Below are positions 1 through 64,000 of a DNA stretch of 64,000 bases, piece after piece (position 1 is the first letter of the stretch; every line of letters starts with the position of its first letter). The position numbers and the translations under genes were made by a program. The notes beneath the pieces are model-generated. The model saw only the letters and a list, made by a program, of their open reading frames with translations. It searched no databases and was not told the DNA's origin. Origin of the DNA: Butyrivibrio sp. VCB2006 (GTDB lineage Bacteria > Bacillota > Clostridia > Lachnospirales > Lachnospiraceae); contig NZ_ATVX01000016.1 of NCBI RefSeq assembly GCF_000420945.1, forward strand, positions 1 to 64,000. Direction: 5' to 3'.

Positions 1-8
1 ACAAGAAA

Positions 9-142
9 GAATGCCGCTTGCGGCATTCTCGCGCCGAGCGCGGTTGCATTTATGCAACATATTCCTATCGCGCGAGTGCGCATCCTCGCGGAGCGTTTTT
101 TATCTTATAGGAATTCCGGAGGAATTTCCTATAAGATAAAAA
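9..142. repeat. Cluster of nested palindromes at the left window edge
   Basis: Several hairpins sit side by side. GAATGCCGC (9-17) pairs with GCGGCATTC (20-28), CTCGCGC (28-34) with GCGCGAG (70-76), and GTTGCAT (43-49) with ATGCAAC (52-58). A 17-bp perfect stem joins 96-112 to 126-142 and is bounded by T and A runs. The layout, an A/T-bounded palindrome next to GC-rich hairpins containing CGCTC and GCGAG, recalls the core of the large palindrome at 22.8 kb. It may be the end of a similar element cut by the window edge. Confidence 0.6.
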
Positions 143-143
143 T

Positions 144-174
144 ATCCCCTGCCACTATATGAGTGACAGGGGAT
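144..174 (-). terminator. Rho-independent terminator of the Hsp20 gene
   Basis: ATCCCCTG (144-151) pairs with CAGGGGAT (167-174), with further CACT/AGTG pairing inside. On the minus strand it is followed by a T-rich stretch. It lies 17 bp beyond the Hsp20 stop codon. Confidence 0.8.
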
Positions 175-190
175 TGGATTAGTTATAACA

Positions 191-643
191 TCATCCTTCA
201 ATTGCTATAAGATTCTTTTCCGGAACCTTCTTCTCAGCAGCCTTTTTAGGAATTGTAAGTGTCAGAACACCGTGTCTATAGTTTGCCTCTACATCTTCCT
301 TCTCAATGTTCTCGCCAACATAGAAGCTTCTTTGCATTGCGCCTGCGTAACGTTCCTGGCGAATAAGTTTACCCTTCTTATCATTAGCATCCTTATCAAG
401 TCCTTTGGATGCTGAGATTGTTATGTAACCCTCATTAAGTTCAACTTCAATCTCTTCCTTCTTGAAGCCCGGCAGATCAATGACAACTTCATAATTGTCA
501 TCTTTTTCTCTGATATCTGTCTTCATCATCCTTGATGCTTTTCTGCCATAGAGTTTTTTCTCCATGTTGTCGAATTCCTTCATATAAGGGAATCCAAACA
601 GGTCATCCATAAAATTCTCTTCAAAAATACTAGGTGCTAACAT
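191..643 (-). CDS. Small heat-shock protein, Hsp20/alpha-crystallin family
   Basis: This 150-residue protein is an ATP-independent holdase that keeps unfolded proteins soluble in the cytoplasm. A short N-terminal arm is followed by an alpha-crystallin domain at about residues 40-140, with the typical 'VVIDLPGFKKEEIEVEL' strand and the 'GVLTLTIPK' A-x-x-G-V-L-like ending. Length is normal for bacterial Hsp18-20. The start is fixed by a strong AAAGGAGG site 8 bases before ATG. A perfect CIRCE operator and promoter lie about 130-160 bp upstream, so HrcA repression is expected. The gene stands alone and ends in its own terminator. Assignment to the family is certain; the client range is unknown. 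Confidence 0.95.
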   Translation of the reverse strand: MLAPSIFEENFMDDLFGFPYMKEFDNMEKKLYGRKASRMMKTDIREKDDNYEVVIDLPGFKKEEIEVELNEGYITISASKGLDKDANDKKGKLIRQERYAGAMQRSFYVGENIEKEDVEANYRHGVLTLTIPKKAAEKKVPEKNLIAIEG

Positions 644-778
644 AATGCTTACCTCCTTTGCATAATAACAATTGATTAACTGTTACTTCGCATTGGGACG
701 GAGGGTTCAGATCATCGGAATCTTAGAATTGGAATCTTAAAGTCCTAACGGTCTTCTCTGTTCCTTTGTTCTACTTAT

Positions 779-807
779 GGTATAACACCATGATTAGCAC
801 TCGTCAA
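779..807 (-). promoter_or_regulatory. Sigma-A promoter of the Hsp20 gene
   Basis: On the minus strand TTGACG (807-802) is followed after exactly 17 bp by TATACC (784-779). The -35 hexamer overlaps the CIRCE spacer and right half-site, so a bound HrcA would block RNA polymerase. The predicted leader is about 130 nt long. Confidence 0.75.
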
Positions 808-820
808 TAGAGAGTGCTAA
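794..820. promoter_or_regulatory. CIRCE operator (HrcA binding site)
   Basis: TTAGCACTC (794-802), nine bases, then GAGTGCTAA (812-820). This is a perfect match to the CIRCE inverted repeat that binds the heat-shock repressor HrcA in Gram-positive bacteria. It overlaps the -35 element of the Hsp20 promoter. Confidence 0.96.
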
Positions 821-836
821 TTTGGATAAAAAGATA

Positions 837-854
837 TTGTATTCCTCAATACAA
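837..854 (-). terminator. Possible weak terminator after the 117-residue membrane protein gene
   Basis: TTGTATT (837-843) and AATACAA (848-854) form a short AT-rich stem with a 4-base loop. On the minus strand it is followed by TATCTTTTT. The stem is weak, so termination is only suggested. Confidence 0.4.
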
Positions 855-876
855 AATTAATATATCAGTATAAATC

Positions 877-1230
877 CTACATAAGTGACCCTGACAAAAC
901 CATCATCACAACAAATACGATGAACAGAATGACTGCTAAAATGCAAAGTCCTATAGTTACCCAAAAAGCGGCGTAAACAATCTTACTTACCAGGTTATTT
1001 TCCGAATACTCTCTCGCTTTATTACTAACGATCTCCCCTATGAGCAGCAGTGAAATCAGGATAATACCTAGCACAATCAGGTACATACTATCATTCTTAA
1101 ATAACCCCAGCACATAACGACTTACAGCATTACCTGTTAGTCCAAACAAAATAAGCACTATCCAGAACAGAGCAAATAAAACTACTGCAATTCCTGTATA
1201 AAGCTTTCCTATTTTCCGGTTGTCTTTCAT
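877..1230 (-). CDS. Small integral membrane protein, three predicted spans
   Basis: This 117-residue hydrophobic protein is of unknown function. Three membrane segments are visible at about residues 10-34, 48-66 and 83-113, separated by short charged loops ('SNKAREYSENN' between the second and third). No catalytic motif is seen. A clear TTTTGGAGGGG ribosome site precedes the ATG. It is followed downstream by Hsp20 and preceded by another small membrane protein and a lipoprotein, so the three may form an envelope-related group. The C-terminal tail '...VLSGSLM' has a decayed relative at 2134-2178, which suggests a past duplication. Real as a gene; function not assignable. Confidence 0.7.
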   Translation of the reverse strand: MKDNRKIGKLYTGIAVVLFALFWIVLILFGLTGNAVSRYVLGLFKNDSMYLIVLGIILISLLLIGEIVSNKAREYSENNLVSKIVYAAFWVTIGLCILAVILFIVFVVMMVLSGSLM

Positions 1231-1254
1231 CTGCTCCCCTCCAAAAGCTTTGCT

Positions 1255-1491
1255 TTACTGATCTTTTTTACTTGAGGAAATCAGCAGCAATACAATTATC
1301 AATCCCCCAATAACAAGCAATATAGGCAAAAACTCCATAAATAATATAGGGATGAATAACTGGAAAAGAAGAGCCACGAAATGAAAGTCAGCAAACATTA
1401 AAAACAAACAGCCTCCTGCTATCAGCACTCCCACAATTATCAAGCAAATAACAAGGGCTTTTTTCCATGTAGTATTTTTTGAGTTTTCCAT
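1255..1491 (-). CDS. Small membrane protein, two predicted spans
   Basis: This is a 78-residue protein beginning 'MENSKNTTWKKALVI'. Two hydrophobic segments, about residues 12-34 and 38-70, are followed by a short polar tail 'SSSKKDQ'. The open frame runs further upstream to 1608, but the extension is non-conserved in character and crosses the terminator of the preceding gene. The ATG at 1491 has a GAGAGG site in front, so I place the start there. Function is unknown. It sits between a lipoprotein gene and a three-span membrane protein on the same strand. Confidence 0.6.
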   Translation of the reverse strand: MENSKNTTWKKALVICLIIVGVLIAGGCLFLMFADFHFVALLFQLFIPILFMEFLPILLVIGGLIIVLLLISSSKKDQ

Positions 1492-1570
1492 ACATTCATT
1501 CCTCTCTAATAGTATCTTTAATCTTAACACATATAATAAATTAACATTGTTGCGTTTATACCACAAAAAA

Positions 1571-1598
1571 GCAGACATGCTTCCAATATCATGTCTGC
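1571..1598 (-). terminator. Rho-independent terminator of the lipoprotein gene
   Basis: GCAGACATG (1571-1579) pairs with CATGTCTGC (1590-1598). On the minus strand the stem is followed by TTTTTT (1570-1565). It lies just beyond the stop of the lipoprotein gene at 1636. Confidence 0.85.
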
Positions 1599-1635
1599 GG
1601 TAAGCCACTGTTCTATTTCTTTCATCAGCCTTGGT

Positions 1636-2112
1636 CTAATTCCCTGAAGAAGTCTGTGTAATACCAGCCTCCAGATAATCCCTGATGTTAAAGGTCTCGT
1701 CAGTCCTTTGTTCCTCATCTATTATGCCTGGAACATACTCCGTAACATATGTTTCACCGGAGGTTGGATTCACATAGTAGCGAATCTGCGCGGCAGTATA
1801 GGAACGATACAAAACTACAATCTCACCGTTTTCATTAGTTGAAACATCCCAATACTCCGTATATCCTTCGGCATTTCCCCCTTCGTCAAATTCAGGGTTA
1901 GTAGCCTTACAGTAGTTGATTACTGCGTTATAAGCCTGATCTTCTGTAATAACTTCAGTTTTCTCTTCCGAATGATCTGCTTCCTCCTGCCTGGAGACAT
2001 TTTCCGTCGGTTCAAATAAAGAACCTGTTTCTGAATCATTCTCCTTGGCACATGCAGTCAAAACCATGGCAGCTCCTATAATTAGTGCCACCAAAATCTT
2101 TTGTTTTTTCAT
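1636..2112 (-). CDS. Putative secreted lipoprotein
   Basis: This 158-residue protein has a type II signal peptide: a charged start 'MKKQK', a hydrophobic core and the lipobox 'LTAC' with the lipidated Cys at residue 21. A Glu/Asp/Ser-rich linker (about 22-55) leads to a small domain beginning 'EDQAYNAVINYC' and containing 'YRSYTAAQIRYYVNPTSGETYVTEYVPG'. That pattern resembles small extracytoplasmic PepSY- or DUF-like domains, but I cannot name it. GAGGGGAGAATTT precedes the start. It is likely anchored on the outer face of the membrane. It ends in its own terminator. Confidence 0.75.
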   Translation of the reverse strand: MKKQKILVALIIGAAMVLTACAKENDSETGSLFEPTENVSRQEEADHSEEKTEVITEDQAYNAVINYCKATNPEFDEGGNAEGYTEYWDVSTNENGEIVVLYRSYTAAQIRYYVNPTSGETYVTEYVPGIIDEEQRTDETFNIRDYLEAGITQTSSGN

Positions 2113-2133
2113 AAATTCTCCCCTCTATTTACC

Positions 2134-2178
2134 CTACATCAGTGCCCCTGACATAGCCATCGTAATAATGATAACATA
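2134..2178 (-). pseudogene. C-terminal remnant of a second copy of the three-span membrane protein
   Basis: On the minus strand this stretch reads 'YVIIITMAMSGALM' then stop, preceded in frame by a stop. It matches the end of the 877-1230 product, 'FIVFVVMMVLSGSLM', at both protein and DNA level (the bases around CCCTGACA are shared). It looks like the tail of a duplicated, otherwise deleted gene. Confidence 0.5.
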
Positions 2179-2226
2179 CTAATGACACATATATACTAAT
2201 TCAGAGGTGGTAGCGATATAAGAAAG

Positions 2227-4380
2227 TCATATCTTCTTAAGATTCACCTTCATGGAAATCTGCCTTGGAGTGCCCATTTCATCGAATTTAATCAAATAGC
2301 ATTCTTCATCCGTATCGATATCAAGAACCGTTCCCTCTCCCAGGATTGCATGCTTAACCCTCTGTCCTTTTTCCAAAAGGTCAAGCTTCTCTGCCCCCTT
2401 TAGATGCCTTGAGTCATTCTCTATAAACTTGCGAACTGCACTCATCATGGTCCCATCAGGCTTCTCTGTAAACTCCAGGAGATTAGGATCAATATCCATG
2501 ATAAACCTGGAAGGATACCTTGGAATTCCCTCAAAGGTGTTACCCCCTGCCTCTGAGATAAAGAGCCTTTTCCTAGCTCTGGTCATGGCAACAAAAGCAA
2601 GTCTACGCTCCTCTTCCATACCCTCAAGAGTATGCACCTTCCTTGATGGGAAAATGCCTTCGTTCATTCCACATAAGAATACATAAGGGAACTCAAGTCC
2701 CTTGGCTGCATGAACAGTCATCAGCTTGACCTTATCATCCTGCCCGGAGTCGGAATCTGCATTTGTAAAAAGAGCTATATGCTTGAGGTAGTCTTCCAGC
2801 CCCACTTCCTCGCCGCAGGTAGTCTCATATTCAAAAACAGACTGCTTAAGCTCTGCCAAATTATCAAGCCTGTCCTGTGCTCCCTCAGTGCGGAGCATTT
2901 CTTCGTAGCCACTGTCATTTAAAATCTTAGCCAGTACTTCTGATACAGGAAGTCCTTCATAGCTCTCTGAAAAACGCTCTATCAGATCAATAAACGAAGA
3001 CGCCTTTGTCCCCTTAATAAGCTCATTATCAAGGTTTTCATACAGCGCCTGATATAGCGAGCACCCCTTATCTCTTGAGTACTGCTCCAGAAAGGCCATA
3101 CGTCTTTTACCAAGGTTTCTCTTAGGCACATTCACAATTCGTCTGAAAGAAATGTCATCCCTATAAACAAGCATTCTAAGATAGCAGAGCGCATCCTTGA
3201 TCTCTGCTCTTCCAAAGAATTGCACTCCGGAATAAATGGTATACGGAATCTTTTCCTTCATAAGACCTTCTTCTATGGTCCTTGTGACATAGTGAGCACG
3301 ATACAAAATAGTCATATCCCTATACTTGATACCATAGCTCTTAAGTGCCAGAATTTCCCCTGCTATCCATTCAGCTTCATCAGAAGTATTGGGGGCAAGA
3401 TGGCATAGAACACTATCTCCGCTTGGGAGTGTTGCGCAAAGGTCCTTTTTAATCCTGAATCTATTCTTGTCTATTAGCGAGTTAACAGCTGACAGAATCT
3501 GTGGCGTTGACCTGTAGTTGTCATTCATAAGGATAGTTTTTACATTTGGAAATACCTTGTCAAAATCAAGGAGATATTTGACGTTGGCTCCGCGCCAGGT
3601 ATAAATAGTCTGATCCGGGTCCCCCACTATAAAAAGATTCTTGTGATACCCTGCAAGAACCTCCATAAGCTCATACTGAAGACTGTCTATATCCTGAAAC
3701 TCATCGATCATGATGTATTCCAGTCTCTTTTGCCATTTAAGTTTAATATCCGGATTTTCCTTAAAGATATACAAAGAAAACTTGATAAGGTCGTTATAAT
3801 CCAGACCAAAGCATTTCTTTTCCTGATATAAATAACCGTAGAAGAGGATATCCCTGACCTCTGTAGCAGAGTCATACTTATCCTTGAGAGTCTCAAGCGG
3901 CATGGTCAGCATATCCATATAGTATTCCGGTTCGTCAAAAAGCTTGCGCATCTCGAACATATCCCGTGCAGAACTAAAGGTCATGTCACGAAGAGAAAGA
4001 CCACGTTCTTCGTAAATGATCTTGAGCATGTCATCTATATCAGAGTTATCAAGAACAAGGAAATTCTTGGGGTACTGGACTGCATGGGAATCTTCCTGCA
4101 ATACCGACACACAAAAGCCATGAAACGTATTGATATAACCGGTATCATTATCTCCGGTCAGAGCGTGGATTCTCTGTCTCATCTCATTGGCTGATTTATT
4201 GGTGAAAGTTACACACAGAATGTGCCCCGGCATAATACCGAGGCCATTAACAAGATATGCAAAACGGGTGGAAAGCGCCTTGGTCTTGCCACTTCCCGCC
4301 CCTGCTATAACACGAATATATCCTTCCGTAGAAGTTACCGCTTCTTTTTGGGACTTATTTAAACTCTCTAATAATTCCAT
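2227..4380 (-). CDS. pcrA: ATP-dependent DNA helicase, UvrD/PcrA family
   Basis: This 717-residue superfamily 1A 3'-5' helicase unwinds DNA in excision repair and clears blocked forks and RecA filaments. The N-terminal Q motif region 'LNKSQKEAV' is followed by Walker A 'AGAGSGKT' (26-33). Further on come Walker B 'DEFQD', motif III 'VGDPDQTIYTWRGA', motif IV 'NYRS', motif V 'VKLMTVHAAKGLEFP' and motif VI 'VAMTRARKRL'. A C-terminal Tudor-like segment 'VKHAILGEGTVLDID', typical of PcrA and used to contact RNA polymerase, ends the protein. Length is slightly short of the usual 730-750. Two LexA boxes and a strong promoter lie upstream, so it belongs to the SOS regulon here. Divergence from the rest of the neighbourhood suggests a single-gene unit. 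Confidence 0.95.
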   Translation of the reverse strand: MELLESLNKSQKEAVTSTEGYIRVIAGAGSGKTKALSTRFAYLVNGLGIMPGHILCVTFTNKSANEMRQRIHALTGDNDTGYINTFHGFCVSVLQEDSHAVQYPKNFLVLDNSDIDDMLKIIYEERGLSLRDMTFSSARDMFEMRKLFDEPEYYMDMLTMPLETLKDKYDSATEVRDILFYGYLYQEKKCFGLDYNDLIKFSLYIFKENPDIKLKWQKRLEYIMIDEFQDIDSLQYELMEVLAGYHKNLFIVGDPDQTIYTWRGANVKYLLDFDKVFPNVKTILMNDNYRSTPQILSAVNSLIDKNRFRIKKDLCATLPSGDSVLCHLAPNTSDEAEWIAGEILALKSYGIKYRDMTILYRAHYVTRTIEEGLMKEKIPYTIYSGVQFFGRAEIKDALCYLRMLVYRDDISFRRIVNVPKRNLGKRRMAFLEQYSRDKGCSLYQALYENLDNELIKGTKASSFIDLIERFSESYEGLPVSEVLAKILNDSGYEEMLRTEGAQDRLDNLAELKQSVFEYETTCGEEVGLEDYLKHIALFTNADSDSGQDDKVKLMTVHAAKGLEFPYVFLCGMNEGIFPSRKVHTLEGMEEERRLAFVAMTRARKRLFISEAGGNTFEGIPRYPSRFIMDIDPNLLEFTEKPDGTMMSAVRKFIENDSRHLKGAEKLDLLEKGQRVKHAILGEGTVLDIDTDEECYLIKFDEMGTPRQISMKVNLKKI

Positions 4381-4400
4381 TGCAATACAATCCTCTTGGT

Positions 4401-4412
4401 GAACAACTGTTC
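4401..4412. promoter_or_regulatory. LexA (SOS) box, promoter-distal copy
   Basis: GAAC-AACT-GTTC is a perfect inverted half-site pair of the Gram-positive LexA/DinR type. It lies just downstream of the pcrA -10 element, near the transcription start and 21 bp before the start codon. Confidence 0.7.
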
Positions 4413-4425
4413 TTATAATATTTTA

Positions 4426-4454
4426 ATTATACGAACAAACGTTTTGTATTGCAA
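4426..4454 (-). promoter_or_regulatory. pcrA promoter with an internal LexA box
   Basis: On the minus strand TTGCAA (4454-4449) and TATAAT (4431-4426) are 17 bp apart. The spacer holds CGAACAAACGTTTT (4432-4445), which matches the Bacillus-type LexA consensus CGAACRNRYGTTYC except at the last base. LexA bound here would occlude the promoter; a second box lies at 4401-4412. Confidence 0.85.
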
Positions 4455-4467
4455 GCAGAAGGTACCT

Positions 4468-5700
4468 TTAACATCCCATGAAAGAAACTGTTATTCTTGT
4501 ACCTATTTCAAGTCTGGAGAGGACTTCTACGCTGCCCTGATGGGCATCAATGATCCATTTGGCAATGGAAAGCCCAAGACCTGAACCACCGGTTGATGAA
4601 TTTCTGGCCTTGTCGGATCTGTAGAAGCGCTCAAAGATATGGCTGAGTTCTTCGCCGGCCATACCAATGCCTTCGTCCTGAACAATATACGAAATCTTAT
4701 CGCCATTTCTTTTAACAGAAAGTTTAATAGTGTTGCCCTTGTCGGAATACTTGGCAGCATTCTGGACAAATATCCTGATAGACTGCTTGATCATGGCAAG
4801 GTCCCCATTTATGTAACAATTCTCACTATCCTCATAAAGATATTTGTGATCCGAATCTATCATCATGGATTCTTCCCACACCTCTCTCATCACATCAGAT
4901 AGATCCAGCTTTTCCATGGACAGCTTCTGACGTCCGTTATCTCCTCTGGCAAGGAAAAGAAGCTGGTCAATGAGTTCTTTCATATTCTCTGACTCATTCT
5001 TGATAGCCGTGATGGATTCCTCCAGAACAGCCGGATCATCTTTTCCCCAGCGGTCCAGCATGTTGGCATAGCCCTGAATAACAGCAATAGGAGTACGAAG
5101 TTCGTGGGAAGCATCGTCAACAAACCTTGCCTGCTGCATTCTTGCTTCCTGCATCCTGTACAGCAGACTGTTAAGCGCAGCTTCTATGCTGGCAAGATCC
5201 TGGTCTCCTGTTGATATCCTGGCTCCGTTTTTGTCGGCAGGAACCTTCAAAATGGCTTCTTCCAGCTCTTCAAATTTGGTTGTATCAAGTGGAACCTCAC
5301 TAATAGCCTCAGCCTTAAGAGCCAGTTCATTTAAAGGTCGGAGCTTCCTTCTGATTTTTGCAGTATGGGTAAAAGAAAATAAGAGGTTCAGAAGCTGATA
5401 GGCTGCAACCGCAATCAGGATAATTCCCGTAAAATAGACATACTCTCGCATAGGAAAACTATAGGAAGAGTTGTCCGTAAAAAAGTTAAGAACAACATTT
5501 TTGTAGCTATCGCCTGTTATAGAAAAGCTTCTGACTGATTCGCCTTCAGGAAGCGTCTGGAAACTGTTATAACCAAACAGTCCAAATGAAGCCAAAACAA
5601 TGAGTAAATCCACTGTAAAAAAAGCTTTCAGTTTATTAAACCAGAAAGCTGTATTAATTCCTCTTGCTATTGATGATGTACGTTTACTTACATTATTCAT
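4468..5700 (-). CDS. Sensor histidine kinase, OmpR-family partner
   Basis: This 410-residue membrane kinase phosphorylates the response regulator encoded just upstream. Two spans (about 25-46 and 88-110) bracket a small extracytoplasmic loop of roughly 40 residues. A HAMP-like linker leads to the HisKA domain, 'DDASHELRTP', with the phospho-acceptor His199. The ATPase domain shows N, G1 'DEGIGM', F 'IFERFYRSD' and G2 'GGSGLGLSIAKWI' boxes. The ATG overlaps the regulator's stop by 4 bases and is preceded by AGAAGGG, so translation is coupled. The small sensor loop fits an intramembrane or envelope-stress type kinase. The signal is unknown. Confidence 0.93.
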   Translation of the reverse strand: MNNVSKRTSSIARGINTAFWFNKLKAFFTVDLLIVLASFGLFGYNSFQTLPEGESVRSFSITGDSYKNVVLNFFTDNSSYSFPMREYVYFTGIILIAVAAYQLLNLLFSFTHTAKIRRKLRPLNELALKAEAISEVPLDTTKFEELEEAILKVPADKNGARISTGDQDLASIEAALNSLLYRMQEARMQQARFVDDASHELRTPIAVIQGYANMLDRWGKDDPAVLEESITAIKNESENMKELIDQLLFLARGDNGRQKLSMEKLDLSDVMREVWEESMMIDSDHKYLYEDSENCYINGDLAMIKQSIRIFVQNAAKYSDKGNTIKLSVKRNGDKISYIVQDEGIGMAGEELSHIFERFYRSDKARNSSTGGSGLGLSIAKWIIDAHQGSVEVLSRLEIGTRITVSFMGC

Positions 5701-6380
5701 AGCTGCCCTTCTTTTATGACGTATCCGACACCTCTTACCGTCTGGATAAGCTTGATGCCGTATTTATCATCTATTTTGGTGCGAAGATGTCTGACATAGA
5801 CATCAACCACATTGGTTTCACCATCATAATCATAGCCCCAGATCTCGTTAATTAGACGTTCTCTATCAAGTACTATGTTGCAATTCTCCATAAGGATCCT
5901 AAGGAGCTCAAACTCGTAGTTGGTGAGCTCCACAGGATTTCCATCAGCGCATACTTCATGTCTGTCCAGATCTATTGTGACTTTGTTTATAGTAAGTTGT
6001 CTGGATGCTGTTACTGATGAGCCTTTTCTTTTAAGAGCTACTCTGATACGTGCCAGAAGCTCCTCAATAGCAAAAGGCTTGGTGATATAATCGTCTGCTC
6101 CGGCATCAAGGCCCGATACCTTATCCATTACCGCATCTCTTGCAGTAACCAGGATAACAGGAGTTTCCTTTTTGGCCCTTACGCGCCTTAGAACCTCAAA
6201 GCCATTGATGCCCGGCAGCATAACATCTAAAAGAATCAGATCATAATCGTTAGAGAGAGCCATATCAAGGCCTGTCCTACCATCCTCTGCCTTATCTACA
6301 GAATTTCCCTCATGTATAAGTTCAAGTTCGACAAAACGTGCCAGTTGTACTTCATCTTCTACGATTAGTATTTTGCTCAT
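5697..6380 (-). CDS. Response regulator, OmpR/PhoB family
   Basis: This 227-residue transcription factor has a receiver domain (about 1-120) with acidic pocket 'VEDE', phospho-acceptor Asp52 in 'LILLDVMLPG' and Lys in 'ITKPF'. A winged-helix DNA-binding domain follows (about 130-225), ending 'RGVGYVIKEGQL'. Its ATG overlaps the stop of the DUF4342 gene. Four 11-bp direct repeats at 7007-7050, ahead of the operon, are the classic spacing bound by phosphorylated OmpR-family dimers, so autoregulation is likely. The kinase at 4468-5700 is the cognate partner. Confidence 0.95.
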   Translation of the reverse strand: MSKILIVEDEVQLARFVELELIHEGNSVDKAEDGRTGLDMALSNDYDLILLDVMLPGINGFEVLRRVRAKKETPVILVTARDAVMDKVSGLDAGADDYITKPFAIEELLARIRVALKRKGSSVTASRQLTINKVTIDLDRHEVCADGNPVELTNYEFELLRILMENCNIVLDRERLINEIWGYDYDGETNVVDVYVRHLRTKIDDKYGIKLIQTVRGVGYVIKEGQL

Positions 6381-6937
6381 TATTTCTGTTCTTCTTCCTT
6401 TTTGAATTCGTTTTTAATATTCTCAGCAGTCTGGGATGCCTTGTCGCAAACCTCATTAACATCTACGACTACTTTGTCTACACCTGAAAAATTATAGGTT
6501 ATTCCAAAGAAAAGACCTATGATGATAAGCGGAACTGTGATCCAGAAGAATCCGATCAAAAGAAGTATCAGTACCAGAAGTGGTACGCTTGCAACCTTCT
6601 TGTTGTCCTTGCTTATGTTAAAGTCAATCTCAAGACTCTTGCGGAACAATACCCTGAAGAAATCTGCGAGACTCCTGCAAAACTCCTTGAAGCTGGTCTT
6701 CTTGCAGTCTTTTTCATACTGCTTCTGAGCATCTGCAAACTTCTTAACGTTTTCCATATCCTGACTTGCTCCGGCTGTGTAAGCACCATCTTTTGGAGCA
6801 ACTACCTTGCCCTGACGCTCAAGTTCAATTACAGCATCCAGCATGTCGTAGTTCTTTTCCTCGAGGATCTTTTTAGCTTCCTCGTAGGATACACCTGTCT
6901 TCTCTCTGAGCTTTTCAACCATTTCAAAATTTTCCAT
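6380..6937 (-). CDS. DUF4342 membrane protein with an N-terminal UBA/TS-N-like domain
   Basis: This 185-residue protein is the first gene of the two-component operon. Residues 1-45 ('VEKLREKTGVSYEEAKKILEE') resemble the UBA/TS-N helix bundle, the fold found at the N-terminus of EF-Ts. A charged linker follows. Residues about 95-120 begin the DUF4342 core with 'ISKDNKKVASVP', and a long hydrophobic segment ('LLVLILLLIGFFWITVPLIII') spans the membrane. The acidic/basic tail 'NEFKKEEEQK' is probably cytoplasmic. AAGGAAGG precedes the ATG. Co-translation with the kinase pair suggests a role in sensing or output of that system. No enzymatic motif is seen. Confidence 0.8.
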   Translation of the reverse strand: MENFEMVEKLREKTGVSYEEAKKILEEKNYDMLDAVIELERQGKVVAPKDGAYTAGASQDMENVKKFADAQKQYEKDCKKTSFKEFCRSLADFFRVLFRKSLEIDFNISKDNKKVASVPLLVLILLLIGFFWITVPLIIIGLFFGITYNFSGVDKVVVDVNEVCDKASQTAENIKNEFKKEEEQK

Positions 6938-7006
6938 AATACATTACCTTCCTTTCAGATATTCATTTGTTGTTTGTTATTTGATATCTGAAATGATACA
7001 TACCCA

Positions 7007-7050
7007 AGATTAATATAAGATTTTTGAAAGATTAAAATCAGATTAAAATA
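7007..7050 (-). promoter_or_regulatory. Four 11-bp direct repeats, probable response-regulator box
   Basis: On the plus strand AGATT starts at 7007, 7018, 7029 and 7040, exactly 11 bp apart, each followed by an A/T-rich tail. On the minus strand the consensus is about TTTTAATCTTR. Tandem 11-bp direct repeats are the usual target of OmpR/PhoB-type dimers. The array sits about 70 bp before the operon's first ATG, where an activator would stand. TATCAT at about 6996-6991 could be the -10, with no good -35. Confidence 0.7.
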
Positions 7051-7106
7051 TGAATATTATTTCTTAATCAAAAAAGTTTCTTTTACTAAATGGTGCTGTC
7101 ATAAAT

Positions 7107-7223
7107 CTAAAGGCTGCCTTCATTAACTCCGTTGATAACCACATTCCAACCATTATTTACAAAAACCTTAGCCATCTCATATCCAAGGCCCCTGGTACTT
7201 CCTGTTATAACTGCTGTTTTCAA
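7107..7223 (-). pseudogene. Truncated short-chain dehydrogenase/reductase, N-terminal fragment
   Basis: About 38 residues remain, starting 'LKTAVITGSTRGLG'. This is the Rossmann nucleotide-binding start of an SDR with its TGxxxGxG motif, then 'YEMAKVFVNNGWNVVINGVNEGSL' and a stop. A full SDR has about 250 residues, so more than 80 percent is missing, including the YxxxK catalytic motif. A GGAG site precedes a TTG codon at 7223; the frame is open upstream to 7295. It lies directly behind the acetyltransferase gene and was probably cut by a deletion. Confidence 0.65.
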
Positions 7224-7301
7224 TTTATTATCTCCAATCTTTTTTCCGGATTTTCTTTTCTTCTTTTTATCGAAGTCTCTCCTTTTTTCTACCAATTATC
7301 T

Positions 7302-7955
7302 TCAAGTATTGTTTATGAATAGATTCATTTCTTTTTCAAGCAATCTATAAACATTTGCTACAAGAAAACCATCAGCTATAGCATGATTCAAACGAACGCT
7401 GACCGGCATCATAAGTCTTCCATTTTCCTCTCGGTATTTACCCCAGTTGATAATGGGAGGAAAATGCAGGTACCCATCAGGAAGCTCGATATTCAGCGAA
7501 TCATATGAAAGCCATGAAATGTAGGAGGCATCAAACCAATTGGGATGATTAATTATATCCAGTCCATATTCTCTGGTTTTCTTAGCATTTTCCACATCAC
7601 TTACTGCATTCCTGTAGAACTCATTATAATCTTCGTAATAAGTGGTATACACTGGCGTACAGGTTTCCGTATCTTCATGGAAAACATACTGTATCGGATT
7701 AATGCTATCATAGCAGATCAGTTCATCAGACTGCCAAAGATATCCCATCTTGTAATCGTCTCTTGAATTCAGAACCTTTGACAACAAATACAGAAAGTTG
7801 ATGTAAAACTTGGTTCCCGTCCTCTTGGAATGTTCCACCAAATCCGTAACATCTATTCTTGAAGTCATAGAGGTTGAGCACTTGCAGTCCTCAGTGAAGT
7901 GTCGGAATACTCCGCTCCTGTAATATTTTTCTTTATCAACGATCTTATAATTCAT
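7302..7955 (-). CDS. Chloramphenicol acetyltransferase-like protein (CatA family)
   Basis: This 217-residue protein matches the CAT fold in length and layout. The catalytic segment reads 'SVRLNHAIADGFL', corresponding to the family motif HHxxxDG; the first His is Asn here but the general-base His and the Asp-Gly are kept. Other CAT-like features are the early 'FRHFTEDCKCSTSMTSRIDVT' and 'INPIQYVFHEDTETCTPVYT'. The enzyme would transfer an acetyl group from acetyl-CoA to chloramphenicol or another hydroxyl acceptor. Many such chromosomal homologues do not confer resistance, so the substrate is open. It lies downstream of the 52-bp repeat array and next to an SDR remnant, in an accessory-looking region. 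Confidence 0.85.
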   Translation of the reverse strand: MNYKIVDKEKYYRSGVFRHFTEDCKCSTSMTSRIDVTDLVEHSKRTGTKFYINFLYLLSKVLNSRDDYKMGYLWQSDELICYDSINPIQYVFHEDTETCTPVYTTYYEDYNEFYRNAVSDVENAKKTREYGLDIINHPNWFDASYISWLSYDSLNIELPDGYLHFPPIINWGKYREENGRLMMPVSVRLNHAIADGFLVANVYRLLEKEMNLFINNT

Positions 7956-8103
7956 TATTAATCCCCGTACTTTGGATTTATTCGAATATATCTTACTATT
8001 ATCTTTTGTTCTAATACTATTCTTAATCTTGCAATAGCGGCATTGCTTTTTTGCATTCTACTCTGCCTCTATCCCTCAACTTTTTGATATAGGCAGTTCA
8101 TTT

Positions 8104-8347
8104 TTATGCTGTTCTGGAATTTTTCTCTTTTTAACATAAGATTTTTACAGACTATTTATGTTAGATTAATCTTTTTTTCCAGCAAACATAAGAATTAGCT
8201 ACATCTTTTATGCTAGCTAAAAGATTTCCTTGTCTTAACATAATTTCAAATCAATTTTTTTATGTTAATTGCAAGATTTCATCATATCAACATAATCTCA
8301 ATTCAATTTTCTTATGTTACCCGTCAGTTTTTCTTGTCCCAACATAA
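8104..8347. repeat. 52-bp tandem repeat array of AACATAA/TTATGTT dyads
   Basis: AACATAA starts at 8133, 8185, 8237, 8289 and 8341, exactly 52 bp apart. Its reverse complement TTATGTT (or TTATGCT) starts at 8104, 8156, 8208, 8260 and 8312, also 52 bp apart. Each unit is a 30-bp dyad with a 16-bp A/T-rich centre, followed by a less conserved stretch containing AGATTT or similar. The period is close to five helical turns. The array fills most of the 419-bp gap between the acetyltransferase genes (7956-8374). The rest of that gap holds nothing else I recognise. Confidence 0.9.
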
Positions 8348-8374
8348 TATAAACCGCTTTTACAATTCCTGGAA

Positions 8375-8824
8375 TTAAAAATCAAGCTGAAGAACCAGTT
8401 CTTCTTCATTCATCTCTCCTGTATCTCTGAATCCTACCTTACGATACATGGATAGCGCGTTTGTATTTGTTTCCTTGGTAGACAGACGTATATTGTTTGC
8501 CCCATTATCCTTAAAGTATTGGATAATTGTCTTCATTGCAGCAGTTCCGTAGCCTTTTCCCTGCAAGCTTTCATCAATCATTAGTCTCCATAGCCAATAC
8601 CTGTCATTAGGATCCTCGTAATCTTCATCAAAAGCAAACATTGTAAATCCCACCATTTTCCCATCGCAGTATATAGCAAAAGGACGAGCGATATTTTCAT
8701 TTTCTTTTGCCGTTTTCCATGAGTCTTCATTGGAGGCAATATATTGCTCCTGATCCTTGGCCACTTTGAGTTTCAGGCATTCTTCAAGATTTTCATCTGT
8801 TAGTTCTTTTAATTCGATTATCAT
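8375..8824 (-). CDS. GNAT-family N-acetyltransferase
   Basis: This 149-residue cytoplasmic enzyme transfers acetyl from acetyl-CoA to an amine. The acetyl-CoA pyrophosphate loop is 'DESLQGKGYGTAAM', matching Q/RxxGxG/A, and 'NALSMYRKVGF' is the usual motif B. The N-terminal part 'VAKDQEQYIASNEDSW' and 'WLWRLMID' resemble the diamine/spermine acetyltransferases BltD and PaiA, so a polyamine or related substrate is possible. AAAGGG precedes the ATG. It stands alone, upstream of the 52-bp repeat array. Family certain, substrate inferred. Confidence 0.9.
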   Translation of the reverse strand: MIIELKELTDENLEECLKLKVAKDQEQYIASNEDSWKTAKENENIARPFAIYCDGKMVGFTMFAFDEDYEDPNDRYWLWRLMIDESLQGKGYGTAAMKTIIQYFKDNGANNIRLSTKETNTNALSMYRKVGFRDTGEMNEEELVLQLDF

Positions 8825-8888
8825 CTGGGCTAACCCTTTACACTATCAAAAAAATCCTATCCTACCGAGTCTATAATCCCTTTCCTCT

Positions 8889-9527
8889 TTAGCTGACTTC
8901 CTTCACCGGCGGTTTCCAGGGCTTAGGGGTCAGAAGTGTTGTTTTTCCAATGTCAGGGAGTACATCATAGATTGAACATCCCATTTTTTCTTCGAAATAC
9001 TCTTTGATACTAAAGGCCACTTCCCATCCCTTAATGTACCCCTCCATGATTCCGTATCTTCTGGTTACATCTACGAACCTCTTTTCAAGAATAACAAATC
9101 CGTAGTCCACAGCCAGGGAATCACACAGCTGAATCAGCTTATCGTAATCATCAACCTCGCATTTCATAATATATTCCTTAATTGCCTTTTCATTCTCGGT
9201 TTCAGGTTCATAGTCAACTTCGTCCTGCATCAAAAGATAAGAATGAGTCATACAAATCCTGGCAGCCTCATCCCAGCCCTTTTCCATGCAGTATTTATAT
9301 CCCTCATAAACATGTGTGGGAATATCAACAAAGCCAAATTTGCACCTTCTGCCTATATCATGCATAAGGCCGACTATATATGCCTTTTCCGGATCCATGC
9401 CCGGTACTTTTTCAGCAATATTTCTAGCCGCAACTCCCGTATTAATTGAGTGTTTTACCCAAGGTCCGGGATTTATCTGTCCTGCTATCTCTAATTCATG
9501 TAAAGCTTCATCTATTGTCGGCAACAT
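8889..9527 (-). CDS. HD-domain metal-dependent phosphohydrolase-like protein
   Basis: This is a 212-residue cytoplasmic protein. The HD domain carries 'VKHSINTGVAA' as first metal-ligand helix, 'YIVGLMHDIGRR' with the His-Asp pair, and a later 'MTHSYLL'. Proteins of this type hydrolyse nucleotides or other phosphate esters; the substrate is unknown. An open frame extends to a TTG at 9548, but the GGAGGAGG ribosome site lies inside that extension. The ATG at 9527, 11 bases after it, is therefore the better start. No operon partner is obvious. Confidence 0.85.
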   Translation of the reverse strand: MLPTIDEALHELEIAGQINPGPWVKHSINTGVAARNIAEKVPGMDPEKAYIVGLMHDIGRRCKFGFVDIPTHVYEGYKYCMEKGWDEAARICMTHSYLLMQDEVDYEPETENEKAIKEYIMKCEVDDYDKLIQLCDSLAVDYGFVILEKRFVDVTRRYGIMEGYIKGWEVAFSIKEYFEEKMGCSIYDVLPDIGKTTLLTPKPWKPPVKEVS

Positions 9528-9626
9528 TATCCCCAACGCCTCCTCCAAAAATATCCTGTTAATCTCTTCAATGATTTCATCGAAAAGATTCTTCTAGTTT
9601 ATTCGATATATCTAACTAGTAAAACT

Positions 9627-10337
9627 TCAATACCCCATTCGCATCGTTTTTATCATATAAAGAACCAGCAAGTGCCCCGGATAGAAAGCATAAAAGAGCC
9701 ATTTCAGCCCCTTTCCCTTTTTCCCATTATAGAGAAGAAGCGGAATTATGCTAAGTCCTGTGGTGCAATAATACCCCATCGTCCTTGTGAGAGCCAAAAA
9801 TGCCACTCCCACTCCTGTTCTGAGAAGCTGTCTTGTGTCCTTAAATACATAAAACAAAAAGACGGCTATTACAGCAAAAAACGTATAATCAGCTTTAAGA
9901 AGTAACGCAACAATTGCCATCACAATTACTGAAAGCACTCCCAAAACCGTTCTTCCTATACTGTACTTTCCTTTATCTTCACTTTTGTCTCCACGAATGA
10001 AATCAAAGAACATCAGTGCTAACACAGCGATAAAAAATGTAAGCATTATGCTCTGATGAGTAAGGTTTATCCTGCCTTCAAAAGCCAGATCAAAAGGCAC
10101 TTCGCTTATCAGGGCAAATATACCGAGTCGTAAAATGTATCTTTTTCTGTCTCTTGTATGAATGTAGCCTTCTGCAATACAAAACGAAAAAAGCGGCATT
10201 GCAAGACGCCCTATCATCCTTGGCCACGTCAATTCCGTATAAAACATATCGCCCACATGATCAAAGACCATAGCTACCATAGCGATGATCTTTAACATTG
10301 TTCCATCTAAGATTCGTATATCCTTACCCTTTTCCAT
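9627..10337 (-). CDS. TraX-family integral membrane protein
   Basis: This is a membrane protein of about 236 residues with seven or more hydrophobic segments. The start 'LDGTMLKIIAMVAMVFDHVGDMFY', the following 'MIGRLAMPLFSFCIAEGYIHTRDRKRYILRL' and 'LISEVPFDLAF' are the hallmarks of the TraX family. TraX was named for acetylation of F pilin; in Firmicutes chromosomes the homologues stand alone and probably acetylate some cell-surface substrate. Two ATG codons lie two codons apart; the second (10337) has GAGGG at good spacing. No conjugation genes are nearby, so a conjugative role is not supported. Confidence 0.85.
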   Translation of the reverse strand: MEKGKDIRILDGTMLKIIAMVAMVFDHVGDMFYTELTWPRMIGRLAMPLFSFCIAEGYIHTRDRKRYILRLGIFALISEVPFDLAFEGRINLTHQSIMLTFFIAVLALMFFDFIRGDKSEDKGKYSIGRTVLGVLSVIVMAIVALLLKADYTFFAVIAVFLFYVFKDTRQLLRTGVGVAFLALTRTMGYYCTTGLSIIPLLLYNGKKGKGLKWLFYAFYPGHLLVLYMIKTMRMGY

Positions 10338-10492
10338 ACGCATCCCTCATCACTTTATTTCCATGCGCCTTATTTGAACAAACTAGTAACTGTATTCATA
10401 ATTGTTTTGTTCTCAAGTATTGAATCAAGAATTCCGCTATCTCGCCTTAGTCAAATTTCTAATTTCTTCAATCTCTAAAGAACGGATTGTCT

Positions 10493-11029
10493 TTATTTCT
10501 CACCACCGAAAAGTGTGTCATAGATTGTCTGGGCAGCCAACCTTGAACCTTCTGGGGACGCATGTCTCCTGTCCTTGTAATACAGGTCGATTTCCGGATG
10601 CTCGTGAATATGAGACCACCATTTTTCTCCAATCGGTGCGACCATGCAGCCGTACCTTTCGGCAAGCTTCCTGTATCTGGCTGACATCTCTTCCTGAAAT
10701 GCCTCATTGTCTTCTTCAGTCCAAGTCATGTAAAAGCAGGCTCTTGCGGATGTCTGTTTAATCCATTCCATTATCCTGTCTGCAGCTTCTTCCATGACAG
10801 AAAACTCTCCCATAGGATGAGCCACATGCTGAAGAATAATATAATCGTAATCCCCAAAAAGAATATTGAATCTTGTCTGCTCATTGTCCGCGTGATAATC
10901 AAATCCCATTCTGCCTTTTGTGAGCATTGTCACCTGCATATCAATACCGTTTTCTTTGCAAATATCTGCATAAATTTTGGGCATATCATTGAAATATGTA
11001 TGACTGTTTCCAATAAATAGTGTTCTCAC
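10493..11029 (-). CDS. SGNH/GDSL-like hydrolase
   Basis: This is a cytoplasmic esterase-like protein of about 178 residues. Block I is 'LFIGNSHTY', where the catalytic Ser sits in GNSHT; block V is 'KDRRHASPEG', giving the Asp-x-x-His pair of the SGNH fold. There is no signal peptide. The frame is open to an ATG at 11062, but that codon lacks a ribosome site. The GTG at 11029 is preceded by AGGAAGGGG and begins directly at the first strand 'VRTLFIG', so I prefer it. The natural ester substrate is unknown. It follows the thioesterase gene and the ECF transporter operon on the same strand. Confidence 0.8.
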   Translation of the reverse strand: MRTLFIGNSHTYFNDMPKIYADICKENGIDMQVTMLTKGRMGFDYHADNEQTRFNILFGDYDYIILQHVAHPMGEFSVMEEAADRIMEWIKQTSARACFYMTWTEEDNEAFQEEMSARYRKLAERYGCMVAPIGEKWWSHIHEHPEIDLYYKDRRHASPEGSRLAAQTIYDTLFGGEK

Positions 11030-11079
11030 TGTTATCCCCTTCCTAATGCCTTTCATTCTCATTCATAAACCAAAGTGCA

Positions 11080-11484
11080 TCACTTGAACGGCACATGGGC
11101 CCCGGTAAAGGAAACCACTGCAATCAGCTTATCCAGGTCATCTGTCACATTTACTTCAAAAAAGCTGTTCCTGCTGCCATCTTTTAATAGCCGCGCCTGC
11201 GCATAGAGAATACTTCCCTTTGTTGCCGATAAAAAGTTTGACTGTCCCACAAGACTCACTGTGGCCTGTTCTTTTTCATAATTAGACGCTACAGCGAAAG
11301 CAAAGTCCGCAAGAGTATAAATTGCACCGCCCATAATCCCGCCATAGGCGTTTTTGTGTTTTTCTGTAAGCTTCATGCTGCACTTCGCATAGTCTTTTCC
11401 AATCTCATCAATCTCAATTCCCGATAACTCCGTAGCATAAAGATCCTTGGAAAAGATACTACGCGCTTCCTCCAATGTTCCCAT
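11080..11484 (-). CDS. PaaI-type hotdog-fold thioesterase
   Basis: This 134-residue enzyme hydrolyses acyl-CoA thioesters. The hotdog helix region 'NAYGGIMGGAIYTLADFAFAVASN' shows the family signature HGG/YGGxxxxLAD. It is followed by 'LVGQSNFLSATKGSILYAQARLLKDG', the strands of the fold. The ATG at 11484 follows TTAGGAGG at good spacing; the extension upstream to 11511 is unlikely. It lies 27 bp after the EcfT gene and could be co-transcribed with the transporter. A role in recycling CoA from a product related to the imported vitamin is possible but not shown. Confidence 0.88.
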   Translation of the reverse strand: MGTLEEARSIFSKDLYATELSGIEIDEIGKDYAKCSMKLTEKHKNAYGGIMGGAIYTLADFAFAVASNYEKEQATVSLVGQSNFLSATKGSILYAQARLLKDGSRNSFFEVNVTDDLDKLIAVVSFTGAHVPFK

Positions 11485-11511
11485 TCTCTCTTTCCTCCTA
11501 ACAAATCCCAT

Positions 11512-12339
11512 TTATTTAAATGGGTTGAAAAATCTACTTCCGTTTATGTGTGTCAGTGTAAGCGATGCAATCAGTAGCAGCGCACACACTATCATTGAAA
11601 CATAATCCAGAACCTTGAATTTCTGTGCCATGTACCAGGTTCTCTTTTTATTCTTGCCAAAACATCTAAGCTCCATGGCGTTAGATATGATCTCAATTCT
11701 GTCCATACTGCTAAGGATAAGCGGCACCAGAATCGCGGATGCGGACTTAAGGCGACTTACCAGCGATGCCTTCTTGCTAAGTTCAACTCCCCTTGCCTGG
11801 GATGCCTGGCTGATCTCATGATACTGCTTCTGAATATCAGGAATGTAGCGAAGTGCCAACGCCACAGAGTATGAAACTGAATAGCTCACCCCGATCTTAT
11901 TAAGTGATGCCGCAAATTCACTTGGATTTGTGGTGCACACAAACAGCAGCACAAAAGGAATCGTGGCGAAATATTTAAGAATATAATTAAGCTGGAAAAA
12001 GAGCTGTTCCGCTGTAGGCGCAAAGTACCCTGACAGTCCGAAAAGATAAGTGCAGGATCCATAAATCTCTGTTCCATGATGGGGTGAGAAAACATAAACC
12101 AAAATGGTGTTAAGCACAAGGAAAACCAGGGTAAACCAAAGCATAAATGACACATCCTTAAGCCTTATCCTGCCCACCGGGAAAAGAGCTATTCCAAGAA
12201 CTGCCAGAACTACCAGAAGCCTTGTGTCATAGGTTGTCATGGCTGCAAAGCTCCACAAAAACAGACACACCAGCTTAGTTGCCCCCGTAAGGTCATGTAT
12301 AGGTGATTTTCTTTCTATATAGTTAAAGAGATTGTTCAT
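11512..12339 (-). CDS. ecfT: ECF transporter transmembrane component EcfT
   Basis: This 275-residue integral membrane protein (CbiQ/EcfT family) couples ATP hydrolysis to the substrate-binding S component. Five or six membrane segments are visible. The cytoplasmic coupling helices contain Ala-Arg-Gly motifs: 'SQASQARGVEL' and 'AMELRCFGKNKK', the latter being the second ARG-type motif in a degenerate form. Its start overlaps the end of the ATPase gene by 4 bases. Together with the fused ATPase and the S component upstream it makes a complete group I/II ECF importer. Confidence 0.93.
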   Translation of the reverse strand: MNNLFNYIERKSPIHDLTGATKLVCLFLWSFAAMTTYDTRLLVVLAVLGIALFPVGRIRLKDVSFMLWFTLVFLVLNTILVYVFSPHHGTEIYGSCTYLFGLSGYFAPTAEQLFFQLNYILKYFATIPFVLLFVCTTNPSEFAASLNKIGVSYSVSYSVALALRYIPDIQKQYHEISQASQARGVELSKKASLVSRLKSASAILVPLILSSMDRIEIISNAMELRCFGKNKKRTWYMAQKFKVLDYVSMIVCALLLIASLTLTHINGSRFFNPFK

Positions 12340-14048
12340 TTTCTGACGTTTTCCCTCTCATAATCAATAAAGCTCTGGACAAAGCCTGCAGCATCCCCTA
12401 TTCCACATTCTCCTGCAAGATGATACAAGCTGGTCTCTTTAAGGCTCGCCTTATCAACAATTTCCGTATCTGTCAGAACCTCTGCACAGGTCTTGTCAGC
12501 AATAATTCTTCCATCGTTAAAGACAATGCTCCTGTCTGCGTACTCCAGCATAAGGTGCATGTCATGGGTTATCATGACAATGGTAATTCCCCTGTCATTA
12601 AGGTTCTTTAAAAACTCCATGATTCTGGTGTAATTGCGGTAGTCCTGACCTGCTGTAGGCTCATCAAGAATCATCATCTCAGGCTCTAAAACCAAGATAG
12701 AGCAAATCGTCACTCTCTTTTTCTGACCATAGGAAAGTGCAGAAATTGGCCAATTACGCATCTTGTACAGGCCGCAGATTTCAAGTGCCTTTTCTACTTT
12801 TCTTTTTACTTCCTCTTCCGAAACTCCACGGAGCCTAAGTCCAAAGGCAACTTCATCGAAGATCATTACCTTGGATATCATCTGATTAGGGTTCTGCATA
12901 ACATAGCCCACATGCTCTGCACGCTCTTTTATGGAGTAATCAGAAAAGTCTTTTCCGTTAAAAGAAATCGCTCCAACGCTCTCTTTTTCCATTCCGCAGA
13001 TAACCTTGGAGAAGGTGGATTTACCGGCACCATTGGTACCAACAATAGCCACCATCTCGCCCTTGCCGATATCTACAGAGATATCATTAAGGGTCTGCTT
13101 TTCGGTCTTTTCATAGGTAAAAGAAAGATTTTTTACCGCTAACAGATTGTCATCCGCTAAAGCTCTTTTGCCCTTTTGATTCTGCATAAAGAAGCTTCGG
13201 ACCTTCTCTTTATCCTGCTCAGAAAGAACCAGGTCATGTAGTGAAGCCGGATGCATTTCAGGCCTTATCTCAATTCCGGCATACTTAAGTGCTGTCAAAT
13301 AAAGCGGTTCCCTTACGCCGCACTCAGCAAGCCTCCCTGAAGATAAGAGTTCATCCGGAGATGAGTCTGAAACAATCCTCCCCTCATTCATAAGAACAAT
13401 CCTGTCAACCGGACGGTGAAGAACATCCTCCAGTCGGTGCTCAATTATGATAACTGCAGCACCGGTTCTTTTCTGAAGTTCGTCTATAAGCTCGATTGCT
13501 GATTTTCCCGTCTTGGGATCCAGATTGGCAAGAGGCTCATCAAAGAGGAAAAGAGAAACGTCACTTGCCATTACGCCGCCAACAGAAACTCTCTGTTTCT
13601 GGCCACCTGAAAGCTCGAAAGGAGCATGCCTAAGCACCTGATCAAGGTCAAGAATCTGTGCAACCTCTTTTACCCTATTCTTCATCTGCTGCTGCTCAAC
13701 GCAGTCGTTTTCCAGGGCAAAGGCAAGGTCCTCTGCCACAGTCATTCCTACAAACTGCGCATCACTGTCCTGCAGAACAGTTCCCACAATATGGGATATA
13801 TCAAACATGGACATTTCCCGGGACTCTTTACCGTTTATCAAAAGAGATTCGGTAATTTCTCCTTTATAAGAAAAAGGGATGAGACCATTAATAAGGCTCG
13901 CCATAGTGGATTTACCACATCCGGAGGGCCCTGCAATTAAAATCTTCTCTCCCTTTTTAACAGTCAGATTAATATTATAGAGCGTAGGTTTTGCCTGCGC
14001 TCTATACTGAAATCCTAAATCTTTAAATTCAACTATAATGTCATCCAT
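12336..14048 (-). CDS. ecfA: ECF transporter ATPase, two ABC domains fused (EcfA-EcfA')
   Basis: This 570-residue protein carries two complete nucleotide-binding domains in one chain. Domain 1 has Walker A 'AGPSGCGKST', signature 'LSGGQKQR' and Walker B 'LFLFDEPLANLD'. Domain 2 (from about residue 300) has 'VGTNGAGKST', signature 'LSYGQKKR' and 'MMILDEPTAGQD'. In most ECF systems these are two genes, so this is a fusion giving a built-in pseudo-heterodimer. It energises import of the vitamin or cation bound by the S component. AGGAAATG precedes the ATG, 59 bp after the S gene. Confidence 0.95.
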   Translation of the reverse strand: MDDIIVEFKDLGFQYRAQAKPTLYNINLTVKKGEKILIAGPSGCGKSTMASLINGLIPFSYKGEITESLLINGKESREMSMFDISHIVGTVLQDSDAQFVGMTVAEDLAFALENDCVEQQQMKNRVKEVAQILDLDQVLRHAPFELSGGQKQRVSVGGVMASDVSLFLFDEPLANLDPKTGKSAIELIDELQKRTGAAVIIIEHRLEDVLHRPVDRIVLMNEGRIVSDSSPDELLSSGRLAECGVREPLYLTALKYAGIEIRPEMHPASLHDLVLSEQDKEKVRSFFMQNQKGKRALADDNLLAVKNLSFTYEKTEKQTLNDISVDIGKGEMVAIVGTNGAGKSTFSKVICGMEKESVGAISFNGKDFSDYSIKERAEHVGYVMQNPNQMISKVMIFDEVAFGLRLRGVSEEEVKRKVEKALEICGLYKMRNWPISALSYGQKKRVTICSILVLEPEMMILDEPTAGQDYRNYTRIMEFLKNLNDRGITIVMITHDMHLMLEYADRSIVFNDGRIIADKTCAEVLTDTEIVDKASLKETSLYHLAGECGIGDAAGFVQSFIDYERENVRK

Positions 14049-14107
14049 AAAAATTCATTTCCTGATATTCCATCATGAAAATATCTTTTTCTCAAAAACT
14101 AATACAA

Positions 14108-14662
14108 TCAGTTCTCCTCAGAAAGACTTCCCTTCTTGGGAATAGCCTTGGAATATGCAAGGCATACTAAAGTTCCTACGATAGCTGTTGTAATGATGTT
14201 AATGATTGCTCCTGTAACACCCTGAGCAAATACTTTATTAGCAGGCTCCTGATACATAAGGATATCAAGAACAGGTGCAACAACGACCCATGAAATCACG
14301 TGGGCGATAGCCTGACCTGCATTGAAAAGGATTATGCCTTTTGTACCAAACTCACCCTCGTCAATCTTAAGGCGCATTGTGACAAATCCCATGATGCAGC
14401 CAAATACTGCTGATGCGATAACCCAGCTCCACCAAACACCCCAACCAAAGCTGAAGTCAATAAAGAAGTGACCGATAAGACCGGCAAGAGCTCCGGCGAT
14501 AGGGCCAAATACTGCAGCAATAAATGCAAGAAGTCCATACTGAATGGAGATGTTAGTATTAGGTACAGGACTTGGAATAGCTACAAATCTGCCAAGCACA
14601 AAGAACAGCGCTGCACCAATACCGATAGCAACAATTGTTTTTACTGAAAGAATTTTTTTCAT
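14108..14662 (-). CDS. ECF transporter substrate-binding (S) component, UPF0397-like
   Basis: This 184-residue membrane protein has about six spans. The N-terminal 'SVKTIVAIGIGAALFFVLGRF' ends in the region used by S components to dock on EcfT, and 'AVFGPIAGALAGLIGHFFID' and 'SWVIASAVFGCIMGF' follow. This arrangement matches the UPF0397 group. The ligand is not settled by sequence; vitamins such as thiamine precursors or cobalamin are possible. TAGGAGGG stands before the ATG at 14662, which fixes the start (the frame is open to 14686). First gene of the ECF operon. The leader is short and shows no riboswitch. Confidence 0.88.
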   Translation of the reverse strand: MKKILSVKTIVAIGIGAALFFVLGRFVAIPSPVPNTNISIQYGLLAFIAAVFGPIAGALAGLIGHFFIDFSFGWGVWWSWVIASAVFGCIMGFVTMRLKIDEGEFGTKGIILFNAGQAIAHVISWVVVAPVLDILMYQEPANKVFAQGVTGAIINIITTAIVGTLVCLAYSKAIPKKGSLSEEN

Positions 14663-14720
14663 ACACAAGTTCCCTCCTAGCTTCACGCATATTCATTTTT
14701 TGCAAATTTCATACACAACC

Positions 14721-14751
14721 ATTATACAGCAGGCATCCCCCAGTTGTACAA
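14721..14751 (-). promoter_or_regulatory. Probable promoter of the ECF operon
   Basis: On the minus strand TATAAT (14726-14721) is perfect. TTGTAC (14751-14746) lies 19 bp upstream, which is longer than ideal. It is placed about 60 bp before the S-component ATG. Confidence 0.5.
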
Positions 14752-14779
14752 CAAAAAGAATGCCTCAGAGCTCGTTATT

Positions 14780-15310
14780 CTAGTCATCCCAGACAAGCTC
14801 AAACTTAAAGCCCGTCAAACCATTTTCTTCAACAATCTTTTTGAAATATTCTGAGACAAAAGGTGCCCCGTGGGATTCATCGGAGAGCTTAAAAATATGC
14901 CTTCCCTGAACCTCGTTTTCAATAAAAGCATATCTTCTGATTGCCATTATTTTTCCATCGCTAAACTTAACACATTCAGATTTTTCATAATCAAGGGCAT
15001 CCAGTAGTGTCAACACATTTATACCATACACTTCTTCATTTCCGCGCATCATCGGTAAAAGTTCAGCATCTTCGCCAATTAATGCCTGCAAAATGTTTAG
15101 AGCAGCCTTATCAACGATAGGCATAAAAAGATATGTATAATTACCTTCTTTAAGGCCCTCTTCTTCATCCAAATATGTTAAATCAAGCTTTTCCCATGTT
15201 TCAATATAACTCGTCCCATCGAACATCCGATAAAAATCCGCGTCTTTATCCTCGCAGGGATATAAGTTTTTGTAATTTGTGCCATCAAATCTTAATTTGT
15301 ATATTTTCAT
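14780..15310 (-). CDS. Imm11/DUF1629-like putative immunity protein
   Basis: This 176-residue cytoplasmic protein starts 'MKIYKLRFDGTNYKNLYP' and ends 'GAPFVSEYFKKIVEENGLTGFKFELVWDD'. That ending matches the DUF1629/Imm11 family, whose members are often immunity partners of polymorphic toxins. No toxin gene lies beside it; only a decayed frame at 15895-16053 and another orphan at 15357 are present. This is typical of orphan immunity genes kept after toxin loss. GAGGTGATC lies 12 bases before ATG. Function by family resemblance only. Confidence 0.65.
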   Translation of the reverse strand: MKIYKLRFDGTNYKNLYPCEDKDADFYRMFDGTSYIETWEKLDLTYLDEEEGLKEGNYTYLFMPIVDKAALNILQALIGEDAELLPMMRGNEEVYGINVLTLLDALDYEKSECVKFSDGKIMAIRRYAFIENEVQGRHIFKLSDESHGAPFVSEYFKKIVEENGLTGFKFELVWDD

Positions 15311-15356
15311 AGCTAGTCTCGATCACCTCATGTATCTTTGATATATTTCCAAATAC

Positions 15357-15881
15357 TTATATAATCTTTCCGTCTTTTTTGCTTATTCTTCTATCTATCC
15401 AGCCTCCTGGAGGATCCATCTCACATGAAATTTCCATAACATCACCTTCGGCAAAATTTGTGGCAATTACTCCATCAACTGCCAAATCATGATTTTCCCA
15501 TAGCATATCAAGTTCTGAGCTTATGGCGATAATGCCTGTGCAATCTAATATATAGAGCACATCATCCGCCACAATAAATTTTGAAACATAGTATTGCGGC
15601 TTCACTTTTTCTTTTACCGTTAGATTAATAAGAGATATGAACAAGACCATTTCATCTGAGGCAATCACGAGATAGTCTTTGAAAATTATGCCTTCCATAT
15701 GCAAATGATTAGGGTCTGCTATTACTTGACAATATGGTATTTCGTTCTTTAGCACATAGTAATGTCTGCCTTCTCCAAGAACAATTCTCTCATCAAAGTC
15801 TTCTGCTTGAAATATGCTGTTTTCTAATACTTCTAGTGAATACATATTAGCCTCGTTATAAATATCTTCCTTTGTATACAT
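15357..15881 (-). CDS. Hypothetical cytoplasmic protein, beta-rich
   Basis: This is a 174-residue protein without signal peptide or membrane span. Repeating short strands ('YYVLKNEIPYCQVIA', 'IIFKDYLVIASDEMVLFISL', 'KFIVADDVLYILDCTGIIAIS') look like blades of a small propeller. Its end, 'DPPGGWIDRRISKKDGKII', is reminiscent of small immunity-like proteins of toxin loci, but I do not recognise the family. No ribosome site is evident before the ATG. It follows a decayed frame, so it may have relied on translational coupling to a lost gene. Its neighbour is an Imm11-like gene, 46 bp downstream. Confidence 0.6.
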   Translation of the reverse strand: MYTKEDIYNEANMYSLEVLENSIFQAEDFDERIVLGEGRHYYVLKNEIPYCQVIADPNHLHMEGIIFKDYLVIASDEMVLFISLINLTVKEKVKPQYYVSKFIVADDVLYILDCTGIIAISSELDMLWENHDLAVDGVIATNFAEGDVMEISCEMDPPGGWIDRRISKKDGKII

Positions 15882-15894
15882 CTGTAATACAATA

Positions 15895-16053
15895 ATCCAT
15901 AGCTAGTTGTCGCGTACGGCTGGTGAACTTCATGTCGTGCCTCCCAGTCATCAACATCGCATTTTTTATTATTGTGACTAAATCCTAGAGGTACCAACTT
16001 CTTAGATGCTTTTTATGTGCCATATCATAGTTTCGAGGCTGTTGATTATTATT
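15895..16053 (-). pseudogene. Decayed coding remnant split by a frameshift
   Basis: On the minus strand one frame reads 'NNNQQPRNYDMAHKKHLRSWYL' before a stop (about 16053-15985). A second frame then reads 'GFSHNNKKCDVDDWEARHEVHQPY' and runs into the next gene. The switch of protein-like sequence between frames suggests a frameshifted fragment, perhaps of a lost toxin or partner of the orphan genes beside it. I do not recognise the family. Confidence 0.35.
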
Positions 16054-16134
16054 AGAAAGTGACTAATTCAGTAGTCAGAGCCATATTTAGATGCAAAGTC
16101 CACTTTCGCACCCCCCATAGCCCATTTGGAGAGA

Positions 16135-16626
16135 TTATTCACATCTACTCAGTGAGGAACTCCCCCTGTATGCATCAGGAAATTCATCCTCATTCCATGT
16201 TTCATAATACTCCAGCATATCATTATCACTTTCGGCAGTCTTTAGCGTATACTGCACTCCGGATGATGACTCTGCCTGTAATATATATCTTCCAGGTGCA
16301 ATTTTCTCGAAATTGGAAACCTCGTCAGTATGGTCTATTATATACTCACCATTCTTCATATGTCCGTATTTTATATGCAGGCCTTCGAACTGCACATAGT
16401 ATTCCGGTTGCATTTCTCCATCTGCCTCATATCCTATGGAAGCTGTCTGCCATGTTCCTGAAAGCACATCCTTCCATTCTTCCGAAGCCATGTCTTTTCT
16501 TTCCATATCAACTTCAATGTGACCGGTATCATATCCACTGTCCATGCTATCATCCTTTTGATTACTGCAGGCTGTTGCACCAATAGCAATAATCAATGAT
16601 AATGCTGCCATAAATGCCTTTTTCAT
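16135..16626 (-). CDS. Putative lipoprotein
   Basis: This 163-residue protein has a lipoprotein signal peptide 'MKKAFMAALSLIIAIGATAC', with lipidated Cys at residue 20. A polar linker rich in Asp and Ser follows, then a compact beta-type domain at about 50-160 with 'SGTWQTASIGYEADGEMQPEYYVQFEGLHIKYG'. This resembles small lipocalin-like domains of Gram-positive lipoproteins, but no name is secure. GGGAGGAG precedes the ATG at 16626; the frame continues upstream only by chance. The gene stands between the ABC exporter terminator and the orphan immunity-like genes. Confidence 0.7.
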   Translation of the reverse strand: MKKAFMAALSLIIAIGATACSNQKDDSMDSGYDTGHIEVDMERKDMASEEWKDVLSGTWQTASIGYEADGEMQPEYYVQFEGLHIKYGHMKNGEYIIDHTDEVSNFEKIAPGRYILQAESSSGVQYTLKTAESDNDMLEYYETWNEDEFPDAYRGSSSLSRCE

Positions 16627-16697
16627 CCCAACTCCTCCCACTTGCAGTAGTTCAGAAAACTTATGAATTATCATACATTCTTTCAAACAAAATAAAA

Positions 16698-16724
16698 AGC
16701 CCCGAAACATAATGTTTCGGGGCT
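16698..16724 (-). terminator. Rho-independent terminator of the ABC exporter operon
   Basis: AGCCCCGAAACAT (16698-16710) pairs with a perfect complement at 16712-16724. On the minus strand the stem is followed by TTTTATTTT. It lies 24 bp after the exporter stop codon. Confidence 0.92.
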
Positions 16725-16747
16725 AATATCATTTATTTCCCATAATT

Positions 16748-18706
16748 TTACGCGGTCTGTGGGTCTTCCTTCATGCCGGTGTAGAGATGATAGTATCTCT
16801 GCTTCTTGGCAATAAGTTCGTCGTGGGTTCCCTGCTCTACGATGCGACCCTGCTCAAGAACTATAATGCAGTCACTGTTACGAACTGTTGAAAGTCTGTG
16901 TGCAATAACGAAGGTTGTTCTACCCTTCATAAGCTTGTCCATACCGTCCTGAACGATCTTCTCTGTTCTGGTATCGATAGAAGATGTAGCTTCATCAAGG
17001 ATAAGTACAGGCGGATCTGCAATGGCTGCTCTTGCAATTGCAAGAAGCTGACGCTGGCCCTGGGAGAGGTTTGCACCATCTCCTGTGAGCATTGTGTCAT
17101 AGCCTTCGGGGAGTCTCTTGATAAAGCTGTGGGCGTTTGCAAGCTTGGCTGCTGCCATTACCTCGTCATCTGTGGCATCAAGCTTACCGTATCTGATGTT
17201 TTCCATAACTGTTCCTGTGAAAAGATGTGTATCCTGCAAAACGATACCAAGAGAACGTCTAAGGTCTGCCTTCTTGATCTTGTTAATATTGATGTTGTCG
17301 TATCTGATCTTACCATCCTGAATGTCGTAGAATCTGTTGATCAGGTTTGTAATAGTGGTCTTACCGGCACCGGTAGATCCTACAAAGGCAATCTTCTGAC
17401 CTGGATGTGCATGAAGAACAATATCATGCAAAACCATCTTTTCATCGGTATATCCGAAGTCTACACCGTTAAAGGTAACATCACCTTCCATTGGCTGGTA
17501 AGTTGTGGTGTTGTCAGCCTTGTGATAATGCTTCCAAGCCCATTTACCTGTGTGACGGTCAGCTTCTACAACCTGACCATTCTCCTCCTTGGCATCTACA
17601 AGCATTACATAACCTTCATCTGTCTCAGGCTTCTCATCAAGAAGCTTGAAGATACGTTCAGCACCTGCAAGAGCCATGATGATTGAATTAAACTGCATGC
17701 TGACCTGGTTGATAGGCATTGAAAAGCTCTTGTTAAATGTAAGGAAACTTGCAAGAGCTCCTACAGTGATACCAAATACAGGATGTCCTGAAAGTGCCAT
17801 AGCACCACCGGCAATAGCACAGATAACATAGCTTGTATTACCAAGCTGAGCATTGATAGGGCCAAGAGCTCCTGAATATGCATTAGCCTTGAATGCGCTC
17901 TGATAAAGTTCCTCATTGAGGGTATCAAATCTCTCAACGCTCTCTTTTTCATGGTTGAATACCTTTACAACCTTCTGGCCAGTCATCATCTCCTCGATAT
18001 AGCCGTTGAGAGCACCGATATTCTCCTGCTGTGCCTTGAAGTTCTTACCTGAAGCCTTGGTAGCCTTAGCTGAACAAAACAGCATAACACCAACCATGAC
18101 AAGTGTAACTATTGTAAGCGGAATGCTCAGAACCAGCATAGATGCCAGGACACTTACAATAGTAATTGCTGAGTTAAGCATCTGAGGAATACTCTGGCTG
18201 ATCATCTGCCTCAAAGTATCAATATCATTGGTATAAATTGACATGATATCTCCGTGGGCATGTGTATCAAAATACTTGATAGGAAGAGACTCCATATGTT
18301 CAAAGAGCTCTTCACGGAGCCTCTTAAGTGTTCCCTGGTTGATAAAAATCATTGTATAGGACTGAACAAAAGCCGCAATTACACCGATGGCATAAAAGCA
18401 TGCTACTCTTGCCATGGCCATAAGAAGCGGGCCGTAGTCCGTGCTGTGGTTATCCAGCATAGGCTGAATATAACCATCAATAAGTGTCTTGGTAAAAAGA
18501 GTTCCCTGAACACTTGAAAATACAGTGGTAAAAATACAAATAACAATAAGTATCATATGAATGGGATAGAATTTAAATACATATCCCATTATTCTCTTAA
18601 ATAATTTCCCGGGGTTTTCAACCTTGGGTCTGGGCATGCCACGGCGATTTCCACCGTTCCTGCCCTTTATCTCTTTAGTCTCTGCCATAGCTTTATCCTC
18701 TCTCAA
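16748..18706 (-). CDS. Heterodimeric ABC exporter subunit with catalytic site
   Basis: This 652-residue half-transporter has an N-terminal membrane domain of six spans (about 40-340) and a C-terminal ABC ATPase. Walker A is 'GSTGAGKTT', the signature is 'NLSQGQRQLL', and Walker B 'VLILDEATSSIDT' keeps the catalytic Glu. An insertion of about 40 residues ('VEADRHTGKWAWKHYHKADNTT') lies between the membrane and ATPase domains, common in this exporter subgroup. It pairs with the subunit encoded just upstream (4-base overlap). The N-terminal tail 'GRNGGNRRGMPRPKV' is basic. MarR-controlled exporters of this type expel drugs or lipids; the substrate is unknown. Confidence 0.94.
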   Translation of the reverse strand: MREDKAMAETKEIKGRNGGNRRGMPRPKVENPGKLFKRIMGYVFKFYPIHMILIVICIFTTVFSSVQGTLFTKTLIDGYIQPMLDNHSTDYGPLLMAMARVACFYAIGVIAAFVQSYTMIFINQGTLKRLREELFEHMESLPIKYFDTHAHGDIMSIYTNDIDTLRQMISQSIPQMLNSAITIVSVLASMLVLSIPLTIVTLVMVGVMLFCSAKATKASGKNFKAQQENIGALNGYIEEMMTGQKVVKVFNHEKESVERFDTLNEELYQSAFKANAYSGALGPINAQLGNTSYVICAIAGGAMALSGHPVFGITVGALASFLTFNKSFSMPINQVSMQFNSIIMALAGAERIFKLLDEKPETDEGYVMLVDAKEENGQVVEADRHTGKWAWKHYHKADNTTTYQPMEGDVTFNGVDFGYTDEKMVLHDIVLHAHPGQKIAFVGSTGAGKTTITNLINRFYDIQDGKIRYDNININKIKKADLRRSLGIVLQDTHLFTGTVMENIRYGKLDATDDEVMAAAKLANAHSFIKRLPEGYDTMLTGDGANLSQGQRQLLAIARAAIADPPVLILDEATSSIDTRTEKIVQDGMDKLMKGRTTFVIAHRLSTVRNSDCIIVLEQGRIVEQGTHDELIAKKQRYYHLYTGMKEDPQTA

Positions 18707-20466
18707 CTTAACTGGTCAAAGTCAGCGTCACCGCTTGCTCCGGTCTGTGACTCGTAAACTTCACGGTAAATATCATTACTCTTAAGAAGTTCGTCGTGAG
18801 TTCCGAAACCGTTGACCTTACCGTCATCCATAACGATTATGCGGTCACATCCCTGAACTGAACTGATTCTCTGTGCAATGATAAGCTTGGTAGTTCCCGG
18901 AATCTCCTCTGCAAATGCCTTTCTGATCTTGGCATCTGTACTGGTATCTACCGCGCTTGTTGAATCATCAAGAATAAGGATCTTAGGCTTTTTGAGAAGG
19001 GCTCTCGCGATACAAAGTCTTTGCCTCTGTCCTCCCGATACATTAGTACCGCCCTGCTCAATCTCTGTATTGTAGCCGTTTGGCATTTTCTCTATAAATT
19101 CATCGGCGCAGGCCATCTGGCAGGCGCGTCTGCACTCTTCTTCAGTGGCATTCTTATCACCCCAGCGAAGGTTATCCAGGATTGTTCCGGAGAAAAGAAC
19201 GTTTTTCTGTAAAACAACTGATACCTGATCACGAAGTGTCTCGATATCGTAGTCTCTTACGTCGATTCCGCCAACCTTAACGGCCCCTTGTGTAACGTCA
19301 TAGAGTCTGCTGATAAGGTTTACAAGGGAAGACTTTGCAGAACCGGTTCCACCGATAATACCGATAGTTTCTCCGGATTTGATCTCCAGCGTAATATCTT
19401 TTAACACAGGCTGCTCACAGTCTTCATCATATGCAAATTCTACGTGGTCAAAAGAAATACTTCCGTCTGCAACTTCCATCACAGGATTCTCTTTGTTGGT
19501 TATAGTTGCCTTTTCCTCAATAACCTCAGCGATACGCTTTCCACTGGCTGAAGCCATAGTCAGCATAACAAAGATCATACCAAGCATCATAAGGTTCATT
19601 AGAATAGACATACAATATGTCAAAAGACTCATAAGTCCGCCGGTTGAAAGCTCGCCGCCAACTATCATATGGGCACCAAACCAGCTGATAAGAAGAATAC
19701 ATGTATAAACTGTTGCTGACATAACAGGGCTTATCATTACGAGGTTCTTCTCTGCTCTTACAAACATATTATAAATGTTAAAAGCAGCCTTTTTGAACTT
19801 CTTGTTCTCGTAATCCTCACGAACATAAGCCTTTACTACGCGGATCGCGGATACGTTTTCCTGAACGCTCTCATTAAGCTCGTCATACTTTTCAAAAACC
19901 TGTTTAAAGTACTTGGTCGCTCTGTTCATGATAATAACCATAAGTACGGCCAAAAAAGCTACTGCCACAAGATAAATACTTGCAAGGCGGGCACTTATAG
20001 TAAATGCTGCAACCATGGCAATAATAAGAGACGCAGGCGCCCTCATAGCCATTCTAAGGGTCATCATATAAGCATTCTGAATATTGGTCACATCAGTTGT
20101 AAGTCTGGTTACAAGTCCTGAGGTTGAGAACTTGTCGATGTTGGCAAAAGAGAAAGTCTGAATATTGTCAAACATCGATTTTCTAAGGTTCTTGGCGAGT
20201 CCTGTAGATGCCATTGAACCATAATAAGCTCCTCCGAGACCGGCAAGCAGGCCCAGAATTGCAATTATAAGCATCATTCCGCCGACTCTTAAAATAATGC
20301 CCATATCTCCGCCATTTGGATTATTAACCCCGATTCCATCATCCACAATTTTAGCCATGAGGATAGGAATTATCATTTCACAGATAACCTCTCCTATCAT
20401 GCACAGAGGAGTCAGGATGGATGGGAGTTTGTACTCCTTAACCTGTTTTAATATTGTCTTTACCAT
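18703..20466 (-). CDS. Heterodimeric ABC exporter subunit with degenerate site
   Basis: This 587-residue half-transporter has six spans followed by an ABC ATPase. Walker A reads 'GGTGSAKSS', with Ala in place of the usual Gly. The signature is 'NVSGGQRQRL'. Walker B is 'ILILDDSTSAVD', where Asp replaces the catalytic Glu, the mark of the degenerate nucleotide site in heterodimeric exporters such as BmrCD and LmrCD. The partner gene overlaps by 4 bases. The MarR gene lies 44 bp upstream in the same operon. Together they form an asymmetric multidrug-type exporter. Confidence 0.94.
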   Translation of the reverse strand: MVKTILKQVKEYKLPSILTPLCMIGEVICEMIIPILMAKIVDDGIGVNNPNGGDMGIILRVGGMMLIIAILGLLAGLGGAYYGSMASTGLAKNLRKSMFDNIQTFSFANIDKFSTSGLVTRLTTDVTNIQNAYMMTLRMAMRAPASLIIAMVAAFTISARLASIYLVAVAFLAVLMVIIMNRATKYFKQVFEKYDELNESVQENVSAIRVVKAYVREDYENKKFKKAAFNIYNMFVRAEKNLVMISPVMSATVYTCILLISWFGAHMIVGGELSTGGLMSLLTYCMSILMNLMMLGMIFVMLTMASASGKRIAEVIEEKATITNKENPVMEVADGSISFDHVEFAYDEDCEQPVLKDITLEIKSGETIGIIGGTGSAKSSLVNLISRLYDVTQGAVKVGGIDVRDYDIETLRDQVSVVLQKNVLFSGTILDNLRWGDKNATEEECRRACQMACADEFIEKMPNGYNTEIEQGGTNVSGGQRQRLCIARALLKKPKILILDDSTSAVDTSTDAKIRKAFAEEIPGTTKLIIAQRISSVQGCDRIIVMDDGKVNGFGTHDELLKSNDIYREVYESQTGASGDADFDQLS

Positions 20467-20510
20467 TATGTTTCTCCCTTTTGTTACCTTTTTTAAGCGA
20501 AATTCTTGTA

Positions 20511-20987
20511 TTACTGGAGTTTGTTCATGTTATCGATGACCCTGTCAAGAAGACTTCTAAGAGTTTTGATTTCCTCTTCGGTCATGCCATCCACAAGATT
20601 TTCATCGTTATGGATTCTTCTTTCTCTGTTCATCTGAATGAACTTCTCACCCTTTTCCGTAAGGGCAATATTACGGTACCTCCTGTTGTCAGGATCTACC
20701 ACAACCTTCACCATTTCTTTTTCCTCAAGCCTTTTGAGTAAGCCTATAGTTGTGGGATGTTTGATATGAAGGGCCTCAGAAATATCCTTCTGAGTTACCT
20801 TCTCATCTCTTCTCTCCCATAATAGGGAAACCACCATGAGTTGGGAAAAAGTCATATCATCTTCCCGCAGTTGTCTGTTAAACATGTTGGCGAAGGCTTC
20901 ATGGATCAGCTTGAACTTAAAGCTAATAGGTTCGTGTTCTTTATCTCTAAAGAACTCTTTTTCCTCGTTTTTACAGTTCATGATCAC
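20511..20987 (-). CDS. MarR-family transcriptional regulator
   Basis: This 158-residue winged-helix regulator very likely represses the exporter operon of which it is the first gene. The recognition region 'TQKDISEALHIKHPTTIGLLKRLEEKEMVKVVVDPDNRRYRNIALTEKG' is typical, with wing 'DPDNRRYR'. GAGAGGTGATC precedes ATG. Two palindromes overlap its promoter (21000-21043), giving a plausible autoregulatory operator. A ligand exported by the ABC pair would relieve repression in the usual MarR scheme; this is inference. Confidence 0.92.
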   Translation of the reverse strand: MIMNCKNEEKEFFRDKEHEPISFKFKLIHEAFANMFNRQLREDDMTFSQLMVVSLLWERRDEKVTQKDISEALHIKHPTTIGLLKRLEEKEMVKVVVDPDNRRYRNIALTEKGEKFIQMNRERRIHNDENLVDGMTEEEIKTLRSLLDRVIDNMNKLQ

Positions 20988-20999
20988 CTCTCAATTCAA

Positions 21000-21050
21000 T
21001 ATGTAGCTAAGTACATATTTCATGATACGTAGCTTCCTACATATTGTCAA
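21000..21050 (-). promoter_or_regulatory. MarR operon promoter with two operator palindromes
   Basis: On the minus strand TTGACA (21050-21045) and TATCAT (21027-21022) are 17 bp apart. Two dyads overlap it: TATGTA-6-TACATA at 21000-21017 and TACGTAG-4-CTACATA at 21026-21043, their centres 26 bp apart. They are likely MarR sites covering the promoter spacer and start region. Confidence 0.8.
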
Positions 21051-21086
21051 TCGGATATTCCAATGTTCATATTTTTTTCATAAAAA

Positions 21087-21114
21087 AGGACCATTCTCTT
21101 TCGAAAATGGTCCT
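21087..21114 (-). terminator. Rho-independent terminator of the EIDAL mini-protein gene
   Basis: AGGACCATT (21087-21095) pairs with AATGGTCCT (21106-21114). On the minus strand TTTTTT follows. It lies 33 bp beyond the stop at 21147. Confidence 0.88.
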
Positions 21115-21146
21115 AGCATGTTCTTTATTGAATTGTAGAATGTTTG

Positions 21147-21353
21147 TTAGTTGCCCATTGAGGCAATGAGTGCATCAATTTCAGCCTGTGATAACATCTT
21201 ACCGGGATCAGCGGGTGCTGCTGCAGCCGACGCAGCTGAAACTGCAGGCTGAACCTGTGATGGTGAAAAGCCACCGCCTCCGCCTGCTTGTGATGATTTA
21301 CCCATTATGCTGGCAAGTAGTGCCTGCTGTTCAGGACTAAGATTTGCATCCAT
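21147..21353 (-). CDS. Mini-protein with a FliM-like EIDAL peptide
   Basis: This is a 68-residue protein. Its end 'MLSQAEIDALIASMGN' matches the conserved N-terminal peptide of FliM and FliY ('LSQxEIDALL'), which binds phosphorylated CheY. The N-terminal 'LSPEQQALLASIMGKS' is a looser copy of the same pattern. A Gly/Ser/Ala/Pro-rich flexible linker (about 22-50) joins them. There is no further domain, no signal peptide and no flagellar gene in the window. AGGAAGG lies before ATG and a terminator follows, so it is a stand-alone transcription unit. Whether it binds a receiver domain is untested. Confidence 0.65.
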   Translation of the reverse strand: MDANLSPEQQALLASIMGKSSQAGGGGGFSPSQVQPAVSAASAAAAPADPGKMLSQAEIDALIASMGN

Positions 21354-21575
21354 ACGTTATACCTTCCTCTACTTAATATATCGTAGCATATGGTCTATTT
21401 CTAAAGTAATAACTACAAAATGTGGTTTCTTTAAAACTACGTATATTCTACTTACGCCCCCATGCTACGTCAAATAAACCTTTTCTAAAATTTTTATAAC
21501 CTCGTCTTTACATGCCGTGTCCACAGGTGCAGTATTTATGCTATCATAATTACATAAATCTTTAAGGAGGCCTCT

Positions 21576-22022
21576 ATGACTAAAATTGTTAATCCTGAGC
21601 AGTATGCTCATTCTACAGAAGCCAAGGGACAGCTTTGTTATTCTGAGAGGAAGAGACTTCTTTTCCTCGGTCTTCCATGGACCTTCACCAAATATGAGAT
21701 CAGAGAAAACATTCTCACCATTATGAAGGGCTTTTTTACCGTAACAGAAGATGACTGCTATATGTACAAAATCAGTGACGTGGAGATCACCCGTACACTC
21801 TTGCAGAGAATGGCCGGTCTTAGCACCATCACTCTTTTCACATCAGATGTAACTGATAAGACAATTGTTCTTAAAAACATCAAACATGGCAGAGAAATCA
21901 AGGATTTCCTCTTCCAGGCCTCTGAATCAGCAAGACTTCGCCGCAGAACAGTCAATATGCAGAACATCGGCTTCGGTGCTGATGACATCCATGATGTTGA
22001 TGGATTTGACGAGCTTAACTGA
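21576..22022 (+). CDS. PH-like domain protein (bacterial PH, YdbT type)
   Basis: This is a 148-residue soluble protein. Residues about 35-115 hold a bacterial PH fold of the bPH_2 type: 'YEIRENILTIMKGFFTVTEDDCYMYKISDVEITRTLLQRMAGLSTITLFTSDVTDKTIVLKNIKHGREIKDFL'-like strand order ending in the capping helix. Unlike YdbS/YdbT proteins it has no membrane span. The remaining tail is charged. AAGGAGG precedes the ATG. It is convergent with the 22023 gene, whose stop codon directly abuts. Binding partner is unknown. Confidence 0.75.
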   Translation: MTKIVNPEQYAHSTEAKGQLCYSERKRLLFLGLPWTFTKYEIRENILTIMKGFFTVTEDDCYMYKISDVEITRTLLQRMAGLSTITLFTSDVTDKTIVLKNIKHGREIKDFLFQASESARLRRRTVNMQNIGFGADDIHDVDGFDELN

Positions 22023-22322
22023 TCAAGACGTCCTGATCGTAAGTTTTTGAGGTTTAACCTGTCTTGCCTCACCTTTTCTTCCTCGGCTTACTATACTCTC
22101 GCCGAGATTAATCATCTGCGCATTTGATGCCATTGCTGCCAAAATCTGCTTAACCGCATCCTCATAATCTTTGGGATCCATCGGGATTACGTAGTCATGG
22201 TTCAAATGCTCAGTTGAAAGAATCGCTGAACGATATCTGGTATCGTACCTGATGCCGTAGAATGTAGATATCTCAGTATTGAGAGTTCCATTGCTATCGG
22301 CAGTCTGCATTGCTATGTACAT
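22023..22322 (-). CDS. Conserved-looking hypothetical protein
   Basis: This 99-residue protein has no signal peptide, membrane span or recognised motif. It starts 'MYIAMQTADSNGTLNTEISTF' and its middle reads 'DYVIPMDPKDYEDAVKQILAAMASNAQMINL', consistent with an alpha/beta fold with a central helix. GCGAGG lies 8 bases before ATG. Its stop codon touches that of the PH-like gene on the other strand, so the two transcripts must converge. I cannot assign a function. Confidence 0.55.
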   Translation of the reverse strand: MYIAMQTADSNGTLNTEISTFYGIRYDTRYRSAILSTEHLNHDYVIPMDPKDYEDAVKQILAAMASNAQMINLGESIVSRGRKGEARQVKPQKLTIRTS

Positions 22323-22466
22323 AGTAAATACCTCGCTTTCTTCATATCTATTCGATACAAACCAGGTCTTTTCTCAAATTGCACATTTTTTAATGGTACA
22401 GCGACCATTTTTCCTCTATATTATGATAATACATTATGACAATCTGCGCAACCAAGAGCTTTCTAT

Positions 22467-23177
22467 CACCATTCACATCCAGCATCCCAGGGGCCGCTTC
22501 TGCCACCACAAGCCAGGGGGGCTTCCGCTCACGCAAGAGATTTTTTTCACCGCTCCTTGTCGGGAGTTCATGGCCTCAAAAAGCCCGGTCTAAAATTCCA
22601 TGGCTCAAAACTCGCATCCTCGGCCCATATTCGAGCAGGTGTTTGCGCCCGGCGAGTCTGAGATGGGAAATGACAATTTCTGATGTTCGAAAAGCACACT
22701 TTTCCGCGTCCTCGGAGGACTTGTCTGAAGCAGGGCGGTATAAAAATCTATTAATGAAAATGCCATATAGGTGCGTAGCACCCTAAAAAAGAGAAGAAAT
22801 CTACTTCTTCAAGCTAGCTTGGAAGATAGATTTCTTCTCTTTTTTAACGCTCGCTCTGCGAGCTATGGCATTTTCTTTTATAAATACTTAATACCGCCCT
22901 GCAAGTTTTGGCCGAAGAGGACGCATTAAAAGAAAGTGTGCTCGAACATCTAAGAAATGTTTCATTTCTCAGTGACGAGCTGGCGAAAATACTGCGCAGA
23001 TAAGGGCCAAAGGATGCTCAGACATGTTGAGCCCTAAGCGGAATTTTAGACTGGGCTTTTTCGGCTCATGAACTTTTCCCGCCACTCACAAGGCGAAAAA
23101 ATATCTCATTGCGTATCGCTTTCGCCCCCTGGCTTATGGTGGCAGAAGCGGCCAATAGTAACAGGCTGTGAATGGTG
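22467..23177. repeat. 711-bp imperfect palindrome with three-hairpin core
   Basis: Two diverged arms face each other around 22815. Matching blocks include CACCATTCACA (22467-22477) with 23167-23177, the 17-mer GGCCGCTTCTGCCACCA (22492-22508) with 23137-23153, GTCTAAAATTCC (22588-22599) with 23040-23051, GCAGGGCGGTAT (22730-22741) with 22891-22902, and TGCCATA (22761-22767) with 22864-22870. Small insertions and many substitutions separate the blocks. No convincing reading frame fills it. It occupies the 863-bp gap 22323-23185 and its right arm reaches the stop codon of aat. As RNA either strand would fold into one very long hairpin. Confidence 0.9.
22785..22845. terminator. Central A/T-bounded hairpin, possible bidirectional terminator
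   Basis: AAAAAAGAGAAGAAAT (22785-22800) is the perfect complement of 22830-22845, and the stem continues inward through CTACTTC/GAAGATAG with one bulge. The A and T runs make it a candidate terminator on both strands. It is flanked by two small hairpins, GGTGC-gta-GCACC (22770-22782) and GCTCGC-tct-GCGAGC (22849-22863), giving a three-armed tip to the large palindrome. Confidence 0.7.
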
Positions 23178-23185
23178 AATGTGTA

Positions 23186-23836
23186 TTAGCCGATGCCTGT
23201 TTCTAAGAGTTTTTTGTATTCGGCGTAGGTGATGGTTTCGCCGCCCATGCTTTCGAGGTGGTCTGTGTGGAACTGGCAGTCGATCATGAGATAGCCGTTT
23301 TCCTGAAGGATTTGGGCAAGACCTATGAGGGCAAGCTTGGAGCCGTTCTCCATGTCAGAGTACATGCTCTCTCCAAAGAAGCATTTGCCAAGGCTTACAC
23401 CGTATAGGCCGCCGGCAAGCTGCCCATCAATAAAGGCATCTACACTCATGGCAAGATTATGGGCTGCAAGGCTTCCATAGGCTTTTTCCATGTCTGTAGT
23501 GATCCAGGTGCCTTCCTTGAATTCGCGCTTTGTTCTGCACCTGTGCATGGTATCCGAGAAATCCCGGTTAACCTCCACACTAATTTCGTGCTTTTTCATG
23601 AATTTCTTCATGGAATGAGAAATGTGGATATTTTCAGGTCTTATGATGTATCGCTCTTTGGGGCACCACCACATGATAGACTGTCCCTCGTTATACCAGG
23701 GAAAAATCCCATTGGAATAAGCAAGGATAAGCCTATCTATAGACAAATCCCCACCTACTGCCAGAAGACCGTCGTCTTCTGCCAGCTCAGGTAGCGGAAA
23801 AGATATTTCTTTTTCATCTAATGCAAATACAGGCAT
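23186..23836 (-). CDS. aat: Leucyl/phenylalanyl-tRNA-protein transferase
   Basis: This 216-residue cytoplasmic enzyme adds Leu or Phe from aminoacyl-tRNA to proteins with N-terminal Arg or Lys, making N-degrons for ClpS. Family motifs are all present: 'EDDGLLAVGGDLS', 'YSNGIFPWYNEGQSIMWWCPKERYII', 'VSLGKCFFGESMYS' and 'LMIDCQFHTDHLESMGG'. Its start follows the GH5 stop by one base. In the same operon lie clpS and clpA, so recognition, substrate marking and unfolding for the N-degron pathway are together. It ends directly at the large palindrome. Confidence 0.96.
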   Translation of the reverse strand: MPVFALDEKEISFPLPELAEDDGLLAVGGDLSIDRLILAYSNGIFPWYNEGQSIMWWCPKERYIIRPENIHISHSMKKFMKKHEISVEVNRDFSDTMHRCRTKREFKEGTWITTDMEKAYGSLAAHNLAMSVDAFIDGQLAGGLYGVSLGKCFFGESMYSDMENGSKLALIGLAQILQENGYLMIDCQFHTDHLESMGGETITYAEYKKLLETGIG

Positions 23837-23837
23837 A

Positions 23838-24884
23838 TTAGCATTCTTTCATCATTTGAATGAACTCGTCCTTGATATCGGCAAACTGCTCATTTACAAG
23901 GCCAAAATCCTTTTCCTTGTAGTTCCAAAGAGCATTTCCGATGCCATATTTTCTAAATACTGTGTGGATGTCACGAAGCCATCTGATCTTGCCGTGGTTG
24001 TCAGCAAGGTCGATAACGCCGTACTCACCGCAGTAAAGAGGAATATCATCCTGTTTAGACTTCTCAAGGGCAGGTTTAAAGATTGCTTCAAAGAAGTCAG
24101 GGCCAAGCTGCTCTACAGGCACCTTAAAGATAGCACCTCCAAGATCAGGATCGATCACCTTACTTCTCTCCTTGTAGGTTTCCATATCAGCAGGATAATC
24201 AATTCTAAAGTCTGATGGCATCTGCTCTACCCAGTATGCTCCCTGGTGAGTAAATGGGAATGGCTCGTAGCAGTGGAAATTGTAAACTACGTATTCATCC
24301 TTAGGAAGCTTAATAAGCGGCACTGTCATTACGCTGTTGTAGCATACGCCTCCGCAGACAATCCATGTATTCTTACTGTATTCACGAATAAGAGAAATGA
24401 AACGGGCAAGTATTCCGTTCCATGCATCTGCAACACTTTCAAGAACTACTTCGTTAAGAGGCTCAAAAGCTACAGTTTCTGGGTAGCTTCCAAAGCGCTT
24501 TGCTATCTCTCTCCACAGATTCATAAAACGAGCCTGGAGCTCGTCATCGTAAAAGAACTTTGCACGGTCCATATCTTTTTTGAGAGGGTCAAAGGAATAA
24601 CCATAGCACTCATGGAGATCGATCAGCATATGAAGGCCGTTATCCTTACACCATTTAAGGCAATTTTCAAGATAAGCAAAGCCATTTTCCCTTATATTGC
24701 CTTCTTCGTCCTCAAGCACGTTATAATCAACAGGAACTCTTACATGGTCGAAGCCAAGGCTTGCAATGTAATCAATATCTTTTTTGGTGATAAATGTATC
24801 AAAGTGCTGAATGTCATACTTATCAAACTGGGAAATCCAACCTCCCAGATTTACACCTTTTTGGAACCCTTCAAACTTTTTCAT
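23838..24884 (-). CDS. Glycoside hydrolase family 5-like enzyme, cytoplasmic
   Basis: This 348-residue TIM-barrel glycosidase has no signal peptide. The start 'FQKGVNLGGWISQFD' and 'GFDHVRVPVDY' are typical of GH5. The acid/base Glu is E145 in 'FEPLNEV' and the nucleophile E287 in 'YCGEYGV'; His92, His204 and Trp residues fit the active site. It would cleave beta-linked gluco- or manno-oligosaccharides taken up by the cell. Oddly it sits between clpA (32 bp gap) and aat (1 bp gap) in the N-degron operon. Substrate cannot be told from sequence. Confidence 0.92.
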   Translation of the reverse strand: MKKFEGFQKGVNLGGWISQFDKYDIQHFDTFITKKDIDYIASLGFDHVRVPVDYNVLEDEEGNIRENGFAYLENCLKWCKDNGLHMLIDLHECYGYSFDPLKKDMDRAKFFYDDELQARFMNLWREIAKRFGSYPETVAFEPLNEVVLESVADAWNGILARFISLIREYSKNTWIVCGGVCYNSVMTVPLIKLPKDEYVVYNFHCYEPFPFTHQGAYWVEQMPSDFRIDYPADMETYKERSKVIDPDLGGAIFKVPVEQLGPDFFEAIFKPALEKSKQDDIPLYCGEYGVIDLADNHGKIRWLRDIHTVFRKYGIGNALWNYKEKDFGLVNEQFADIKDEFIQMMKEC

Positions 24885-24916
24885 ACCATTCTCCTTTAGT
24901 CTTGTTTTTTAGTCTT

Positions 24917-27148
24917 TTATTTTTTAGCCACTTCAATTGCAAATATATTGTTTTTGGTAGTCAGTTTAATCTTACCGCCATTTTTTAGTTTACCAAAAAG
25001 TATCTCATTTACAAATAGTGTTTTTACGTCATTTCGAATAATTCTGTCAATTTCTCTTGCTCCGAACTCCTGACTTACTCCCTTTGACTTAAGTAAAGAC
25101 TTAGCCTTCTTATCGGCAGAAAGCACTATTTTCTTGGCTGCAAGCTGGTCAGAAAGCTCTTTTAACTTCTTATCTACAACCATGGAAGCCATATCGTCAT
25201 CCATGCTGTTAAATACAACAATCTTATTAAGCCTGTTCCTGAACTCAGGCTGGAATGTGTTCTTGACTGCCTCAGTAAGGACACTTTCATCCATGCTCTC
25301 ACTTATAAAGCCTATGCCGCTCTTACCAAGTCTGTTGGCGCCGGCATTGGAAGTCATAATTACAACAACATTCCTGAAATCTGCTTTTCTTCCCTGATTA
25401 TCAGTAAGGGTTGCATAATCCATCACCTGCAGAAGTACATTATAGATATCCGAATGGGCCTTCTCTATTTCATCAAGAAGAAGTACGCAGGATGGATTCT
25501 TTCTGATAGCCTCAGTCAGAATACCGCCTTCCTCATAGCCGACGTATCCTGCAGGAGATCCGATAAGCTTAGCAACAGCGTGCTTTTCGCCATATTCACT
25601 CATGTCAAACCTTATGAGTTTTACACCAAGCTCATCTGCCAGAGTCCTTGCTATTTCAGTCTTGCCGACACCTGTCGGTCCAACAAACAAAAGACTTGCC
25701 AGTGGCTTACCATCCTCTATAAGACCTGCTTTGGAAAACTTAACCGCGTTAACCACCTGGCTTACAGCCTCGTCCTGTCCGAAAATCTTGGCCTTAAGAC
25801 GCTCTTCCAAGGTTTCAAGTCCCGCTGCATCATCTGTATCAACTGTCTCAATGGGCACTCTGCAAACCCCTGTAAGGATTTCATTGATAACAGTCTTATC
25901 AACGGTCTGGGTCTTTTGTTCAAGAGGATGAAGTTTTCTATAAGATCCGGCTTCATCAATAAGGTCTATAGCCTTGTCAGGAAGGTATCTTTCATTGATG
26001 AACTTGGCACTCATGTGTGTGGCATATTCCATAATGCCCTTTGCGTACTTAACGCCATGATATTTTTCATATTTTGTCTTGAGGCCATTTAGTATTGCAA
26101 CTGTTTCTTCCTCAGAGGGTTCCCTTATTTCCACGTTCTGGAAGCGCCTTACAAGGCCTTTATTCTTCTCAAAGTACTTTTTATACTCTTCGAAGGTTGT
26201 AGCGCCGATAAAACGGATATGACCGTCTGTAAGGTACGGTTTTAACATGTTTGAAGCGTCAAAAGAACCTTCTCCAACAGCTCCTGCTCCGGCAAGGTTG
26301 TGTATTTCATCGATGTAGATGATTGGTTTTTCCTCTTTGCCAATCTCTGTAAGAACCTTTTTAAATCTCTTTTCAAAATCTCCTCGATACTGGGTTCCTG
26401 CCAGCATTCCTCCAAGATCAAGGGAAAAGACCTTTGCTCCCTTTATAGCATCAGGAACATCTCCGGTTTTAAGCCTTTCCACAAGGCCATAGGTTATGGC
26501 TGTTTTACCTACTCCTGTTTCTCCGATATGGAGTGGATTGTTTTTATCTTTTCTGCAAAGGATCTGTATAGTCCTCTCCAGCTCTTTTTCCCTGCCAATA
26601 AGAGGGTTAACATCTGTGAGGGTATCGTTAAGGCAAGGGGCATAAAGACTAAGTCCCGCCTTATCCTCTTTGGATTTGAGACTACCGTCTATATCCTCGG
26701 AGACTGCATCTGTCGTTTCCTGCGTCTCTTCCTCAATAATAGCCATCTGCTGGAGAACGTCAGCTTCTGTAATATCCTGCTGTTCCATATAGTAAACAGC
26801 ATAGCTGTTCTCAAGATTCCAGATTGCATGAACCAGATGACGAACGTAAATTTTGTCGCTGCCACTGCTATAGGCACTCTGCCCCGCGAAATTAAGGACA
26901 AAATTGGTTCCGATGGAAAGCTGAGTTTCACTTTTTTCTGATTTGTCTACATACTCAGAGATGTAGTTTTTCAGGTTGCTTCCAAGGATTGTCAGATCTC
27001 CTCCGCATTCCTCAAAAGCCTCCGCAAAAACATCGTCATCCATAATCATAAGGAGAACCATCTCCGGAGTTACATATTCGTATTTGTACTTATTTGCATA
27101 GGCTATGGCATTTTGGAATACTAATGAAGCCTCTTTTGAAAGATCCAT
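24917..27148 (-). CDS. clpA: ATP-dependent Clp protease ATP-binding subunit ClpA
   Basis: This 743-residue AAA+ unfoldase threads substrates into ClpP. The N domain (about 1-140) binds ClpS. AAA domain 1 has 'GETGVGKTA' and 'IIYIDEIHNLAGAG'; AAA domain 2 has 'GPTGVGKTE' and 'CVLLLDEIEKAH'. The 'SGIGFIS' loop near the end of domain 2 fits the IGF/IGL tripeptide that docks on ClpP. There is no middle coiled-coil as in ClpB/ClpC, which supports ClpA. The start lies 1 base after the clpS stop. clpP is not in the window. Confidence 0.96.
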   Translation of the reverse strand: MDLSKEASLVFQNAIAYANKYKYEYVTPEMVLLMIMDDDVFAEAFEECGGDLTILGSNLKNYISEYVDKSEKSETQLSIGTNFVLNFAGQSAYSSGSDKIYVRHLVHAIWNLENSYAVYYMEQQDITEADVLQQMAIIEEETQETTDAVSEDIDGSLKSKEDKAGLSLYAPCLNDTLTDVNPLIGREKELERTIQILCRKDKNNPLHIGETGVGKTAITYGLVERLKTGDVPDAIKGAKVFSLDLGGMLAGTQYRGDFEKRFKKVLTEIGKEEKPIIYIDEIHNLAGAGAVGEGSFDASNMLKPYLTDGHIRFIGATTFEEYKKYFEKNKGLVRRFQNVEIREPSEEETVAILNGLKTKYEKYHGVKYAKGIMEYATHMSAKFINERYLPDKAIDLIDEAGSYRKLHPLEQKTQTVDKTVINEILTGVCRVPIETVDTDDAAGLETLEERLKAKIFGQDEAVSQVVNAVKFSKAGLIEDGKPLASLLFVGPTGVGKTEIARTLADELGVKLIRFDMSEYGEKHAVAKLIGSPAGYVGYEEGGILTEAIRKNPSCVLLLDEIEKAHSDIYNVLLQVMDYATLTDNQGRKADFRNVVVIMTSNAGANRLGKSGIGFISESMDESVLTEAVKNTFQPEFRNRLNKIVVFNSMDDDMASMVVDKKLKELSDQLAAKKIVLSADKKAKSLLKSKGVSQEFGAREIDRIIRNDVKTLFVNEILFGKLKNGGKIKLTTKNNIFAIEVAKK

Positions 27149-27149
27149 A

Positions 27150-27449
27150 TTATGCCTCCTCTACTGTCATTCTAAAGGGAAATCCTTCCTTTTTTGCCCT
27201 TGCAAGGGCACTGTTTACCCTTGTAACAGCAATGTCGTAAGGATACTTACCAACCACCGCCTGGCCGCTTTTATGGACACCAAGCATTATTGCTTCAGCA
27301 CTGACAGGATCCTTATGAAAGATATCTACCAACACTCCCACTACAAAATCCATGGTAGTAAAATCGTCATTTAGCATGATCACATTGTACTGTCTGGGCT
27401 CTTTGATTCTGCTATTTGTTTTTTCTTTTGTCTGACTTCCTGTAGCCAT
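27150..27449 (-). CDS. clpS: ClpS adaptor protein (N-recognin)
   Basis: This 99-residue adaptor binds N-terminal Leu, Phe, Tyr or Trp and hands the substrate to ClpA. The core 'YNVIMLNDDFTTMDFVVGVLVDIFHKDP' contains the residues that bind the N-terminal amine and the hydrophobic pocket, and 'GVHKSGQAVVGKYPYDIA' is the ClpA-facing part. The basic N-terminal tail is of normal length. GAGGAAAAGAT precedes ATG. It is the first gene of the operon clpS-clpA-GH5-aat. Confidence 0.96.
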   Translation of the reverse strand: MATGSQTKEKTNSRIKEPRQYNVIMLNDDFTTMDFVVGVLVDIFHKDPVSAEAIMLGVHKSGQAVVGKYPYDIAVTRVNSALARAKKEGFPFRMTVEEA

Positions 27450-27508
27450 ATCTTTTCCTCATATTTCAATCAAATATATAAAAATCGGATATATTCAGCA
27501 TATCACAA

Positions 27509-27538
27509 AAGTGGGCAGACCCGAAAGCCTGCCCACTT
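27509..27538 (-). terminator. Rho-independent terminator of the giant surface protein gene
   Basis: AAGTGGGCAG (27509-27518) pairs with CTGCCCACTT (27529-27538). Because both ends carry T/A runs it can act in either direction; on the minus strand it closes the 27577-34971 gene. Confidence 0.85.
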
Positions 27539-27576
27539 GACTAGTTAACCTAGTTTTATTAAGTTACTGATTCTTA

Positions 27577-30500
27577 TTACTGCTCTTCTTCCTCTTTTCT
27601 TTTAAGGGTTGCAAGAATTGATGCTACTATAGCAGCTGCAATAATAATTGTGATAAGTCTTGGAAGAGTTGAGGTTGTATCCTCAGTCTTAGCTCTTCTT
27701 GCTCCAAGTACTGCTGCGCCGGTCTGTCTGTTTGCTCCAAGTACTGCTGCGTCTACGATAGGTGCAGGAACTGTAGGTGCTGTAGGTGCCGGTGCCTCAA
27801 CGATTGTAGTAGTTGGTGTAGGTGTTGGAGGTGTTGGAGGTGTTGGAGGTGTAGGTGGAGGTGTTGGAGTACCGGGATCAGTTACTGTCAGAGTACCTTC
27901 TACGAGAGTGATTATGTAGTTTCTCTCAAGATTTGTGCCTTCTGCAGGAACCAGTGTAAATGTATTCTTGCTTGATCCAACTTCTGTCTGTGAACCTGTA
28001 ATGTTATATCCAACTGCATCGCCTATGCCCCAAGACTTACTTGTATTGATGATGCTGCTTGTAAGTGGTGTGCCATCATGTACCTTAGTTGCGCTGCCGG
28101 ATGTTACAACTATTTCTCTAGGGTTGATAACAAGATTTCCGATAATGTACTCAGGATCTTCAAACTGACCTGTAACATTATTGCCATCTTCATCTTCTAT
28201 AACAATAGTTCCGGTTACATTAAGTGGATATGATCCAACTTCTCTTTCTGCTACGTCTACCTTAAGTCCTGATACGTAGAAGTTAACGCCATCAATCTGG
28301 ATCTTCTTAGCTCCTGAATTTCCTTCGTCAGCTGATGCTTTGATAGGTCCAAGAACTCCTGATATAAACTCTACTATGTTAGCTATAGTGTTTTCTGCTG
28401 CGCTAACCTTCTTGCCGCCTGCTACGTCGTAATCGAAGCCGCTATATTCTTCGCCGGTGTACTCTCTGATAACGTCGTTTGTTGTAATTGTTACTGTAAA
28501 CTTATCTTTTCTGTCTATAATGTGCAGATGGCCGTCTACTATTTCGATTGTAGCTTTGAAGTTGCTATCTGTGTTCTCAAACTGCTTAGCCTCAAGCTTC
28601 ATATCATAATCGCCAACCAGCTTGCCGGCTGCTCTTGCCTGTCCGCTAACCATTGCCACTTTGGTAACATCATATAGCTCGCTATCAGCTGTTACGTCGT
28701 ATCCTGTTACTTCCTGTTCTTTACCGTTATACTCAAGTGTATCTTCCTTACCTGTTACTGTAATTGTTACTTCCAGAGGATCAATTGTAAGGAAACCATC
28801 TGATGCCATCTTAAAGGTTACGGTAAAGTTATCATCTTCATATGAGAACTTGTCTATATCAAGACCCATCTCGTATGTGCCAATATTTGTTCCCTTTGCA
28901 ATTGCGTTGCCATCGTAAACAACCTTTTCAGGGTCAAACTTAGCATTTTCTACTGTAGGTGTTGCTGTAAAGCCTTCAACCTGCTGCTCTAATCCGTTGT
29001 ATGTAACTGTATCGTAGTTACCTTCAATCTCAACTTCGATTGCAACCGGATTGATAATAAGGTATCCAGGATATACTTCAAAGGTTACGTTCTTGAAGTT
29101 AGGGTTATTGTTTTCAAACATGTCTACGGTAAGATCCATGTCGTATTTGTCTGCATCTGTACCCTTTGCAATAGCCTTTTCTTCTTTGAAAGTAATGTCA
29201 TCTTCTGTATAAAGAGGATCGCTTATTGATGTAACTTTATATCCTTCTACAGACTGCTCTTCGCCGGTGTAATCTACTACGGCATGGTTACCTGTGATAA
29301 TTACGTGAACCTCATCCTTAGGAGAAATTACAAGTTTACCATCGTCTATGATAAAGGTTACTTCTGAGAAGTTATCATTATGATTCTCAAAGTCTTCCGC
29401 TTTAAGGCCCATTGGATATTCATCTGCATCTGTACCTTTAGCAATAGCCGTTCCGTTAAACTGGAAGTAGCTTCTGTCGTAAAGCTCAGTTACAATTTCT
29501 ACTTCATAACCTGCTACCTGATGCTCCTGTCCATCATAGGTTGCGCTGCCCTTATGTCCAATGATGTTTACTTCTGCAGTAATAGGTGTGATAGTAAGTG
29601 TTCCCGGATTTACTACAAACTGTACATCCTTGAAGTTAGGATTATTGTTTGTGCAGTCAGCGGCTGACATTTCCATTGTGTAGTCGTCGGCGTCTGTTCC
29701 GGATGCCTTAGCTGTTCCGTTAAACATAAAGTCTGAAGTAGTGTACTTAGGATTACTTATTTCTACATCATATCCTGTTACTGACTGTAACTGTCCGTTA
29801 TAAGGAAGCCCTGCTGATTTACCTGTAATAGTAACTGTTACGCCTTCAATCGGAGTAATATTAAGTTCACCGTCAGTTACTAAGAATGTTACTGTTCCGA
29901 AATTGCCACCAATGTTTTCGAACTGGTCGGAAGCAAGACCCATAGCATATGTTCCTGCGTTAGTCTCAGTCACTGAAGCTGTTCCCTTGAACTTAATGTA
30001 TTCTTCTGAGTAAAGGTCACTGCTGATGTGATCGATGTTGTATCCGCTTGCTGTATGTGCTTCTCCGTCATACTGAACCTGTACTTTATTACCGCTGATT
30101 TCTACAGTTACATCGATAGGATCAATCTTCTGATATCCATCTGCTACAATTTCAAAGGTTACTGCTGAGAAGTTATTGTTGTCCCAGCTAAAATCGGATG
30201 CATCAAGTCCCATGTAGTCTGTTCCAACTTCTGTCTGGGTTGCGCTTGCTGTTCCGTTAAAGATGATATCATCTTCTGTGAATGGAGATCCTTCAGTTAT
30301 CTTTACAGTATAGCCTTCTACTGTATGAGCATTGCCATCATAATCAGTTGTATTATTATTACCTGTGATTTCAACCGTTACAGGCACTGCGTCAATAATA
30401 AGTTGTCCATCTGTTACTGCAAATATTACATTTGTAAAGTTTGTGTTCGTGTTTTCAAACTGTCCCTCAAGGCCCATTGCATATGTGCCTGCATCAGTTC

Positions 30501-33500
30501 CTTCTGCTTCATCAGTTCCTTTGAATATAAAGTCATTTACTGTGTAGTGACTGTCAGAAATCTCTGTAACCACATATCCACTTACTGATTTCTTAGTACC
30601 ATCGTAGTCATATCTTGCGTTATTACCAATAATGGTTACTACTACTGAATCAATAGGTGTTATTGTAATGAAACCGTCAGCTGCCAGTGTGAATGCTACA
30701 GTATAGTTAGGATCCTTGTTGTAGGAGAACTTGGAAATATCAAGTCCCATAACGGTTGTTCCTACTTCTGTCCTTGTTGCCTCAGCAGTGCCGCTATACT
30801 CAATATCGTTTTGAGGGATAAGTCCATTTGAATCAACTGTATATCCTGTTGCACTATGGGACTCACCATCGTATGGAACTGTGGCATGGTTACCAGTAAT
30901 AGTTACTGTAATGGCTGTAGGATTGATGATCAGGCAGCCATCAGTCACTTCATACTCCACATCCTGGAATGTGGTATTTACATGTGTAAAGCTCTCTTTT
31001 GTAAGACCCATGTAGTAAGTATCTGCATTTGTACCACTTGCCTGTGCTGTAACGCCTTCTTTAAGCTTCACATCAGATGCGCTAAATCCGCTTCCTTCTA
31101 CTTCTACTCCGCCAATTGTATATTTTATTGATGTTACATCAAAACCATATACAGAGAATTCTTCTCCGGTATAGGATTTTGTATCTGTTTTACCATTGAT
31201 ATAAACGGTAACCTTAACATTAGGTTTCCATACTGCATACAGGGTATTTGCATCTGAATTACCTGGGTTATTTTCATTGTCAGCCATGATATACGTAGCG
31301 CCAAATCCGATTGTAACTACCTGTGCATCGGCCTGGCTCTTATCAGTATTCCATCCAATAAGCTCATAGCCAAATCTTGTGAAATTAGCCTTAGCCGTTT
31401 CTTCTGACCAAGCTGCAACTGCTTCATTAACGCGAAGTCTGTGATCACCAACATGATCTATTGTAACAGGGCTTCCTGATCCACCATTAGGATCATAGGT
31501 GATTGTTGTGTAAAGATCATCTCCACTAAGTCCTGTAGGATCATATTTAGCTCTAAGAGTTACTTCGCCAAGATTCTCTCCCTTAACAACTATCAGATCA
31601 TCTGTTATTTGGAAGGTACCGTTCGGGAAATATGTTGCTACAGCATTTCCATTCTTATCAAGAAGTTCCCATCCTGCAAATACTTTCTTGGTAGGAGGAG
31701 TTGCAGGTCCTGTTACAACTACTGCTGAATCGCCGGCGTATTCGCTGCTATCAAGGAATGCACTGTCTAATGTTCCCTCGCCGGGATCATATACAACCTT
31801 GACTACGCCAACTCTTCTCCACTTAGCATAGATGTTAACATCTGCTGTTACCTGTCCAAAGTCATAAGGTGTATCGTCTGAAACATTGAACCATCCGATA
31901 ATCTCATAACCGGGACGAGTAAAGTTGTTCATCAGAGCGTTGGAATCAATAATATCACCATACCATGGCTTAAAGTCTGTTGACTGGTTGTTAAGTGGCT
32001 CAGTTTCTGTTCCAAGCTTAGTACTTCTATTCTTATCGCCATCCCAGTTCTCATCCAGGAGTGCTCTGAATCTTTCCTTAACCCATACTACATATACACG
32101 GGTATCATCACTTGCAGGCATTGGTGTACTCCAGTCAACAGGAGTTGTTCCGGCCCTATCTGCAAAGATGTAGCTTCCGTTTACTTCTTTGAGCTTGTAT
32201 CCATCCGGTGCTGAAAGCGCACTTGCCGCTGCAAGGACATCTGCCTGTTTTCCTGAAAGAGGTGCTTCGTAAAGGAGTGTATAATCCCCAACCTTAACCT
32301 CTGCTGATTCAACAGGCTGACCTGTAGCAGAGTCAATGCCTTCTTTTACGTGTACCAGAGAGAACTTGTAGGAGTTACGTTTATGGTAAACATTAGTATT
32401 ACCATATACATAATATGAATCTCCCGGAGCTACTGACTGCATTGAACTGTGAGTTTGATCTGTATATCCGGTTACGGTAAATCCAGTATACTTATTTGTA
32501 AAATTAAATTCCTTCTTATATATTTTTTCAGCAGTGTTAGCTGCAGTAGTAGGATATGTACTACCATCGATATTCTGCTTAAAGTGATAATACTTATAAT
32601 CGCCATCGTTTCCTGAATCACTAAAGTAAGAAACGGCACTGGATCCATCGCTAAGGAACGCATCGAGGAATGTTGTTCTTATTCCTGAGTAGCTTCCCTC
32701 ATGCCATTCTCTTTCTGAAGGCCATGTATATCCATTATCGGAAAGTCTTGACTCATAGAGTCCGCTCATTGTCTGGGTTAAAACATCCCTATTATTCTGC
32801 CTTACATAGAATCTATAAACGATAGTATTTCTATTGTAGTAAACATTTACTACTGTAGTTCCCTTTGCAGCGATAGTCTTACCTGCTGCATCATTACCAC
32901 TATATGTAAATCCAGTATATCTTTGGCTGAGTGTATTACCCAGCATCTGATCAGAGATAGCAGCATCGACATTATAATCAGAAATAACGATACTATCTTC
33001 AAAGTCATAGGTCTTATTTGCTGCGTTTACTCCATCAGTAACCTTCTGCTTCCAGATAATTACTGTAAAGCTTCCTTTACCCTTTTCCCACTTAGCATAA
33101 AGAGTTGTGTCTTCACTAATTGCAGTATTCCAGTAAAATCTCTGTGTTCCTGCTGCATCCTTGTACCAGCCCTTGAATGTATAGCCGCTTCTTGTAGGAG
33201 CTGTAGGCTCAGTTGCCTTATAGCCTGTGGCTGATGTTACATATATTGAAGGAGTATAGGATGCTCCGCCACCTGTTCCGCCATCATTTTCATTAAAGTG
33301 AATCCAGTATGCCTGAACAATTTCAGGTACCAGTTTTCTGTTATTATTATCAATTGCATCAATGGTCTCGCCGTAGTTATATACGTGACCTGCAAGGTTC
33401 TTCCATCCTACAAAGGCTTGTTCAGCCTCTTTTGGATCAACTCTTACATTAAGAGTAACGGAAGCTTCCTGCTCATTAACAGCTGTTGCCTCAAGGACCT

Positions 33501-34971
33501 GAACTGTTTCACCGTTTACGCCTTCCAATTTTACGTGATAAACAATCTCTATCTTAGCCTTTACTACTATAGTTTCTGATTCAGTAAATTCAATAACTCC
33601 AAAAGAGGTGAGCTGTTCATCTGTGTCCCCAATAAACCATCCTCTGAAGGTCTGATACTCACCAACATCAGGAGTACCAGGATTGTAAAGTTCCTCACCG
33701 TTCTTAATAAGCTGTTCATTTACTGTGTTCCAGGTTCTGGATTCAAAATTAAATACCTGGAACTGATATGTTCTGACTGCGCGGTTATTTCCATCTTCAA
33801 TAGCTGCCCAAATATATGCAGAGAAGGAATTTGCGTCGAAATCAGCACTATCTGCACTGGCGTCTGCGATTTCCTGTGCGTATCCATTGTCATCTTTATG
33901 TACTACCTTGAATTCTTCACCTTCCATGGCAGAAGCAAGGGTCATTGTTACATGAACATATTTGGAATCAGCCGGCTCAATTTCTTCGCCATCTGCATTA
34001 TAAAATGTAATATCAACACCCTTTGCCTTAGAAACGTTTTCTCCAAGGGCACTTGTTGCAGCTGCAAGGGCTTCGTCCTCAGGAATTGCGGTAACAACCA
34101 TTGTAGTTCCTTCTGGGAAAATGCCTTCATCAGCTGAAACTGTTACATTTATTCCGCCTGCGCCACCAGCAAAATCCTTTGCAGGCATATTTGAAAGTTT
34201 TTCAAATGTAGCTTTATAAGAAGTATCTTTTTCTACATTTGAAGGAACAAAGGTTGACTCTGAAGAAACTGTATTACCATCCTCATCAACCCATGCCATA
34301 AATTGATAATATTTGTTAACTGCTGTTGCTGTTGATCCCTCAAACTTAGCAGTCTTATCATTTATATTAATGGTCTCAGAGGACTTTGATACACGTCCGC
34401 CAAGCTCAGCTGAATATGTAACTGTAACAAGCTTTTCTTCGAGCTCTTTTTCTTCTTTCTCTTCCTTTTCTTCGGAAGATCCTAAAGCTGCAGCGTCGTC
34501 TTTTTCAGCAGAAGAAGCAAGTGTTGCTGCATCTGCAGCTTCTTCGCTTTCTCCAGATTCCTCTTTCTTCCCTTCCCCATCTTCAGGAATATCAGCGGGA
34601 TCTGTTACACCTGCTGTTGCTTCATCTATAACAGGTTCACCTCCAGCGGGCTCTGCAGGCACTTCCGGCTGTGGTTCTCCCGGTGCAGGGTCCTGAGTCT
34701 GTTCATCGCCTTGTGGCTCTGAAGCAGGCTCCTGTTCAGCAGCCTGTTCTTCATTTGACTGCTCAGGATTACCTGTTGGCTCCTCATTATTTGTTTCCTG
34801 CTCTTCATTATCCTGAGCTGGCTCTTCTGTTGGCGCCGGTTCTGCCGGAGCTTCAACATTTTCATCGCCATCAGCATATACTCTGATGCTTGCAAAATCA
34901 CTGTGGAAAGTGGTTGCAATAAGAGCTAATGCCAGGAGATAAGCTAAAAATCGGTTCCATTTCCTTAACAT
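27577..34971 (-). CDS. Giant repetitive cell-surface protein with InlB and MBG repeats
   Basis: This 2464-residue protein is exported by a signal peptide (about 1-34, ending 'SIRVYA'). A Glu/Pro/Ala-rich spacer (about 35-180) follows. The middle carries several InlB-type B-repeats ('GYTFKGWYKDAAGT', 'GYEIIGWFNVSDDTPYDF', 'TLYAKW'). The C-terminal half holds about a dozen MBG-like domains of 85-90 residues, each with 'VTITGN...YDG..H.V.GY' and 'NF..VTF.V.DG.L.I.P'. A Thr/Pro stretch and a membrane segment with tail 'LKRKEEEEQ' end the protein. No LPxTG sortase motif is seen; only 'STLPRL' lies before the span, so anchoring may be by the span itself. GAGGAGGG precedes ATG. Likely an adhesin or cell-wall-spanning stalk. 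Confidence 0.9.
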   Translation of the reverse strand: MLRKWNRFLAYLLALALIATTFHSDFASIRVYADGDENVEAPAEPAPTEEPAQDNEEQETNNEEPTGNPEQSNEEQAAEQEPASEPQGDEQTQDPAPGEPQPEVPAEPAGGEPVIDEATAGVTDPADIPEDGEGKKEESGESEEAADAATLASSAEKDDAAALGSSEEKEEKEEKELEEKLVTVTYSAELGGRVSKSSETININDKTAKFEGSTATAVNKYYQFMAWVDEDGNTVSSESTFVPSNVEKDTSYKATFEKLSNMPAKDFAGGAGGINVTVSADEGIFPEGTTMVVTAIPEDEALAAATSALGENVSKAKGVDITFYNADGEEIEPADSKYVHVTMTLASAMEGEEFKVVHKDDNGYAQEIADASADSADFDANSFSAYIWAAIEDGNNRAVRTYQFQVFNFESRTWNTVNEQLIKNGEELYNPGTPDVGEYQTFRGWFIGDTDEQLTSFGVIEFTESETIVVKAKIEIVYHVKLEGVNGETVQVLEATAVNEQEASVTLNVRVDPKEAEQAFVGWKNLAGHVYNYGETIDAIDNNNRKLVPEIVQAYWIHFNENDGGTGGGASYTPSIYVTSATGYKATEPTAPTRSGYTFKGWYKDAAGTQRFYWNTAISEDTTLYAKWEKGKGSFTVIIWKQKVTDGVNAANKTYDFEDSIVISDYNVDAAISDQMLGNTLSQRYTGFTYSGNDAAGKTIAAKGTTVVNVYYNRNTIVYRFYVRQNNRDVLTQTMSGLYESRLSDNGYTWPSEREWHEGSYSGIRTTFLDAFLSDGSSAVSYFSDSGNDGDYKYYHFKQNIDGSTYPTTAANTAEKIYKKEFNFTNKYTGFTVTGYTDQTHSSMQSVAPGDSYYVYGNTNVYHKRNSYKFSLVHVKEGIDSATGQPVESAEVKVGDYTLLYEAPLSGKQADVLAAASALSAPDGYKLKEVNGSYIFADRAGTTPVDWSTPMPASDDTRVYVVWVKERFRALLDENWDGDKNRSTKLGTETEPLNNQSTDFKPWYGDIIDSNALMNNFTRPGYEIIGWFNVSDDTPYDFGQVTADVNIYAKWRRVGVVKVVYDPGEGTLDSAFLDSSEYAGDSAVVVTGPATPPTKKVFAGWELLDKNGNAVATYFPNGTFQITDDLIVVKGENLGEVTLRAKYDPTGLSGDDLYTTITYDPNGGSGSPVTIDHVGDHRLRVNEAVAAWSEETAKANFTRFGYELIGWNTDKSQADAQVVTIGFGATYIMADNENNPGNSDANTLYAVWKPNVKVTVYINGKTDTKSYTGEEFSVYGFDVTSIKYTIGGVEVEGSGFSASDVKLKEGVTAQASGTNADTYYMGLTKESFTHVNTTFQDVEYEVTDGCLIINPTAITVTITGNHATVPYDGESHSATGYTVDSNGLIPQNDIEYSGTAEATRTEVGTTVMGLDISKFSYNKDPNYTVAFTLAADGFITITPIDSVVVTIIGNNARYDYDGTKKSVSGYVVTEISDSHYTVNDFIFKGTDEAEGTDAGTYAMGLEGQFENTNTNFTNVIFAVTDGQLIIDAVPVTVEITGNNNTTDYDGNAHTVEGYTVKITEGSPFTEDDIIFNGTASATQTEVGTDYMGLDASDFSWDNNNFSAVTFEIVADGYQKIDPIDVTVEISGNKVQVQYDGEAHTASGYNIDHISSDLYSEEYIKFKGTASVTETNAGTYAMGLASDQFENIGGNFGTVTFLVTDGELNITPIEGVTVTITGKSAGLPYNGQLQSVTGYDVEISNPKYTTSDFMFNGTAKASGTDADDYTMEMSAADCTNNNPNFKDVQFVVNPGTLTITPITAEVNIIGHKGSATYDGQEHQVAGYEVEIVTELYDRSYFQFNGTAIAKGTDADEYPMGLKAEDFENHNDNFSEVTFIIDDGKLVISPKDEVHVIITGNHAVVDYTGEEQSVEGYKVTSISDPLYTEDDITFKEEKAIAKGTDADKYDMDLTVDMFENNNPNFKNVTFEVYPGYLIINPVAIEVEIEGNYDTVTYNGLEQQVEGFTATPTVENAKFDPEKVVYDGNAIAKGTNIGTYEMGLDIDKFSYEDDNFTVTFKMASDGFLTIDPLEVTITVTGKEDTLEYNGKEQEVTGYDVTADSELYDVTKVAMVSGQARAAGKLVGDYDMKLEAKQFENTDSNFKATIEIVDGHLHIIDRKDKFTVTITTNDVIREYTGEEYSGFDYDVAGGKKVSAAENTIANIVEFISGVLGPIKASADEGNSGAKKIQIDGVNFYVSGLKVDVAEREVGSYPLNVTGTIVIEDEDGNNVTGQFEDPEYIIGNLVINPREIVVTSGSATKVHDGTPLTSSIINTSKSWGIGDAVGYNITGSQTEVGSSKNTFTLVPAEGTNLERNYIITLVEGTLTVTDPGTPTPPPTPPTPPTPPTPTPTTTIVEAPAPTAPTVPAPIVDAAVLGANRQTGAAVLGARRAKTEDTTSTLPRLITIIIAAAIVASILATLKRKEEEEQ

Positions 34972-35042
34972 AAAATATCCCTCCTCATAAGTGTCGATAT
35001 AGTATGGAGTTTGGTTTCCGGTTAATAGTTACTAGAGTCTTC

Positions 35043-35261
35043 TCACTCTGCTAGACTTTGGATATTCTGGCCCTCAGCCAAGGCTTGATCCATAAGTCTG
35101 ATCAGTTCAAGGGCACTTCTGAACCTCATAATTCTGTTTTCTTCAGCCCATACAATACGACCTTGCCAGGTGCCTCTCTGACAATGGTCCACCTTCACGA
35201 TGAAGGTTCCTTTATTTCTCCCAGGATCAGGATAGTTTGACTCAGAATTCTTTTTATTCAT
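35043..35261 (-). CDS. Small hypothetical protein upstream of the surface protein
   Basis: This is a 72-residue soluble protein. It reads as three short strands and a helix: 'GTFIVKVDHCQRGTWQGRIVWAEENRIMRFRSALELIRLMDQAL'. AAAGGATAT precedes the ATG and a surface-protein gene follows 71 bp later, so co-transcription is likely. The layout suggests a small regulatory or binding domain, but I do not recognise a family. Base use and a clear ribosome site support a real gene. Confidence 0.65.
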   Translation of the reverse strand: MNKKNSESNYPDPGRNKGTFIVKVDHCQRGTWQGRIVWAEENRIMRFRSALELIRLMDQALAEGQNIQSLAE

Positions 35262-35477
35262 AGCAATATATCCTTTCTTTCATCCTTCGATGAAATAATA
35301 TTACAGGTTTTGCAATCATATAAAATATCATATGAAGGCCCTATTTTTGCGGATTTGGCTTAAAAGAAAATGAATAAAATGAAGAGTAAATAAAGTAAAC
35401 GTTTGAAAAAATACAGATTTTTTTTAGAATATGTAGTTCTCAAAACCACCTTAGATACAGTTTTTTCGTAAAGAAAA

Positions 35478-35512
35478 GGCCAGTGCTGGGTTTTAGTTTC
35501 CCATCACTAGCC
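35478..35512 (-). terminator. Rho-independent terminator of the nth-fbp operon
   Basis: GGCCAGTGCTGGG (35478-35490) pairs with CCCATCACTAGCC (35500-35512), with two mismatches. On the minus strand TTTTCTTT follows. It lies 26 bp after the fbp stop. Confidence 0.8.
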
Positions 35513-35537
35513 TGTTTTTGTTTATTGAATTTTTATT

Positions 35538-37493
35538 TCAGTATTTTTCTCTTATGATTCCACTCTCATAAGCTGATAGCAAATCTTTCAAATCTTCTAT
35601 CTGCTTTTGAAGAGTCTTTCCGATGTCGGTATCTCTTACCAGTATTCGCTTTTTGGTCTTCTCAGTTATCTGTATGGTTGGAGTATTCTCCTGCCCTTTT
35701 ATATATGGTTTATGAGCCGCCAGAGCAAGATGATGTGAGTTAAAAATCAGCGTATATCCCGCGATTCCTGTCTGTTCATGATAAGCCTTGGAAATACCGC
35801 CATCTATGATATAGAGCTTTCCACCTGCCTTAACCGGGCTCTCACCCTTTTTGGTCTTTACCGGAACATGTCCGTTTATGATATGGGCCCACTCCGGATC
35901 GAGGCCAAATTCCTTAAGTATCTTATCTGCATATTCTTCCTTGGCCGAGAAGCTGTAATAAGGATTGAAATTCTCCACACACAGCTCTTTTTCATTCTTA
36001 AGGAAAAGATGCTCGAAGGTTGTCATTTTGTCTTTACCAAAAAGCGGAGACCTGGGGCCGCTCCAAAGATACCACATAAGGTCAACAGCGTCCTGTTTTT
36101 TGTCTGCATCATCTCTTGGATCCAGGAAAAAGGCATCATGGATCTTCACATTTAAGTAATCCATCAGCTCTTTTCCTGAAAACTTCCCATCCCTGGTTTC
36201 CATGCAGATGAATTTTCCCTTCTCATCCATTGGAATGCAGCCGTGATACAAAAGATTGTTATTTATGGCCCTGTACATGGCTCCATGAGAATACAAAAAC
36301 TGCACGTGTTTGATCAGAAGCTGTGAGTGGACAAAGCTAAGACGAAGAGTACGCATCAGCTCTTTTTCCTCATCAGTTAGTTCATAAGGGTTCTTAGGAT
36401 CAATAGTTGGAAAGTTGGTATCGTTTAGCTTGTAATCCTTCTTGCCAATGTGTATTGTTCCATTTTTGTAATCGATTTTATCCAAAAGAAGTCTTTCTTC
36501 TAATTTATATTCAGGGTGCTTTTTAATAAGCTGGCCCTCAAGTTTAAGCTGAATTATGCTTATGGCCTTGCACATCTTGGCTGCAAGGTCAGGATTTACG
36601 GAATCGTATTTATTCTCATCAAGGAGATGGGGCTTGAAACAATCACAAGGATCGTCCCCATAAACCTCTGCCGCAAACATGGACAGGGGCCTTAGATTGA
36701 TTCCATAGCCATCCTCCAGAGCATCAAAGCTGTTGTAGCTTGTACCGATTCTAAGGACATTTGCAATGCAGGCAGTATTTCCGCAGGCTGCGCCCATCCA
36801 ATCTATATCATGGTTTCCCCACTGAATGTCCACATCATGGAAATTCATGAGTTCTTCCATAACAAGGTCAGGTCTTGGACCTCTGTCAAAAATGTCACCT
36901 ATTATATGAAGGGAATCAATTGTGAGATTCTGAATCAGCTCGCAGAGCGCAATAACAAAGGCATCTGCAGAATCTATCTCGATGATGCCGCTTATGATTT
37001 CGTTGTAATATAGCTTTTTGTTGGCGTCGTTCATATCAAGATGCAAGAGTTCATCTATAGCATAGGCATAGTCGACAGGCATCTTTTTACGAACTTTGGA
37101 CCTGGTATATTTGGAGCTTACCACACGGCATATGGCAATAAGTCTGTTGATAGCTATCTTTTGATGTTCATGAAGAATTTTGGACGAAACAGTCTCATCA
37201 TGCTTGTATCTGCTAATTGCTTCCCTTGGATAATAGATGAGATTAGCAAGCTCAAGCTGCTCTGATTCTGACATCATATTGCCGAAGGTCTCTTCAATTT
37301 TGGCACGAATGATACCTGATGAGCTGCGCAGAAGATGTGAAAAGCTGTCATACTCCCCGTGGATATCGGAAAAGAAATACTCAGTTCCCTTGGGCAGTGC
37401 GCAGATTGCGCGAAGGTTGATTATCTCTGCCCCTGCTTTTCTTGAATTAGGAAATTCTTTACTTAGAAGTCGTAAATACTCTATATTCCTCAT
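35538..37493 (-). CDS. fbp: Fructose-1,6-bisphosphatase class III
   Basis: This 651-residue enzyme hydrolyses fructose 1,6-bisphosphate to fructose 6-phosphate in gluconeogenesis. It is of the Firmicutes-specific class III type, a calcineurin-like metallophosphatase. Metal-binding motifs are 'FFSDIHGEYDSF', 'GDIFDRGPRPD', 'WGNHDIDWMGA' and 'HIINGHVPVK'. Length fits the class (about 640-670). Its ATG overlaps the nth stop by 4 bases, so the two genes are translationally coupled, an unusual pairing of carbon metabolism with DNA repair. A terminator follows. Confidence 0.96.
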   Translation of the reverse strand: MRNIEYLRLLSKEFPNSRKAGAEIINLRAICALPKGTEYFFSDIHGEYDSFSHLLRSSSGIIRAKIEETFGNMMSESEQLELANLIYYPREAISRYKHDETVSSKILHEHQKIAINRLIAICRVVSSKYTRSKVRKKMPVDYAYAIDELLHLDMNDANKKLYYNEIISGIIEIDSADAFVIALCELIQNLTIDSLHIIGDIFDRGPRPDLVMEELMNFHDVDIQWGNHDIDWMGAACGNTACIANVLRIGTSYNSFDALEDGYGINLRPLSMFAAEVYGDDPCDCFKPHLLDENKYDSVNPDLAAKMCKAISIIQLKLEGQLIKKHPEYKLEERLLLDKIDYKNGTIHIGKKDYKLNDTNFPTIDPKNPYELTDEEKELMRTLRLSFVHSQLLIKHVQFLYSHGAMYRAINNNLLYHGCIPMDEKGKFICMETRDGKFSGKELMDYLNVKIHDAFFLDPRDDADKKQDAVDLMWYLWSGPRSPLFGKDKMTTFEHLFLKNEKELCVENFNPYYSFSAKEEYADKILKEFGLDPEWAHIINGHVPVKTKKGESPVKAGGKLYIIDGGISKAYHEQTGIAGYTLIFNSHHLALAAHKPYIKGQENTPTIQITEKTKKRILVRDTDIGKTLQKQIEDLKDLLSAYESGIIREKY

Positions 37494-38131
37494 GAGTCCC
37501 CCTTTTTACCCGTCTTACAAATATCTTTGAGGCAGCATCTATCGCAGTCCGGGCGCCTTGCTACGCACACCTCTCTTCCATGAGTAACAAATCTGTGGCA
37601 CAAGGCATTTCCTTCCTCCGGAGGGATTATCTTCCAAAGAGCCTTTTCCACTTTGGCAGGATCTTTTTCATTATCCACAAGTCCAATAAGGTTACAAAGC
37701 CTGATGCAATGGGTATCTGTAACTATGGCAGGCTTGCCGTACACATCTCCAAGAACCAGATTGGCACTCTTTCTGCCAACTCCGGGAAGTTTCAAAAGTT
37801 CCTCCATAGTGTCCGGAACAACTCCGCCGTACACATCTCTTAACATTTTCATGCAGGCTGAAATATCCCTCGCCTTGGAATTACCAAGTCCGCAGGGCCT
37901 TACAATCTCTTCTATCTTCTCCACCGGCGCATCAGCCAAAGCCTCAAGCGTAGAATATTTCTCATATAAAAGAGGTGTTATCATATCCACCCTCTTATCT
38001 GTGCACTGAGCTGCCAATCGCACACTTACGAGAAGCTGCCAGGCCTTGTCGTAGGCCAGAGTACACACTGCATCCGGATATTCTTTTCGTAGTCTCTCTA
38101 TGACTTCCAATGCTAATTGTTTCTTGGTCAT
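37490..38131 (-). CDS. nth: Endonuclease III
   Basis: This 213-residue base-excision repair enzyme removes oxidised pyrimidines and cuts the abasic site. The helix-hairpin-helix 'LPGVGRKSANLVLGDV' holds the catalytic Lys region, and 'VTDTHCIRLCNLIG' includes the catalytic Asp. The [4Fe-4S] cluster ligands are C-x6-C-x2-C-x5-C in 'CVARRPDCDRCCLKDIC'. AAAGG lies before the ATG. It heads a two-gene operon with fbp. Confidence 0.96.
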   Translation of the reverse strand: MTKKQLALEVIERLRKEYPDAVCTLAYDKAWQLLVSVRLAAQCTDKRVDMITPLLYEKYSTLEALADAPVEKIEEIVRPCGLGNSKARDISACMKMLRDVYGGVVPDTMEELLKLPGVGRKSANLVLGDVYGKPAIVTDTHCIRLCNLIGLVDNEKDPAKVEKALWKIIPPEEGNALCHRFVTHGREVCVARRPDCDRCCLKDICKTGKKGDS

Positions 38132-38285
38132 TTGTTGATTCTACCTTTCGCATGTAACAACCAATTACAGGTTCATAGCTAAATTCATCCTCTTATTTCT
38201 ATCATAATATATTTACGCTTCCAAAAATCATGTTTTTTCGTTCTAATATGTTGACAATCATGCTCTGATAAATTGGTAAAAAATA

Positions 38286-38317
38286 CGGCTTATTCAGAAG
38301 TAACTCCAAATAAGCCG
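38286..38317 (-). terminator. Rho-independent terminator of the sigma-factor operon
   Basis: CGGCTTATT (38286-38294) pairs with AATAAGCCG (38309-38317). On the minus strand it is followed by TATTTTTTACC. It lies 37 bp after the 38354 gene. Confidence 0.85.
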
Positions 38318-38353
38318 CAGTTTCCGCACAACGCATATCTATAAAGTTATGGT

Positions 38354-38659
38354 TCAAAAGACCTTTCCGTCTCTGAAGTAATCAAAGAACATATCTGCCC
38401 CTGCCATACTCATTGCAAAGAATGCCACCACCAGCATCAGGAATATGGCTGCCTTGTCGTAGACAATCCTGTCAGTTAAAAAGTTAGAAATGAGAAGCTC
38501 TATTCCAAGACCGATTATCATCAAAGGCCAGAGATTAAATATCATGTCATAACTGATAAGATTAAAGAAAAGGTGTAATACAAATGCAATTCCCAGAGCT
38601 ATCATGAAAAGACCTGTTGTTATAGAACCAACTCTATGAACTCTTACTGTATTTTCCAT
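38354..38659 (-). CDS. Small membrane protein, LiaF-like transmembrane fold
   Basis: This is a 101-residue protein with three to four hydrophobic segments. 'GSITTGLFMIALGIAFVL', 'NLWPLMIIGLGIELLISN' and 'AAIFLMLVVAFFAMSMAG' match the LiaF/YvqF-type N-terminal membrane region (DUF5668-like 'WPLxLIxxGxxxL'). Such proteins often sit in envelope-stress operons and interact with sensors or anti-sigma factors. It is the last gene of the operon headed by an ECF sigma factor. Confidence 0.7.
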   Translation of the reverse strand: MENTVRVHRVGSITTGLFMIALGIAFVLHLFFNLISYDMIFNLWPLMIIGLGIELLISNFLTDRIVYDKAAIFLMLVVAFFAMSMAGADMFFDYFRDGKVF

Positions 38660-38689
38660 ACTATGCCGTTCCTTCCATAATAATTATAT

Positions 38690-39298
38690 TTATGCCTGCT
38701 TGCTTTCAGCATTATCTTCTTTAGTTTCTTCCTTGGCTATAAATACATGAGAAGCCACTACATCTGCTGCATTTTGAGGCATCACCAGCTCTTTCTTTTT
38801 GCCGGAAACGAGCATAACTCCCACAGCAATAAGAGCTATAGCAATTACAACACTTGGAATATCATTGATGATCGGATACAGGAAATCCCAGTAATCTCCG
38901 GGAATAAAATTGTAAATAATCTCAGTTGCATAGTCCCAGATTATTGCAAGTCCCATAAGAATAAGGATCACGGCTCCTACAGTTCTTACCTTGGATACAG
39001 GAATATTCAAAGCCTTATTGGTATCAAACTCTTCCCATACATAAACATCCTGAAAGTTTCTAAAGCTCTCATCATCAAGCTTACATAAATTTCTGGCATG
39101 GAAGAATCCGTAGAACCAGGCCAGTGCCACTACAACCATCATGAAATCCAATCCAGTGATTGCCACAAGACCACAAGCCATGAAAAATACAGCCATTATG
39201 CTAAAGCCATTTTTCAAAAAGCCCATATACATCTCTGATGCTCCCGGCAGAAAAGAAAAAATGAAATTAAAGAAATTATTTCTCTTAGTAGGTTTCAT
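38690..39298 (-). CDS. Membrane protein of the ECF sigma operon
   Basis: This 202-residue protein has about five hydrophobic segments. The N-terminal part 'FIFSFLPGASEMYMGFLKNGFSIMAVFF' resembles the TM2-type 'PGxGhfYlG' turn. After a short charged loop ('EEFDTNKALNIPVSKV') two further spans follow, the last being 'SVVIAIALIAVGVMLVSG' with a LiaF-like pattern. The C-terminal tail is charged and cytoplasmic. Its start overlaps the anti-sigma gene by 14 bases. Function is unknown; co-expression suggests an envelope role. Confidence 0.7.
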   Translation of the reverse strand: MKPTKRNNFFNFIFSFLPGASEMYMGFLKNGFSIMAVFFMACGLVAITGLDFMMVVVALAWFYGFFHARNLCKLDDESFRNFQDVYVWEEFDTNKALNIPVSKVRTVGAVILILMGLAIIWDYATEIIYNFIPGDYWDFLYPIINDIPSVVIAIALIAVGVMLVSGKKKELVMPQNAADVVASHVFIAKEETKEDNAESKQA

Positions 39299-39749
39299 AA
39301 TTTAGCCTCCCTAGTATACTTTTTTTGATTGATTCAATATTTGTTTTTATTTTCGAATTACCTGCTTCATATAAAGCTTCGTCTCTGGATTTAACATTTC
39401 CTGAAGAGATTACTTCTTCTCTCGGTGCCACGTACGTTTCAGCCAGAACTTCTTCACGATTCGGTGGATTTTCACCGTCTTTGACAAAAGGCACCATCAC
39501 CATAATAAGTATCGCAGCAGCAATTGATCCAAAGACCTTAAGACAATAGATACTGTAATCAAGAACATTTCTGTTATCGGGTCTGCTGCCTTTAACAGCC
39601 TTAAGTTTTCTTAGTTTTTCAATATCTACGATATTTGACATCACGGTATCTTCAAAGTCTTCAGGAGCCTTTATAGGGCCTTCCGCTTCCACACTTGCAA
39701 TAAGGCTTTCAAGCTCTTTATCTGATAAGTATTCGTAGTCCTTACTCAT
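39285..39749 (-). CDS. Putative membrane-bound anti-sigma factor
   Basis: This is a 154-residue single-span protein. The N-terminal cytoplasmic part (about 1-70, 'LSDKELESLIASVEAEGPIKAPEDFEDTVMSNIV') has the length and position of an anti-sigma domain, though no zinc-binding HxxxCxxC motif is present. The span lies at about 72-90 and an extracytoplasmic tail of about 60 residues follows. Its ATG overlaps the sigma gene stop by 4 bases. The gene order sigma/anti-sigma is the main support for the role. Confidence 0.7.
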   Translation of the reverse strand: MSKDYEYLSDKELESLIASVEAEGPIKAPEDFEDTVMSNIVDIEKLRKLKAVKGSRPDNRNVLDYSIYCLKVFGSIAAAILIMVMVPFVKDGENPPNREEVLAETYVAPREEVISSGNVKSRDEALYEAGNSKIKTNIESIKKSILGRLNYETY

Positions 39750-40303
39750 GCCAGCAGATCCTCCTTTCTTACAGTTTTCCTTAGCATTTCCCTTGCCCTG
39801 TAAATTCTTGTTTGTACCGTCTTAAGCGGCAAGCCTTGCTTTTCTGAAATCTCTTTGGCAGTCATACTATTGATGAAGTAGAGCCTTGCAATTTCTCCAT
39901 AGCCTTCAGGAAGACTTAAGCATTTTTCCTCTACCTCATTAAGTACATCCCTTGAAGCAAACATTTCAGGAGGTCCGTCTCTTAAATCCTCCTGTATTGC
40001 CAGTTCCTCATCTAGGGCCGGGCTCGTACGTCTCTCAGCAGCTTTCAGATAATCGATGCATTTGTTACTTGCTATTCTGCAAAGCCATGCCTTTTCTGAA
40101 GTGCCATCGAATTCTTCCAGATGTTCATAGGCAGAAATGAAGGTTTCCTGGGCTATATCTTCCGCGGTAAAATAATCACCAGTCATCTTAAGGCATACAG
40201 AGAAAACCAGATTCTTGTATGAACTCATCAGCTCTATTAACTTGTCCCTAGAATCAGTTTTCCCCACTTTGTACTTTACCTCTGTCAAAAGATATGGCGC
40301 CAC
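39746..40303 (-). CDS. RNA polymerase sigma factor, ECF subfamily
   Basis: This protein is 185 residues from the first GTG. Region 2 'YKNLVFSVCLKMTGDYFTAEDIAQETFISAYEHLEEF' and '...KAWLCRIASNKCIDYLK' recognises the -10 element. Region 4 'LPEGYGEIARLYFINSMTAKEISEKQGLPLKTVQTRIYRAREMLRK' is the helix-turn-helix for the -35. The GTG at 40303 lacks a good ribosome site; a GTG at 40267 after AGAGGT may be the true start. It directs a four-gene operon with an anti-sigma and two membrane proteins, probably an envelope-stress regulon. Confidence 0.9.
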   Translation of the reverse strand: MAPYLLTEVKYKVGKTDSRDKLIELMSSYKNLVFSVCLKMTGDYFTAEDIAQETFISAYEHLEEFDGTSEKAWLCRIASNKCIDYLKAAERRTSPALDEELAIQEDLRDGPPEMFASRDVLNEVEEKCLSLPEGYGEIARLYFINSMTAKEISEKQGLPLKTVQTRIYRAREMLRKTVRKEDLLA

Positions 40304-40542
40304 CTGGATTTCTTTTGCATGGACAATTATTTCTTGCCCCCTTCATTAGATATAACGAGACAGAAAACAAAAAGTCTTCAAAAATTTTTAAAGAATTAAA
40401 ATTATTAGATTCCTTCTATATTATTGCATGATTTTGCGCACAAAATGTTTATAAATTCAATATTTACTGATAAAATATATAAGCATGAATTAACAAATAT
40501 GTGCACATCATAAATACAGGACAGGAAGGAAAACCACTAATC

Positions 40543-41196
40543 ATGCCATACTTAGGAATTGTCGGAAGCATAACCACTATCGAGCTTATTTTTGCAGCAG
40601 TACTATTAAAAAGATATCTCCGCACTAAAAGGCCTCTTACACTTTGCGTTCTTCTTATATGCATCGGCCTTTTCATCGACGCTTTCTTTATAACTATTGG
40701 CGGTCCGGCCGGCGGTTTACCGGATTATATTGGCACATTTCGTTTTATGGCGCATGGACTTTTGGTTCCAATACTTATCCCTGTTTGCGGATACGGCCTT
40801 AAGTGCAAGCCTCTTACAATGAAGATTTTATGGGCCATTACAGCAGTTATCAGTATCTTAGGTCTTTCACACGCTTTTGCAATCCAGCTTGAAACAGTTA
40901 ATTTTGAAGGAATTATTCGTCATACAATGGGAAGTGCAACTCCTATGTGGGCTATGATAGTCAGTTATCTGTTGTCATTTGGAACCGTTATTCCTCTTAT
41001 TATTTCAGGTATAGTTATTTGGAAAAAACAGAAGAATCCATTTCTTTTCTTATCTGGCATTCTGATGTTTTTCTTTGCAGGCCTTGGTCCTGCCATTGGT
41101 AAGATGGACCTTCTCTTTATTTTTAGCATGTTCGGAGAAGTCCTGATGATTGTCTTCGCTCTTCTTTATATTATTAAGGATGAGAAGTCCTTGTAA
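40543..41196 (+). CDS. Integral membrane protein, about seven spans
   Basis: This is a 217-residue hydrophobic protein of unknown family. Seven hydrophobic segments can be counted, with short loops such as 'KRYLRTKRPL' and 'IWKKQKNPF'. The pattern recalls small seven-helix sensors and the membrane parts of some histidine kinases, but no output domain is attached. The frame opens at a GTG at 40501, but GGAAGG lies inside that stretch, so the ATG at 40543 is preferred. It is divergent from the sigma operon and ends in a terminator that overlaps a cre-like site. Confidence 0.7.
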   Translation: MPYLGIVGSITTIELIFAAVLLKRYLRTKRPLTLCVLLICIGLFIDAFFITIGGPAGGLPDYIGTFRFMAHGLLVPILIPVCGYGLKCKPLTMKILWAITAVISILGLSHAFAIQLETVNFEGIIRHTMGSATPMWAMIVSYLLSFGTVIPLIISGIVIWKKQKNPFLFLSGILMFFFAGLGPAIGKMDLLFIFSMFGEVLMIVFALLYIIKDEKSL

Positions 41197-41235
41197 TTTT
41201 CACCAAATTGAAAGCCCAAAGTTTATCTAGTTTTT

Positions 41236-41266
41236 CGGCCGTGTAAGCGTTTACATGGCCGTTTTT
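41236..41266 (+). terminator. Rho-independent terminator of the seven-span protein gene
   Basis: CGGCC-g-TGTAA (41236-41246) pairs with TTACA-t-GGCCG (41251-41261) around a GCGT loop, followed by TTTTT (41262-41266). The inner part of the hairpin coincides with the cre-like site. Confidence 0.8.
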
Positions 41267-41279
41267 GCTGTGCTATGAT
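41242..41279 (+). promoter_or_regulatory. cre-like site overlapping the -35 of the pectate lyase promoter
   Basis: TGTAAGCGTTTACA (41242-41255) is a near-ideal palindromic CcpA site. TTACAT (41251-41256) and TATGAT (41274-41279) stand 17 bp apart and make a reasonable promoter. CcpA bound at the cre would cover the -35, which predicts catabolite repression of the lyase. The same bases form the inner stem of the upstream terminator. Confidence 0.65.
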
Positions 41280-41338
41280 TTTCACATGTTTAGCTTGGGG
41301 AGGCAAAAACAGCAAACAAAAATGGGAGGACTTAAGGT

Positions 41339-42901
41339 ATGTTACACAAATGGCTAAAAAAGGTTGTTATGGCTATAGCTACAGTTTCTGTCGTTGCTAC
41401 AGCTACAGCCGCAGCAGCTTCTGCTACTACAATCCAGGCAGAGGCCGCATCTACTATCATCTCTGACGGATGGTATTACATCAAGAACATCAACAGCCAG
41501 ATGTATCTTGACGTAGCTAATGCTTCAGATTCAGACGGAGCAAATGTTCAGCAGTGGACAGGAAATGGAAATGCCTGTCAGAAATGGTATGTAACAAATT
41601 TAGGTAGTAATTACATCACTCTTAAGAGTGGAATGGCCGGTGGTCGTATGCTTGATGTAAATGGGGGCAAGTCAGCAAACGGCACAAATATCCAGATCTG
41701 GCCAGCAAACGGTAAAGATTCTCAGATTTTCAAAGTATCCAAGAAAAAAGACGGAATTGTATGTCTTAAGACAAAGTGCAGTTCCAGCAAACAGGCTATT
41801 GATGTTAATGGCAGTTCCAAGTCTGCAGGGGGAAACATCATAACCAATAAATCTAACAGTTCATCAACAAGCCAGCAGTTCAAATTTGAATCCTGCTCAA
41901 ATGATTCCGGATCAGGATCAGGCTCTGGCTCTGGTTCCGGTTCAGGATCAGGTTCTGGCTCTGGCTCAGGTTCATCCAATACACCAAGCGGAAGCACCAT
42001 CACTGTTAAAAATGGCGGCACATCTCTTTCTTCTGCCATCAGCAGTGCTAAATCAGGCACCACCATCGTAATCGATGGCACAGTTAAGAGCGGTGCAGTA
42101 AAGCTTCCAAGCGGTGTTCATATCTCCGGCAAGAACAACGCGACCATCGACTTCTCTTCCACCAGCGGAAGCACAGGAAGAGGTATTACAATTTCAGGAA
42201 GCGGCAGCACAATTCAGAACATCACAGTCAAGAACGCTGCTGATAACGGTATCTTTGTAGACGGAAGCAACAACACTTTCAGAAATGTAACCTGCTGTTA
42301 CAACAAGGACGCCGGTTTCCAGATCAGCAACGGTGGTTCCAATAACAAATTCTACGACTGCTACTCACATCACAATGCAGACCCTAAGGGCGAAAATGCT
42401 GATGGATTTGCCTGCAAGCTTCACTCCGGTGAAGGCAACTACTTTGAGGGATGCGTAGCTGAGTATAACAGTGATGATGGTTGGGATCTCTATGCAGCTC
42501 ACGGCGCAGTTACTTTCAAAAACTGCAAGGCCAACTATAACGGCTACTGTGACGGAATCTATGGTGACGGAAATGGCTTTAAGCTCGGCGGTGTAGATAA
42601 CAAGACACCGGGTGTTGCAGCTCACATTGATCCTCTTAACCATGTTCTTGAAGGCTGCAGTGCAGTTGGTAACTATGCATCAGGCTTTGATCGCAACAAC
42701 CAGAGCGGAGTTGTAACCATGAAGAAGTGTACAGCTGACGGCAACAAGAAGTACAACTACAACTGGCCCAAGGAAGGAACTCCTTCTGCTCTTGGCAAAA
42801 AAGTAACCTTTGGAACAGCTATCATTCAGGATTGCACATCCAAAAACGGTAAGAACAACTTAAAAGGCGCTACATTAAAGGGAACCTGCGTAGGTTTCTA
42901 A
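41339..42901 (+). CDS. Secreted pectate lyase-like protein, CBM13 plus PL9-type beta-helix
   Basis: This is a 520-residue extracellular enzyme. A signal peptide (about 1-37) precedes a ricin-B/CBM13 carbohydrate-binding trefoil (about 38-186) with repeats 'GWYYIKNINSQMYLDVAN', 'QKWYV' and 'AIDVNGSS'. A pure Ser-Gly linker covers about 190-212. The catalytic domain (about 220-520) is a right-handed beta-helix of the PL9 type; 'NADGFACKLHSGEGNYFEGCVAEYNSDDGWDLY' carries the Asp-rich calcium site and a Lys fit for the base. It would cleave polygalacturonate by calcium-dependent beta-elimination. GGGAGG precedes ATG. A cre-like site overlaps its promoter. Confidence 0.92.
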   Translation: MLHKWLKKVVMAIATVSVVATATAAAASATTIQAEAASTIISDGWYYIKNINSQMYLDVANASDSDGANVQQWTGNGNACQKWYVTNLGSNYITLKSGMAGGRMLDVNGGKSANGTNIQIWPANGKDSQIFKVSKKKDGIVCLKTKCSSSKQAIDVNGSSKSAGGNIITNKSNSSSTSQQFKFESCSNDSGSGSGSGSGSGSGSGSGSGSGSSNTPSGSTITVKNGGTSLSSAISSAKSGTTIVIDGTVKSGAVKLPSGVHISGKNNATIDFSSTSGSTGRGITISGSGSTIQNITVKNAADNGIFVDGSNNTFRNVTCCYNKDAGFQISNGGSNNKFYDCYSHHNADPKGENADGFACKLHSGEGNYFEGCVAEYNSDDGWDLYAAHGAVTFKNCKANYNGYCDGIYGDGNGFKLGGVDNKTPGVAAHIDPLNHVLEGCSAVGNYASGFDRNNQSGVVTMKKCTADGNKKYNYNWPKEGTPSALGKKVTFGTAIIQDCTSKNGKNNLKGATLKGTCVGF

Positions 42902-42936
42902 TATAATTAATTGACTCCTTAGGCAAAGACAAAAAC

Positions 42937-42964
42937 AGGGTGGACAGCAATTACTGTCCACCCT
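42937..42964. terminator. Bidirectional terminator between the lyase and the TIR operon
   Basis: AGGGTGGACAG (42937-42947) pairs perfectly with CTGTCCACCCT (42954-42964). T-rich stretches follow on the plus strand (TTTATTT) and, less so, on the minus strand. It separates the convergent lyase gene and TIR operon. Confidence 0.85.
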
Positions 42965-42984
42965 TTATTTATGCCTAAATGTGC

Positions 42985-45900
42985 TTATTGTAATCCGTAA
43001 GTCACCTTCAGTTCTTCGCTGATTTCCTGCCCCTTAAGCATGTCTTTTCCCTTCTGAATAAGCTCATCAACAGTGTACTGCTTAAAATACCCCACCTTGG
43101 AAGTGCTATCCACAGTGTGGGTATACACCAGGAAGGAATCCGAATTCTCATGATATCCCAGAGCAGTTAACAGGTATGTGATCATAGTCCAGTTATCCAG
43201 ATCAACAATATTAAGGATTGGTCCCATTTGAACAAATAACTGGTTTCTGCCCTCATTATACTTGAACTCAGCCGTCTTGTAGCCTGAATTGTAGGTAAGC
43301 TCTAATTTACTGATATATTCACCTGTTTCCAAGTTATATCTGTACAGGTATCCGTCTCCGTATACAACCATCAGCTCTTTTACTGCATTTTTTCCCTGAG
43401 GGGTATATATGTTCATACCGTAAACGTCAAGCTCAGGGCAAATAATCTTGGTCAGCTCATTACCCTCAAGGTCCATAACCTGAATAGACTGATCATCTGT
43501 AACTATTAAGCGATTATTGTTAGCATCAATCTCTACACAGCTTGTCTCTCCCCAGTTTGCTGAATGAACAATATCTGTGGTCTTCTTAGTCTTAAGATCT
43601 ATGAGCTGGTCTTTGTCTCTTAGAGCGACATACATCACGTCAAGCTGCTGATTATATTCCCACATATCGACCCTATCTGTGTCATATGTGGTATCTCTGC
43701 CTGTAGCAAGATCTCTTACCTTGAATCCCATACGGGAATAATTTTCGTTAAATTGGTAATAAAGTTTACCGCCGCAGTAAAATGGATCAAGACTTGTTAC
43801 AGAATTGTCCTTATCTATGATCTGCGCTTTTAATTCCAAGGTTCTTGCATCAACTTCAAAGAGTCTTAAAACCTGGTCCTTTTTGTAGGTGATTCTGGCT
43901 ACGCCATCCTCAAAGCCCGCAAGATTATACATGTAATAATCCTCGGCATCTCCCAGCTCTTTTTCTCCAAGGCACTCCTTTGAAGCGGCATCAAAGAAAG
44001 CTATCTTGACAACGGTGCCATCGGGAGATCGTCCAATAACTGCCATCAAATCCCCATCAATCAGATAATCATCTGACAGGATAACCTTGAACTCAGAACT
44101 ATTCGTAAATTCCTTGTAAGCATCATCACGAACTTTGGCCTCGTAAAAAATAATACTGTTACTGTATTCTGTTTTGACAAATGCTCCATGTCCAAACGCA
44201 ATATCCTCAATATCCCGGACAAAGGTAGATGTCATGGCAATGGTATCATCGTCTATTGAGGAAACAGCTCCCATCTTACCACTGACAGTTACAAAGCTTG
44301 GATCCTCGTCGCCCTCTACATAGGCAACACCAACAATAGATTCTCCCACATTATATTCATGCAAGAGCTCGCCAGTATCTTTGTCCCAAATACAAATCAT
44401 ATTTCCTGTACAAAACCATACTGCATTTGACTTAGGAAGATCGTAAAGTCTAGTACCATAGGAAATAGAGTTGTAATCCATTTCTGATGCCCACTTAACT
44501 GTATAGTTATGTGCATCGATGCAGTACAACACTTCATGGCACTTGGTTAGAACATCCATGGAATAGTATCCGTAGCTTCCATAACCCTCAGAGGTATCAA
44601 TAGCTATTATGATGTTGCCATCATCCAAATAAACCACCTTATCCAGGAAGTCATCCTCATCCATCATGCCAAGCTCTACAAGGTCATCATAGGCAGTTGT
44701 GCCTGTCTCCATGTCATAAAAGAAAAGAATCGAATTATTATTACTATCGTTTTTGCCCTTAAAAATAATAGTTTTCTCATCAGGTGATAGCACAAAGCCT
44801 GAAAAAGATGCGCTTTCGTAATAAGGATCTGCAGGAGTAGAAACGTATTTTCTTATAGTTGAGCCATCCTCAGGATCAAGCTTATATAATCCATTACAGT
44901 AGGTGCCGATCAAAACGGAGCCATCCTTCATAACTACCGGCTTTTCAGTGATGTTGTAGAATAATTCATCACCTTCGGCAAGACTTTCTCTTTCCCATTT
45001 AATCGTTCCATTCAATACGTCTACGGCCTGCATATATTCGCTGCTGCAGATAAGAAGCACATCCGGTGCAATGTATCCATAGTACTTAACTTCCTTGTCT
45101 ACAGAACTATACTCATACAAAAGCTCATGGGTCTCACGATTCCACACCTTAAGATTCTTGGATCTGTCCAATGCCGTAAATGAGCAACCGTCCTTGTCAA
45201 TTTCATAATTATGAACAGTATCCGGCATGGTGTAATTCCAGGTAGCAGTAATATTTCCGCCGGTTTCAACTTTGTAGGCCATGGTGGCATTACTTATAGC
45301 ACTCACCGCCTCCGGAACTACTGGTCTGTCAGGGTTATCTTCGCTAGGCAAAGCCGCAAGAGCCAGTTGCAAGGCGTCAATTCTCTTATCGTCAGATAGA
45401 TACTGACTGGAAGCATTAGCCAGATACTTAGACTGACTGATAAGTGACTGTCTGTAATTTTCATTAATCCTTGCATTGCTGTAGAGCATGTATGCGCCAA
45501 AGCCCACAGCAAGGGCCATAGCTCCTGAAAAGATCGCAGTAAGTCTTTTCATCTTGTACTGACGCTGTCTGTTCATAAGTTCATTATAGGAACAGCCAAT
45601 AAGTGTTGCCGCAAGTCTTGGGAGCTCTACACTCTTTGCTTCTCTTCTTGGAAGACGGTAGTCACAGGAAAGGGGCTCAACCGGTGTAAGTACCGTTTCA
45701 AGTTCGCCCTTTTCATTGTATTTCTGTTCTTCCCTGTTCTGCAGTATCTGCGGAATAACATCGTGGGGCTCACCATCTACAAGAACTGTAAGTACATTTT
45801 CCTGTGGATGGTTTTGTAAAAAGAGCTTTATCTCTCTTTCAACCCATGTTGACAGGTGAGTATTAGTGGAACACAAAACGATCAGATAATCTGAGTTGTA

Positions 45901-46110
45901 AAGTGCTTCCTCTATAGTATTACTAAGGTCACTGGTGATAGGAAGCTCGTCCTTATCCCTGAATATCCTCTCAATCTTTTTAAAGCCTGTCTTTTTCTGA
46001 ATTTTCCCCGGGATATGATAGTGCTCAAGATCCCACTCAATTGCAGCCGCTACTTTATTGTCCAGCTCTGCATGTTTGTACGAAATAAATGCATTATAAT
46101 GTAAACCCAT
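42985..46110 (-). CDS. TIR-domain transmembrane protein with extracytoplasmic beta-propeller (paralogue B)
   Basis: This is a 1041-residue protein. The N-terminal TIR domain (about 1-150) has box 1 'YNAFISYKHAE', and 'STNTHLSTWVEREI' carries Glu93 at the position of the catalytic Glu in NAD-cleaving TIRs. One membrane span lies at about 190-210 ('AIFSGAMALAVGFGAYMLY') after the basic stop-transfer 'KMKR', so TIR is predicted inside and the C-terminal 800 residues outside. These consist of WD40/PQQ-like blades ('NLKVWNRETHELLYEY', 'GLYKLDPEDGSTI', 'MICIWDKDTGELLHEY'), enough for about two propellers. It is last in the J/Hsp70/TIR/TIR operon. NADase signalling on ligand binding is inference. 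Confidence 0.88.
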   Translation of the reverse strand: MGLHYNAFISYKHAELDNKVAAAIEWDLEHYHIPGKIQKKTGFKKIERIFRDKDELPITSDLSNTIEEALYNSDYLIVLCSTNTHLSTWVEREIKLFLQNHPQENVLTVLVDGEPHDVIPQILQNREEQKYNEKGELETVLTPVEPLSCDYRLPRREAKSVELPRLAATLIGCSYNELMNRQRQYKMKRLTAIFSGAMALAVGFGAYMLYSNARINENYRQSLISQSKYLANASSQYLSDDKRIDALQLALAALPSEDNPDRPVVPEAVSAISNATMAYKVETGGNITATWNYTMPDTVHNYEIDKDGCSFTALDRSKNLKVWNRETHELLYEYSSVDKEVKYYGYIAPDVLLICSSEYMQAVDVLNGTIKWERESLAEGDELFYNITEKPVVMKDGSVLIGTYCNGLYKLDPEDGSTIRKYVSTPADPYYESASFSGFVLSPDEKTIIFKGKNDSNNNSILFFYDMETGTTAYDDLVELGMMDEDDFLDKVVYLDDGNIIIAIDTSEGYGSYGYYSMDVLTKCHEVLYCIDAHNYTVKWASEMDYNSISYGTRLYDLPKSNAVWFCTGNMICIWDKDTGELLHEYNVGESIVGVAYVEGDEDPSFVTVSGKMGAVSSIDDDTIAMTSTFVRDIEDIAFGHGAFVKTEYSNSIIFYEAKVRDDAYKEFTNSSEFKVILSDDYLIDGDLMAVIGRSPDGTVVKIAFFDAASKECLGEKELGDAEDYYMYNLAGFEDGVARITYKKDQVLRLFEVDARTLELKAQIIDKDNSVTSLDPFYCGGKLYYQFNENYSRMGFKVRDLATGRDTTYDTDRVDMWEYNQQLDVMYVALRDKDQLIDLKTKKTTDIVHSANWGETSCVEIDANNNRLIVTDDQSIQVMDLEGNELTKIICPELDVYGMNIYTPQGKNAVKELMVVYGDGYLYRYNLETGEYISKLELTYNSGYKTAEFKYNEGRNQLFVQMGPILNIVDLDNWTMITYLLTALGYHENSDSFLVYTHTVDSTSKVGYFKQYTVDELIQKGKDMLKGQEISEELKVTYGLQ

Positions 46111-46130
46111 TTTCCCTATAATCCTTCTAA

Positions 46131-49100
46131 TTACCCAATTCCGTAATAATTCTTTAAATCTTCACTCATCTCTGAGCCCTTCAGCATGTCTTTTGCCCTC
46201 TGAATCAGTTCATCTACAGTGTACTGGTTAAAGTAGCCGATAAAACTATCCGTAGACTCCTTGTCTCTTGAAAAACATATGAAGGAATCTGTTGCGTCGT
46301 GATAGCCAAAGCAGGTTGTCAAATATGTAATCTCGAACCAGTCATCAATATCTACAATATTCAGAATGGCTCCCATATTAACAAACAGGTGTCTCTTTTC
46401 CATATCAAAAGAAAACTCTGCATTCTTGTACACTGAGCTGTAGGTAAGCTCACACTGTCCTATATATTCGCCGGTTTCCGCATTATATCTGTAAAGATAC
46501 CCATCAGAATAAACTACCAAAAGCTCTTTTACCGCATCCTTGGTATCAGGAGTGTAAATGGTCATTCCAAACACATCTACATTAGGAGTAGAGATGCTGT
46601 AAAGTTCCTCTGCCGCCATGTTGTAAACCACAACTTCCTGGTTATCGGTGGTAAGTATCTTGTCATTTTCAGCATCAAGAACAACTTTGGTTGTGCCCTG
46701 ATAATTTGCAGAATGAAGAACTTCAGTAACTTCACCGGTTGTGGCATTAACAATCTGATCATATTTACCGGTCTGATAAATAATCTCTTTTTCCGGGCAA
46801 TAAATAGTCTGCGGACTTCCACTGCCGTATTCCTGCTCAATACCCCACTGCTTGAGATCATGGCCTTTTTCTATGTCATAAATAACCACAGATTTATGGA
46901 CATAATCCCCATAGTTAAAGTAAATAAGCTTGCCATCCTTGTAGTCAGGAACTATTCCTGATGATGAGGAAAAATCTTCTTGAAGCACCCTTTCCTCAAC
47001 CTCGAGGCTATCGATATCAGCAATCAAAAGCTTTAAAGTTCTGTCCTTATCGCAGGTGACATATATTTTCCCATTATCAATTGCAATAAGGTCGTAGTAA
47101 TACTTGGTGCCCTCTCCAAGTTGAATCCGACCTACATATTTTTTCTCTGAAGCATCAAAGAGATCGATGTAAGTATTCTCATCATCGTCATCCATGTAGG
47201 TTAAATAGTCTCCTGACAAGTTGCCATATGAAGCAACAATAGATTTTATTTCAGGAGAATCTGAAAATTTGGTAAAGTTCTCGTCATATACACTTGTAGC
47301 ATAGAAAACGATCTTATGGCTGGTTCTTGCCCAGGTATACACGCCCTGCCAAACCTTGACCTTCTCGATATTATCCGCAAAATAATCCATGACGCTAATG
47401 CTGTCACTGCCTTCTGAATTGTCGGGAGTAGCCATTCCACCCATATTGGTATAAAGAGTTGGATAACCTCTGTCTTTTTTCTGGGTAGCGGCAATAATAC
47501 TGTCGTTAACGTTATATTCATTACGTAGCTCACCTGTAGCAAGATCCCAGACATTAAACTTATTTCCGGAGAAGAAACCAACTGCCTTTTCTGCGATAAT
47601 ATCTACAAATTTAGAATCATAGCTTATGGCATTCATGGCAAAATCCTGCTGCCATCTTAGAGTCAGGTCCTCATTAAAGCAGTAAATGCTCTTGTGAGAA
47701 GTAGATAAAACGTTCATATTAAGGAAGCCGTAGTTACCATAGCCATCATCTACGTCGATAGCCAACATAACAGAGCCGTCTTCCAGAATCCTGAAGGTAC
47801 GGATATCATCATCTTCCTCCATGTAGCCCTGGGCTACAAGATCCACTTCAGATTCCACGCCGGTCTCCAAATCAATAACCCTGATGATGGTATCGTGATA
47901 GCCTTCTGTGGCAGCTCCAAGAATCACCTTCTTTTGATCATCGGAAAGCTCAAAGCCGTAAAAAGAACCGCTTTCACTATATTCGTCACCAGCCTTGGTA
48001 GTATATTTCTTAATAATTGATCCATCGTTTACATCCAGCTTATAAAGCCCTTTTGACGAAGTTGACACAAGAACGCTTCCGTCATCCATGACCTGTGGCT
48101 CACCTGAAATAGATGTACTCTCGAACCTCTCGTACTCCCATTTAACACTGCCATCATAAACATCCACAGCTCTTAATGTGAAAGAACTCAGCATCAAAAG
48201 AGTGTCTTTATCTATGTAGGCTATATTATCAATATCATCCTCCGGATTAGCGTAGGAAAACACTTCTTCGTGGGTGTCAACATCCCAAACCTTTACATTG
48301 TGGAGTCTGTCTCTGGCAGCAAGAGTACTTCCATCATAATCTACGATATAATTCTCTATAGTATCAGGCATGGTATAATCCCAGACCGCAGTAATATTGG
48401 AACTGGTCTTAGCAACATAGGCAAGGGAAGCTTTACTTACAGCACTTACAGCCTCCGGAATAACTGGTCTATCCGGTTCTTTTTCACTTGGAAGTGCCGC
48501 CAGTGCCAGGTGAAGCGCATCAATTCGCTGCTCATTATCAAGAAGTCTGTCGGATTCATTGGACAGGAACTTACTCTGATTGATAAGTGACTGCCTGTAG
48601 TTTTCGTTTATACGGGCGTTGCTGTAAAACATGTATGCGCCGAAACCGACAGCCAAAGCCATAGCACCTGAAAAGATTGCAGTAAGTCTTTTCATCTTGT
48701 ACTGACGCTGTCTGTTCATGAGTTCGTTGTAAGAACAGCCGATAAGTGTTGCTGCAAGTCTTGGAAGTTCTACGCTCTTAGCCTCTCTCCTTGAAAGACG
48801 ATAGTCACAGGACAAAGGCTCCACAGGCTCAAAGACTGTAACAGACTCTCCCTTATCATTTTGTCTTACCACTTCTCTGTTCTGGAGCATCTCCGGGATA
48901 ACATCATGGGGCTCTCCATCCACCAGTACTGTGAGAACATTTTCCTGTGGATGATTCTGTAAAAAGAGCTTAATCTCCCTCTCAACCCAGGTAGAAAGAT
49001 GTGTGTTGGTAGAGCACAAAACTATCAGGTAATCAGAGTTAAAGAGTGCCTCCTCTATGGTACCGCTAAGGTCGCTTGTGATGGGAAGCTCATCCTTATC

Positions 49101-49253
49101 TCTGAAGATTCGCTCAATCTTCTTGTAACCCGTCTTTTTTTGAATCTTTTTGGGGATATGATAATGCTCAAGATCCCACTCAATCGCAGCAGCAACCTTA
49201 TTATCAAGTTCTGCATGCTTGTACGAAATAAATGCGTTGTAATGTATTGCCAT
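46131..49253 (-). CDS. TIR-domain transmembrane protein with extracytoplasmic beta-propeller (paralogue A)
   Basis: This 1040-residue paralogue shares the architecture of the gene downstream: TIR (about 1-150, Glu93 in 'WVEREI'), span at about 190-210, extracytoplasmic propeller. Within the first 120 residues the two differ at only six positions. Their propellers are clearly more diverged ('NVKVWDVDTHEEVFSY' versus 'NLKVWNRETHELLYEY'). This fits duplication followed by change of the sensor while the output is conserved. The gap to the Hsp70 gene is 31 bp and to the second TIR gene 20 bp, so they share a transcript. Ligand and output are unknown. Confidence 0.88.
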   Translation of the reverse strand: MAIHYNAFISYKHAELDNKVAAAIEWDLEHYHIPKKIQKKTGYKKIERIFRDKDELPITSDLSGTIEEALFNSDYLIVLCSTNTHLSTWVEREIKLFLQNHPQENVLTVLVDGEPHDVIPEMLQNREVVRQNDKGESVTVFEPVEPLSCDYRLSRREAKSVELPRLAATLIGCSYNELMNRQRQYKMKRLTAIFSGAMALAVGFGAYMFYSNARINENYRQSLINQSKFLSNESDRLLDNEQRIDALHLALAALPSEKEPDRPVIPEAVSAVSKASLAYVAKTSSNITAVWDYTMPDTIENYIVDYDGSTLAARDRLHNVKVWDVDTHEEVFSYANPEDDIDNIAYIDKDTLLMLSSFTLRAVDVYDGSVKWEYERFESTSISGEPQVMDDGSVLVSTSSKGLYKLDVNDGSIIKKYTTKAGDEYSESGSFYGFELSDDQKKVILGAATEGYHDTIIRVIDLETGVESEVDLVAQGYMEEDDDIRTFRILEDGSVMLAIDVDDGYGNYGFLNMNVLSTSHKSIYCFNEDLTLRWQQDFAMNAISYDSKFVDIIAEKAVGFFSGNKFNVWDLATGELRNEYNVNDSIIAATQKKDRGYPTLYTNMGGMATPDNSEGSDSISVMDYFADNIEKVKVWQGVYTWARTSHKIVFYATSVYDENFTKFSDSPEIKSIVASYGNLSGDYLTYMDDDDENTYIDLFDASEKKYVGRIQLGEGTKYYYDLIAIDNGKIYVTCDKDRTLKLLIADIDSLEVEERVLQEDFSSSSGIVPDYKDGKLIYFNYGDYVHKSVVIYDIEKGHDLKQWGIEQEYGSGSPQTIYCPEKEIIYQTGKYDQIVNATTGEVTEVLHSANYQGTTKVVLDAENDKILTTDNQEVVVYNMAAEELYSISTPNVDVFGMTIYTPDTKDAVKELLVVYSDGYLYRYNAETGEYIGQCELTYSSVYKNAEFSFDMEKRHLFVNMGAILNIVDIDDWFEITYLTTCFGYHDATDSFICFSRDKESTDSFIGYFNQYTVDELIQRAKDMLKGSEMSEDLKNYYGIG

Positions 49254-49284
49254 TTCTTAAATCCTCAAATCTGTAAAGCTAGCT

Positions 49285-51045
49285 TTAATCAGCCTTATCT
49301 TCCTCGTCGTCCTCCTCGCAGTCTCCGTCAAGTTCGCTTTCGATGTACTGTTTCCATAAATTCTCTGTCTCAGTTTCAAAACTGAACATACTCTGCTCAA
49401 TTCTCTCAAGTTTAAGTGAGAACATCATTGCAGCCTTCTTGCAGTCAATGATTGAAGCACTATCAAGGAAATTGTTAAAGCCTTCAATTTCATTTCTAAG
49501 GACTTCTCTCTGATACTGATTGCCTTCTTCATAGAGTCTTGCGGATTTCTCAAGCAGGTACTTGATCTCAGGAATTTCTCTTGGATCCTTTTTAAGCTCA
49601 TCCATCCTAAGCTTAATATCGATAAGCTTGTCCTGATCAATTCCCTCCTGAGCACCTCTGCTTCTGTGAACCTCGGTGTTATTGGCAGGGCAATAAATAT
49701 CAATATCAAAAATACCGTTAAGATCATAGGAGAATCTCACGTCCGCATAGACCTCTCCCTTTGGTCTTGGAGGAACGTCAAACTCGATGGTATCCAGTTT
49801 CAAATTATTGGATGCCTTGAGCTTTTCTCCCTGATAGATGTTAAACTGGAGCTTTTTCTGCATATTGGTAGCAGTATAGTATCTACCCATCTTACTTGCA
49901 GGAAGTATCTGGTTCTTGGGAATAATAACAGACATCTTATCTCCTATTACGTCAATTCCAAGGGAGAATGGACAGATATCCGTCATAACTATGTCTTTTA
50001 CGTCATCTTTTCTAAGAGCAATTCCTGTGACAATACCCGCTCCGCGGCAGATAGATACATCTCCGTTTGGATCAACTTTAATCTTGCCCGGGAAAAGAGA
50101 TTCCATATAAGCCCTTACGCTTGGCATCTTGGAAGATCCACCAACCATGATTACACCTGCGATATCCTCAGGAGAAAGACAGGCATCATTCATAAGCCTC
50201 TTAAGGACGATGGTAAGTCTTCTAAAGATAGATGCTGATATATCAATGAATCTCTGCTGATCAAGTTCATACTCATATTCCTGACCCTGAGCATTTATCA
50301 TTGTCTTGGTCTTATCATCGCTTGAAAGCCTTATCTTAATGCTTTCGCCGCAGTTTATAAGAACCGCCTTATTCTTCTTATCAAGCTTCTCCCAGTCGAT
50401 ACCAAATTTGCTGCAGATATCAAGGGCTATTGCTTCGTTAAAGTCTTTTCCGCCAAGAGCGTTATCACCTGAAATATTGCAGATCTCAACCATATTGGCA
50501 AAGGCATCAACTACAGTAACATCCAGTGTTCCGCCGCCAAAGTCGAAGACAATGAACTTCTCGTCCTGATCCATATGTTCAAAGTGATAAGAAAGAGCTG
50601 CTGCTGACGGCTCATTTATAAGCTGTGTAACCTTAACTCCCGCTCTTACTCCGGCAAGTCTCGTTGCCTCTCTTTGATGGTCATCAAAGTAAGCAGGCAC
50701 ACTAATTACGGCAGAGTCCACTTTTTCTCCCAAAAACTTTTCTGCATCAGCAATAAGCTTTTTCAGAACGATTGCAGAAAGATCAATAGGAGTATAGGAG
50801 CCTGCTCTTCCCAGGTCGAACTTCACGTTCCTTCCCATCTGTCTCTTGAATTCACATACTGTCTGGTCCGGATTTGTGATAAGCCTTTCTTTGGCTGTCT
50901 TACCCACGATCACCTCTCCATTGTCAAAAGATACAACGGAGGGTGTAAGATATTCCCCAAATTCATTAGGAATAAGAACTATTCCCTCATCTGTCCAGGC
51001 ACTCACCAAAGAGTTGGTGGTACCCAGATCAATTCCCACTATCAT
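49285..51045 (-). CDS. HscC-like Hsp70 chaperone
   Basis: This is a 586-residue Hsp70 chaperone. The ATPase domain (about 1-360) has 'GIDLGTTNS', 'INEPSAAALSYHF', 'VFDFGGGTLDVTVVD' and 'GVIMVGGSSKMP'. The substrate-binding domain follows ('CPFSLGIDVIGDKMSVIIPKNQ', 'QFNIYQGE'), but the lid is short and the tail is acidic without the DnaK 'EEVD/K' ending. Total length is close to E. coli HscC rather than DnaK (about 610-640). A J-domain partner is encoded directly upstream (66 bp gap), but no grpE is present. As a specialised chaperone it may act on the TIR receptors of the same operon. Confidence 0.9.
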   Translation of the reverse strand: MIVGIDLGTTNSLVSAWTDEGIVLIPNEFGEYLTPSVVSFDNGEVIVGKTAKERLITNPDQTVCEFKRQMGRNVKFDLGRAGSYTPIDLSAIVLKKLIADAEKFLGEKVDSAVISVPAYFDDHQREATRLAGVRAGVKVTQLINEPSAAALSYHFEHMDQDEKFIVFDFGGGTLDVTVVDAFANMVEICNISGDNALGGKDFNEAIALDICSKFGIDWEKLDKKNKAVLINCGESIKIRLSSDDKTKTMINAQGQEYEYELDQQRFIDISASIFRRLTIVLKRLMNDACLSPEDIAGVIMVGGSSKMPSVRAYMESLFPGKIKVDPNGDVSICRGAGIVTGIALRKDDVKDIVMTDICPFSLGIDVIGDKMSVIIPKNQILPASKMGRYYTATNMQKKLQFNIYQGEKLKASNNLKLDTIEFDVPPRPKGEVYADVRFSYDLNGIFDIDIYCPANNTEVHRSRGAQEGIDQDKLIDIKLRMDELKKDPREIPEIKYLLEKSARLYEEGNQYQREVLRNEIEGFNNFLDSASIIDCKKAAMMFSLKLERIEQSMFSFETETENLWKQYIESELDGDCEEDDEEDKAD

Positions 51046-51111
51046 TTTTCTTTACTCTCTCCCAATTACATATATTTTATGCGTACTGTTACGCTTCTAT
51101 TTGGTCGTCAC

Positions 51112-53283
51112 TCACGCACATTTTGATGTGAGTTCCTTGTACTTGGCCATAATTGTATTTATGCACTCCGCATTTATCCTTGGATCTACTGACTTATTTT
51201 TACCAAAGACATGATTTTTGCCATCACTTGTGGTGATCACTATATTTTTTTTGCCATCCTGTATTCTGGTTGTAATGGACTCTATTTCACTTACAGGAAT
51301 TATCTCGAGCATCCAGTAATTGACAGATACAAAGTATTTACCGGTAACATAGATTCCATAAACCCTGTCATAGTAGGATGGATAATGCTTAATCTGTATT
51401 CCTACGTCAATCAGTCTTTCTGATGAGTATCTTCTAAAGCTCCAGATAGGAATAAGGCTTACCATTCCTACCAGAATCAGTAATGATGAGAAACACAGAT
51501 ATTTGTAATAAAACATGTCATATCCGCCAACGTATTTTCCCATGGTAATGTCAATCGCAAAGAATACGTTAACCGTTACTGCTAATGGTATAACAAGTGC
51601 CATCATCTGATAGGTATCCCTCATATTCCTATCAAGAAGGAATGGGCTAAGTAATGGCCTAAACTTTTTCTTTTTAAGCTTTTCGTATTTCCTGTTAAGG
51701 GCATCGGAAAATGCCTGATTTTTCCTGCGTTCCAATCTCTGTAAGATGAGATGATTGACTGCCTTGGCAGGTTCAAAGTGTCTGACATACAGGGTCTTAT
51801 TAGTTCCCATGGTAGTAACAATTTTAATAAAAGCCGGGCGATTAAAGTCTCCCGAATCATAAAGATTATAACTGCTGATCTTCTCTATATTCTGCACAGA
51901 ATATGTTGAGCTATTACACCAGACAATGAATCTACTGAATATGAAGACCTGAGATCCACGCACATAATAAGCTTCTCCGCTCTTAATATCGCTGGCAATT
52001 TCTGCTATTACCGGGATTAACTGCACTAAACTTACAGTTCCGGCCACAACACGAACTATGAAAACCATAAACATCACGATCGGCAACCAGCAGATAAACA
52101 TGCCTGAAATAGATAAGAGTCTTACCAATATTTCTACCGCACTGTCACTGACGGATAAGCTTATGGCTAACAGAGTACACATAACACCGATAATTATCCA
52201 GGAAGCCACGAATGAGAAAACAAGTACCTTTAGTTCACTGAAGTATGCGTTAAATACCTTTCTAAGGCTCTTTAATGGATATATAAAGTCCTCTGTATTA
52301 AGCTTCTCATCACTAAGGATTCTGCATCCATATCTTGCAAGGTTTCCCAATAGGTACTGATAGCCCTGATGAGTGGAGGATACTTTCAGAATGACCTTTT
52401 TATTGCTGTCAGTTATAGTAAGATCATCTGTCTTTTTATCAACCTTACAGGTTAAGTCCTCGATAAAGTAATAGCACGTTTTCTTGCCTGTAAATAACAG
52501 AACATTTTTTACCGGATACACTGTTGTCTTTAAATGCTTTTTGAACATTCCCTCGGGAAGAACGTATCCAAAGGGAATCGAATAAGTATCCGCATCGGCA
52601 TATCCAAGGAAAAAGCTAAGGATTTGCTTGTTATCAGCCTTTTTTCTTTTTATTTTGATATTTGCAATATCAACCTGGGTAGCCAGGAATCTTGAACGAA
52701 GTTCTGTGTATTCCTGGCTAGTTCTATCTCCAAACAGTACACTATCAATGATTTTGACTGATTCTTTTGAAAGACTACTCGTAGCCCCCAGAACATCAAG
52801 GAAATGCTCTATAAATTCAGGGGTTATTTCCTCTTTGTACGGAGACTTTGCCCATCCTCCAAACAGTGTTTCAATTATATTTCTGTTCCCGTAGATTTCC
52901 GGCTTTGTGGCAACAATAGCCATCATATCCCTTGAAAAAGCAAGCATTCTCTTCTGCCTTTGGGAAAGCCTGGAATTATCGGAAATCTTGCTAAAATCAA
53001 GAGCATCTTCTCTTCGGTCTTCGCCATTTTTCAGGGCATTACTGAAGTCAAGATTATCCTCATCAGGATCGTCATACTCATCCCAGGTCTGTCTGTATGA
53101 ATTTGCTCTTGTAACTCCCTGCGCATATCTTACAGCCATTTTGTAGCTGTCACGAAGCTTTTTAAAATCCTCCGGATGCTCCGCCGGATGATATTTCTTG
53201 GCCGCTTCGGCATATGCTCTTTTTATCTCATCTATATCACTGGTTGGTTCTATTCCAAGCCAGTCCCAACTACTTTTATTCAT
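51112..53283 (-). CDS. Membrane-anchored J-domain protein
   Basis: This is a 723-residue protein and the first gene of the TIR operon. Residues about 1-60 are a J domain, 'SSWDWLGIEPTSDIDEIKRAYAEAAKKYHPAEHPEDFKKLRDSYKMA'-like in pattern. The invariant HPD loop reads HPA, so the Asp needed to trigger Hsp70 ATPase is replaced. Two pairs of membrane spans (about 345-440 and 570-620) separate segments resembling bacterial PH-like domains ('YVRGSQVFIFSRFIVWCN', 'YDRVYGIYVTGKYFVSVNYW'). There is no Gly/Phe or zinc region, so it is a type III J protein like DjlB/DjlC, partners of HscC. It would place the Hsp70 at the membrane. Confidence 0.82.
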   Translation of the reverse strand: MNKSSWDWLGIEPTSDIDEIKRAYAEAAKKYHPAEHPEDFKKLRDSYKMAVRYAQGVTRANSYRQTWDEYDDPDEDNLDFSNALKNGEDRREDALDFSKISDNSRLSQRQKRMLAFSRDMMAIVATKPEIYGNRNIIETLFGGWAKSPYKEEITPEFIEHFLDVLGATSSLSKESVKIIDSVLFGDRTSQEYTELRSRFLATQVDIANIKIKRKKADNKQILSFFLGYADADTYSIPFGYVLPEGMFKKHLKTTVYPVKNVLLFTGKKTCYYFIEDLTCKVDKKTDDLTITDSNKKVILKVSSTHQGYQYLLGNLARYGCRILSDEKLNTEDFIYPLKSLRKVFNAYFSELKVLVFSFVASWIIIGVMCTLLAISLSVSDSAVEILVRLLSISGMFICWLPIVMFMVFIVRVVAGTVSLVQLIPVIAEIASDIKSGEAYYVRGSQVFIFSRFIVWCNSSTYSVQNIEKISSYNLYDSGDFNRPAFIKIVTTMGTNKTLYVRHFEPAKAVNHLILQRLERRKNQAFSDALNRKYEKLKKKKFRPLLSPFLLDRNMRDTYQMMALVIPLAVTVNVFFAIDITMGKYVGGYDMFYYKYLCFSSLLILVGMVSLIPIWSFRRYSSERLIDVGIQIKHYPSYYDRVYGIYVTGKYFVSVNYWMLEIIPVSEIESITTRIQDGKKNIVITTSDGKNHVFGKNKSVDPRINAECINTIMAKYKELTSKCA

Positions 53284-53397
53284 CTATTCACCACAGATAT
53301 CAGTTATACACTCGTTCTGATAGTCTGTATTCCTCCAAGAATACATACAATTTCTTCTTATTAGATGCTGCAAAAAATTTCTATCACAAACTCGATA

Positions 53398-53426
53398 ATT
53401 ATACTAATTTCCAACCGCCTATGCAA
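53398..53426 (-). promoter_or_regulatory. Promoter of the J-protein/Hsp70/TIR operon
   Basis: On the minus strand TTGCAT (53426-53421) and TATAAT (53403-53398) are exactly 17 bp apart. The predicted leader to the J-protein start is about 110 nt. On the plus strand a second TATAAT (53464-53469) may serve the divergent propeller gene, but without a good -35. The remaining intergenic sequence shows no repeat. Confidence 0.75.
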
Positions 53427-53502
53427 TCACAAGATATAGTCACTCCAAAAACGAAAAAAGTAATATAATACTTTAGAGCAAAAGAACTATTTTGAAAAAC
53501 AG

Positions 53503-55116
53503 ATGGAAAAAAATATGAGAAATAACACAAACAAACTAAGCACCAAGCAAATAATCTCAATGACCGTTTCTACAGTAATTATCCTTGTAGGAGTTGCATT
53601 CCTCCTGGTATTCCTGGAAGAGAATTTTAAGGATCCTAAGGATATAGACATTACAAATCAGAAATCTCCTGGCATTAAAGTCGTTGAGCATTCCAAAAAA
53701 ATGGGTGGAACTGCAGATATAGATTATTCTGAGCTGGATTTAACGATAGCTGTCGTTGATCAGGTTGTATATTGCAGTGATGGTCGTATATATGACAACT
53801 TTACAAAGCTTGATAAATCAGATTTTAGCTGTATTTATAACAGCAATTCTACAGCCGCTATCATTTCAGATGACAACAGGAGCTATTATATTGATGCTAA
53901 TCTGATTCCGGTGATTATAAGTGATGATATTCATTATGGAGGATGCCGGTTTTCTCCAGATGGAGAGAAGATTCTTTTTGAAAGCAGTTCAGAAAAAAAG
54001 TTTGTTTTATTTTATCCTAACCGCGAAGCATACTATGATATTGAACTCGATGAAAAGCTTGACTACAATACTTTGGTAAACCACACTGTCTTATCTCCTG
54101 ACTTTGAAACCATTGCCTTTTCTACAAAAAGAGGCACCACAGTCTTCAATTTCGAGACCGGTACAATACTGTATACCAAAGAGAGCTATAAACCCCTTGC
54201 TATATCTGATGAGGGCAAGAAGGGGTTCTTTGAACTATATGATAAAAAAGAACTCTATTATTACCATGATGAACAGATGGACCGTATTAGTGATATAAAT
54301 GTAAGTGAGCATTATGTTATAAACCACGATTGTACCGAGATTCTATTCTATTACTGGAATGAAGATGCTATATGGTATTTTAATAGCGGAATGGAACAGG
54401 CCAAAAAAATTTTGGACCACAAGCCTGATAGAATGTTTATAGCAAATTACGGAGAACTATTTACCACCAATTACTTTAAAAGATACTTGGACATAGATAG
54501 CTTTTTCCCTTTATTTATCCGGGCATATGAGGATGATTTTTACTATTTTTCTGACCTTCAATCAGAGCCGGTTGTTGTTGGCTATTCTGAAATTAAAGAT
54601 AAGGATTATGTAGTAAATGTGACCGATAAAGGCGTTGATATTATCTACGTCTACGAAGGTGCCTGCTTTGGAAGAAGTGATGTAAAAGATGATCTCTACA
54701 ATCTTCATATAAACAAGGATGGTTATGATAAAAAACTAATTAACGAAGGCGAAAAGGAATATATTGCCGAATATGCTGTAACACAGGATTATTCAAATAT
54801 CTATGTTAGGTCAATTACTCTTAATGATCACAAAGCTCTGATCCGTAAATATGGAAACGATAAGTGCACTGACCTTGTAAGCGCCGATGATTACAGAGAT
54901 ATTAATTTTACATACTGTCCTACCACCGGAAAACTTTACTATTGTATGGATGGTACTCTTTATTCTATTTCTGAGAGCGATAATGAGATCATCCCAGAAT
55001 GTGTTAACGCCAAGGAAATATCTGCATTTTATAATTATGACTCGTTTCCTTGCTTTAAAGGCAAAGATGGAAATAAGTATACATATATCTACGGAAATGT
55101 TGTAAGAATAGAGTAA
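53503..55116 (+). CDS. Membrane-anchored beta-propeller-like protein
   Basis: This is a 537-residue protein divergent from the J/Hsp70/TIR operon. The basic N-terminus is followed by one span (about 18-39, 'ISMTVSTVIILVGVAFLLVFL'), then a long extracytoplasmic part. That part consists of repeated short strands resembling propeller blades ('FSPDGEKILFESSSEKKFVLFYPNREAYYDIEL'-type, 'LYYYHDEQMDRISDI', 'GKLYYCMDGTLYSIS'). No TIR or enzymatic motif is present. The shared promoter region and similar ectodomain style link it to the TIR proteins, perhaps as a co-receptor or decoy; this is inference. Confidence 0.75.
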   Translation: MEKNMRNNTNKLSTKQIISMTVSTVIILVGVAFLLVFLEENFKDPKDIDITNQKSPGIKVVEHSKKMGGTADIDYSELDLTIAVVDQVVYCSDGRIYDNFTKLDKSDFSCIYNSNSTAAIISDDNRSYYIDANLIPVIISDDIHYGGCRFSPDGEKILFESSSEKKFVLFYPNREAYYDIELDEKLDYNTLVNHTVLSPDFETIAFSTKRGTTVFNFETGTILYTKESYKPLAISDEGKKGFFELYDKKELYYYHDEQMDRISDINVSEHYVINHDCTEILFYYWNEDAIWYFNSGMEQAKKILDHKPDRMFIANYGELFTTNYFKRYLDIDSFFPLFIRAYEDDFYYFSDLQSEPVVVGYSEIKDKDYVVNVTDKGVDIIYVYEGACFGRSDVKDDLYNLHINKDGYDKKLINEGEKEYIAEYAVTQDYSNIYVRSITLNDHKALIRKYGNDKCTDLVSADDYRDINFTYCPTTGKLYYCMDGTLYSISESDNEIIPECVNAKEISAFYNYDSFPCFKGKDGNKYTYIYGNVVRIE

Positions 55117-55140
55117 TAAAGCTGGTTTTCATTCAAAAAA

Positions 55141-55179
55141 AGTCCTGAAACATCGATTATCTATCAATGTTTCAGGACT
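55141..55179. terminator. Bidirectional terminator, propeller gene and GtrA gene
   Basis: AGTCCTGAAACAT (55141-55153) pairs perfectly with ATGTTTCAGGACT (55167-55179). An A run precedes and a T-containing stretch follows, so it can serve the convergent genes on both strands. Confidence 0.88.
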
Positions 55180-55197
55180 CTTGTTATTATATCTGTT

Positions 55198-55752
55198 TTA
55201 TTCTTGTTCTTTCTTGGTCTCAGGGAAGATAATCTTATTAACAAAGAAGAATACTACCATGCTGACACCGCCGTTAAGTACAGTTGTTCCGATATTGTAA
55301 ATAAATGGCTTTACAAACTTACCTGCTACAGCAACCCAGATACAGTTGATGGAGTTAACGATGCAGGTGATGATAATAAATGCAACGATGTACCACGCAA
55401 TCTGCTTGCCGGGCTTATCATGGTTACGGAATACAAAGAGCTTCTGAATTGGGAAGTTGATACATTCTCCAATAACCATTGCGATCATATATGCTGTAAA
55501 ATAAGCAAGACCGCCATGAGCCTGATCGTAGCCCAAAATATTCCAATCAAAGGTCTCTCCGGCTATAGTAAGAGGGATTCCCGGCCATCCGAAAGCTCTG
55601 TCTCCTAAAAATGCAAAGGCTGCAGGAAGGAATGTAAGAAGCAGATACTTAAATACAGTAATCAGATTACTAACGATTACAAACAGTCCTCCTTCTCTTA
55701 CCCACTTAGCAATCTTTGGGTGTTTTTCCTCAAAGTTTTTCCAAAAATTCAT
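55198..55752 (-). CDS. GtrA-like membrane protein
   Basis: This 184-residue protein has four membrane spans of the GtrA family. The N-terminal span region 'FVIVSNLITVFKYLLLTFL' and the later 'GECINFPIQKLFVFRNHDKPGKQIAWYIVAF' with its conserved aromatic/Arg loop are typical. GtrA-like proteins are thought to help flip polyprenyl-linked sugars for surface polysaccharides. It is the last gene after two GH3 glycosidases, 16 bp after the nearer one. ATGGAGG precedes the start. Confidence 0.85.
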   Translation of the reverse strand: MNFWKNFEEKHPKIAKWVREGGLFVIVSNLITVFKYLLLTFLPAAFAFLGDRAFGWPGIPLTIAGETFDWNILGYDQAHGGLAYFTAYMIAMVIGECINFPIQKLFVFRNHDKPGKQIAWYIVAFIIITCIVNSINCIWVAVAGKFVKPFIYNIGTTVLNGGVSMVVFFFVNKIIFPETKKEQE

Positions 55753-55768
55753 TTTTTTTATTCCTCCA

Positions 55769-58189
55769 TTACTTCTTTATCTTGGCCTCATACTCCTTGT
55801 TGAGCTTGCCGTTTCGGAAGTATCCGCTGATGATCTTACCAAGTCCTCCAAAGAACTTACCGTTAACAAGTTCTACGATTCCGTCTACCATATCCATGCT
55901 CACAGCACCTGCTGTCATCTTGGCCATAGCTCTAAATGGCATGTTGTAGATAAACAGGATATTAAGATCTGGCTTGCCGCTCTCATCAGCCTTTTTCTTC
56001 ATTGCAGTAAGACGCTTGTAAGCAAATCTGGCAAGACCGCTCTTAGCATAATAGAGCTGGCAAATTGCATCATTACTTGTAAGCTGGCCACTCCACTTTC
56101 CATCAGGAATAGGTCTTCCAAGAAGCTTCTCAAACTCAGCGTTCTCTACGCTCTGAATCTTGCCGCTATAATATGTAGGAAGCTCAGCTTCATCATAAGG
56201 AAGTTCAGTAGTAGTTGCCTGTCTTGTAACAGCTCCTTCAAGTCTGATATCAGCACTGCTTGCACCGATTCTGATCAGATACTGTCCGCCTTCTACTTCC
56301 CACCTGTTAGTCTTAACATTCCAGTAACGGAAGGTCTTATCGTCAAAAGAAATCTCAACTTTCTTGCTCTCACCGGGTTTTAATGAAACCTTTGCAAAGC
56401 CCTTAAGTTCCTTCTTAGGTCTAAATACTTTGGCACCCGGAAGTGAAACATAGAGCTGTGCAATTTCTTTTCCTTCCATCTCACCAATATTCTTGATGTT
56501 AAAGCTTACGCCGTTCTCCTTAACTTCAAGATCACTATATTCAAACTTTGTATAAGAAAGACCAAATCCAAATGGATAAAGAACCGGAATATCTGCGGTG
56601 TCATAATATCTATAGCCAACATATAAGCTTTCTCTGTACTCTGAAGTTCTCTGTGAGCTTGGATAATAACGGTATGCAGGAGTATCCTCGTGACGTCTTG
56701 GGATAGTCTCTGAAAGCTTACCGGATGGGTTAACTCCACCTGTGAGAATATCCATAGCTGCGCCTGCCCCGGCCTGTCCATTGAGGTAGCAGTGAAGGAT
56801 TGCCTTGAAATAGTGATGCCATGGCATCTCAATAGCAGAACCTGCGCTGATAACACCTACAAGGTTCTTGTTAACCTGTCCAAGCTCCTGAAGGAGATTG
56901 ATCTGATTCTGAGGAATTCTCATGTGTGTTCTGTCCATACCTTCAGACTCGCTGTCCTCATTAAGTCCGAAGAAGAAAAGAACTATATCAGCTCTTGATG
57001 CGATATCAAGGGCTTCCTTCTTGGTTGCAGCATCCTCTTCACCATTACGTGAATAGCCTCTGGAAGAACCAATAACCTGAAGATCATAGTTACCGATAAC
57101 TTCAGATATTGTCTCTATCTTAGTAGGATTAACAAGTGATGAGCCTGCTCCCTGATATCTTGGAACAAATGCAAAATCACCAATAATAGCTACCTTTGAA
57201 CCCGGCTTAAGAGGAAGGATATTACCCTCGTTTTTCAAAAGAACTGTACTCTCTGCTGCAGCTTTTCTAGCTACTGCATGGTGTGCTGGCTTATCAAAGT
57301 CACTTGGCTTATTCTGGGCATTAACATACAATGTCATGACTGCATCTAAGAGTTCATCTACTCTTGCGTCCACGTCAGCGATACTGATCTTGCCGCTTTC
57401 TACAGCTGCAATCAGCTCTCTTGCAGAATCAAGACCTGGATTAGGCATCTCAAGGTTGGAACCTGCTGCCACGCCAAGGGCATGATCATTGGATGCGCCC
57501 CAGTCTGTAATTACTATTCCGTCAAATCCCCAGTCGTCTCTCAGGATATCAGTCAAAAGATGCTTATTTTCGTTGGCATATGTGCCATTGACCTCATTGT
57601 ACGCTGACATGATAGTCTTGGCCTTACCTTCTTTTACAGCAATTTCAAAACCAGTCAGATATATCTCTCTTAAGGTACGTTCATCAAGAACTGAATTCAT
57701 AGCCATACGACGAAGCTCCTGAGAGTTCACCGCAAAGTGCTTGGGACATGCATAAACGCCCTGGGACTGGATTCCCTTAACGTAAGATGCTGCCATTTTA
57801 CCTGCAAGATATGGATCTTCTGAAAAATACTCAAAGTTTCTTCCGCAAAGAGGACTTCTTTTGATATTAAGTCCCGGTCCAAGAAGGACATTTACGCCTT
57901 CTGCCATTGCCTCTTCGCCAAGAGTCTTACCTAGTTCTTCGCCCAGCTCTTCATCCCAGCTGTTTGCGATTGTTGCTGCTGTAGGGAAGCATGTCGCAGG
58001 AACTGATTCGTTAAGTCCAAGATGATCTCCTGCTCCAGCCTGCTTTCTGATACCGTGAGGGCCATCAGAACAGAATATTGAAGGAATTCCAAGTCTCTCA
58101 AAATCTCTGGTCTGCCATTCACCCTTACCACTTAAAAAAGCAGCCTTCTCTTCGATTGTCATCTTCTCAATGATATCTTGATATTTCAT
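55769..58189 (-). CDS. Glycoside hydrolase family 3, beta-glucosidase-like
   Basis: This is an 806-residue cytoplasmic enzyme, with no signal peptide. Domains run in the usual order: GH3 N barrel (about 10-290) with nucleophile Asp229 in 'IVITDWG', GH3 C domain with 'EDSESEGMDR' carrying the likely acid/base Glu, then a fibronectin III-like domain ('KAFRPKKELKGFAKVSLKPGESKKVEI'-type end). It would hydrolyse terminal beta-glucosyl or xylosyl residues of oligosaccharides. A further C-terminal extension of about 120 residues ('IPDGKWSGQLTSNDAICQLYYAKSG') is of a type seen in Lachnospiraceae GH3. GCGAGGG precedes ATG. Confidence 0.93.
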   Translation of the reverse strand: MKYQDIIEKMTIEEKAAFLSGKGEWQTRDFERLGIPSIFCSDGPHGIRKQAGAGDHLGLNESVPATCFPTAATIANSWDEELGEELGKTLGEEAMAEGVNVLLGPGLNIKRSPLCGRNFEYFSEDPYLAGKMAASYVKGIQSQGVYACPKHFAVNSQELRRMAMNSVLDERTLREIYLTGFEIAVKEGKAKTIMSAYNEVNGTYANENKHLLTDILRDDWGFDGIVITDWGASNDHALGVAAGSNLEMPNPGLDSARELIAAVESGKISIADVDARVDELLDAVMTLYVNAQNKPSDFDKPAHHAVARKAAAESTVLLKNEGNILPLKPGSKVAIIGDFAFVPRYQGAGSSLVNPTKIETISEVIGNYDLQVIGSSRGYSRNGEEDAATKKEALDIASRADIVLFFFGLNEDSESEGMDRTHMRIPQNQINLLQELGQVNKNLVGVISAGSAIEMPWHHYFKAILHCYLNGQAGAGAAMDILTGGVNPSGKLSETIPRRHEDTPAYRYYPSSQRTSEYRESLYVGYRYYDTADIPVLYPFGFGLSYTKFEYSDLEVKENGVSFNIKNIGEMEGKEIAQLYVSLPGAKVFRPKKELKGFAKVSLKPGESKKVEISFDDKTFRYWNVKTNRWEVEGGQYLIRIGASSADIRLEGAVTRQATTTELPYDEAELPTYYSGKIQSVENAEFEKLLGRPIPDGKWSGQLTSNDAICQLYYAKSGLARFAYKRLTAMKKKADESGKPDLNILFIYNMPFRAMAKMTAGAVSMDMVDGIVELVNGKFFGGLGKIISGYFRNGKLNKEYEAKIKK

Positions 58190-58221
58190 TTTTTCCCTCG
58201 CATTACCTTTATTTACAATAT

Positions 58222-58264
58222 GGAATCTTAGGCAGGCGAGAACCTTCTCACCGCCTAAGATTCC
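58222..58264 (-). other. Intercistronic stem-loop between the two GH3 genes
   Basis: GGAATCTTAGGC (58222-58233) pairs perfectly with GCCTAAGATTCC (58253-58264); GAGAA/TTCTC extends it inside. No T run follows on the minus strand, so it looks like a processing or partial-termination structure rather than a full terminator. Confidence 0.6.
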
Positions 58265-58300
58265 TGCATTAAATTTATTGTTTATTCAGTAGCTGAATAA

Positions 58301-61246
58301 TTACTGCTGTGCTGTCTCAGCTGCTGCCTCTTTTTCTCTGTTCTTCTTGAAGTTCTTGCAGAATACAGCCATAAGGCAAACCATAAGTGCGCCGAATACA
58401 ACATCAAGTACGATCATGAGAATCTTCCATGAAGCCATACCTTCCTTGAGATTCTCAGGTGCATATGCACGGCTGTTAACTACAGTGTAGAGAATGTTCT
58501 TGGTAGCCTCACGCATAGCCTGCTGAGCTCCGTTTGTATCTCTGAACTGAACATTGTTTGTAGCTGTTGGATAGTTAACAAGCATACAGTCTGTACCATT
58601 TCTGATAGCCTGGTCAGATGACATGTAGCCATATACTCCGAAGTAGTCAGTAAGAACGAAGCCATTGAAGCCCCACTCATCTCTGAGTACTGTCTTAAGA
58701 AGTTCCTTACATCCACCTGCCCAACGGTTACCAATGTAGTTGAAGGAAGACATAACTGCTGTCATCTCAACATTCTTAACTGAGATTTCGAAAGGCTTTA
58801 AGTAGATTTCACGAGCTGCCTGCTCATTAGTCCATGTGCAGAGCATGTCGCATCTGTTGCCTTCCTGGTCGTTGAATGCAAAGTGCTTAACGTAAGCATA
58901 TACTCCGTTTGCCCATGAGCCCTTAGTAGCCTCAGAAGCAATCTTACCTGAGAGAACACCATCCTCTGAGTAGTACTCAAAGTTACGTCCTGCAAAGGCT
59001 GTTCTGTGAATGTTCATAGCTGGTGCATACCAACCAGATACATCCATCTCGTTAGCCATCTTACCGATGTAATCACCGAATGAATAAGCGAGATCCTTGT
59101 TGAATGTAGCTGCAATTGTAACACCTACAGGGAATCCAAGTGATCCAACGCCTGTGAAGTTATTGTTGATAGAAGCAGGGCCGTCACAGTCATTTGTACG
59201 AACCTTACCGATTGACTCAACTGAGTTTGTCTGGTATCCGCCAAGAGAAATAAGAGCGTTCATATCATCAAGTGACATGCTGTTAAGAAGCTCATCCCAC
59301 TTAGCATCATCCTTAGCTACGCCACGAAGGTCCTTAAGTGTAAGGCTTGTTGTAGCGCCTGTTGTAACTGCTGCTGCGTTTGGATCCTCGTCAGCTGCTG
59401 TAGCCTCTGGTGTGAGGTAGTTGCTGATGTTATAGAAAGTAGCCTTAGCATCTGCAGGCATATTGTAATCTGTAGGAGCTGCTGTAGCCTTGGCATAATT
59501 AGCATAGCCATCTGCTCTTGAAAGATATTCAAGACCACCATTTGCAAAATCAAATGTGTTTGTAGCTGTAATCTTGTCGCTCTCTCTCTTGTTTGTTCCG
59601 TCATAAGTAACAGTTGTTCCAACTGAGTATGTTCTGGAATCGATCACATTGTGAGAATCCTTGTTGATAGAGATCTCATAATCACCTGCATCAAGAACAT
59701 ATGCCTTAGCATTCTGGTAATCATAAGAAGCCATATCTTCTGCTGCAAAAGAGATAGTGATTGTCTCAGAAGCTCCAGGCTCAAGCATTGAAGTCTTGGC
59801 AAATTCTACAAGGTTTGCAGAAGCCTTCTCAATTCCGCCATTCTCATAAGGAGGATTGTAGTAAACCTCTACAACGTCCTTACCTGCAACTGAACCTGTA
59901 TTTGTTACAGTAACATCAAAGGAAATTGTTCCGTTTGACTCTGTAATATCACCCATTGTCTGTTCAAAGGATGTGTATGAAAGTCCATATCCAAATGGAT
60001 ACTGAACAATGCTGTCATAATCAATGAGACCTTCAACTGCTGCTGTCTCATAGAACTTATAGCCAACATAGATGCCTTCAACATAGTTGATAAAGCTTAC
60101 TTCTGCCTTGGTCTCAACACCTGTGAATCCTGTTGAAACATAGGCAAAATCTTCCATGTTTGTGTAGTTGAAGTCACCAAAGTTGTTCCACCATGGTGTT
60201 TCCTTCATGTTGTAAACATAAGTATCGATAGTTCTGCCTGACGGGTTAACTTCGCCGGTAACAATCTCTCCAAGAGCCTTCATACCAACGTGTCCCATAC
60301 CTGCTGCCCAGAGAACTGACTTGATCTGAGGATGATCCTTGATAAATCCAAGCTCAAAAGCATTAGCTCCGTTATATACAAGGATAACCTTGTCGAAGTT
60401 AGCGCATACAAGGTCGATCATCTCTTCCTCTCTGTTTGTAAGCTGAAGATAGTGATCACCTGCATCCCAGTCGTTACCCTCGTTGAGAGTATCGTCATAA
60501 GTTCCTGCTGTATATGTAGTTCCATCCTTGAATGAACCATCAACAACAGCTGTCATGTTAGCTGGAAGGTCAGCACCCTCACCGCCTGAACGGCTGATAA
60601 CGATCATAGCTGTATCTGAGTAGCTCTTTGCATTAGATATAAGCGAATCTGTGTAAAGAGATACATTTGGTTCAGGAAGTGTCCAATCCTGATTCCACAT
60701 TCCAACTACAGGTCTGTCAGCCTTGTAGTCTGTATAGAACTTAGTAAGTTCTTCATTAGTCTCAATTCCTGCACTCTTAAGTGAAGCAAGAAGATCAATA
60801 GTGTCATAAGCATCGTTAAGAGCACCTGAACCAGCGCCACCAAGGATAGGATTTGTTGAAGCCCATCCAAAAACATTAAGTTTGCTTCCAGAAGCTACTG
60901 GAAGAGTATTAGAATCATTTTCAAGAAGTACGATGCCTTCTCTTGCAATATCCTGAGCAAGAACAGTTGTCTCATCAGAAGTCTGCTTGCTGATGGTTCC
61001 CTTTCCGCTTACAAGATCAAGCATTGTGCTCATAGGTCCTGTCAGGATCATATTCACACATACAACAATACCAGTAAGCATAGCAACAAGTGCTGTGCCT
61101 CTTACAAGCTTCTTAGTTGACTTCTTGAGTTTCATAACTGCGATCATGATAACGATAGCAACCGCAATTATCACACCAATAGCAATCAAATAAGACTTGA
61201 TTGAATTGAGGACGTTGATGACGTCCGCCATGTTGATAGATAACAT
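58301..61246 (-). CDS. Membrane-anchored glycoside hydrolase family 3 with swapped domain order
   Basis: This is a 981-residue protein. A span at about 15-40 and a second hydrophobic stretch near 55-75 begin it. The GH3 C domain comes first ('EGIVLLENDSNTLPV', with 'SGGEGADLP' holding the likely acid/base Glu) and is followed by a fibronectin-like domain. The GH3 N barrel comes last ('NAPAMNIHR'-type region, 'GRNFEYYSEDG', nucleophile Asp in 'VLTDYFG'). This reversed order is known from Butyrivibrio and Ruminococcus beta-glucosidases. A final span lies just before the tail 'NREKEAAAETAQQ'. AAGGGAGG fixes the ATG at 61246. It would act at the cell surface. Confidence 0.9.
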   Translation of the reverse strand: MLSINMADVINVLNSIKSYLIAIGVIIAVAIVIMIAVMKLKKSTKKLVRGTALVAMLTGIVVCVNMILTGPMSTMLDLVSGKGTISKQTSDETTVLAQDIAREGIVLLENDSNTLPVASGSKLNVFGWASTNPILGGAGSGALNDAYDTIDLLASLKSAGIETNEELTKFYTDYKADRPVVGMWNQDWTLPEPNVSLYTDSLISNAKSYSDTAMIVISRSGGEGADLPANMTAVVDGSFKDGTTYTAGTYDDTLNEGNDWDAGDHYLQLTNREEEMIDLVCANFDKVILVYNGANAFELGFIKDHPQIKSVLWAAGMGHVGMKALGEIVTGEVNPSGRTIDTYVYNMKETPWWNNFGDFNYTNMEDFAYVSTGFTGVETKAEVSFINYVEGIYVGYKFYETAAVEGLIDYDSIVQYPFGYGLSYTSFEQTMGDITESNGTISFDVTVTNTGSVAGKDVVEVYYNPPYENGGIEKASANLVEFAKTSMLEPGASETITISFAAEDMASYDYQNAKAYVLDAGDYEISINKDSHNVIDSRTYSVGTTVTYDGTNKRESDKITATNTFDFANGGLEYLSRADGYANYAKATAAPTDYNMPADAKATFYNISNYLTPEATAADEDPNAAAVTTGATTSLTLKDLRGVAKDDAKWDELLNSMSLDDMNALISLGGYQTNSVESIGKVRTNDCDGPASINNNFTGVGSLGFPVGVTIAATFNKDLAYSFGDYIGKMANEMDVSGWYAPAMNIHRTAFAGRNFEYYSEDGVLSGKIASEATKGSWANGVYAYVKHFAFNDQEGNRCDMLCTWTNEQAAREIYLKPFEISVKNVEMTAVMSSFNYIGNRWAGGCKELLKTVLRDEWGFNGFVLTDYFGVYGYMSSDQAIRNGTDCMLVNYPTATNNVQFRDTNGAQQAMREATKNILYTVVNSRAYAPENLKEGMASWKILMIVLDVVFGALMVCLMAVFCKNFKKNREKEAAAETAQQ

Positions 61247-61363
61247 AGATTGAACCTCCCTTTTCATAATAGGTAGTGGACTGGTCAGGACCAAAACCCG
61301 TGTTTGACTGCCGCATGACACACTCGCAGCAGCGCTTACAGTAAGAGATTAACACGCAAAAAT

Positions 61364-61398
61364 AAAGCGTGCCGTTTTTGTCATAAACGGTACGCTTT
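61364..61398. terminator. Bidirectional terminator between the diguanylate cyclase and GH3 operons
   Basis: AAAGCGTGCCGTTT (61364-61377) pairs with AAACGGTACGCTTT (61385-61398), one mismatch. T runs follow on both strands (TTTTTG on plus, TTTATTTTTG on minus). Confidence 0.85.
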
Positions 61399-61462
61399 TT
61401 GTCATGAAATGCATTTTTATTTAATTGTTCCGAGTCTGCATGGTTCACATAGTATGCATGAT

Positions 61463-62593
61463 TCACTCTCTCTTGGCGTGCTTCCTTATCTTTTCCTCAT
61501 ACATATTGTCATCCATATGCTTAAAGAAGCTATCTATATTGTCTTTTTCCGGATCATATAGCGCATATCCCAAGGAAAGTGACAGCTTATACTGGCGGCC
61601 CTCAGTATCATTGAAAAGATCTACCTCATCCCTTATATCCCTTATAACTTTCTGCATAAATTCATCAGTGCTGTCTTTCATGATAAGAATAAACTCATCT
61701 CCGGCAAATCTGACAGCCATGGCCTTATCCGGTTTACTGAGTGTTATTACTCTTGCGCAGTCTATAAGGGCCTCATCTCCGGTAGAATGTCCGAAGGTAT
61801 CATTTATCTTTTTAAAAAAGTCCACATCAATCATGATTCCGCCCATGTGGCTTCCAGGATCCTTGGAATGGCTTTCAAGGAGATAGTCCAAATACGCTCT
61901 GTTATAAAGACCTGTGAGTGTATCCAGATAGGAAAACTCATTCTGCATGGACATATATATAGCAGTGATACCTATGGCAAGTGATATCCAGATCAGAGAT
62001 ATCCCATAGAATATCGCCTGCAAGACACATCCTACTATAATAGGGCCTATCATAAGATAAATAGGGAAAAATCTGACCTTGCCATATCTTTCCTCATATT
62101 TATGCACCAAAGCTACGCTGTATAACATGTAACAGAACTCTACAATATAGAATACATAGCTAAATGGCAATCGATGGTATACATTGGATTCGTCCATGTA
62201 AAAGACGATAGGAACAAACATGTTAAGAAGAGCCGCAAAGATTAAGATAAAAGCCGGTATAGATACATATTTATATCTTTTCCTGATTCTGGCCCTTGAT
62301 TTGTATAGCTTAAGATCTGTGTACATGCACCAGCCCACGACAAACACAGGATTAGTAATAAAACAATAGGTATTGCCTAAGAGATTTATGACTCTGAAAA
62401 GAGGTCCTTCTTTACCATCACTGTAAAACACCAAAAAATCAACAACGCATGCTACCGCAGACATGATTGCTATCATGGTAAATATTCTGAATTCATCTCT
62501 TTTTGCGGATCTGCGAACATGGCTGCTGATGAGCATCGCAATCAGCATCAGAAAGCCCATGAAATCCGCTATTGCTACCGCCTGCAGATTCAT
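61463..62593 (-). CDS. Diguanylate cyclase, membrane-bound
   Basis: This 376-residue protein makes cyclic di-GMP from GTP. Six or seven N-terminal spans (about 5-215) form a sensor. The GGDEF domain (about 222-375) starts 'DTLTGLYNRAYLD' and has 'GGIMIDVDFFKKINDTFGHSTGDEAL' and active loop 'AGDEF' (297-301), a common working variant. The I-site RxxD is absent (SKPD), so product inhibition is unlikely. Its ATG overlaps the kinase stop by 4 bases (AAAGGGG before it), which couples c-di-GMP synthesis to a GHKL/LytTR system. Confidence 0.92.
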   Translation of the reverse strand: MNLQAVAIADFMGFLMLIAMLISSHVRRSAKRDEFRIFTMIAIMSAVACVVDFLVFYSDGKEGPLFRVINLLGNTYCFITNPVFVVGWCMYTDLKLYKSRARIRKRYKYVSIPAFILIFAALLNMFVPIVFYMDESNVYHRLPFSYVFYIVEFCYMLYSVALVHKYEERYGKVRFFPIYLMIGPIIVGCVLQAIFYGISLIWISLAIGITAIYMSMQNEFSYLDTLTGLYNRAYLDYLLESHSKDPGSHMGGIMIDVDFFKKINDTFGHSTGDEALIDCARVITLSKPDKAMAVRFAGDEFILIMKDSTDEFMQKVIRDIRDEVDLFNDTEGRQYKLSLSLGYALYDPEKDNIDSFFKHMDDNMYEEKIRKHAKRE

Positions 62594-63900
62594 ACTTTGT
62601 TCCCCTTTGGAATCAGCATCTTTAACTCAAACCAGTTGTCATTGAGGTTAAAATTAAGTGTTCCATGGTACTTTTCGACAGTATACCTGATACTTTTTAG
62701 CCCAAATCCATGATTTCCCTTGTCTGCCTTGGTAGTAACAGGATAACCGTTCTTAATTTCAATTGTATTCTCGCAGTAATTATTTATCTGAATCAGTATA
62801 AAGTTCCTTTTCTGGGAAAGAGAAAGATGGATCAGTCTCTTTTCCGGATCATCAATCAAAGTTACGCTCTCAATAGCATTATCAAGGGCATTACCAAAAA
62901 TAGTACATATATCAGTAACATGCATGAAATCCAGAATATCGCCGTCTGCAACACAGGTTATCTTAATGTTGTTGGCTCGGCAGTTCATCATCTTACCGGC
63001 AATAAGTGTATCCAAAACACTGTTGCCTGTTTCAAGTTCAGGACTATAGGATTCAAGTTCCTGTTCCAGAGAGTCAATCCACTTTTTACGCTCATCATCG
63101 CTCATCTCTGCACGAAGTCCGGCGATCTGATGCTTAAGATCATGATACTTCATATTAATAATTTCAAAGGTGGATTGATAGTTTCTGTATTTATCGTACT
63201 GGGCCTTTAGCATAGAATGAATGTTTCGGAGTTCTTTTTCCGCCAAAAGTTCACAAATACGGCTCTGATAAACATACAGAATCATAATACCCGCAATATC
63301 AACCAGAGTTCTGATATAAAAAATATCTGCAGCAAGGCCTCCGGAAAACGGAGTATTACTGAATACAAAACTAAGATTACTAAAAGCAAACACCAATACT
63401 GCGATAACAATAGCCGCCCATAGCTCACGGTTGTTGATCTCAAGCTGGAATACACCTCTTGTAATACCAACCTCCATATAATGAGCCCAGATAAAAACAA
63501 GGGTATATACCCCTATTAAGATCAGAGCCTGAACCCAAATGGAGCTTGTCATATTTCTGAAAAAGCATGCAAGCTGCCATTCCAGGGATGCTGCAAGCTC
63601 AGCGAGTAAAAATGCCCTTGCACAGTAGTACCCAATAACATTCCTACTGTCATCGCAAGTAAACGCCATGTAAGCATACATGATGCCAACAGCTATAAGC
63701 ATACAGGGAATCCAGAAAGCCACCGGAAGTCCCTTGGTAAGAACCAGAAACATACTCTGAACAATAAGGCACAAAATCGTCACAAGGATAAAATCCTCGT
63801 TTTTGATCTTGCGCTTCATGACCATGCAATAGGTAAGGCATGCAAGCCATTCAGCAATGGCTGTGTATATTCTGGGTATGTCTTGATAAATAGTATCCAT
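62590..63900 (-). CDS. GHKL-type sensor histidine kinase (AgrC-like)
   Basis: This is a 436-residue protein with six or seven N-terminal spans (to about 210). A coiled region 'KELRNIHSMLKAQYDKYRNYQ' leads to the phospho-acceptor motif 'KYHDLKHQI'. The ATPase domain has 'IFGNALDNAIESV' as N box and 'KGNHGFGLKSI' as G2 box, with the short C-terminal domain of the AgrC/ComD group. A LytTR regulator ends 11 bp upstream and is the likely partner. The signal is often a peptide; none is encoded in the window. Confidence 0.92.
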   Translation of the reverse strand: MDTIYQDIPRIYTAIAEWLACLTYCMVMKRKIKNEDFILVTILCLIVQSMFLVLTKGLPVAFWIPCMLIAVGIMYAYMAFTCDDSRNVIGYYCARAFLLAELAASLEWQLACFFRNMTSSIWVQALILIGVYTLVFIWAHYMEVGITRGVFQLEINNRELWAAIVIAVLVFAFSNLSFVFSNTPFSGGLAADIFYIRTLVDIAGIMILYVYQSRICELLAEKELRNIHSMLKAQYDKYRNYQSTFEIINMKYHDLKHQIAGLRAEMSDDERKKWIDSLEQELESYSPELETGNSVLDTLIAGKMMNCRANNIKITCVADGDILDFMHVTDICTIFGNALDNAIESVTLIDDPEKRLIHLSLSQKRNFILIQINNYCENTIEIKNGYPVTTKADKGNHGFGLKSIRYTVEKYHGTLNFNLNDNWFELKMLIPKGNKV

Positions 63901-63911
63901 AAATAACCCGT

Positions 63912-64000
63912 TTATGGCAAAGACGCCATGTAATCAGTAAGTGCAGACATGAAATCATTTTTCCTGGCTCTGCTGACAAGAAGCTGCTTACCGGCAATAA
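63912..64000 (-). CDS. LytTR-type response regulator, C-terminal fragment (cut by window edge)
   Basis: Only the last 28 residues are present: 'IAGKQLLVSRARKNDFMSALT' and 'DYMASLP' then stop. The pattern of 'VSRxRKxxFxxAL' matches the end of LytTR DNA-binding domains. The GHKL kinase gene follows after 11 bp, the usual arrangement of AgrA/AgrC-like pairs. The rest of the gene lies beyond the window. Confidence 0.75.
   Translation of the reverse strand, partial: IAGKQLLVSRARKNDFMSALTDYMASLP

Follow-up and report, generated by a model that had tools for sequence, protein, structure and literature searches.

Paired changes at the HPD contact in a membrane J protein and its HscC-type Hsp70, encoded in a row with two TIR-propeller genes in Butyrivibrio

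The window analysed here is the whole 64,000-nt stretch of Butyrivibrio sp. VCB2006 contig NZ_ATVX01000016.1, positions 1–64,000. It contains a row of four genes, all on the minus strand, which encode a membrane J protein, an HscC-type Hsp70, TIR-propeller protein 2 and TIR-propeller protein 1, in that order, together with a divergent gene. All five reading frames are open and the gaps within the row are 66, 31 and 20 bp, in agreement with the first-pass annotation of this DNA. The features are as follows.

53503..55116, plus strand: divergent membrane-anchored protein, 537 aa; a PD40 match below cut-off is its only sign of a propeller
53398..53426, minus strand: possible promoter of the row, TTGCAT-17-TATAAT, read by eye
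51112..53283, minus strand: membrane J-domain protein of the DjlB/DjlC type, 723 aa (Pfam, hydropathy, model of the J domain)
53182..53190, minus strand: HPA in place of HPD, J-protein residues 32–34 (sequence, comparison of partners)
49285..51045, minus strand: HscC-type Hsp70, 586 aa (Pfam, similarity, tree)
50623..50625, minus strand: HscC Gln141, aligned with E. coli DnaK Arg167
50029..50031, minus strand: HscC Val339, aligned with E. coli DnaK Gln378
46131..49253, minus strand: TIR-membrane-propeller protein 2, 1040 aa, with the Glu93 codon at 48975–48977 (Pfam, hydropathy)
42985..46110, minus strand: TIR-membrane-propeller protein 1, 1041 aa, with the Glu93 codon at 45832–45834 (Pfam, hydropathy)
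42937..42964, minus strand: terminator hairpin closing the row

The four genes are probably co-transcribed. The single terminator that had been proposed for them is a stem of 12 pairs followed by a T run. The proposed promoter can be read in the sequence but was not listed by a consensus scan, and its first hexamer matches the consensus at 3 of 6 positions.

The pairing of an HscC with a membrane J protein, also proposed at first pass, was upheld. The J protein scores 31.3 bits against the Pfam DnaJ model (cut-off 27.8) and has four hydrophobic segments predicted by hydropathy to lie in the membrane; in an AlphaFold model, residues 1–60, which form the J domain, have a pLDDT of 63–91, while the remainder is poor (mean pLDDT of the whole model 45). 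The Hsp70 scores 375 bits against the Pfam HSP70 model, is 36% identical to E. coli HscC, and clusters with it, separately from DnaK and HscA, in a tree (100/100) in which long branches were flagged. The two genes adjoin each other in the window, as do J and HscC genes in 88 of 96 HscC rows of a wider sample. Comparison of the window with G209, another genome of the genus, shows HscC to be under constraint (dN 0.131, dS 1.55) and the J gene to be far less so (dN 0.466, dS saturated). An HscC scan of the genome contigs gave one distant locus, which was left out of the analysis.

The pair resembles E. coli DjlB/DjlC–HscC in its neighbouring genes, its membrane-bound J protein and the grouping of its Hsp70 with HscC, and shares with DjlB/DjlC a short J domain of the form HPxxxPxxFxxLRxAY that lacks HPD. 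It differs in that the window genes lie on the same strand, whereas E. coli djlC and hscC face each other, and in that the J protein has its four membrane segments instead of the tail anchor of the E. coli Djl proteins. A further difference, overlooked in the first-pass annotation, lies in the motif itself. The window J protein reads HPA, having neither the HPD of canonical J-domain proteins nor the HPE of DjlB/DjlC, and therefore represents a variant of the HscC/DjlC kind. In DnaK, Arg167 and Gln378 are described as bonding with Asp35 of the J-protein HPD (PMC8215388). The E. coli HscC partner of the HPE proteins has Arg167 and Gln378; the window HscC has Gln and Val at these positions. As a control, DnaK of the same genome retains both residues. 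Among eight J-like matches in the genome, all six that are not of the DjlC type have HPD (two above and four below the Pfam cut-off), and the second DjlC-type protein has HPT.

These changes are paired throughout one lineage. In all 11 rows of the window's HscC clade, position 167 is Gln or Leu and position 378 Val or Ala, and the partners have HPA, HPT or HPV. A usable J neighbour was available for 87 HscC genes: 71 of these combine Arg167 with an acid in the partner's motif, 3 combine Arg with a non-acid, 2 a residue other than Arg with an acid, and 11 have neither. Partner motifs in 90 entries, two of them from E. coli, are NPE (40), HPE (27), HPA/HPT/HPV (13), HPD (1) and others (9). Ranking by mutual information gave a mixed outcome between its two measures: when columns are scored by symmetric mutual information against whether J residue 35 is acidic, column 167 comes third of 550, but it is 43rd by the share of the label explained, by which column 378 is 48th. 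Gln378 is also absent from 29 of 73 HscC genes whose J partner retains the acid. Because the paired loss is confined to one 11-row clade, with a mixed sister clade of three rows (C167 with HPE, R167 with HPQ and R167 with HPS), it may represent one or two events; counter-examples beyond the clade are N167 with HPD at one locus (L263) and R167 with NPV at another (L274). We regard paired loss within one lineage as a strong lead, not as proof.

Changes at the same two sites have been made in the laboratory, where R167H in DnaK and D35N in DnaJ are reported to compensate each other (PMC5519331, PMC7289447), as are R167A and D35N (PMC13012618). The window clade differs from these suppressors in being natural, in combining HPA, HPT or HPV with Gln or Leu, and in the loss of Gln378 as well. 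Searches of open-licence PMC papers turned up no report of HscC with HPA/HPT/HPV or NPE partners, or with a changed Arg167, and a 2026 review gives HPE as the sole tolerated change to HPD (PMC13254874). On balance we favour the view that HscC partners have almost all left HPD, with the Hsp70 surface changing alongside, and that a natural J–Hsp70 pair without the HPD aspartate and without its Arg167/Gln378 receptors forms an insulated second circuit in the same cell. The J domain would still dock through helix II and His-Pro. Since the contacts of the HPD aspartate with Arg167 and Gln378 are lost on both partners, the pair would have to stimulate the hydrolysis of ATP by way of an altered interface; it would work separately from the cell's DnaK/DnaJ, with membrane-proximal proteins as its probable clients.

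We consider it improbable that the J proteins are instead degenerate, Pam16-like pseudo-J proteins that do not stimulate HscC and serve as anchors or inhibitors. Published accounts state that changing His to Gln or Asp to Asn in HPD ended stimulation in every system tested (PMC8215388) and that J proteins without HPD are presumed non-functional (PMC13254874), and HscC could in principle draw on the six HPD-containing J-like proteins of the genome instead. Nevertheless, the window clade's 14 J partners all retain His-Pro, helix II is closely similar among them, the contact residues of the HscC partner are altered too, and the genome has a second J protein of the type, that with HPT. Moreover, E. 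coli DjlC, with HPE, is reported to stimulate HscC, whereas DnaJ, CbpA and HscB do not (PMC8215388). A different possibility stems from the Glu that directly follows the motif (HPAE and similar) in 13 of these 14 partners: the acid may merely have moved by one position, so that this Glu would take over from Asp and pair with Gln141. We find this rather doubtful, as one second J protein (at L092) reads HPAV and Glu is common at this position also when the acid at 35 is present, for example in HPEEYP.

HPD is regarded as indispensable, and the 2026 review leaves open whether deviations from it arise by accident or by selection (PMC13254874). The deviation described here is paired, affecting the contact on J protein and Hsp70 alike, in genes conserved as a pair and in a cell that also has canonical HPD proteins, and so makes this question testable. 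The J–HscC pair could also provide an orthogonal Hsp70 circuit.

Both TIR proteins score above the Pfam cut-offs for TIR_2 and ThsB_TIR. The PQQ_2 propeller model is matched above its cut-off of 27.6 by protein 2 (38) and just below it by protein 1 (25.8); an AlphaFold model of protein 1 is too poor for use (mean pLDDT 42), and the propeller rests on the Pfam matches. Hydropathy predicts one membrane segment in each protein, at about residues 190–209, which is marginal because its score is 1.62 against a chosen cut-off of 1.6. A sequence search for PDB relatives of the TIR domain gave none that were useful. In 58 aligned rows, representing 55 distinct genes, Glu93, Cys80, Phe50 and Arg51 are conserved without exception, and Trp89 and Asp52 in 57. 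Glu93, located as at first pass, is by analogy presumably the catalytic Glu of the TIR domain. The description of these proteins as receptor-like, with an intact putative active site, thus holds. Judged by sequence, the propellers are fast-changing: across ten close pairs dN/dS is 0.08–0.36 in the part predicted to lie outside, 0–0.08 in residues 1–125 and 0–0.11 in residues 126–188. These values do not support positive selection on the propeller.

We picture a pair of receptors, each with a propeller outside, a single helix in the membrane and, inside, a TIR enzyme, which would probably be activated by ligand-driven clustering and then consume or convert NAD. That the TIR domains are scaffolds in ordinary envelope sensors, and not enzymes, has a modest chance of being correct; by eye, no obvious effector gene lies beside the TIR genes, but the invariant or nearly invariant residues are what an enzyme pocket would be expected to show. 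The domain is like Thoeris ThsB and TIR NADases in its ThsB_TIR match. It is unlike ThsB in that the PADLOC ThsB match is weak (E 0.001) and occurs in one of the two proteins, and in the predicted membrane anchor and outside propeller. PADLOC gave no match to ThsA among 15 window proteins, immediate neighbours included, and membership of a Thoeris system was rejected on this basis.

The first-pass annotation had suggested that the row may be a single surveillance system, in which the J–HscC pair would keep both membrane-located TIR receptors in an inactive state and release them upon stress or phage attack, and had named co-occurrence in related genomes as one check. The outcome was mostly against it. 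Among 79 genomes of the genus, close HscC (E up to 1e-120) occurs in 11, and a TIR gene adjoins it in three: the window, G209 and G220, which are three species. In the wider sample, 3 of 96 HscC rows have a TIR gene within three genes and 93 have none. TIR-propellers are present in 52 of the 79 genomes; 43 of these are without close HscC, and three have a TIR gene beside it. Counted per genome, TIR-propellers of any kind show no association with close HscC (9/11 versus 43/68, p 0.31). Close HscC and the TIR class nearest to the window's, defined by our own cut (E below 1e-90), do co-occur above expectation (8/11 versus 18/68, p 0.005; with G190 removed, 8/10 versus 18/69, p 0.002), both values being without correction for kinship.

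Further points lend the surveillance reading some weight. The tight same-strand spacing is found in the window, G209 and G220, and dS between the window and G209 is at least 0.87 for each gene that was compared in the region, indicating that the gene order has lasted. In addition, E. coli HscC is believed to function at the membrane (PMC8215388), and in the same species bNACHT25 is reported to require a DnaJ in order to sense phage (PMC12169576). However, the three cases appear to go back to a single ancestral arrangement; the J–HscC blocks of G209 and G220, being nearly identical, are not independent. PADLOC, run on ten flanking proteins, gave two matches, one taken by eye for an endonuclease III and the other for a Clp-type ATPase; neither was judged to be a defence gene. 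Because the TIR and J–HscC modules mostly occur apart, one surveillance operon was rejected as a general system, and we think it unlikely here; control of the TIR proteins by the chaperone is possible but is not supported by the comparison.

The row looks like two separate parts in a combination that is seldom seen, and we hold, with moderate confidence, that two modules share one transcript: the altered-interface J–HscC pair and the two TIR receptors. The first would be a membrane J protein with a private Hsp70 of the DjlC/HscC kind, standing alone in many Clostridia; the other neighbours of J–HscC pairs vary by locus and, by eye, appear unrelated. In G163 two TIR genes follow glycosidase and GtrA genes without the intervening J–HscC genes that the window has there. 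Read as synteny, this suggests that the J–HscC module was inserted upstream of a TIR gene already present in an ancestor of the three species. In GAP1-N2 GTPase conflict systems, some of them in Firmicutes, Hsp70 and J genes are also described as neighbours of predicted immune genes (PMC7159879). Those systems have HSP70, GrpE and DnaJ fusions, whereas J–HscC pairs of the window's type are mostly solitary, and no GTPase, tubulin or GrpE match was found among the five window proteins of the region.

The divergent gene, which had been listed with the unit as a propeller gene, does not seem to belong to it. Neither G209 nor G220 contains a match to it, and none of its matches elsewhere adjoins close HscC. 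Matches occur in 9 of the 79 genus genomes, its own included, and all except the gene itself are weak; one of these is a second copy on another contig of its own genome.

The four-gene row, in which the chaperone pair stands out, has the following genes and signals.

53283-51112, minus strand: membrane J protein, first gene
51045-49285, minus strand: HscC (HscC-type Hsp70), second gene
49253-46131, minus strand: TIR2 (TIR-membrane-propeller protein), third gene
46110-42985, minus strand: TIR1 (TIR-membrane-propeller protein), last gene
53426-53398, minus strand: promoter-like TTGCAT-17-TATAAT, read on the printed sequence
42937-42964: strong bidirectional terminator, end of the row

The row stands as described in the first-pass annotation, in its coordinates, its intergenic gaps (66, 31 and 20 bp along J–HscC–TIR2–TIR1) and its terminator. 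The promoter-like sequence is absent from the list of the promoter scan, which returned 20 promoter-like sites as compared with a mean of 29 in shuffles; because the scan gave fewer sites than the shuffles, promoter matches here carry little weight. Pfam matches in the row were DnaJ, HSP70, TIR_2, ThsB_TIR and a PQQ-like propeller; its PADLOC matches were weak. The window also holds two large open frames, 58301-61321 and 27577-34971 (1006 and 2464 aa); PADLOC gave no match for the former.

Close HscC genes (E up to 1e-120) number 12 and lie in 11 of 79 sampled genomes of the genus, one of which has two copies. Inspection of the surroundings of all 12 revealed an adjoining J gene in each case and an adjoining TIR gene in three: the window and genomes G209 and G220. 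The window and G209 have flanking sigma-factor, GtrA and glycosidase genes in common, and G220 shares the sigma-factor side; upstream of J, the G220 contig runs on for 445 bases and then stops. HscC was found in 64 of 299 genomes of the wider family, nearly one genome per genus (E up to 1e-88), and in 21 of 391 genomes of the class (E up to 1e-100). Loci were taken from 62 of the 73 non-own family matches, all 18 class matches outside the family and the genus (13 loci); these 93 loci, one with two HscC genes, gave 94 genes and, with the window and Escherichia coli, 96 rows. J adjoins HscC in 88 of the 96 rows and a TIR gene of the window's family lies within three genes of it in 3; some contigs stop near the gene. 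J–HscC is therefore a free-standing two-gene unit, and the same counts weaken the proposal that the four genes form a single membrane surveillance system, in which the chaperone holds TIR receptors inactive until a signal arrives. A PilZ-type family gene follows J–HscC in three genus genomes (L093, L094 and L123, with a Pfam match for the L094 copy), and in G028 (L181, 5783-10461) an HscC–J pair is directly preceded by a gene that, by eye, looks MoxR-like.

At E up to 1e-5, 52 of the 79 genus genomes (40/61 plus 12/18) have TIR-propeller relatives. From genome lists transcribed by hand, and with kinship uncorrected throughout, possession of any TIR showed no association with HscC (9/11 versus 43/68, p 0.31), while the TIRs nearest to those of the window (E below 1e-90, our own cut) did (8/11 versus 18/68, p 0.0046; 8/10 versus 18/69, p 0.0016, without G190, whose HscC is more distant).

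In genome G163, two TIR genes come after the glycosidase and GtrA genes with no J–HscC among them, and in G173 TIR genes lie beside the same GtrA and glycosidase genes. A TIR tree (quick method, SH-aLRT supports only) joined window TIR1 to the G209 and G220 genes (100), then TIR2 (99), then a set with the G163 genes (89). In the simplest reading, TIR2 would be an old duplicate, and the common ancestor of the three species would have gained J–HscC on the upstream side of a TIR gene that it already carried. Between G209 and G220, dS is 0.06 for J and 0.05 for HscC, as compared with 1.06–2.23 for three nearby genes, and a near-identical tract (mostly 94–100% nucleotide identity, one gapped window 82%) extends from near the start of J into TIR, over roughly its first 80 codons, with diverged surroundings.

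L089, about 10380-14789, and L122, about 446-4800: near-identical G209/G220 tract

This suggests that the J–HscC block was recently exchanged, but, with the G220 tract sitting at a contig end, the near-identity may instead be an assembly mix-up or contig-end artefact.

The window J domain carries HPA in place of the usual HPD, whose Asp is residue 35 in DnaJ. Its genome encodes eight J-like matches, four of which exceed the Pfam cut-off. The two DjlC-type proteins among the eight carry HPA and, on another contig, HPT, and the other six HPD. The motif of E. coli DjlB and DjlC is HPE, as is also stated in a 2026 review, which gives HPE as the only replacement seemingly tolerated (PMC13254874). 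DnaJ Asp35 is described as bonding to DnaK Arg167 and Gln378 (PMC8215388). In a gap-free local alignment, window HscC has Gln141 at the Arg167 site and Val339 at the Gln378 site, while DnaK of the same genome retains both residues.

After removal of eight rows without an adjacent J and one with a misaligned motif (L249), 87 HscC genes remained: 71 with Arg167 and a J acid, 3 with Arg alone, 2 with the acid alone and 11 with neither. Fisher's p of 9e-10 ignores kinship and is therefore unusable as a probability. An HscC tree was built from the 48 rows that have an HP motif, lack a J or lack the Arg; on it all 11 genes with neither residue formed one clade (100/100), with a three-row sister (C167/HPE, R167/HPQ and R167/HPS), so that in the two together the contact is broken on one or both sides in 14 of 14 rows. 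Parsimony, by eye, indicates that each side changed at least twice within this 14-row clade; outside it, L263 combines N167 with HPD and L274 R167 with NPV. Gln378 is less telling than the Arg167 site, since it is absent not only from all 14 rows without the acid but also from 29 of 73 with it. As a background check, all 550 well-filled HscC columns were ranked by how much they tell about whether J residue 35 is acidic; column 167 took 43rd place by the share of the label that it explains and third place, behind 203 and 484, by a symmetric measure. Because the former measure favours variable columns and kinship raises many, the ranking supports a specific link between 167 and the J acid, without proving it.

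We think that the HPA-bearing pair works, because all 14 partners in the clade retain His-Pro, with a closely similar helix II, HscC is under strong constraint (dN 0.131, dS 1.55, window versus G209) and laboratory pairs compensate. The J protein evolves much faster, with a dN of 0.466 and dS at saturation in the same comparison. For the young G209/G220 pair the values are dN 0.019 and dS 0.06 in J, and dN 0.005 and dS 0.05 in HscC. In the laboratory, DnaK R167H compensates with DnaJ D35N (PMC5519331, PMC7289447), as does R167A with D35N, whereas D35A fails in simulations when the Hsp70 is normal (PMC13012618). The window pair looks like a natural version of these combinations. Alternatively, the Glu after HPA, present in 13 of the 14 partners, may have taken over the role of the acid. 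As far as can be inferred, the window pair works like DjlC–HscC; it is not a canonical J–Hsp70 pair and, carrying HPA in place of that family's HPE, is a variant of the DjlC–HscC family.

With two J genes at some HscCs (E. coli's two included) and one J between two HscCs counted twice, 90 motif entries comprised 40 NPE, 27 HPE, 8 HPA, 3 HPT, 3 SPE, 2 HPV, 2 RPD and one each of HPQ, HPS, RPE, HPD and NPV. In NPE, the commonest motif of HscC partners (L174–L284), the His is gone too, mostly with Ser replacing Asn at the HscC site that aligns to DnaK 170; Asn170 presumably sits within the J-binding site. The J His-to-Asn change accompanies Asn170-to-Ser (36 N170/His, 35 S170/Asn, 6 N170/Asn, 4 S170/His, 6 others), and for the His/Asn label column 170 takes 90th place among the 550 by share explained and tenth place by the symmetric measure.

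In each TIR protein a single, marginal membrane segment (∼190–209) follows a basic stretch, so the TIR domain should face inside and the propeller outside. All 58 TIR rows (55 distinct genes, three entered twice) have Phe50, Arg51, Cys80 and Glu93, and 57 have Arg48, Asp52 and Trp89. TIR domains (1–188) are 90–94% identical between TIR1 and TIR2 and among TIR1, G209 and G220, as compared with 42–58% for the propeller halves; three other G209 and G220 genes are 88–93% identical. In ten close pairs amino-acid change is faster in the outside part, with dN/dS below 0.4 and hence no sign of positive selection over that whole part. At silent sites, two of the ten (L169/L036 and L054/L163) are far more alike outside than in the TIR part, while G209/G220 show the opposite pattern, a sign that the two halves have been shuffled. 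The outside part of the window genes (42985-49253), L089 and L122 is fast-changing and shows hints of exchange relative to the TIR half. A DHH/DHHA1 phosphoesterase gene adjoins the TIR-propeller gene at 13 of 46 short loci (L036–L039, L043, L045, L047, L048, L059, L159–L161 and L169), and at some of them the two genes share a strand and are separated by hardly any gap; the phosphoesterase could remove a TIR-made nucleotide.
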